Source: a virus
Virus record (IMG/VR): IMGVR_UViG_3300033143_003663
Coordinates: 1 to 20,811 of that record
Reading direction: 5' to 3' (one strand)
DNA: 20,811 bases
Shown: piece after piece, positions 1 to 20,811 of the stretch
Layout: each line of letters starts with the position of its first letter
How positions within the stretch are numbered: the stretch's first letter is position 1
Notes under the pieces: generated by a model
The model's database searches: none
The model's input: only the letters and a program-made list of their open reading frames with translations
Told to the model about the DNA's origin: nothing
Made by a program: the position numbers and the translations under genes

Positions 1-327
1 ACCTAACTTAAAATCTTGCTCACTTAACTTACTTCTTTTATCTATATCTAAACCTCTAAAGCTTTCAACTAACGCTACACGTTCAGGATCGTATTTGTTT
101 AGTACACCTTTAACATTATTGTTTGTTTCTAAAGTTGTAGTACTTTCTGTTTCTATAGGATCTATTGTAGTATCTACTGTTAATGATTCAACAACAGGTT
201 CAACTTCAGTTTCTATTTCCTCAATTAATCTAGCGTCTGGGTATCTTTCCATGAACGTTGGTAAGTTTTCCTCACTAACAGTCCACTCAACACCCGTCGT
301 ATCATCCTTTAATACGTATTTTGGCAT
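1..327 (-). CDS. Unidentified phage protein, N-terminal part only (runs off the left edge)
   Basis: An open frame starts at an ATG at 327-325 and stays open for 109 codons to base 1, so the stop lies outside the window. The protein begins MPKYVLKDDTTGVEWTVSEE and continues with NLPTFMERYPDARLIEE. Next comes an acidic, Thr/Glu-rich, probably disordered stretch (about residues 38-70), then a segment with KYDPERVALVESFRGLDIDK. Similar short openings (a WTVSEENL-type strand followed by a helix ending in YPdA) occur, as I recall, at the start of large structural or internal virion proteins of marine phages; I cannot confirm this. The gene follows the internal-protein candidate at 338-2155 with a 10-base gap of only A and T, so it is probably cotranscribed. 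Function unknown; a virion role is inferred from position. Confidence 0.72.
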   Translation of the reverse strand, partial: MPKYVLKDDTTGVEWTVSEENLPTFMERYPDARLIEEIETEVEPVVESLTVDTTIDPIETESTTTLETNNNVKGVLNKYDPERVALVESFRGLDIDKRSKLSEQDFKLG

Positions 328-337
328 ATTATAATAT

Positions 338-2155
338 TTATTTAACTTCTACGTACTTACCATTTTTAAATTGGTAAACTTTGCCTTTATCAGGACTACC
401 ATCAATATTGTTTACATAATATTGACCTTCTACAGCTTGTGATACTTTAGCTACTCCTTGATTAGGATTATTTTTTGTTCCGTCTCCTACGTTAGGATCA
501 AAATCTTTTCTTTCACTTACCCAGTTAGGATTTTTATATCTTTTACCCTCATATTCAAAGTATTCTTTATCTTCAGCTGGTTTTTCTTCTAGCGCATCAT
601 AAGCTTGTTGAGCCTCGGCTTTTACTCTTCTTTCTCTTTCACTTATTCTTGTATCAAATATTCTTTGATCTTCAGGTGATATACCGTGAACTTTAGTTAA
701 TGCTTTTTTAATACCACTAGCAGTATTAAGTCCAGCTACTGTATTACCATCTTCGTCTATTATAGTTTCACCTATAGTTACTTTAATTTTACCTGCAGCA
801 TCTTTCAATATTTTCTTCTTTTCTGCTTCATCTGCTTCTGCATACTTATCGTACAACTCATCTTCCATAGAGTCAATAACATATTGATCATCAACCACAG
901 TGTAAGTTCCATCAACTGGGTTTACTTCAGTCAATGCTTCAGCTATTTTATCATAATCATTTACTAATTCATGAGACTTAGATACGTAATCTTCATATAT
1001 AGCTTGCTTAGCCGAGAACCTTTGATCAGCTAAGCTTGGTGGTTTTTGGCCGCCTTTGCTAGAACCAGGTGCTGAGTATTTTCTACTCTTAACAAGCATC
1101 TTAACACCATCTGCTGGAGCATTATCTTCTAACGCTTTAGTAGCTAAAAACGTTGCAGCTTCTTTTCTTTGTTTCTGTATGTTAGCTTCTATTTCTTGTG
1201 GACTATTTCCTTCAACGTTCATCCAATCAGTATCTTTACCCATTAAATCTGCCCATACAGTTTTCATCCTTTGTTCATCATCTAACAAACCGTTAAATTG
1301 ACCAGCGTTTACCATAGAACTAATAGCTTTTGCTCTTTGCTGTGGTGTCATAAATTTTACAGTAGCCATTTCAGATCCTACTCTTTTCTCTTCAAAAGTA
1401 ACTAAGTCTGCATTATCTTTTCCACCTGGTTTAACTACATTGTTATATGCATTTTTATAAGTTTCACTTAAGTCTGGAACAGTGTTAAACGCGTCTTTAC
1501 CATCTGCAGAGTCTTTAGCTATCTGAGTTAAATTAGCTACATAAGGATTATTAGGATCATTAGGGTTTTCTCTTACTGCATATGTTACGTTGTTTCTTCT
1601 TACGTATTTAGACTCTCCTGTTTTCATACCTAATAAAGCTTGTTGTACTCCATTAGGTGTTCTAGAACTAATAGCACCTGGTTGACCTGGTGGTATTTCT
1701 AAACCTTTACGTAGCGCGTCTGCTTGTACAGTTACTGCTACGGCTTCATCCATAGTACCTTGAACCTTTTGATTTAACTCTGCTATTGCTTGTGCAGCTT
1801 CAGAAGATGATATTTTACCTTCTCTTTGTAATGTTCTTATTTTATATGATTGTTCTTTCATACCAAATAAGTAATCATGAAAGTTTTGGTTAGTCTTGTT
1901 AGAGCCTAAATCTACTTTATATATAGCAGCAGCATCTTGTTCAGCTCTTTGAAATTGTTGATTAGCAAAAAGTTCTTCTTGAGCTTTTCTTTCTTTTTCA
2001 TTTGCCTGCTGTTGCACTGCTAACGCTGCAATGTTTCTATCACTAGCTGCGGCACTCTCTTGGTTTTTAATTACTAAATCTAATAAACCCTCTGCGTAAG
2101 CATTACGCTGTTGATAATTTGCTAATTTTGCTCTCTGTCCTGAATACTTTACCAT
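338..2155 (-). CDS. Putative internal virion / ejection protein, 605 aa
   Basis: I recognise no enzymatic motif. The first 170 or so residues are helical and rich in Ala, Gln and Glu (AALAVQQQANEKERKAQEEL near residue 43), as expected of a coiled coil. The middle (about 185-370) is mixed and contains MTPQQRAKAISSMVNAGQFN. The C-terminal third is highly charged and ends in a small Gly/Tyr/Lys region with EGQYYVNNIDGSPDKGKVYQ. There is no signal peptide or clear membrane helix. It lies directly after another Ala/Gln-rich helical protein (12-base gap) and after the tail genes, where podovirus-type phages place proteins stored in the head and ejected with the DNA. That role is inferred from composition and position. 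A tail-fibre accessory protein is an alternative, but the lack of beta-repeat sequence argues against it. Confidence 0.8.
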   Translation of the reverse strand: MVKYSGQRAKLANYQQRNAYAEGLLDLVIKNQESAAASDRNIAALAVQQQANEKERKAQEELFANQQFQRAEQDAAAIYKVDLGSNKTNQNFHDYLFGMKEQSYKIRTLQREGKISSSEAAQAIAELNQKVQGTMDEAVAVTVQADALRKGLEIPPGQPGAISSRTPNGVQQALLGMKTGESKYVRRNNVTYAVRENPNDPNNPYVANLTQIAKDSADGKDAFNTVPDLSETYKNAYNNVVKPGGKDNADLVTFEEKRVGSEMATVKFMTPQQRAKAISSMVNAGQFNGLLDDEQRMKTVWADLMGKDTDWMNVEGNSPQEIEANIQKQRKEAATFLATKALEDNAPADGVKMLVKSRKYSAPGSSKGGQKPPSLADQRFSAKQAIYEDYVSKSHELVNDYDKIAEALTEVNPVDGTYTVVDDQYVIDSMEDELYDKYAEADEAEKKKILKDAAGKIKVTIGETIIDEDGNTVAGLNTASGIKKALTKVHGISPEDQRIFDTRISERERRVKAEAQQAYDALEEKPAEDKEYFEYEGKRYKNPNWVSERKDFDPNVGDGTKNNPNQGVAKVSQAVEGQYYVNNIDGSPDKGKVYQFKNGKYVEVK

Positions 2156-2167
2156 TGTTTATTTATT

Positions 2168-2836
2168 TTAAATACCAAAAAGTTTAGGTGGTCCTATTGT
2201 TCCACCGCCTGTCATACCACCAGCTAGTGATTCAACAGTTCCACCAACAGCTCCTACCATATCAGTTGTAGCTTGTAGCTTTGCTAGTCTAGCCATGTTT
2301 GCTGAGTCTTCAGCTCTTAATTGATCTGATCTTAACATTTCTTGTTTTGCTATATCTCTAGACTCTTGTGCTTCAAATTTAAATGCTTCACCAGCAGCTT
2401 TTAGTTCAGCAACTTTTTCAGCTCCTTGAGCACGAGCCTTTTGATTAGCAGCTTCTTGTTGTTGTATGTTGGCAGAAACACCACGTTTGCTTTCTAACGC
2501 CATACGCGCTAATGCTGTAGCTCCACCAGCGCCACCGCCTGTCTGTGCTATAGTGTCTAAAGTATTAGCTAAAGCAATGTCTTGTTCTTCAGCTTGAAAC
2601 TTAGCTGCTTGTGTCGCTACACCTAAATTTTCAAACTCATTAGCCATGTTTTCATATGGGTTTATTACCTCTTGTCTGTTGGCTTCAAACTCTTCTAATG
2701 CTCTTTTTTTATCTTCAGCTATTTGATTTTGTTTCTCCTGCTCTTTTTTAGCAGCTCTGTTTGCTATACCACCTTTTACTAGCTTGGTGGCACCAGCTAC
2801 ACCTGCTGCTATTGCTAAACTTGTTCCTACTGCCAT
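2168..2836 (-). CDS. Putative internal virion protein (ejection-type), 222 aa
   Basis: The protein opens with a hydrophobic, glycine/alanine-rich segment (SLAIAAGVAGATKLVKGGIA, residues 6-25) that could insert in or cross a membrane. A long amphipathic helical region rich in Ala, Glu, Gln and Lys follows, broken by NPYENMANEFENLGVATQAA and by the Gly-rich AQTGGGAGGATALARMALES. It ends with a second Gly-rich stretch near GAVGGTVESLAGGMTGGG. This pattern (glycine zipper, NPYxN, long helices) is typical of small DNA-ejection proteins such as T7 gp14 or P22 gp7, though no alignment was done. The ATG is one base beyond the stop of the GNAT-like gene (junction TAATATG), which implies translational coupling. 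Role: likely carried in the capsid and delivered into the cell envelope during infection (inference). Confidence 0.8.
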   Translation of the reverse strand: MAVGTSLAIAAGVAGATKLVKGGIANRAAKKEQEKQNQIAEDKKRALEEFEANRQEVINPYENMANEFENLGVATQAAKFQAEEQDIALANTLDTIAQTGGGAGGATALARMALESKRGVSANIQQQEAANQKARAQGAEKVAELKAAGEAFKFEAQESRDIAKQEMLRSDQLRAEDSANMARLAKLQATTDMVGAVGGTVESLAGGMTGGGTIGPPKLFGI

Positions 2837-2837
2837 A

Positions 2838-3239
2838 TTATAATACTTTTGTTAATTCGTAAGAGGGCTTAGTATTTTTACTCCACCCTAGTTTTTCGTG
2901 TGTTTCTATTAGTTTAGTATGTTGCATTACTGCAAATAAATATTTATACCCTGAAGCTTTGATAAGGTTCTCTGCACCGGTTATAAGAAGCTCTATCGCA
3001 GCTTCTCTGTCACTTTCTCTATACTCTGGATCTGATACTATCCATTCAAGCAAAGCTGTCTTAGAGTTAGTAAAATAAATAAATCCTGCAACTACAGGTT
3101 TACCATTTACTTCTACTATTACTCCGCCGGTTCCGTCATTGGGTAAAAAATCTTTTACTGGAGCTTTCCATTTAGGCCATGATGCCCACCACGTAGACAA
3201 CACATCCCAATCCTGCTCTGTTAATTTACGTATATTCAA
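2838..3239 (-). CDS. GNAT-like acetyltransferase-fold protein, 133 aa, TTG start
   Basis: The sequence looks like a compact GNAT fold. The N-terminal strand-helix (MNIRKLTEQDWDVLSTWW) is followed by the beta-hairpin VIVEVNGKPVVAGFIYFTNS (40-59), the central strand and turn ALLEWIVSDPEYRESDREAA (62-81), a helix, the strand YKYLFAVMQ (98-106) and the closing HEKLGWSKN (114-122). The usual acetyl-CoA loop R/Q-x-x-G-x-G/A is not seen; its position holds YRESDREAA, so catalysis is uncertain. The start is TTG at 3239-3237: no in-frame ATG lies nearby, an in-frame stop lies just upstream, and MNIRKLT matches a normal GNAT beginning. It sits between the tail stabilisation gene and the internal-protein genes in the same operon. 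A virion-associated or virion-modifying role is possible but unproven. Confidence 0.72.
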   Translation of the reverse strand: MNIRKLTEQDWDVLSTWWASWPKWKAPVKDFLPNDGTGGVIVEVNGKPVVAGFIYFTNSKTALLEWIVSDPEYRESDREAAIELLITGAENLIKASGYKYLFAVMQHTKLIETHEKLGWSKNTKPSYELTKVL

Positions 3240-3249
3240 TTTTATTTAA

Positions 3250-5139
3250 TTAAGTTGATGATACTACATTATTACTAAATGTAGAAAATATTGTTTTTTC
3301 TCCTGCAGGATCTGTGCCTGCATCAGTTGATATTATTACTGTTGCAAAATAACCCTTAATACCTGATGATGGATAACCACCATATGAGTCAGGTCCAAAT
3401 ATAACTTCACCTGGTCTTGGAGCACTATTGCTTTTTAATTCTGCTACGTATTTACCTTCTTTTCTAATAAAGCCAGCTCTTCTAATTGGTTGACTTAATG
3501 CAGCAGGATATACATTACCTGCATCATCATAAGCACCTTCATAGTAACTTCTTACTTGAGCAGTCTTGTCTTCTTGGCTTTCATATACGCCAGGAACAGG
3601 ATTTGAATAATCATCAGGCACTTCAAAAGTTCGTTGTAAATCAGACACAAATGAATCAACTTGCCAACCATTACTACCTTCATATCCAACTGTTAAAAAG
3701 TTTTTATTAATACTTACATTATTATTAAAAACTAATTTTACTGCAGATGCTTGAGTAGCAGCACCATAGAACTCATTTCTAGTATTACTTGTTTCATCAT
3801 TATGTTTCCATACTTGACCACTTTTTGTAGTAAAGTAATCGTTTTTAATACTAAAAATAAAATCTGGTACATAGCTATATCTTGACGTCCAACCTAAAAC
3901 TTGCTCATCAAAAACAACCGTTTGATTAAAACCATCTTCATTTGCTTGACCAGCTTTTGTAGGGTTTACACCTGTTGCTGGGTCTTGTAGTGATACTGTA
4001 TAGAACCTGTCATATGTATCCCAACCACCTACTATTTTATCTTTATCGTAATACTCAAATACTAGAACTTCATTAGCTAAAGGCGCTCTAGGTTCTATAG
4101 AAACATATATAGTAACACTACCTTGTTCAGCTTTCTTAATTGTTATTTCATCACCGGTTACAGAAGCATTATTGTAATTTCCCGAGCCTGCACCTAGTTC
4201 ATATAACACCTTGGCACCTACAGGTAATTCGTTTGCATTAGTAGTTAAGTTTATAAAATATTCAATTGGCGCTCCTCCTGTAGCTCCATCACTTGCGTAA
4301 GTATAACTATCATCATATATAGATTTATAGTTTTCATCTACATCTCTTAATAGATCTCTAAAAAAGTTTGACATACCGTACTGAGATATTTCAGTTAAAC
4401 CATCTCTAGATAATCTCATTATAGATCCTCTGTCTCTATCTGCAAAGTATTTTCTATAACCAAACACAGCAAAAGACTCTGGATTTTTACTAATACCAAA
4501 CTCTCCTACATAAGGAGTTATTTGACCAACAACTAAATTACTCGATGTAACAGTACCTCCGCCTTCTGCAGAATATATAGCATCTTTATCTATTAAAGCT
4601 CTATTTACTTTATCTTCTTGAAATACTATTAAGTTAGTATCTTCCGCATACAGTCTTTGTATACTACCTTTTTGTGGGTCTACAGCTTTAGTAATAGCTT
4701 CACCTACAGAAAAAACATTTGTTTGATTAATACCTGTTCTTGAATTATATAAACCAGAGTATATTAAAGCATTAGGTCTATATTCTTGAGCGTTGCTATC
4801 TTCTTTTAAATATGCTTTAGCACCATAATCTGTAGACACATTGTTGTATCCACCTCGTATTCTAGCTTCTTCTACTACCCAATTTTCTACTTCTTGATAA
4901 TTATAATTTTCACTATCTGCAGCGCCTGATGGAAACTCAGGGTAACCATCAGCACCACCTCTCCAAGGTAGACCTGGAAATGTAGAACCATAACCACCTC
5001 TATATGGATCTTCTCCATTGCTTGTAGCTGGGTAAGGCCAAGGTTGTACAGGGCTAACGCTAGTGTCTAATGTGCCTCTATATACAACCTTTTTTAACCA
5101 AAATGAATTATAATAATCTACAAATACTGTTGTTGCCAT
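3250..5139 (-). CDS. Tail stabilisation/tubular-type protein, C-terminal portion as a separate gene, 629 aa
   Basis: The protein is beta-rich and Tyr/Asn/Gly-rich. The core at about residues 90-260 carries a distinctive series: EEARIRGGYNN (90-100), NALIYSGLYNSRTG (123-136), LIVFQEDKVNRALIDKDAIY (170-189), GISKNPESFAVFGYRKYF (215-232) and RGSIMRLSRDGLTEISQYGM (237-256). From memory, this series follows the sequence types of the preceding gene within one long tail-tube/stabilisation protein in related marine phages; such proteins form beta-propellers around the tail hub. Here it is its own frame, starting with ATG one base after the previous stop (TAATATG). Residues 20-80 are a Pro/Gly/Tyr-rich segment that may be a linker. 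The two products probably assemble together in the tail. The family assignment is moderate and the split is directly visible. Confidence 0.75.
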   Translation of the reverse strand: MATTVFVDYYNSFWLKKVVYRGTLDTSVSPVQPWPYPATSNGEDPYRGGYGSTFPGLPWRGGADGYPEFPSGAADSENYNYQEVENWVVEEARIRGGYNNVSTDYGAKAYLKEDSNAQEYRPNALIYSGLYNSRTGINQTNVFSVGEAITKAVDPQKGSIQRLYAEDTNLIVFQEDKVNRALIDKDAIYSAEGGGTVTSSNLVVGQITPYVGEFGISKNPESFAVFGYRKYFADRDRGSIMRLSRDGLTEISQYGMSNFFRDLLRDVDENYKSIYDDSYTYASDGATGGAPIEYFINLTTNANELPVGAKVLYELGAGSGNYNNASVTGDEITIKKAEQGSVTIYVSIEPRAPLANEVLVFEYYDKDKIVGGWDTYDRFYTVSLQDPATGVNPTKAGQANEDGFNQTVVFDEQVLGWTSRYSYVPDFIFSIKNDYFTTKSGQVWKHNDETSNTRNEFYGAATQASAVKLVFNNNVSINKNFLTVGYEGSNGWQVDSFVSDLQRTFEVPDDYSNPVPGVYESQEDKTAQVRSYYEGAYDDAGNVYPAALSQPIRRAGFIRKEGKYVAELKSNSAPRPGEVIFGPDSYGGYPSSGIKGYFATVIISTDAGTDPAGEKTIFSTFSNNVVSST

Positions 5140-5140
5140 A

Positions 5141-8100
5141 TTATGAAAGTACTAAATCAAAATCAAAATCTGTTGAAAGACCACTACCTGATCTATCAGT
5201 CACTCTTAAAGTAAGAGGATATGACGCAATAGGCGCAGCTGATGTTGCTTCTATACCTATAGATGGAGGACCACTACTATGATAAAGTTGAAACAGACCA
5301 GGAGGAACAGTACCTCTTGGTATTAGTTCAAAAACACCTAGTGTTATTAACTCATCTACGTTGATTATTATATCTGAAGCACCTGCTGGAGACACAGGAG
5401 GGAACGGAGGCGCCGAGGGATCTTCACGTGCAACTCCATTGTAATAATTATCAGAATTAACGCATCCGTTTCTAAAAAAATCTTTATTTGGACTACCGTA
5501 ATTTAAAAACGAAACTGAGTCTAAAACTGTAGCGGCTGATCCAACAGCATTGCCGTTCCAAACAACTTGCCAATCAGCTCCTGCTATAGGAGATTCATTT
5601 ATAACAGATTTGTTAGTTGCTGTAGGTGTATAAGGTGTGGGTAAAATACCAGTTACAGTAAAATCAAAATCAAGAGTATAAACACCGGTGTCAAGCACAG
5701 CAGGTATACCAGGGCCTGTATATTCTAAGTCATATAGTATAGTGCTACCAGAAACAGGCACTAACTGAAAGTCGCTTGAAAAATCAACGCCATTTTGATT
5801 CTCTACTCCATCAAGTGTTACAGTACCATAACCAGCAGGTGATCCATCAGGTAACAACGCTTGTATTCGCGCACATGTTACAGGAGTAACTGTTCCATCA
5901 TCATTCTCAGATAAGTCTAGTGTAAAGTCTACATTACTAGCATCTACAAATCCAGTATCATTATCTATATCTTCGTTTAATTGTGCTATTGTACCACTAG
6001 TTGTAGACTCATAGTATATTTCAATTTGAGACTCTACAGGATCTGTTTCAAAAACGTTTAATGCTCTAGAAAATTTTGGTGTATTTTGCGTTACTGCAGA
6101 TAAACCAATAATAAAATTTGTAGATATTTGTGCAACAAATGGATTAGCAGAAGCACCTAGATATAAGGGATCTATATATTCTGACCCATCATTAGGATAA
6201 GATGAATTAGTTATACTTACTCCAGAAGAATTGTTTTGTGAAGTCCACTTTCCTAGATCATTAAAAGATATTATAGAATTAACTGTACTTGTAAATTTAC
6301 CTTTAATTTGAGAACTTTCAGATACTGCCAATTGATCTATGTAACCGCTTACAGTTGCGTCTGTAGATATATTACTTGAAGCTACAATATATGTAGTAAC
6401 AACTCTTGGAAATAATAACGTTTCACTACCATATATTTCTTCTGTAGGACCTACATCAGCTAATTCTTTAGGTACTTTATTTATGTTATCTCCAAATAAA
6501 GCTAAATTAGAAAATTGAGTAGTTCTTACATATTGAGGTTTATCTCCAACTGTAGGTGAAGTAGCATCATCTTTACCTAGTTTACCACTAAAAGTTATAA
6601 TACCAGAAGTAGCACCAGGTAGATACACATTGTAGTATTCTTGTTGCTGTTGTTGTACAACAATTTTATAACTGTAATATCCTAATGGATTTTCAGTTGT
6701 AAATGTACCTGGATAACCACCATCAACTGCTGTAGGTATAGGATCTAAAAAGTTAACTGTAATACTATTACCAGGCCAGTTAAGTGGAGAAAGCCCACCA
6801 CCAGTATATGGAGCGTATATAGTAGAATCTTTTTTACCAACACCTAACGCCTGAGAAGGATCTCTTAATATCACATTAGATGATCTACCATATCTATCTA
6901 CAAGTACTACACCAACTTTATAAGATCTGTTTTGTTTAACAGTGTGATTAGGATATTCTTTTCTTTGTTGTCTAAATACAGGAGAAACTTCTAATGATGG
7001 TTTTTGTGAATAACCTAAAAAGTAGTTTAAAAAATCAGGTGATCCATGTTTTTCTATAAAGTTACCATACATAACTCTATTACCAGTGGTTGCTTGTGCT
7101 AAAGCTTTAATAGGTACTTTATCATGAACTCTAGTAGAAACCATTTCAGGTAAAGTTTTAAACGGCTTATTAGATAAATAGTCGTATATATAAAATCTAT
7201 CTGTACCGCTAAAAGCTGTATCTATTTCTATTTCTTCAATTACTTTTATAGCTAAACCATCAGACTCTTTAGCTAGTATTTGTATAGACTCTACTTTAAA
7301 ATCATCTGCAAAATCTTGTTGTCGTGATCCAAGAGTTTCACCAAATGGCTCTGGTAGTGGTAAATTAAACTTTATAGTAGACACTTGGTTTTCCATAAAC
7401 TTAACTACTCCTGTAGCAGCAGCATCTCTTTCATCTTTTCTAGCAGGTGCGCCAACGGGTTGAGTGTTAGCAGTGGTAGGCATAGAACTAGATAGAGTGT
7501 TAAATGATGAATCTATAAAATAACCGTATTGCTTAGGTACAAAAGCTGATTGAGTAAATGGTGCCATTAATGAATACTCACCATCATCATATTTAAATCT
7601 ATAACTAAATCTTATAAATCTATCTTTTAAATAGTCTTCGTCACCATCGTAATCAATATTATATTCTGGGTTTTCATAGAAAAAAGCTAATACATCATTA
7701 GCTTCAAATGCTGTTCTTTCCGCAGGATCTACAAATCTTGCAGCTGCTGCATCTGCCGCCGCTCTTATCTCTGAATCTGTAGCATAAGGATAATCAGGTG
7801 TTGGCCAATCATACTCTATCCTCGTTTCAAAAGGTTTGTTTTTTAATTTAAACACACCTAACTCTGGAAAATTTAAATTAATAAAATACATTTGAGCGGT
7901 AAAATTACCAACATCTTTATTGTATTTACTAAAATCTAAATTATTATCTGCACCAACAGTCTCTATAGGCCACAGCGCATTAGGTGCTAAATACTGTTCT
8001 GTTTCATTTATCATAGATGATTTGTAAGTTCCACCATCTAAATAAACTAATTGTAAAGGTTTATAAGGCATATACTTAGAAACAGATATATGATCCTCAT

Positions 8101-8638
8101 TTAAGTAATATGTTTCTGGATTTGCAATAGCTGTTTCTACATTAATTTTTCTAGGTTGATTACGATTGTCTGTCCAGAATAAAAGATCTTCTACGAGATC
8201 AACAGCATATATAGGATGAGTTTTAGAGAAGTTTAAAAAGTTACCTGATACTAATATATCTTCAGCACCAGTAACTAAATCTCTGTAAGCTATAAAGCAG
8301 TCTGCAGCTGGCACTGTGGCTCCTTTGTCATCAACAAAACTGCCTGGAGCAAAATTATCTAATTGATTATCTGAAGCATCAGTATAATTAGTAGCAAATA
8401 AAAATATTCTATCGCTATTAGTATCTTCATAAACACCAATGATATCTACGTTGTCGTCCCAAGTAAAGTTAGTTAATTGTGTATTACCTAAAACGTTTTC
8501 TACAACTCCTTCATCTGGACCTTCTGATTTACTAACAGATATATTAAATCCATCTCTGTATTCTCCAGGCGTTAGTATTCTTTCGTCTAAGTCTTTATTC
8601 ATTTTAGACTTAGTGAAAACTACTCTTGATTCAGCCAT
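5141..8638 (-). CDS. Large tail tubular / stabilisation-type structural protein with C-terminal Ig-like domain, 1165 aa
   Basis: The N-terminus has the signature of tail-tube/stabilisation proteins (compare P22 gp10 and T7 gp12): KMNKDLDERILTPGEYRDGF at residues 12-31, then a region ending VVENVLGNTQLT. Repeated beta-propeller-like strands follow, including DRIFLFATNYTD and EDLLFWTDNRNQPRKINVET. The middle holds HTVKQNRSYKVGVVLVDRYG and YYSYKIVVQQQQQEYYNVYL (near 650), then FSNLALFGDNINKVPKELAD. After about residue 870 the protein changes to Ig-like or fibronectin-like beta modules. The last 65 or so residues (GTVPPGLFQLYHSSGPPSIG, then YPLTLRVTDRSGSG) fit the putative Ig family He_PIG, a cadherin-like fold common on virion surfaces. 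It follows the neck genes with a 2-base gap. It probably forms the short tail or its collar; structural identity is likely, exact homology is inferred. Confidence 0.8.
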   Translation of the reverse strand: MAESRVVFTKSKMNKDLDERILTPGEYRDGFNISVSKSEGPDEGVVENVLGNTQLTNFTWDDNVDIIGVYEDTNSDRIFLFATNYTDASDNQLDNFAPGSFVDDKGATVPAADCFIAYRDLVTGAEDILVSGNFLNFSKTHPIYAVDLVEDLLFWTDNRNQPRKINVETAIANPETYYLNEDHISVSKYMPYKPLQLVYLDGGTYKSSMINETEQYLAPNALWPIETVGADNNLDFSKYNKDVGNFTAQMYFINLNFPELGVFKLKNKPFETRIEYDWPTPDYPYATDSEIRAAADAAAARFVDPAERTAFEANDVLAFFYENPEYNIDYDGDEDYLKDRFIRFSYRFKYDDGEYSLMAPFTQSAFVPKQYGYFIDSSFNTLSSSMPTTANTQPVGAPARKDERDAAATGVVKFMENQVSTIKFNLPLPEPFGETLGSRQQDFADDFKVESIQILAKESDGLAIKVIEEIEIDTAFSGTDRFYIYDYLSNKPFKTLPEMVSTRVHDKVPIKALAQATTGNRVMYGNFIEKHGSPDFLNYFLGYSQKPSLEVSPVFRQQRKEYPNHTVKQNRSYKVGVVLVDRYGRSSNVILRDPSQALGVGKKDSTIYAPYTGGGLSPLNWPGNSITVNFLDPIPTAVDGGYPGTFTTENPLGYYSYKIVVQQQQQEYYNVYLPGATSGIITFSGKLGKDDATSPTVGDKPQYVRTTQFSNLALFGDNINKVPKELADVGPTEEIYGSETLLFPRVVTTYIVASSNISTDATVSGYIDQLAVSESSQIKGKFTSTVNSIISFNDLGKWTSQNNSSGVSITNSSYPNDGSEYIDPLYLGASANPFVAQISTNFIIGLSAVTQNTPKFSRALNVFETDPVESQIEIYYESTTSGTIAQLNEDIDNDTGFVDASNVDFTLDLSENDDGTVTPVTCARIQALLPDGSPAGYGTVTLDGVENQNGVDFSSDFQLVPVSGSTILYDLEYTGPGIPAVLDTGVYTLDFDFTVTGILPTPYTPTATNKSVINESPIAGADWQVVWNGNAVGSAATVLDSVSFLNYGSPNKDFFRNGCVNSDNYYNGVAREDPSAPPFPPVSPAGASDIIINVDELITLGVFELIPRGTVPPGLFQLYHSSGPPSIGIEATSAAPIASYPLTLRVTDRSGSGLSTDFDFDLVLS

Positions 8639-8640
8639 AT

Positions 8641-9795
8641 TTAATGTTTAATCCATTTAGATTTACCTCGCATATTTTGTATCATCTCACCTAGCTTCAT
8701 ATTGCTTAATCTTATTTTAGCATTTCTTAACTGTGCTGATCGATCACGTTTAAATCTTTGTACAATAAATTCTTGAACACCTGCTCTACCTGCGAGTATA
8801 GAGTAAGCTATATGCATGTACATTGCTTCTTCAGCCATCTTAGGTATTTTAACATCCATGTCGTAAGCTAAACCATCAGACAAGTATTCTAATATAACAC
8901 ATCGATTAGCTAGGTCACTAGAAAAAGCAAACTTGTTGTGCCTTCTGTCAATAGCGTACCAACCATTAGTTTGTGAAATAACTGGATCTAAACCATATCT
9001 TCTACCTAAAGCGTTTTTACGCCATGTCCAATTATATATACTAGAGTCGTCATATAACTCTTGATACGCTCCTGTTAAGTCGTTGTCATTGTTTTTCTTC
9101 CACTTCTCTACTGTTATTGATTGAGATGATTGTAAGTTTTCTCCTAAACTATCTTGCGTAGGTAATCCTGTGTCATCTTGTATGGGAACTTCAGTAGGAT
9201 ATTGAGTTAATAAATCTACAGGTTTTATTGGGTGAAAAACACCGTGATCATCTGTCCAACCTACTCTAACGTAATTAACGTAGTCTTGTGGTATAGGATA
9301 CGACAAACTAGGTGGTACAGTTATTTCTACTTTTCTTATACTATTTAAAGTATCATAACTAAATTCTTGTAAACCTCTTTTAGCGTGGAATATAACATCA
9401 GTTCTTTTTACCTTACTAATTAACTTGTCTGGACCTACGTAAGCCATCATAAAGTTATTTATAATTTCTTCTAATGGTACATATTCATAACCTCCATAAC
9501 TGTTAAAAAGAGCATTTGCTTTTAATTTAACTCTTATATCTACACCTACAGCTTGAGCAGGTATTGTAACTATATTATTATCTACGCTATATGTGCCTAA
9601 TGCTAAATCAGTAAAAACTGTTGGACTTACCAGTGTATTTACAGCTACAGTGTAATTAGCATTTTGAGGAGGAGTTCCAGCACCATAATCATTTAAATCT
9701 GTGTTTAAAGTAACTTTTAAACTAACTTGACCGGTTGACTCAAAATACTGTTCACCTTCATAGTATTGTGCGTTTGTTTCTTTTATTAATGCCAT
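8641..9795 (-). CDS. Neck / tail-tube adaptor-type structural protein, 384 aa
   Basis: The first 95 or so residues form a beta-rich domain (QVSLKVTLNTDLNDYGAGTP; NYTVAVNTLVSPTVFTDLAL). The conserved-looking core is at about 103-190: EYVPLEEIINNFMMAYVGPD, KVKRTDVIFHAKRGLQEFSY, then VEITVPPSLSYPIPQDYVNY followed by VRVGWTDDHGVFHPI. The C-terminal part is helical (DVKIPKMAEEAMYMHIAYSI) and ends in basic residues. This layout (helical pair, Pro-rich strand, WxDxxG turn) is what I associate with neck or tail-tubular proteins of podovirus-like and crAss-like phages. Gene order agrees: it lies between the first connector gene (3-base gap) and the giant tail protein (2-base gap). It probably forms a ring below the portal. 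No catalytic motif is visible. The structural assignment is reasonable; the specific ring identity is inferred. Confidence 0.75.
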   Translation of the reverse strand: MALIKETNAQYYEGEQYFESTGQVSLKVTLNTDLNDYGAGTPPQNANYTVAVNTLVSPTVFTDLALGTYSVDNNIVTIPAQAVGVDIRVKLKANALFNSYGGYEYVPLEEIINNFMMAYVGPDKLISKVKRTDVIFHAKRGLQEFSYDTLNSIRKVEITVPPSLSYPIPQDYVNYVRVGWTDDHGVFHPIKPVDLLTQYPTEVPIQDDTGLPTQDSLGENLQSSQSITVEKWKKNNDNDLTGAYQELYDDSSIYNWTWRKNALGRRYGLDPVISQTNGWYAIDRRHNKFAFSSDLANRCVILEYLSDGLAYDMDVKIPKMAEEAMYMHIAYSILAGRAGVQEFIVQRFKRDRSAQLRNAKIRLSNMKLGEMIQNMRGKSKWIKH

Positions 9796-9798
9796 ATG

Positions 9799-10512
9799 TT
9801 AACTTTTAGCGTTTGCTCTGTCTGCTTGTAATTGACCAGCAGCAGCTGATATTATAGACTGATCTCTTATTACTACACCGGCGTATAGCAATATATTTAG
9901 TATTATCTCAACCCTTTCAGAGTTATGTAGTTCAAAGTTTTGCAATGCTGGATCTGCACCGTTATATATAAAAGCACCAACACCATTAACCGTGTAAGGC
10001 CAGTTTATGTTTTCGGGTTTTTTAACATATTGAGCTTCAACACCTGATGTAATATCTGAAGGGTATAAACGTATTTTATCTTCTTCGTATAAGTATATAG
10101 GAAATTGTTTGCTAGCTTGAGAAAGCTTAGATCTTTGTATTTGATAGAAGTCTGTACGGTTAACTCGCTGCGCTTCTATAGGTAAACGATTAGTATCTGT
10201 AAAAGTAATAGATCCTAACCTGTAATGATTAGCTGGTAAATCAAACCTTTCATTAACAGCATCATATACTAACGTCTCATTTCTTTTAAATATATCTATT
10301 TTTTCATCAGTATTTTCTACACGATCTGCATAGTCTTCATCTGTTTGTCTTTGTCTAAGTTCTTGATTTAAGTCTTCAAAATATCTTTCAAATATCTCTC
10401 TTTGTACTTGACTCCCTATTTGATTAAACTCTTCAGGCGTTAAATAACCACGTTGTTCTTTATTAAGTATTAATAAGACTGTTCTATAGACTTCGTTAAC
10501 TGATACTGCCAT
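9799..10512 (-). CDS. Head-tail connector (neck) protein, 237 aa
   Basis: The N-terminal helical domain reads NEVYRTVLLILNKEQRGYLT then PEEFNQIGSQVQREIFERYF. A charged helix (QELRQRQTDEDYADRVENTD) follows, then a beta section with VNERFDLPANHYRLGSITFT, IYLYEEDKIRLYPSDITSGV and AQYVKKPENINWPY. The C-terminus is a helix (ERVEIILNILLYAGVVIRDQ). An EF-like or KEQRGYLTPEEFN opening with helices flanking a beta core is, as I recall, typical of small portal-binding adaptors in marine podovirus-type phages, comparable in role to T7 gp11 or P22 gp4. It is the first gene after a terminator at 10525-10550, whose U-tract ends about 18 bases before the ATG, so it heads the tail part of the operon. There is no Shine-Dalgarno sequence; the leader is A/T-rich. 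Confidence 0.75.
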   Translation of the reverse strand: MAVSVNEVYRTVLLILNKEQRGYLTPEEFNQIGSQVQREIFERYFEDLNQELRQRQTDEDYADRVENTDEKIDIFKRNETLVYDAVNERFDLPANHYRLGSITFTDTNRLPIEAQRVNRTDFYQIQRSKLSQASKQFPIYLYEEDKIRLYPSDITSGVEAQYVKKPENINWPYTVNGVGAFIYNGADPALQNFELHNSERVEIILNILLYAGVVIRDQSIISAAAGQLQADRANAKS

Positions 10513-10524
10513 TTATATATATTT

Positions 10525-10550
10525 AAAAAAAGGTGGCGGTTAGGCCACCT
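10525..10550 (-). terminator. Rho-independent terminator downstream of the 256-aa gene
   Basis: Read on the minus strand, a 7-bp stem AGGTGGC / GCCACCT with a 6-base loop (CTAACC) is followed directly by a run of seven T residues. It lies 16 bases after the stop at 10567 and just ahead of the connector gene starting at 10512. It is one of only two GC-rich hairpins I saw in intergenic DNA of the window. Partial read-through is needed if no promoter follows. Confidence 0.82.
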
Positions 10551-10566
10551 TATTTATAATCACTTG

Positions 10567-11337
10567 TTATTTTAGTTTTTTATCTATTGACTTGTAGACT
10601 TCTAAACCTTCATCTGTTTTAAACCAAGCTGCCATTGCAGAATAAGGATTTTCATCAAAAGGCACGGTCATTAACTTCCTGCCATTACTCGACCATTTAA
10701 AAGTTCTTTGATCGTCAGCTAAAGATATTATTTTAGCTTCAGTAGCTTTTATTGCAAAGTTTCTTAATACTACATTTTCATCCTCTGATAAATCAATAAA
10801 TAGTTTAGGATTCTTTTTCGCAAATATTAATATATCTCTTTTTAATTCTTTGCTAGACAAAGAACCTACGGATGTTCCTTGCTCAACTCTTAAAATAGCT
10901 TCTGCTTGATCTATATCCATTTCATAAGCTAAGTTCATCGCTGCTATTTCTAATTCTAATTTATCAAACTGATCTTCTGCTTGAACTTCTTTGTCAAACT
11001 CAGCAAACACTAAACCGTTGTGTGGATGTTTAGATAAAAATTCTTGTAAATTTCTTTTTTCTTTTGGTACATTTAAATGACCATTGTCAAATACAATATG
11101 CTTTAAAGTGACACTACCTTTTTGTTCATCAACAAATGGTGACTGTGAATTAGTAGCATATCGTAATTCTCTTTCATAACCTACTTCTTTATCAAACCAA
11201 ACAAGAGGATATCTTTTTGAATGTCTACTAGGTAGGGTATATGTTAAAGGCATTTTGTTGCCTATTAAATAATAGTTTCTATCTTTATATTCCCAAGTAT
11301 CTTTTTTTACTTTAGGAGTTTTTTCTTTTGTTTCCAT
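10567..11337 (-). CDS. Uncharacterised late phage protein, 256 aa, flanked by terminators
   Basis: I do not recognise a named family. The N-terminal 85 or so residues are basic, then beta-rich: YYLIGNKMPLTYTLPSRHSK and VGYERELRYATNSQSPFVDE, followed by VTLKHIVFDNGHLNVPKEKR. The middle is acidic and helical (LELEIAAMNLAYEMDIDQAE) and leads into SVGSLSSKELKRDILIFAKK. The C-terminus has a short WSSNGRKLMTVPFDENPYSA motif and a final helix. I recall similar proteins near the capsid genes in uncultured marine phages, without a known role. It is expressed alone: a terminator precedes it (11357-11385) and another follows it (10525-10550). It starts at an ATG after a purely A/T leader. Being soluble, charged and mixed alpha/beta, it could be a minor virion, assembly or nucleic-acid-associated protein; none can be chosen from sequence. 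Confidence 0.78.
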   Translation of the reverse strand: METKEKTPKVKKDTWEYKDRNYYLIGNKMPLTYTLPSRHSKRYPLVWFDKEVGYERELRYATNSQSPFVDEQKGSVTLKHIVFDNGHLNVPKEKRNLQEFLSKHPHNGLVFAEFDKEVQAEDQFDKLELEIAAMNLAYEMDIDQAEAILRVEQGTSVGSLSSKELKRDILIFAKKNPKLFIDLSEDENVVLRNFAIKATEAKIISLADDQRTFKWSSNGRKLMTVPFDENPYSAMAAWFKTDEGLEVYKSIDKKLK

Positions 11338-11356
11338 AATATAATATAATATAATT
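11338..11356 (-). promoter_or_regulatory. A/T-only leader before the 256-aa gene
   Basis: Minus-strand sequence between the terminator U-tract and the ATG consists only of A and T (repeats of TATAT). It shares ATATTATATTATGG with the start of the scaffold gene at 14468. There is no Shine-Dalgarno sequence. It may serve SD-independent translation initiation; a TATAAT-like promoter cannot be excluded, but any start site would be almost at the ATG. Confidence 0.3.
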
Positions 11357-11385
11357 TAAAAAAGACCCCGCCGAAGCGGGATCTT
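11357..11385 (-). terminator. Strong rho-independent terminator with UUCG tetraloop after the capsid genes
   Basis: On the minus strand, stem AAGATCCCGC / GCGGGGTCTT (one T-G wobble) closes a TTCG loop through a C-G pair, the exceptionally stable cUUCGg tetraloop, and runs into six T residues. It begins 10 bases after the stop of the small capsid-associated gene (11396). It would separate the scaffold/capsid transcript from the downstream unknown and tail genes, giving more capsid than tail message. Confidence 0.92.
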
Positions 11386-11395
11386 GTTAATTTAC

Positions 11396-11710
11396 CTACG
11401 ATATTGCAGGGTAAATAATTGTTCCATCTCCATCAGAAACAACAGGCGCATTAATTGCAGGCCCTGAAGCTCCATTAAAAGCACCAACTACAGGAGCCCA
11501 AGCATCAAAAAGCTCAGCATCTGTAGGTATAGTACCAGCTGTTGAAGTGTAAGTAAAAATATAATTTACAGAACCGGTAAGACTAAGTGTTAGTTCACCA
11601 GTACCTGTAACTTCTAATTTTATAGGTTCACCACCGATTAGTATAGCTTGTCCAGCATCTTCCGGAAGCCCAGTAACAGCATCTTGTGGTATGACTTTAA
11701 TTAATCCCAT
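11396..11710 (-). CDS. Small beta-rich protein next to capsid gene; candidate head decoration protein, 104 aa
   Basis: The short, mildly acidic protein has alternating beta-strand sequence: AILIGGEPIKLEVTGTGELT, then LSLTGSVNYIFTYTSTAGTI, and a Pro/Gly/Asp-rich end (INAPVVSDGDGTIIYPAIS). It has no Cys, signal peptide or membrane helix. It lies 30 bases downstream of the major capsid gene and is the last gene before the strong terminator, so it should share the high capsid-level expression. Phages often put a small decoration or head-stabilising protein exactly here (for example lambda gpD next to gpE), and the beta-rich make-up is compatible. I do not recognise a family, so the role rests on position and size. 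A head-fibre or minor head protein is equally possible. Confidence 0.7.
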   Translation of the reverse strand: MGLIKVIPQDAVTGLPEDAGQAILIGGEPIKLEVTGTGELTLSLTGSVNYIFTYTSTAGTIPTDAELFDAWAPVVGAFNGASGPAINAPVVSDGDGTIIYPAIS

Positions 11711-11740
11711 AATTTCTATTCTTTAAATGTTAAACAATAA

Positions 11741-13261
11741 TTAAGCTCCTTTAAATAACACGAAGTTATTAGCAGCTTGTACAACTAAACATCTCTCAGA
11801 TAAGAAATTAACTCGCATTGCATCAATGTCAGAAGTGTAAGCACCACCAACAGATCCTGTAATCCAAGACTTATATCTTCTATCTTCAGTTTCAGAAGCT
11901 CTATATCTTACATGTAAGAAAGGACGTCTGATATTAACACCTAACATTTGGTCATACACAGTTGTAGTACCTGCAGGTATCATAACACCATCAATAGCTT
12001 TTGATAATCCTCTAGTAGAGATATCATTAAGATATTTCCAATCAGTTTTATAGAAGTCATAAGAACCTCTTCTGAAACCAGAGAAACCAAAGTTCATAGC
12101 CATATCAGCTTCGTTATCGAATAAACCATAAGAAGCAGCAGTAGTAGAAGCATAACCTCCACCAGCCATAGCTGCGATCATATCATCAAAGTCAAGAGCA
12201 GTTTCTCTTGATAAGAATAACATGTTTTCTTCGATAGCACCTTGCTTGTCTAATTGCTTTAAGATCTCATCAAAATCTCCTAATGCACCTGAACCAGGAG
12301 CAGCAGCTCCAGCAAAACCAGAATATACATTACCTCTATCTTCGATAGCAGCAAATAAACCTTCAGATCCTTGAATTGGCTGTGCGATAGGTCCACCTTG
12401 TGGAACAGTAGCTGTTGGATATTGAGCACCAAAATCGTAGTTCTCAACATTGTTCATTCTAACTGCTTCAACCATAGCCATTTCTAAGTAATCATCAAAT
12501 CTTAGTCTTGTTTCAGACTCAGACTTTAGATACCATAAATATCCAGATGTACCATCTTCAGTTGCAACTTCAACCCAACCAATCTGTGCAGTATCAGAAC
12601 CATTAATCTCAAAGTTGTCTTTAAGTATAATAGGCTTGTTTGAATACTGAGTAAACTGTGGTTGAATAGCAGCTGACATTCCAATTGAACCTTTAGCAAA
12701 TTCAGAACCATATACAAATAAAGTACAAGTATTAGCTCCTACTAATCCTCCTGGTAAACCAGCAAAATTAGTTTCATAAAGAGTACAATCAAGAGTATCA
12801 TCAGGTGCAACGTTAGTAGTTACATTCTGTACTAAAGCTTTAGCTGTTAAAAGACCTGTTGCTTTATCAGCTATTAATATAGTTTGACCTATTCTTACAG
12901 CACCATTAGGAGCGTCAGCACCTGTTGCAGCTGATAAATCTAAAGTAACTTCTATATTATTAGCACCTGTTGCAGAAGCACCTGTTCCTACATTTTTGTA
13001 AGCTACGTGCAGTCTGTTTTGTTCAGACCATATTACCTGATCTGATGTCATTGGCATTTCAGCACCAACCATTCTTAAAAATCCAGATAAGGTTCTATTA
13101 CCATATCTTTCCACTTCCTGCTCATATAACTCAGGAAGATATTGCTGCGCAAAATCATTACCACCAGCATCGTTAAATGACAAATAGTTGTCATTAAGAG
13201 CTAGTCTTTTTTGTGCAGGTATCAATGATGCAGGAAAACTCCCGCCGTTTACAAAACTCAT
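11741..13261 (-). CDS. Major capsid protein, 506 aa
   Basis: Identified by position (portal, scaffold, then this gene), size and sequence type. The N-terminal part has NDFAQQYLPELYEQEVERYG then NRTLSGFLRMVGAEM and SDQVIWSEQNRLHVAYKNVG, like the N-arm and start of an HK97-type shell protein of marine phages. A beta-rich insert follows at about 90-190. The middle has a long helix with DFDEILKQLDKQGAIEENML and RETALDFDDMIAAMAGGGYA. The end carries SGFRRGSYDFYKTDWKYLND, then MIPAGTTTVYDQMLGVNIRR and DAMRVNFLSERCLVVQAANN. No protease-type cleavage site is obvious. Base use is slightly richer in G and C than its neighbours, as is common in very highly expressed genes. It follows the scaffold gene with a one-base gap and has no Shine-Dalgarno sequence. 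Confidence 0.9.
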   Translation of the reverse strand: MSFVNGGSFPASLIPAQKRLALNDNYLSFNDAGGNDFAQQYLPELYEQEVERYGNRTLSGFLRMVGAEMPMTSDQVIWSEQNRLHVAYKNVGTGASATGANNIEVTLDLSAATGADAPNGAVRIGQTILIADKATGLLTAKALVQNVTTNVAPDDTLDCTLYETNFAGLPGGLVGANTCTLFVYGSEFAKGSIGMSAAIQPQFTQYSNKPIILKDNFEINGSDTAQIGWVEVATEDGTSGYLWYLKSESETRLRFDDYLEMAMVEAVRMNNVENYDFGAQYPTATVPQGGPIAQPIQGSEGLFAAIEDRGNVYSGFAGAAAPGSGALGDFDEILKQLDKQGAIEENMLFLSRETALDFDDMIAAMAGGGYASTTAASYGLFDNEADMAMNFGFSGFRRGSYDFYKTDWKYLNDISTRGLSKAIDGVMIPAGTTTVYDQMLGVNIRRPFLHVRYRASETEDRRYKSWITGSVGGAYTSDIDAMRVNFLSERCLVVQAANNFVLFKGA

Positions 13262-13262
13262 T

Positions 13263-14468
13263 TTAATTTATTTTTGTTCGTTTTTTAATTCTCAACTTAG
13301 AACTATCTTCACCGTTAATGGCTCTAACTTTAAATCCACCAATAAAAATATCTTGATCATTTGAATTATGATTTTCAACATTTATATTTTTAGACTTAGC
13401 GTTAATGTCTCTAACAGCATCTGCTTTTCCTTGTTCATAAAAATGTTGAGCAAAAGCATCAGAATTATTTGCAACGTATAAAGCTCTATGATAACCTTCA
13501 GTATCTCTTATAGTACCATCTTTGTTAAGAAACTTTCCTACAAAGTTGCTAATTTTACTTTGGTTATTCATTACTTCATCACTATTGTTAACAGCGTAAC
13601 GAAACTTCTTTTCACCTACATTGAAATTAAAACCTTTAAAATCAGTGAATAATTGTTTGCTACGATTAACAAAGTCATTGTGAAGTGTTTCTGCACGTTG
13701 TTGTTCTTCGTTGTATCTATTGAAAAAGTCCATAGCTTTTTTCTGTTCCTGAGTAACAGACGGCCTCAACTTGATTTCGTCATAGTATTTAGTTTTGGTA
13801 TCTTCCAAAAACTTACGGGCTTTAGCAATTTCTTCTTTATATGCTAGTTGTTTTTTTCTAATAGTTCTTTCTTCTTCTTCTTCTTCATCCCAAGAAAAAC
13901 TATCTTCTAACATAAAATTAATCTCTTCACTATTTAAATGCGGTTTAGTCTTTTTATAATATTCTCTTAATAAAACATCTTCTTCTACTTGAGAATAATC
14001 AGCATTTAATCTAGCGTAATCTTCTATAGTACCACCAGTTTCTTCCATAAAATTTACAAGTTTTTCTATATTTTCAGGAAGTTCTCTTTGTGGTACAGTT
14101 TCTACTTGTTGTTCAATTACCGTTTCTTCTTTAACAGGTTCTGAAACATCTTCATCAGTTACTTCTACTAATGGACTTGTTACTTCTTCCTGTTTCTCAT
14201 TTTGTTCTTGCACTGGCGCTTCATCGTTGATGGGCTCCCGTACTTGTTCAACCACTTTTTCGCTGTTGACTTCGTTTGCGGATTGCTCGACAGCAGCATT
14301 GCTATCATCTGATCCTTGTTCTTGAACGGCATCGTCTTCTTTTTTAGTTAAATCTACTTTGATTACATCGTTTGGTTTTACTAATTTCTTAGGTCTACCT
14401 CTTTTCTTTTTTACTTTTAAACCCTCGCTAGTATTGTCAACGATGGGTTCTTCTTTTTCTTCAGCCAT
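13263..14468 (-). CDS. Capsid scaffolding-like protein with AT-hook motif, 401 aa
   Basis: It lies between portal and major capsid genes, the usual place of the scaffold. The first 140 or so residues are very acidic, repetitive and probably disordered, with clusters of Glu, Val and Gln, and include KKKRGRPKKLVK near residue 20, an AT-hook-type motif that binds AT-rich DNA minor groove. The middle is a long charged coiled coil with a six-Glu run (WDEEEEEERTIRKK) and later NRYNEEQQRAETLHNDFVNR. The C-terminal part resembles scaffold ends: NFVGKFLNKDGTIRDTEGYH, then RALYVANNSDAFAQHFYEQG and KADAVRDINAKSKNINVE, finishing strongly basic (KLRIKKRTKIN), as expected for the part that binds capsid protein. 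No Ser-His-Asp protease signature is seen. Function is inferred from position and composition; the AT-hook is an oddity. Confidence 0.8.
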   Translation of the reverse strand: MAEEKEEPIVDNTSEGLKVKKKRGRPKKLVKPNDVIKVDLTKKEDDAVQEQGSDDSNAAVEQSANEVNSEKVVEQVREPINDEAPVQEQNEKQEEVTSPLVEVTDEDVSEPVKEETVIEQQVETVPQRELPENIEKLVNFMEETGGTIEDYARLNADYSQVEEDVLLREYYKKTKPHLNSEEINFMLEDSFSWDEEEEEERTIRKKQLAYKEEIAKARKFLEDTKTKYYDEIKLRPSVTQEQKKAMDFFNRYNEEQQRAETLHNDFVNRSKQLFTDFKGFNFNVGEKKFRYAVNNSDEVMNNQSKISNFVGKFLNKDGTIRDTEGYHRALYVANNSDAFAQHFYEQGKADAVRDINAKSKNINVENHNSNDQDIFIGGFKVRAINGEDSSKLRIKKRTKIN

Positions 14469-14485
14469 AATATAATATTATATAA
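14469..14485 (-). promoter_or_regulatory. Palindromic A/T leader before the scaffold gene
   Basis: The stretch includes the perfect 12-base palindrome TATAATATTATA (14471-14482) and ends ATATTATATT directly before the ATG at 14468, a leader nearly identical to that of the gene at 11337. There is no Shine-Dalgarno sequence. It may be a low-structure leader for SD-independent initiation or contain a -10-like TATAAT; I see no convincing -35 partner. Confidence 0.3.
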
Positions 14486-14492
14486 TTAAACG

Positions 14493-16904
14493 TTATTGTG
14501 GAGCAAACTGTTCTAGTCCAAATCCACCTAGTGAATCATTGCCTGCTGATTCAAAATTTATAGGCAATGAGTCATTTTTTCTTTGATCTATCATTTGTGA
14601 TTGTTGAGAACCTGATATTCTAGTTCTTTTATCTTTTCTATCTTCTATTTCTTTTTCTCTTGTAGCTTCTGCCTCTGCTCTCGCTCTTGTTAGTTGCATA
14701 TTAAAATCAAACTCAATTTCCATTAATTGTCGTTTAACTTCAGCTTCTCTTTCAAGTTTAGTAATTTGTAAATTGTTTTTAGCTGTTTCTATTTGTACTT
14801 GAGTGTCAGCTAGCGCTTGTTGCTTTTGTACTTCTGCAACTGCCGCAGCTTCAGTAGCTTGAGCATTAGCTTGAGCTTGAGCTTGTATATTAGCTTGTTG
14901 TGCTTGTTGATCTTGCTCTTGTTTTTTCTTTCTTCTAAACTTTAAAAGTTGATTAGCTAATTTAATATTATTAACATTTCTAATATCGATAGCGTCTTCT
15001 AGGTATATTTGACCAGACTGTAAAGCCACTTGTATGTTTTGTTCTAACTGTGCTTTTTCTTCTTCATCAGGTTTTAACTCTAAATAAATACCAAAATCAA
15101 ATATATTTAAATTGTATAAATCCTCTAATGTACCTACATTATAGCTACTTATAGCAGATCTTAAAGACTCTTTTGTTAAATCAAACTCTAATGTATCATT
15201 AACTCTTAAAGCTATGTTCTCACATGTTTTGGCGGTAAGATACATACTAGCTTGTACCAAATGTCTAGTAGCTGTATTTGAATTTGCTATAGCTAATTTT
15301 TGTAATCCTACTAAAGCGTCTTTAGCTGGAGCGCTACCATCTCTTGCTTCATTAAGTCCGGTCACATCTCTTATCATTTGTAAGTAATATTGATAAGTAC
15401 TTATTAATGACTGTATTTTAGCTTGACCGCTATTAGTAGATAACTCTTGTATAGGTACTTTACCAGGATTCATGCCTCCATCTTGTGTCATTGATCTACC
15501 AATGATACTACCAGTTTGGAAATACATATTCAAAGCTTCTTGTGGATTATAACTTGTACCATTACCTAAATCTACTTCAGCTAAACCATCAGCATCAAGG
15601 AACACACCATCAGGTACAACTCTTGACATTACTTGTTGTAGTTTTAAATGCGTAAGCTGTATCATATCAGCAAATCCAGTTATTCTACTTACAAGACTTT
15701 CTATTCTACCTTTGTACATTCTTGGTGCACAAATATTGTAGTTCATATTTACTTTAACTAAATTAGACGTTGGTCTTGTCATATTCTTAGCAAGCTCCCA
15801 TCTTAATAAATCGTCATGCCCTAATATTTTAGCACCACTATATAGTACTTCAATAGCTCTTGAAACTCTATCAAAATTATCGTTAGCTGGTGGATTAAAA
15901 GTATCAGGTTTTTCTAATGCTTTTTCTAAACCTGTATTAGTTTGCTTTATTTTAAATACTTGATCATGATATGTTTTATATTCAAAATACAAAACGTATA
16001 TACTATTACCATCGTTTCTAGCGTTATAGTCATACACGTAGCTACTGTTATTAGGGTATTTTTGTATACGCTCTAGTTCTGCATCTGTTAAGTTAGGAAA
16101 CTCTCTTTTTAAATCTGCAAGACTTAATCTTTTTACTTCACCAACATACCATATATCTTCAAAGTTAGGATCATCAGTGTAAGAATACACGATGTGAGCA
16201 GGATCAACATAGTCAACAGTTATACCTTCCGCTTTATTCCAATTTGTTTTTACAGCTCCAATACCTAAAACTGTAAGATCATAATTAATTCTTCTTCTAG
16301 TTAATTCGTATTTATTAAAATCTAATACATTGCTAATTAATTCTTCTTCAGCTATTTCCACAGATTGTTTGTAGTCTAACTGCATGTGAACATCTAATTC
16401 TTCTCGTGTCTGTGGCATGTTAGCAGGGTCTGCTGACGAATGAAGATCAACACCTAAAGCACTATTAACAGTATTAATAAAATCTTTAGTCTCAATATCC
16501 ATTATAATATTCTGAGCGTAGGTTGTTCTTTGCTTTAAACTTTCTGGATCTTGAGCATAAGCTTTTACTTCATATATCTTTTCAGACATACCATTAACAA
16601 CTATATCTACAAACTTAGGTAACACAGGTATAGGTTTCCAATCTAGATTAAGATAAGATAAATCACCATTTATAGATAACTCATCTTTATATTTTTGTAT
16701 TGATTGTTCTGCTCTTGCGTATAATCTTAAGTTTCTAAAATTATTATATTGTGTTGAATATCTATTACCTAAACCAGTTCTTGTTCCACTAAACCAATCT
16801 CCTTCAATAGCTTTGCCTACTTGCAAACCATATTCGTAACTTGCTTTAACTTCTTCTGGAACTACCTGATCTGGAAATACACTATTACTATCAGTTATAA
16901 TCAT
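14493..16904 (-). CDS. Portal protein, 803 aa, with long C-terminal coiled coil
   Basis: The protein directly follows the large terminase (junction TAATG, one-base overlap) and precedes scaffold and capsid genes, as portals do. The N-terminal region has YNNFRNLRLYARAEQSIQKY and LNLDWKPIPVLPKFVDIVVN, the lead-in of large podovirus/crAss-like portals (about 700-810 residues). The body at 150-650 includes DPAHIVYSYTDDPNFEDIWY, MYKGRIESLVSRITGFADMI and a stem/crown-like section with RDVTGLNEARDGSAPAKDAL and VGLQKLAIANSNTATRHLVQ. From about residue 650 to 770 the sequence is an uninterrupted Gln/Ala-rich then Glu/Arg-rich helix (QAQANAQATEAAAVAEVQKQ), likely a barrel or coiled coil extending into the capsid. 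It ends in a Gly/Phe-rich tail (SLGGFGLEQFAPQ). It would form the dodecameric vertex ring through which DNA enters and leaves. Confidence 0.9.
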   Translation of the reverse strand: MIITDSNSVFPDQVVPEEVKASYEYGLQVGKAIEGDWFSGTRTGLGNRYSTQYNNFRNLRLYARAEQSIQKYKDELSINGDLSYLNLDWKPIPVLPKFVDIVVNGMSEKIYEVKAYAQDPESLKQRTTYAQNIIMDIETKDFINTVNSALGVDLHSSADPANMPQTREELDVHMQLDYKQSVEIAEEELISNVLDFNKYELTRRRINYDLTVLGIGAVKTNWNKAEGITVDYVDPAHIVYSYTDDPNFEDIWYVGEVKRLSLADLKREFPNLTDAELERIQKYPNNSSYVYDYNARNDGNSIYVLYFEYKTYHDQVFKIKQTNTGLEKALEKPDTFNPPANDNFDRVSRAIEVLYSGAKILGHDDLLRWELAKNMTRPTSNLVKVNMNYNICAPRMYKGRIESLVSRITGFADMIQLTHLKLQQVMSRVVPDGVFLDADGLAEVDLGNGTSYNPQEALNMYFQTGSIIGRSMTQDGGMNPGKVPIQELSTNSGQAKIQSLISTYQYYLQMIRDVTGLNEARDGSAPAKDALVGLQKLAIANSNTATRHLVQASMYLTAKTCENIALRVNDTLEFDLTKESLRSAISSYNVGTLEDLYNLNIFDFGIYLELKPDEEEKAQLEQNIQVALQSGQIYLEDAIDIRNVNNIKLANQLLKFRRKKKQEQDQQAQQANIQAQAQANAQATEAAAVAEVQKQQALADTQVQIETAKNNLQITKLEREAEVKRQLMEIEFDFNMQLTRARAEAEATREKEIEDRKDKRTRISGSQQSQMIDQRKNDSLPINFESAGNDSLGGFGLEQFAPQ

Positions 16905-19129
16905 TATTTAATTAATTTTGAAAGTGATCCTTTGTTGTCATATCTTTTAATACCTAAGTCTATACTTTTAATAGATCGTCTAGCTACAGGTGTATATCTA
17001 TTTTTATTACAAGCCATTATAGCTAAACCTGAACTAATCGTTGCATCATATTTTGTTCTGTTATTTATATTGAATTTAGCCCAATCTTCTAAAGTCTTTT
17101 GAAAATACATATCACCATGTGTATCTCCTAAGTTACCTACATACTCTTCAATATAACTTTCAACAGCGGCTGCGTGAGCTTGCTTAATATCTTCACTTGT
17201 ATTTGGTATACCACCTATTTCCTTTTCAGTAGAAGAAAGCTTGTTCCAAGTTTTATCAGGGCGGTTCATTGAAAACGCTCTGTATCCTCTACGTTTAAAA
17301 TAATAAAGTAATCTAGGTTTATTATTTTCTGCTAATATAGGCATGCCATAAAACACGCAAGCCATTAGTACATCTTCAAAAAATATTTCAGCCGTCTGTG
17401 GTCTAGCTACATATTCTAAAAAGAAATGGTTAGGTGGAGCATCTTCCATTGAAAACTTTGTAAGCCCGTGAAGAGCACCGTTAGATCCTTTGCCATCTAC
17501 AGTACCGCTAATATCATAACTATCACAACCAAAAGCCCCAATGTGTTCGTTACCAGGATGTTTTACTCCATTTTTTAAAATCACTTGATTTTGAAGATTT
17601 TTAGGTGGTACCCATGATATTAAAAACCTACCATCTTTATTAGGCGCAAAGATTACGCTTGTATCTTTAATACCATTTTGCCATATAAAAGAACCTCTAG
17701 TAACATTAAAGCTATTTGCAAGTTCTTCATTGTAATCTATCTGTTGATATATTTTAGTTAGATTAAATAAACTGTTCTTAGCTTCATCTCTAAAAGCGTG
17801 TTGCTCAGTTCTTGGAAACTGCCTATAGTATTCATTTAAACTATCTGTATCGTTTTTTAAACCGTCTACTTCATTTTCCCAATGCTCAATGACTCCTGTT
17901 GTAATTTCATAACCATCAATTCCTTTGACTGTACCTTTTTCTCCAGTGAATACAGGTAATCCATAAGAATCCATGAATCCTTCGTAGTTCCACTCCATAG
18001 GTATGAACAAGCTATAGAGTCCAGAAGACGTTTGTCCGTTTCTATTTCTTTTTGTAACGTCGCTATTGTAGTATATTTTTTTAAAATTTTCTCCACCTTT
18101 ATCTAACGAGTTTGATGTTGAGCCCATCATACACTTACCTACAATCCTAGATCCTAGACGTAATGTAGTTTTTGTAACTCTCCAGTTATTTAATATATTA
18201 TCAGGACGTTCCCATTTACCACTTTCATCGTGTGCTAATAGCTTTAGCTTTTCACCATCATAAGAGTTATCACCTGTATTTTTCCAATCGATAGTTGTGT
18301 CTAAACCTTCTAAATCTAGTTCTTTAATATTTTCTTGTAACTTTCTTCTAGTAAGTTTGGCGGCAGGAACACGATATGCCAATTCAGTCTTTGGCCTGTC
18401 CATACCATCTTGTATTGGCTTGAAGAAAAACGGATAGTTAACGGATATTGGAACAACTTTATCTGTAAACATTTTTTTGGCATCTGCTCCTGTTTTAGAT
18501 AATATACCAAATCTTGAATCGCTTGATATTGTTGCCATATTAACAAGTTCGGCTGATGCCATAAAGCTAAATCCACTCCGTCTGTTTTTGAGGTAGCACA
18601 TACCATAACATCTTGCGTCTGCTTTACAAGCTTCCCAAAATATAAAGAAGAGTCTATTTGCTTCTCTATAATCCGGTGCGCCAACATCGATTTTTGACCA
18701 TTGCAAGTACATGTAATGAGTACCAGTAATATATACAGGGTTGCCATTATTGTAGAAATGAAAACCTTCTTCTCTGCGTCTAAATTCTTCATCAATATAA
18801 TCGTACCATTTTTCTTTAAAACTTATAGGATGATCTTCCCAGTCAAATCTGTTTTTTATTTTAGCAAGTTCTTTTGGATATTCAAATCTTTGCCAGTATT
18901 GTTCCTCTTTATTTTCGCTTCGTTTATAAGATTTTCTTTCTGCCGGTAATGCGATACGTAAATTTTGTATTTCAATGATCTGTCCAATTTTACCGCTTTT
19001 ACTTATGCAAACAAAATCATATTCACTGTTATAACCATACTCCCATTTTTTATACCTATTATTTTTTTTAAGTATTTTAGGATTTATAATATTACTTACA
19101 TCAGACCAAAGAGTTTGTTTATAGCTCAT
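16904..19129 (-). CDS. terL: Terminase large subunit (packaging ATPase/nuclease), 741 aa
   Basis: Both enzymatic halves are visible. ATPase: a Walker A-like segment CYLKNRRSGFSFMASAE at about 178-194 (terminase-type, lacking the classical GKT), a Walker B LKLLAHDES with D301 and E302, and the coupling motif GSTSN at 336-340. Nuclease: an RNase H-like fold with likely metal-binding D536 (GAFGCDSYDISG), E601 (MPILAENNKPRLLYYF) and D695 (KYDATISSGLA). The N-terminal 130 or so residues include a GFHFYNNGNPVYITGTHYMY element common in terminases of Bacteroidota and marine phages. At 741 residues it is longer than T4 or T7 terminases but normal for crAss-like ones. Its ATG overlaps the small-subunit stop by four bases (ATGA) and is one of few starts here with an SD-like GGGAG about seven bases upstream. 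It pumps DNA into the procapsid through the portal and cuts concatemers. Confidence 0.95.
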   Translation of the reverse strand: MSYKQTLWSDVSNIINPKILKKNNRYKKWEYGYNSEYDFVCISKSGKIGQIIEIQNLRIALPAERKSYKRSENKEEQYWQRFEYPKELAKIKNRFDWEDHPISFKEKWYDYIDEEFRRREEGFHFYNNGNPVYITGTHYMYLQWSKIDVGAPDYREANRLFFIFWEACKADARCYGMCYLKNRRSGFSFMASAELVNMATISSDSRFGILSKTGADAKKMFTDKVVPISVNYPFFFKPIQDGMDRPKTELAYRVPAAKLTRRKLQENIKELDLEGLDTTIDWKNTGDNSYDGEKLKLLAHDESGKWERPDNILNNWRVTKTTLRLGSRIVGKCMMGSTSNSLDKGGENFKKIYYNSDVTKRNRNGQTSSGLYSLFIPMEWNYEGFMDSYGLPVFTGEKGTVKGIDGYEITTGVIEHWENEVDGLKNDTDSLNEYYRQFPRTEQHAFRDEAKNSLFNLTKIYQQIDYNEELANSFNVTRGSFIWQNGIKDTSVIFAPNKDGRFLISWVPPKNLQNQVILKNGVKHPGNEHIGAFGCDSYDISGTVDGKGSNGALHGLTKFSMEDAPPNHFFLEYVARPQTAEIFFEDVLMACVFYGMPILAENNKPRLLYYFKRRGYRAFSMNRPDKTWNKLSSTEKEIGGIPNTSEDIKQAHAAAVESYIEEYVGNLGDTHGDMYFQKTLEDWAKFNINNRTKYDATISSGLAIMACNKNRYTPVARRSIKSIDLGIKRYDNKGSLSKLIK

Positions 19130-19401
19130 TTACTTCTCCCTTCTGCAAACCCTTTAAATGTTTTAGTTTGTTTATTTTTATCAGCTCCATCTAAAATATT
19201 TTGCTCTTCTTCAATACGCTGTAATATTTCAAACGCGTCCATGATACAAAGCTTTTTAGTTGCTGCTGCGTTTTTTAAACGATCAGCTGCTAGATCATCA
19301 GAAGTATCAGTAATGATTTTTTCTTCAGCTACTTTAATTAACTCGTCTACTGCTTTACGCCCAGCTTGGATTATATTCTTTCTCGTTTCCTTCGTACTCA
19401 T
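19126..19401 (-). CDS. Candidate terminase small subunit, 91 aa
   Basis: The short, charged, mostly helical protein contains RKAVDELIKVAEEKIITDTS, then DLAADRLKNAAATKKLCIMD and AFEILQRIEEEQNILDG. It lies immediately before the large terminase with an ATGA overlap, where the small subunit is usually found. The DLAADRLKNAAATKK-type motif followed by a helix with RIEEE is, as I recall, typical of small terminase subunits in marine phages. No helix-turn-helix is obvious at this length. The start overlaps the end of the GroES-like gene by 47 bases in another frame; no later ATG precedes the conserved-looking part, so the overlap is probably real. It would recognise phage DNA and recruit the large subunit (inference). 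Confidence 0.75.
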   Translation of the reverse strand: MSTKETRKNIIQAGRKAVDELIKVAEEKIITDTSDDLAADRLKNAAATKKLCIMDAFEILQRIEEEQNILDGADKNKQTKTFKGFAEGRSK

Positions 19402-19951
19402 GTGTAAGGGCTATATCATTAAATTTCATACAATAAAGTCGTTTACCATCTATAATAAATTCAAACTCTGAATTAGGTGTAAACGTAATAAGCGCTCCAG
19501 GTTTTAATCCTAGATCATCTAAGAACTTATTAGAATATTTTAATATCCCAATATGGTTTTGCTCTTTATCTGTTGTTAGAGTATTGTTATTTTTAATAGG
19601 AGATACAAAACAATATTTCCAATGGCATTTTAATTCGCCATCTTGTTTATACGCGTATACTTGACTTAGATTACAAAAGTATAAATCATCTTTAAAATAA
19701 GTAGAGCTATTACGTTCTCTACCTTTTTGATCATACCATCTTCTAAATATATTATGATGCACATATACTATATCACCTACTTTTATATCAGTATTGAAAG
19801 CTGCAGGTGTAGAAACAACTACAGCTTTTTTACTAACAAACTCGTGAGGTTCAATACTAGTATTTAAAATAAGAGAATTGTCTCCTATCTTTTTTATATT
19901 ATTATACCTTTCTTCAAATGGTTTAATAATAAAACTATATAAAGAATTCAT
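19355..19951 (-). CDS. Divergent GroES-like co-chaperonin candidate, 198 aa
   Basis: The N-terminal 115 or so residues follow the GroES pattern. An opening strand has IIKPFEERYNNIKK, then a mobile-loop-like segment, VVVSTPAAFNTD (44-55), the key IKVGDIVYVHHNIFRRW (56-72) resembling the VKVGDIV strand of GroES, and YFCNLSQVYAY (91-101) in place of the final DILA strand. Residues 132-182 look like a second partial copy: GILKYSNKFLDDLGLKPGAL, then ITFTPNSEFEFIIDGKRLYC and MKFNDIAL, matching the GroES end (G-x-V, ID-G-x-x-hh, x-x-DI). GroES is about 97 residues, so 198 could be a tandem or enlarged form, as T4 gp31 is enlarged to enclose its capsid protein. It lies just upstream of the terminase genes. 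Role by inference: helps the host GroEL fold the capsid protein. Homology is by eye only. Confidence 0.6.
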   Translation of the reverse strand: MNSLYSFIIKPFEERYNNIKKIGDNSLILNTSIEPHEFVSKKAVVVSTPAAFNTDIKVGDIVYVHHNIFRRWYDQKGRERNSSTYFKDDLYFCNLSQVYAYKQDGELKCHWKYCFVSPIKNNNTLTTDKEQNHIGILKYSNKFLDDLGLKPGALITFTPNSEFEFIIDGKRLYCMKFNDIALTHEYEGNEKEYNPSWA

Positions 19952-20178
19952 TAATAATTTAAATCAAACTCAACAGATACAGCCATGTTTTTGTTAAACT
20001 TTTTCCATGGCAAAACCTCTTTATTCTTTGTTATAAAAATATTATATGAATGATCCTCATCGTCAAATATAATATTACTTATATTATGACCTCCATAAAC
20101 TTCTTGACCTAAAGAATAATGCATAGCATCGTTCTTATAATCAGCTCCAATACTAATTTTTCTTATTATACTAGACAT
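19951..20178 (-). CDS. Small conserved-looking phage protein of unknown function, 75 aa
   Basis: The 75-residue protein is predicted beta-rich: IIRKISIGADYKNDAMHYSL, then GQEVYGGHNISNIIFDDEDH, SYNIFITKNKEVLPWKKFNK and an end MAVSVEFDLNY. The pattern of short strands with a central W and an acidic turn suggests a small barrel-like fold. I recall comparable proteins ahead of terminase genes in uncultured marine phages, with no known function. It overlaps the preceding coiled-coil gene by 8 bases, and its last base is shared with the next start (TAATG junction), so the three genes are translated as a block. No enzymatic motif, Cys cluster or membrane segment is visible. Confidence 0.72.
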   Translation of the reverse strand: MSSIIRKISIGADYKNDAMHYSLGQEVYGGHNISNIIFDDEDHSYNIFITKNKEVLPWKKFNKNMAVSVEFDLNY

Positions 20179-20422
20179 GAGCTATAGCTGGTTCTTCTTC
20201 AGTATCTATTTTAGTATATGTACCATCTTTAAGATTTATATTAATAGCACCATACTCTCCTTCTAACTCAGTTTTCATAGCTTCAATATCTTTATTGACA
20301 CCAGCTATCTCATGTAACAAAGCGTGTTTTTTTGTTTCTAACATACCAATTTCTGTTACTAAATCATTTAATTGGTTTTGTTGCTCTGTTATTTTTGTTA
20401 ATTGTTCTTTTTTTATTTTCAT
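20171..20422 (-). CDS. Small coiled-coil protein of unknown function, 83 aa
   Basis: Residues 3-55 form a continuous charged helix with heptad-like spacing: KEQLTKITEQQNQLNDLVTE, then IGMLETKKHALLHEIAGVNK and DIEAMKTELEGEYG. The tail is a beta-like INLKDGTYTKID followed by an acidic end. The helix followed by EYGAININLKDGTY is a pattern I recall in small proteins of other marine phages, but no function is known to me. There is no Shine-Dalgarno sequence; the 26-base gap before it is A/T-rich. It overlaps the next gene by 8 bases. A small adaptor or assembly factor is possible. Its place ahead of the packaging genes does not decide its role. Confidence 0.72.
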   Translation of the reverse strand: MKIKKEQLTKITEQQNQLNDLVTEIGMLETKKHALLHEIAGVNKDIEAMKTELEGEYGAININLKDGTYTKIDTEEEPAIAHV

Positions 20423-20448
20423 TTTATTAAATTTAATTGTTTGTTTTA

Positions 20449-20811
20449 TTATACTCTTGGTGGTGATACGAATATTACAAATCTATTGTTAGCAAATGTA
20501 CTACCAGTAGCTGCTCCTATATATCTATTAGTAGATGTATTATTCGTTGCCTGTTCAAAGTTGGCACTATCTAAATATATTCCAGCTCCTGGAGTAGTAT
20601 TAGTAATTGCTTGAGCTTGACTTGAAGCTATTTGAAGTTCAAAATTACTTCCAACAGAACCATCACTCACAAAGTTAAATTGAGCAAATCGTTGCCCTAA
20701 ATCAATAACTTCATTTACTATTGGCCCAGTTTGACCACCACTAGATTTTCCAGGTTCATCGGGAAAAATATTTCCATTTGTATATGGACCTCCAGCTACA
20801 AGAGAACTACC
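20449..20811 (-). CDS. C-terminal part of an unidentified phage protein (runs off the right edge)
   Basis: One frame is open from the window edge (20811) to a TAA at 20449, giving 120 visible residues. A GTG at 20670 would give a 73-residue product, but the frame continues upstream without a stop and with the same composition, so I read it as one longer gene whose start is outside. Visible sequence is rich in Gly, Ser, Asn and Thr: GGPYTNGNIFPDEPGKSSGG, then IVNEVIDLGQRFAQFNFVSD, SNFELQIASSQAQAITNTTP and GSTFANNRFVIFVSPPRV at the end. This is a beta-strand, low-charge make-up as seen in phage structural or surface proteins. There is no recognisable domain. It ends 26 bases before the coiled-coil gene. 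Confidence 0.65.
   Translation of the reverse strand, partial: GSSLVAGGPYTNGNIFPDEPGKSSGGQTGPIVNEVIDLGQRFAQFNFVSDGSVGSNFELQIASSQAQAITNTTPGAGIYLDSANFEQATNNTSTNRYIGAATGSTFANNRFVIFVSPPRV

Follow-up and report, generated by a model that had tools for sequence, protein, structure and literature searches.

Two conserved terminator-like hairpins frame a gene of the crAss001 gp33-like post-capsid family in a marine bacteriophage

We analysed a virus record of 20,811 bases from a marine bacteriophage, the whole of which is called the window here. The genes of interest form a block in the order GroES-like co-chaperonin, TerL, portal, probable scaffold, capsid, a 104-aa ORF, hairpin 1, a 256-aa gene, hairpin 2, a head-tail adaptor-like gene and the tail genes. 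The features are as follows:

19355-19951, minus strand: GroES-like co-chaperonin gene, upstream of TerL (phrog_13932, 3.1e-19)
11741..13261, minus strand: major capsid protein gene (phrog_13704, virion structural protein; capsid by synteny)
11396..11710, minus strand: 104-aa ORF in the interval between the capsid gene and hairpin 1 (ORF list)
11362..11385, minus strand: hairpin 1, terminator-like, with a 10 bp stem, a UUCG loop and a T tract, 10 nt past the stop codon of the preceding ORF
11338..11361, minus strand: AT-only leader of 24 nt, from hairpin 1 to the ATG, near-invariant in the window's clade
10567..11337, minus strand: 256-aa gene, of the post-capsid (crAss001 gp33-like) family (ORF list, PHROG, profile homology)
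10990..11337, minus strand: residues 1-116, basic, beta-rich N-terminal part (predicted)
10777..10992, minus strand: residues 116-187, acidic helical middle (predicted)
10570..10773, minus strand: residues 189-256, basic C-terminal domain with a predicted RecA C-terminal-like fold (VIA-align Z 7.1 and 7.5, below the safe level of Z 8)
10554..10568, minus strand: non-coding element AACAAGTGATTATAA, from the stop codon to hairpin 2, clade-conserved
10530..10551, minus strand: hairpin 2, terminator-like, with an 8 bp stem and a T7 tract, 15 nt past the stop codon of the 256-aa gene and 17 nt before the next ATG
9799..10512, minus strand: next gene, head-tail adaptor-like, which opens the neck/tail block (phrog_14543; SU10_adaptor below cut-off)

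The 104-aa ORF, for which no Pfam or PHROG match was found, separates the capsid gene from hairpin 1, so that the layout had to be corrected on this point. The capsid protein of the window matches 85 phage records. Among the matches listed, the best is 49.5% identical, while the Flavobacterium elemo phages stand at about 40-41%, phi38:1 at 34.6% and phi18:3 at 23.0%.

Hairpin 1 (11385-11362) has the form AAGATCCCGC-TTCG-GCGGGGTCTT, with 10 pairs and a dG of -16.5, and is followed by TTTTAAA. Hairpin 2 (10551-10530) has the form AAGGTGGC-CTAACC-GCCACCTT, with 8 pairs and a dG of -12.5, and its T run is 7 when counted from the last G-C pair. Both carry the hallmark of a terminator (a G+C-rich hairpin with a T tract directly after it). 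The earlier note had described a UUCG hairpin before the gene and a hairpin with a T7 tract after it, and both were indeed found; a score combining hairpin energy and T tract places them first and second among the 9 candidates in the window, third place going to hairpin 2 read on the opposite strand. A consensus scan of window bases 1-20000 gave 16 terminator-like sites, with hairpins 1 and 2 at the top, as compared with a mean of 7.8 (sd 3.0) in shuffled sequence.

We also ranked the two hairpins genome-wide and on both strands in the contigs G001, G002 and G003 (those behind loci L020, L042 and L054). Hairpins 1 and 2 took ranks 2 and 3 of 34 in G001, 2 and 6 of 35 in G002, and 3 and 4 of 24 in G003, and ranks 2 and 1 of 30 in the distant G007. 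In G001 and G002, which belong to the close clade, the higher-ranked candidates lie on the other strand, and the two hairpins are the best two of the late strand. In the complete genome of phi38:1, hairpin 1 ranked 6 of 52 candidates and hairpin 2 fell outside the top 7; in Panino they ranked 3 and 7 of 46 genome-wide candidates.

Conservation was evaluated in 201 loci of the family, reduced to 129 representatives that were non-redundant at 90% identity (127 of them with enough flank for hairpin 2). By a relaxed test, hairpin 1 was present in 118/129 and hairpin 2 in 113/127 representatives, against 1.1-3.1% in dinucleotide shuffles. By group, hairpin 1 was seen in 40/45 close and 78/84 distant relatives (shuffle rates 3.1 and 2.7%), and hairpin 2 in 43/43 and 70/84 (1.4 and 1.1%). 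A strict test retained hairpin 1 in 93/129 and hairpin 2 in 99/127, with shuffles below 0.1%. Among the best 80 of at least 428 IMG/VR relatives, 73 had hairpin 1 and 76 had hairpin 2. The earlier note had named relatives without the hairpins as what would speak against it. Most relatives keep both, which sustains the observation, although some do lack one, hairpin 1 being absent by the relaxed test in 11/129 and hairpin 2 in 14/127 representatives.

The hairpins are also specific to these two positions. In the same loci, a hairpin was found at 104/109 ORF ends before the 256-aa gene and at 104/127 after it, as against 28/647 elsewhere; the remark that the rest of the block is free of terminators is thus borne out for the relatives' loci, where other ORF ends rarely have one. 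At least 2 of those 28 hairpins, in L010 and L063, represent hairpin 1, which small inserted ORFs have displaced. The stems are divergent across the relatives while the position of the hairpin is kept, and in most relatives the T tract lies directly behind the stem. In the close clade, 98.9% of the 274 cells of the hairpin 1 stem were paired, and this fell to 5-57% when the partner was slid by 1-3 columns. Changes on both sides were seen in 4/8 pairs, in 8 such cells. Together, these results confirm that both terminator-like elements framing the 256-aa gene are real and conserved.

The post-capsid site seems to acquire variable small genes in the window's clade. In L010 and L063, small ORFs intervene and hairpin 1 lies roughly 450-530 nt upstream; additional hairpins are seen upstream in L004, L064, L136, L140 and L152. 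In phi18:3 (L084, 11024-12806) and phi13:2 (L085, 5989-8691), blocks of small opposite-strand genes are inserted directly behind the homologue of the 256-aa gene.

We further examined the sequences following each hairpin for TAnnTTTG, the -7 element of the Bacteroidota sigma factor (PMC6847099). Within 45 nt after hairpin 2, the motif was present in 66/70 distant relatives (5.0 expected from shuffles; median offset 12), whereas it was seen in 0/43 close relatives (1.9 expected). It occurs behind hairpin 2 in phi38:1 and elemo and is absent there in Panino. Of the distant relatives lacking hairpin 2, 12/14 have the motif no more than 60 nt from the stop codon. In the stretch from hairpin 1 to the ATG, it was found in 0/40 close and 1/78 distant relatives having hairpin 1. 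The punctuation is therefore asymmetric: no recognised restart follows hairpin 1, while hairpin 2 closes a unit in the distant relatives and does not visibly do so in the window's clade. A broader pattern, TTGN{19,23}TANNTTTG, showed no clear excess over the reversed control in most of 10 whole records, so the case for a promoter rests on the local TAnnTTTG count.

These counts bear on the earlier suggestion that the expression of the gene is deliberately set apart from that of its neighbours, which we were unable to uphold. Since hairpin 1 is followed by no TAnnTTTG and by only 24 nt before the ATG, the 256-aa gene probably relies on polymerase that has read through from the capsid gene, and would be attenuated rather than insulated. 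As the motif is also missing after hairpin 2 in the window's clade, the tail genes there would likewise rely on read-through. In the distant relatives hairpin 2 does have the look of a true boundary, given the promoter motif behind it, from which the tail genes would restart.

The AT-only leader was near-invariant, with at least 15 bases identical across 38 sequences, and it was kept in L010, L015 and L063, all of which lack an adjacent hairpin 1. This near-invariance suggests strong translation, which could offset any drop in transcript.

The spacing from the preceding stop codon was also estimated. Hairpin 1 starts within 27 nt of it at 112/114 loci in which that stop was located; the same holds for hairpin 2 in 42/43 close and 41/70 distant relatives, the latter being those in which a promoter follows. 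The E. coli terminator tR2 is repressed by ribosomes near the stop codon and reaches full efficiency beyond 27 nt (PMC4824070). As hairpin 1 lies within this distance, leakiness is plausible, although the tR2 data are from E. coli and may not hold for flavobacteria. Short stop-to-terminator spacing is moreover common generally, most being below 50 bp (PMC4824070), so the spacing is no proof of leakiness.

The element AACAAGTGATTATAA (10554-10568) is conserved in the clade beyond need. When it was evaluated as a promoter candidate in six records, its only exact match was the one behind the 256-aa gene; the other matches had two mismatches each, and those checked lay mostly within ORFs. On the early strand of G001-G003 (e.g. 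L213 and L219), a repeated motif was seen ahead of the genes, consisting of TTACAAACTAAATACGA, about 9 nt and, near the start codon, GGATAATA, and this is a candidate phage-specific promoter unlike the Bacteroidota type. It had no match at up to 2 mismatches in the window, G007 or phi38:1, and was not found beside either hairpin.

We next turn to the 256-aa protein itself, which had been described as matching no nameable family. This was too strong, since it matches phrog_34748 (8.4e-25) and phrog_16922 (9.8e-12), both annotated as of unknown function, and is profile-homologous to crAss001 gp33. All 28/28 members of alignment A1 match both PHROGs. In IMG/VR, at least 428 of 431 stretches matched the protein, and at least 585 of 599 in a second scan; matches were also seen in 85 phage records at E<=0.01 and in 19 contigs of metagenome-assembled bacterial or archaeal genomes. 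The protein had no Pfam match at E<=0.5, and searching PDB sequences with profiles A1, A4 and A5 yielded no meaningful hit.

The relationship to the crAss-like phages was evident from profile comparison. Aligned by hhalign with ten post-capsid crAss-type proteins, including crAss001 gp33, the family gave a probability of 96 (E 4.7e-9, 211 columns), whereas the 14 controls (eight neighbour-family, one reversed and five column-shuffled) did not exceed 0.3. The window-family HMM found 6/9 oriented crAss-type loci. Foldseek against viral models gave 11 matches at E<=0.001, including Gundel, phi14:2 (S0A085, whose 294 aa equal the length of phi14:2 g090) and crAss-like proteins. From these comparisons, the 256-aa protein is a member of the post-capsid family that includes crAss001 gp33.

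The composite build proposed before (a basic beta-rich start and a helical middle) agrees with the predicted pI along the chain, which is 9.3 for residues 1-116, 4.4 for 116-187 and 9.3 for 189-256. The AlphaFold models had a mean pLDDT of 87 and a pTM of 0.59, the latter leaving the placement of the domains uncertain. Direct Foldseek of the PDB gave no match at E<=0.001, and the 50 rows listed were unrelated folds, e.g. BIR domains. Residues 189-256 aligned by VIA-align with the RecA C-terminal domain in 2oep (Z 7.1, rmsd 1.7, 56 residues) and 3cmw (Z 7.5, rmsd 2.0, 58 residues), both short of the safe level; in one of the two comparisons an unrelated mitoribosomal chain, 8om2_Q (Z 6.8, residues 114-182), tied with the RecA rows. 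Residues 1-116, a part that was barely probed, had no fold in the VIA-align lists. None of 14 records exceeded the cut-off of 27 for Pfam RecA_C (PF21096), the window protein having no match; cr6_1, the best of the family, scored 22.3 bits and cr50_1 scored 14, both below this cut-off. Annotators have named crAss001 gp33 a "double-stranded DNA binding domain containing protein", and the homologues in cr50_1, cr6_1 and cr10_1 RecA. We consider residues 189-256 a predicted RecA-C-terminal-like domain; the likeness in fold is to that domain, and unlike in RecA, no RecA ATPase core was seen in the 256-aa protein.

The content of virions was assessed from the annotation of cultured phages. The phi18:3 record carries MS/MS notes on the portal, the capsid and gp112-115, and none on gp105 (the homologue) or on gp103, which adjoins the capsid gene. 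In the phi14:2 record, g088, g089 and the capsid g091 have such notes and g090 has none. The elemo and Calle records call the neighbours structural and the homologue of the 256-aa gene hypothetical, on a basis that is not stated. In the main texts of the structure and isolation papers of crAss001, gp33 is not named (PMC10172136, PMC6235969). A missing MS/MS note is weak evidence of absence from the virion. As the neighbours are listed as virion proteins and the homologues of the 256-aa protein are not, we tentatively infer that it may be a non-virion late protein with a role in head assembly.

The arrangement can be compared with that of crAss001 gp33 and phi14:2 g090, which likewise follow the capsid gene immediately and share its strand (the window having one small ORF between). 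A hairpin before the homologous gene was found by the same test in 6/10 crAss-type loci (crAss001, where it lies between the capsid gene and gp33, cr116_1, Dulem virus 41, DAC15, cr85_1 and cr10_1); cr108_1 and phi14:2 have a weaker one by eye that fails the test. No hairpin was seen there in cr50_1 and cr6_1 (L209 and L210), where a homing endonuclease gene lies between the capsid and post-capsid genes. However, gp33 is longer (330 aa) and about 18% identical to the 256-aa protein in the profile alignment, and hairpin 2 is absent from crAss001 and phi14:2. In all 10 crAss-type loci the space is too short for hairpin 2, the next gene overlapping or starting within a few to about 16 bases.

A further resemblance is seen in phi38:1 gp094 and the homologues in elemo phage and Maribacter phage Panino (Pervagoviridae, Elemovirus and unclassified), where the order capsid, 256-aa gene, neck is kept together with both hairpins. 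Their proteins are 25-40% identical to the window's, and in phi38:1 and elemo, unlike in Panino or the window's clade, hairpin 2 is followed by TAnnTTTG. Pachyviridae and Pervagoviridae are related to Crassvirales by the structures of capsid and terminase (PMC9855967). A hypothetical protein common to these two families has been mentioned (PMC8776804), and this may be the 256-aa family.

In T7, a single terminator for the phage's own polymerase directly follows capsid gene 10, and read-through carries on into genes 11 and 12 (PMC5592923). As with this terminator (T-phi), a terminator-like hairpin stands here behind the capsid gene, the genes downstream have no recognised promoter there, and read-through would supply them. 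The directly post-capsid position is the same in most relatives, whereas the window has the 104-aa ORF between. Unlike T-phi, two hairpins here frame one gene, and distant relatives restart with a host-type promoter motif. A search with PF00940 for a single-subunit RNA polymerase matched 0/11 records, the control genomes giving no match either. The double hairpin sets the present case apart, a single post-capsid terminator with read-through being already known in T7 (PMC5592923). No report of a post-capsid (double) terminator in these phages was seen in the literature searched, which is not proof that none is in print.

We favour, at a probability of roughly 0.55, a model in which two leaky attenuators stand in tandem behind the capsid gene, a promoter restarts transcription in the distant relatives, and the 256-aa protein has a late role in head assembly. 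Hairpins 1 and 2 would be leaky intrinsic terminators situated downstream of the late gene needed in greatest abundance, and are best read as a doubled version of the post-capsid terminator of T7. Polymerase exiting the capsid gene would meet hairpin 1, where some transcripts would stop and others would continue into the 256-aa gene; hairpin 2 would end a further fraction. In the window's clade, the remaining read-through would yield the neck and tail genes at a level reduced for a second time. In the distant relatives, a host-type promoter just past hairpin 2 would restart the tail genes, hairpin 2 closing the head unit. The expected outcome would be a falling ratio from capsid to 256-aa protein to neck and tail. 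The protein, with its predicted basic beta domain, acidic helical middle and basic RecA-C-terminal-like domain, and its homology to crAss001 gp33, would act as a late head-assembly factor of which no detectable amount is left in the mature virion. The hairpins alone do not explain stoichiometry, since the low-copy TerL and portal genes precede the capsid gene with no hairpins of this kind.

The conserved position and pairing of the hairpins would fit equally well if they served mainly in the protection or processing of mRNA 3' ends, stabilising the nuclease-trimmed ends of capsid mRNA and terminating little, and a stable 3' end would benefit this mRNA. However, the T tract directly behind most stems is a mark of intrinsic termination, and the coupling of hairpin 2 to a following promoter in the distant relatives is what would be expected of a transcription boundary; we regard this reading as possible but unlikely. 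True insulation, with the 256-aa gene as a separate transcription unit, served by a promoter of its own and flanked by near-complete terminators, would account for two good terminator-like hairpins framing a single gene. The window's clade might use another type of promoter, as its early-strand genes carry a different repeated motif. Yet a promoter would have to fit into the 24 nt between hairpin 1 and the ATG, where TAnnTTTG is practically absent from close and distant relatives alike, and the tail genes of the clade would need an unseen one within 17 nt, which makes insulation very unlikely.

The hairpins might instead mark the edges of a post-capsid insertion site for accessory and homing endonuclease genes, the insertions carrying or sparing them. 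The displaced and extra upstream hairpins in the seven loci named above, the opposite-strand genes of phi18:3 and phi13:2, and the homing endonuclease genes of cr50_1 and cr6_1 are in line with this. Most relatives, however, keep both hairpins with no inserted gene, and the stems stay paired through paired changes, so that we hold such an origin to be highly improbable. Leaky attenuation thus remains our preferred reading. A further reading, which we consider distinctly unlikely, is that the hairpins, being close enough to the upstream stop codon for a ribosome to reach them, are gated by translation, the polymerase passing only if a ribosome has just completed the gene before. If this were true, the share of polymerase arriving at the assembly and tail genes would scale with the translation of capsid, and a sensor of capsid synthesis would be conserved across phages as far apart as those of marine flavobacteria and the crAss-like ones of the gut.

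With these comparisons, many uncharacterised proteins of marine phages, matched in at least 428 IMG/VR stretches, are now joined to crAss-like gp33, and the post-capsid punctuation of transcription, in the form of hairpins, is conserved along with the gene. The hairpin, its spacing from the stop codon and the presence or absence of a promoter provide a testable rule for how these phages could balance capsid against tail proteins. The abundant and apparently non-virion head protein can be taken as a target of study in culturable phages (phi38:1 and the Flavobacterium elemo phages).

Elsewhere in the window, a 133-aa protein (2838-3239, minus strand) was identified as phrog_17252, to which PHROG assigns no function, and had no Pfam match; its look, as we presume, recalls GNAT acetyltransferases. 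The phage GroES-like gene is annotated in phi38:1, elemo and Panino as well.
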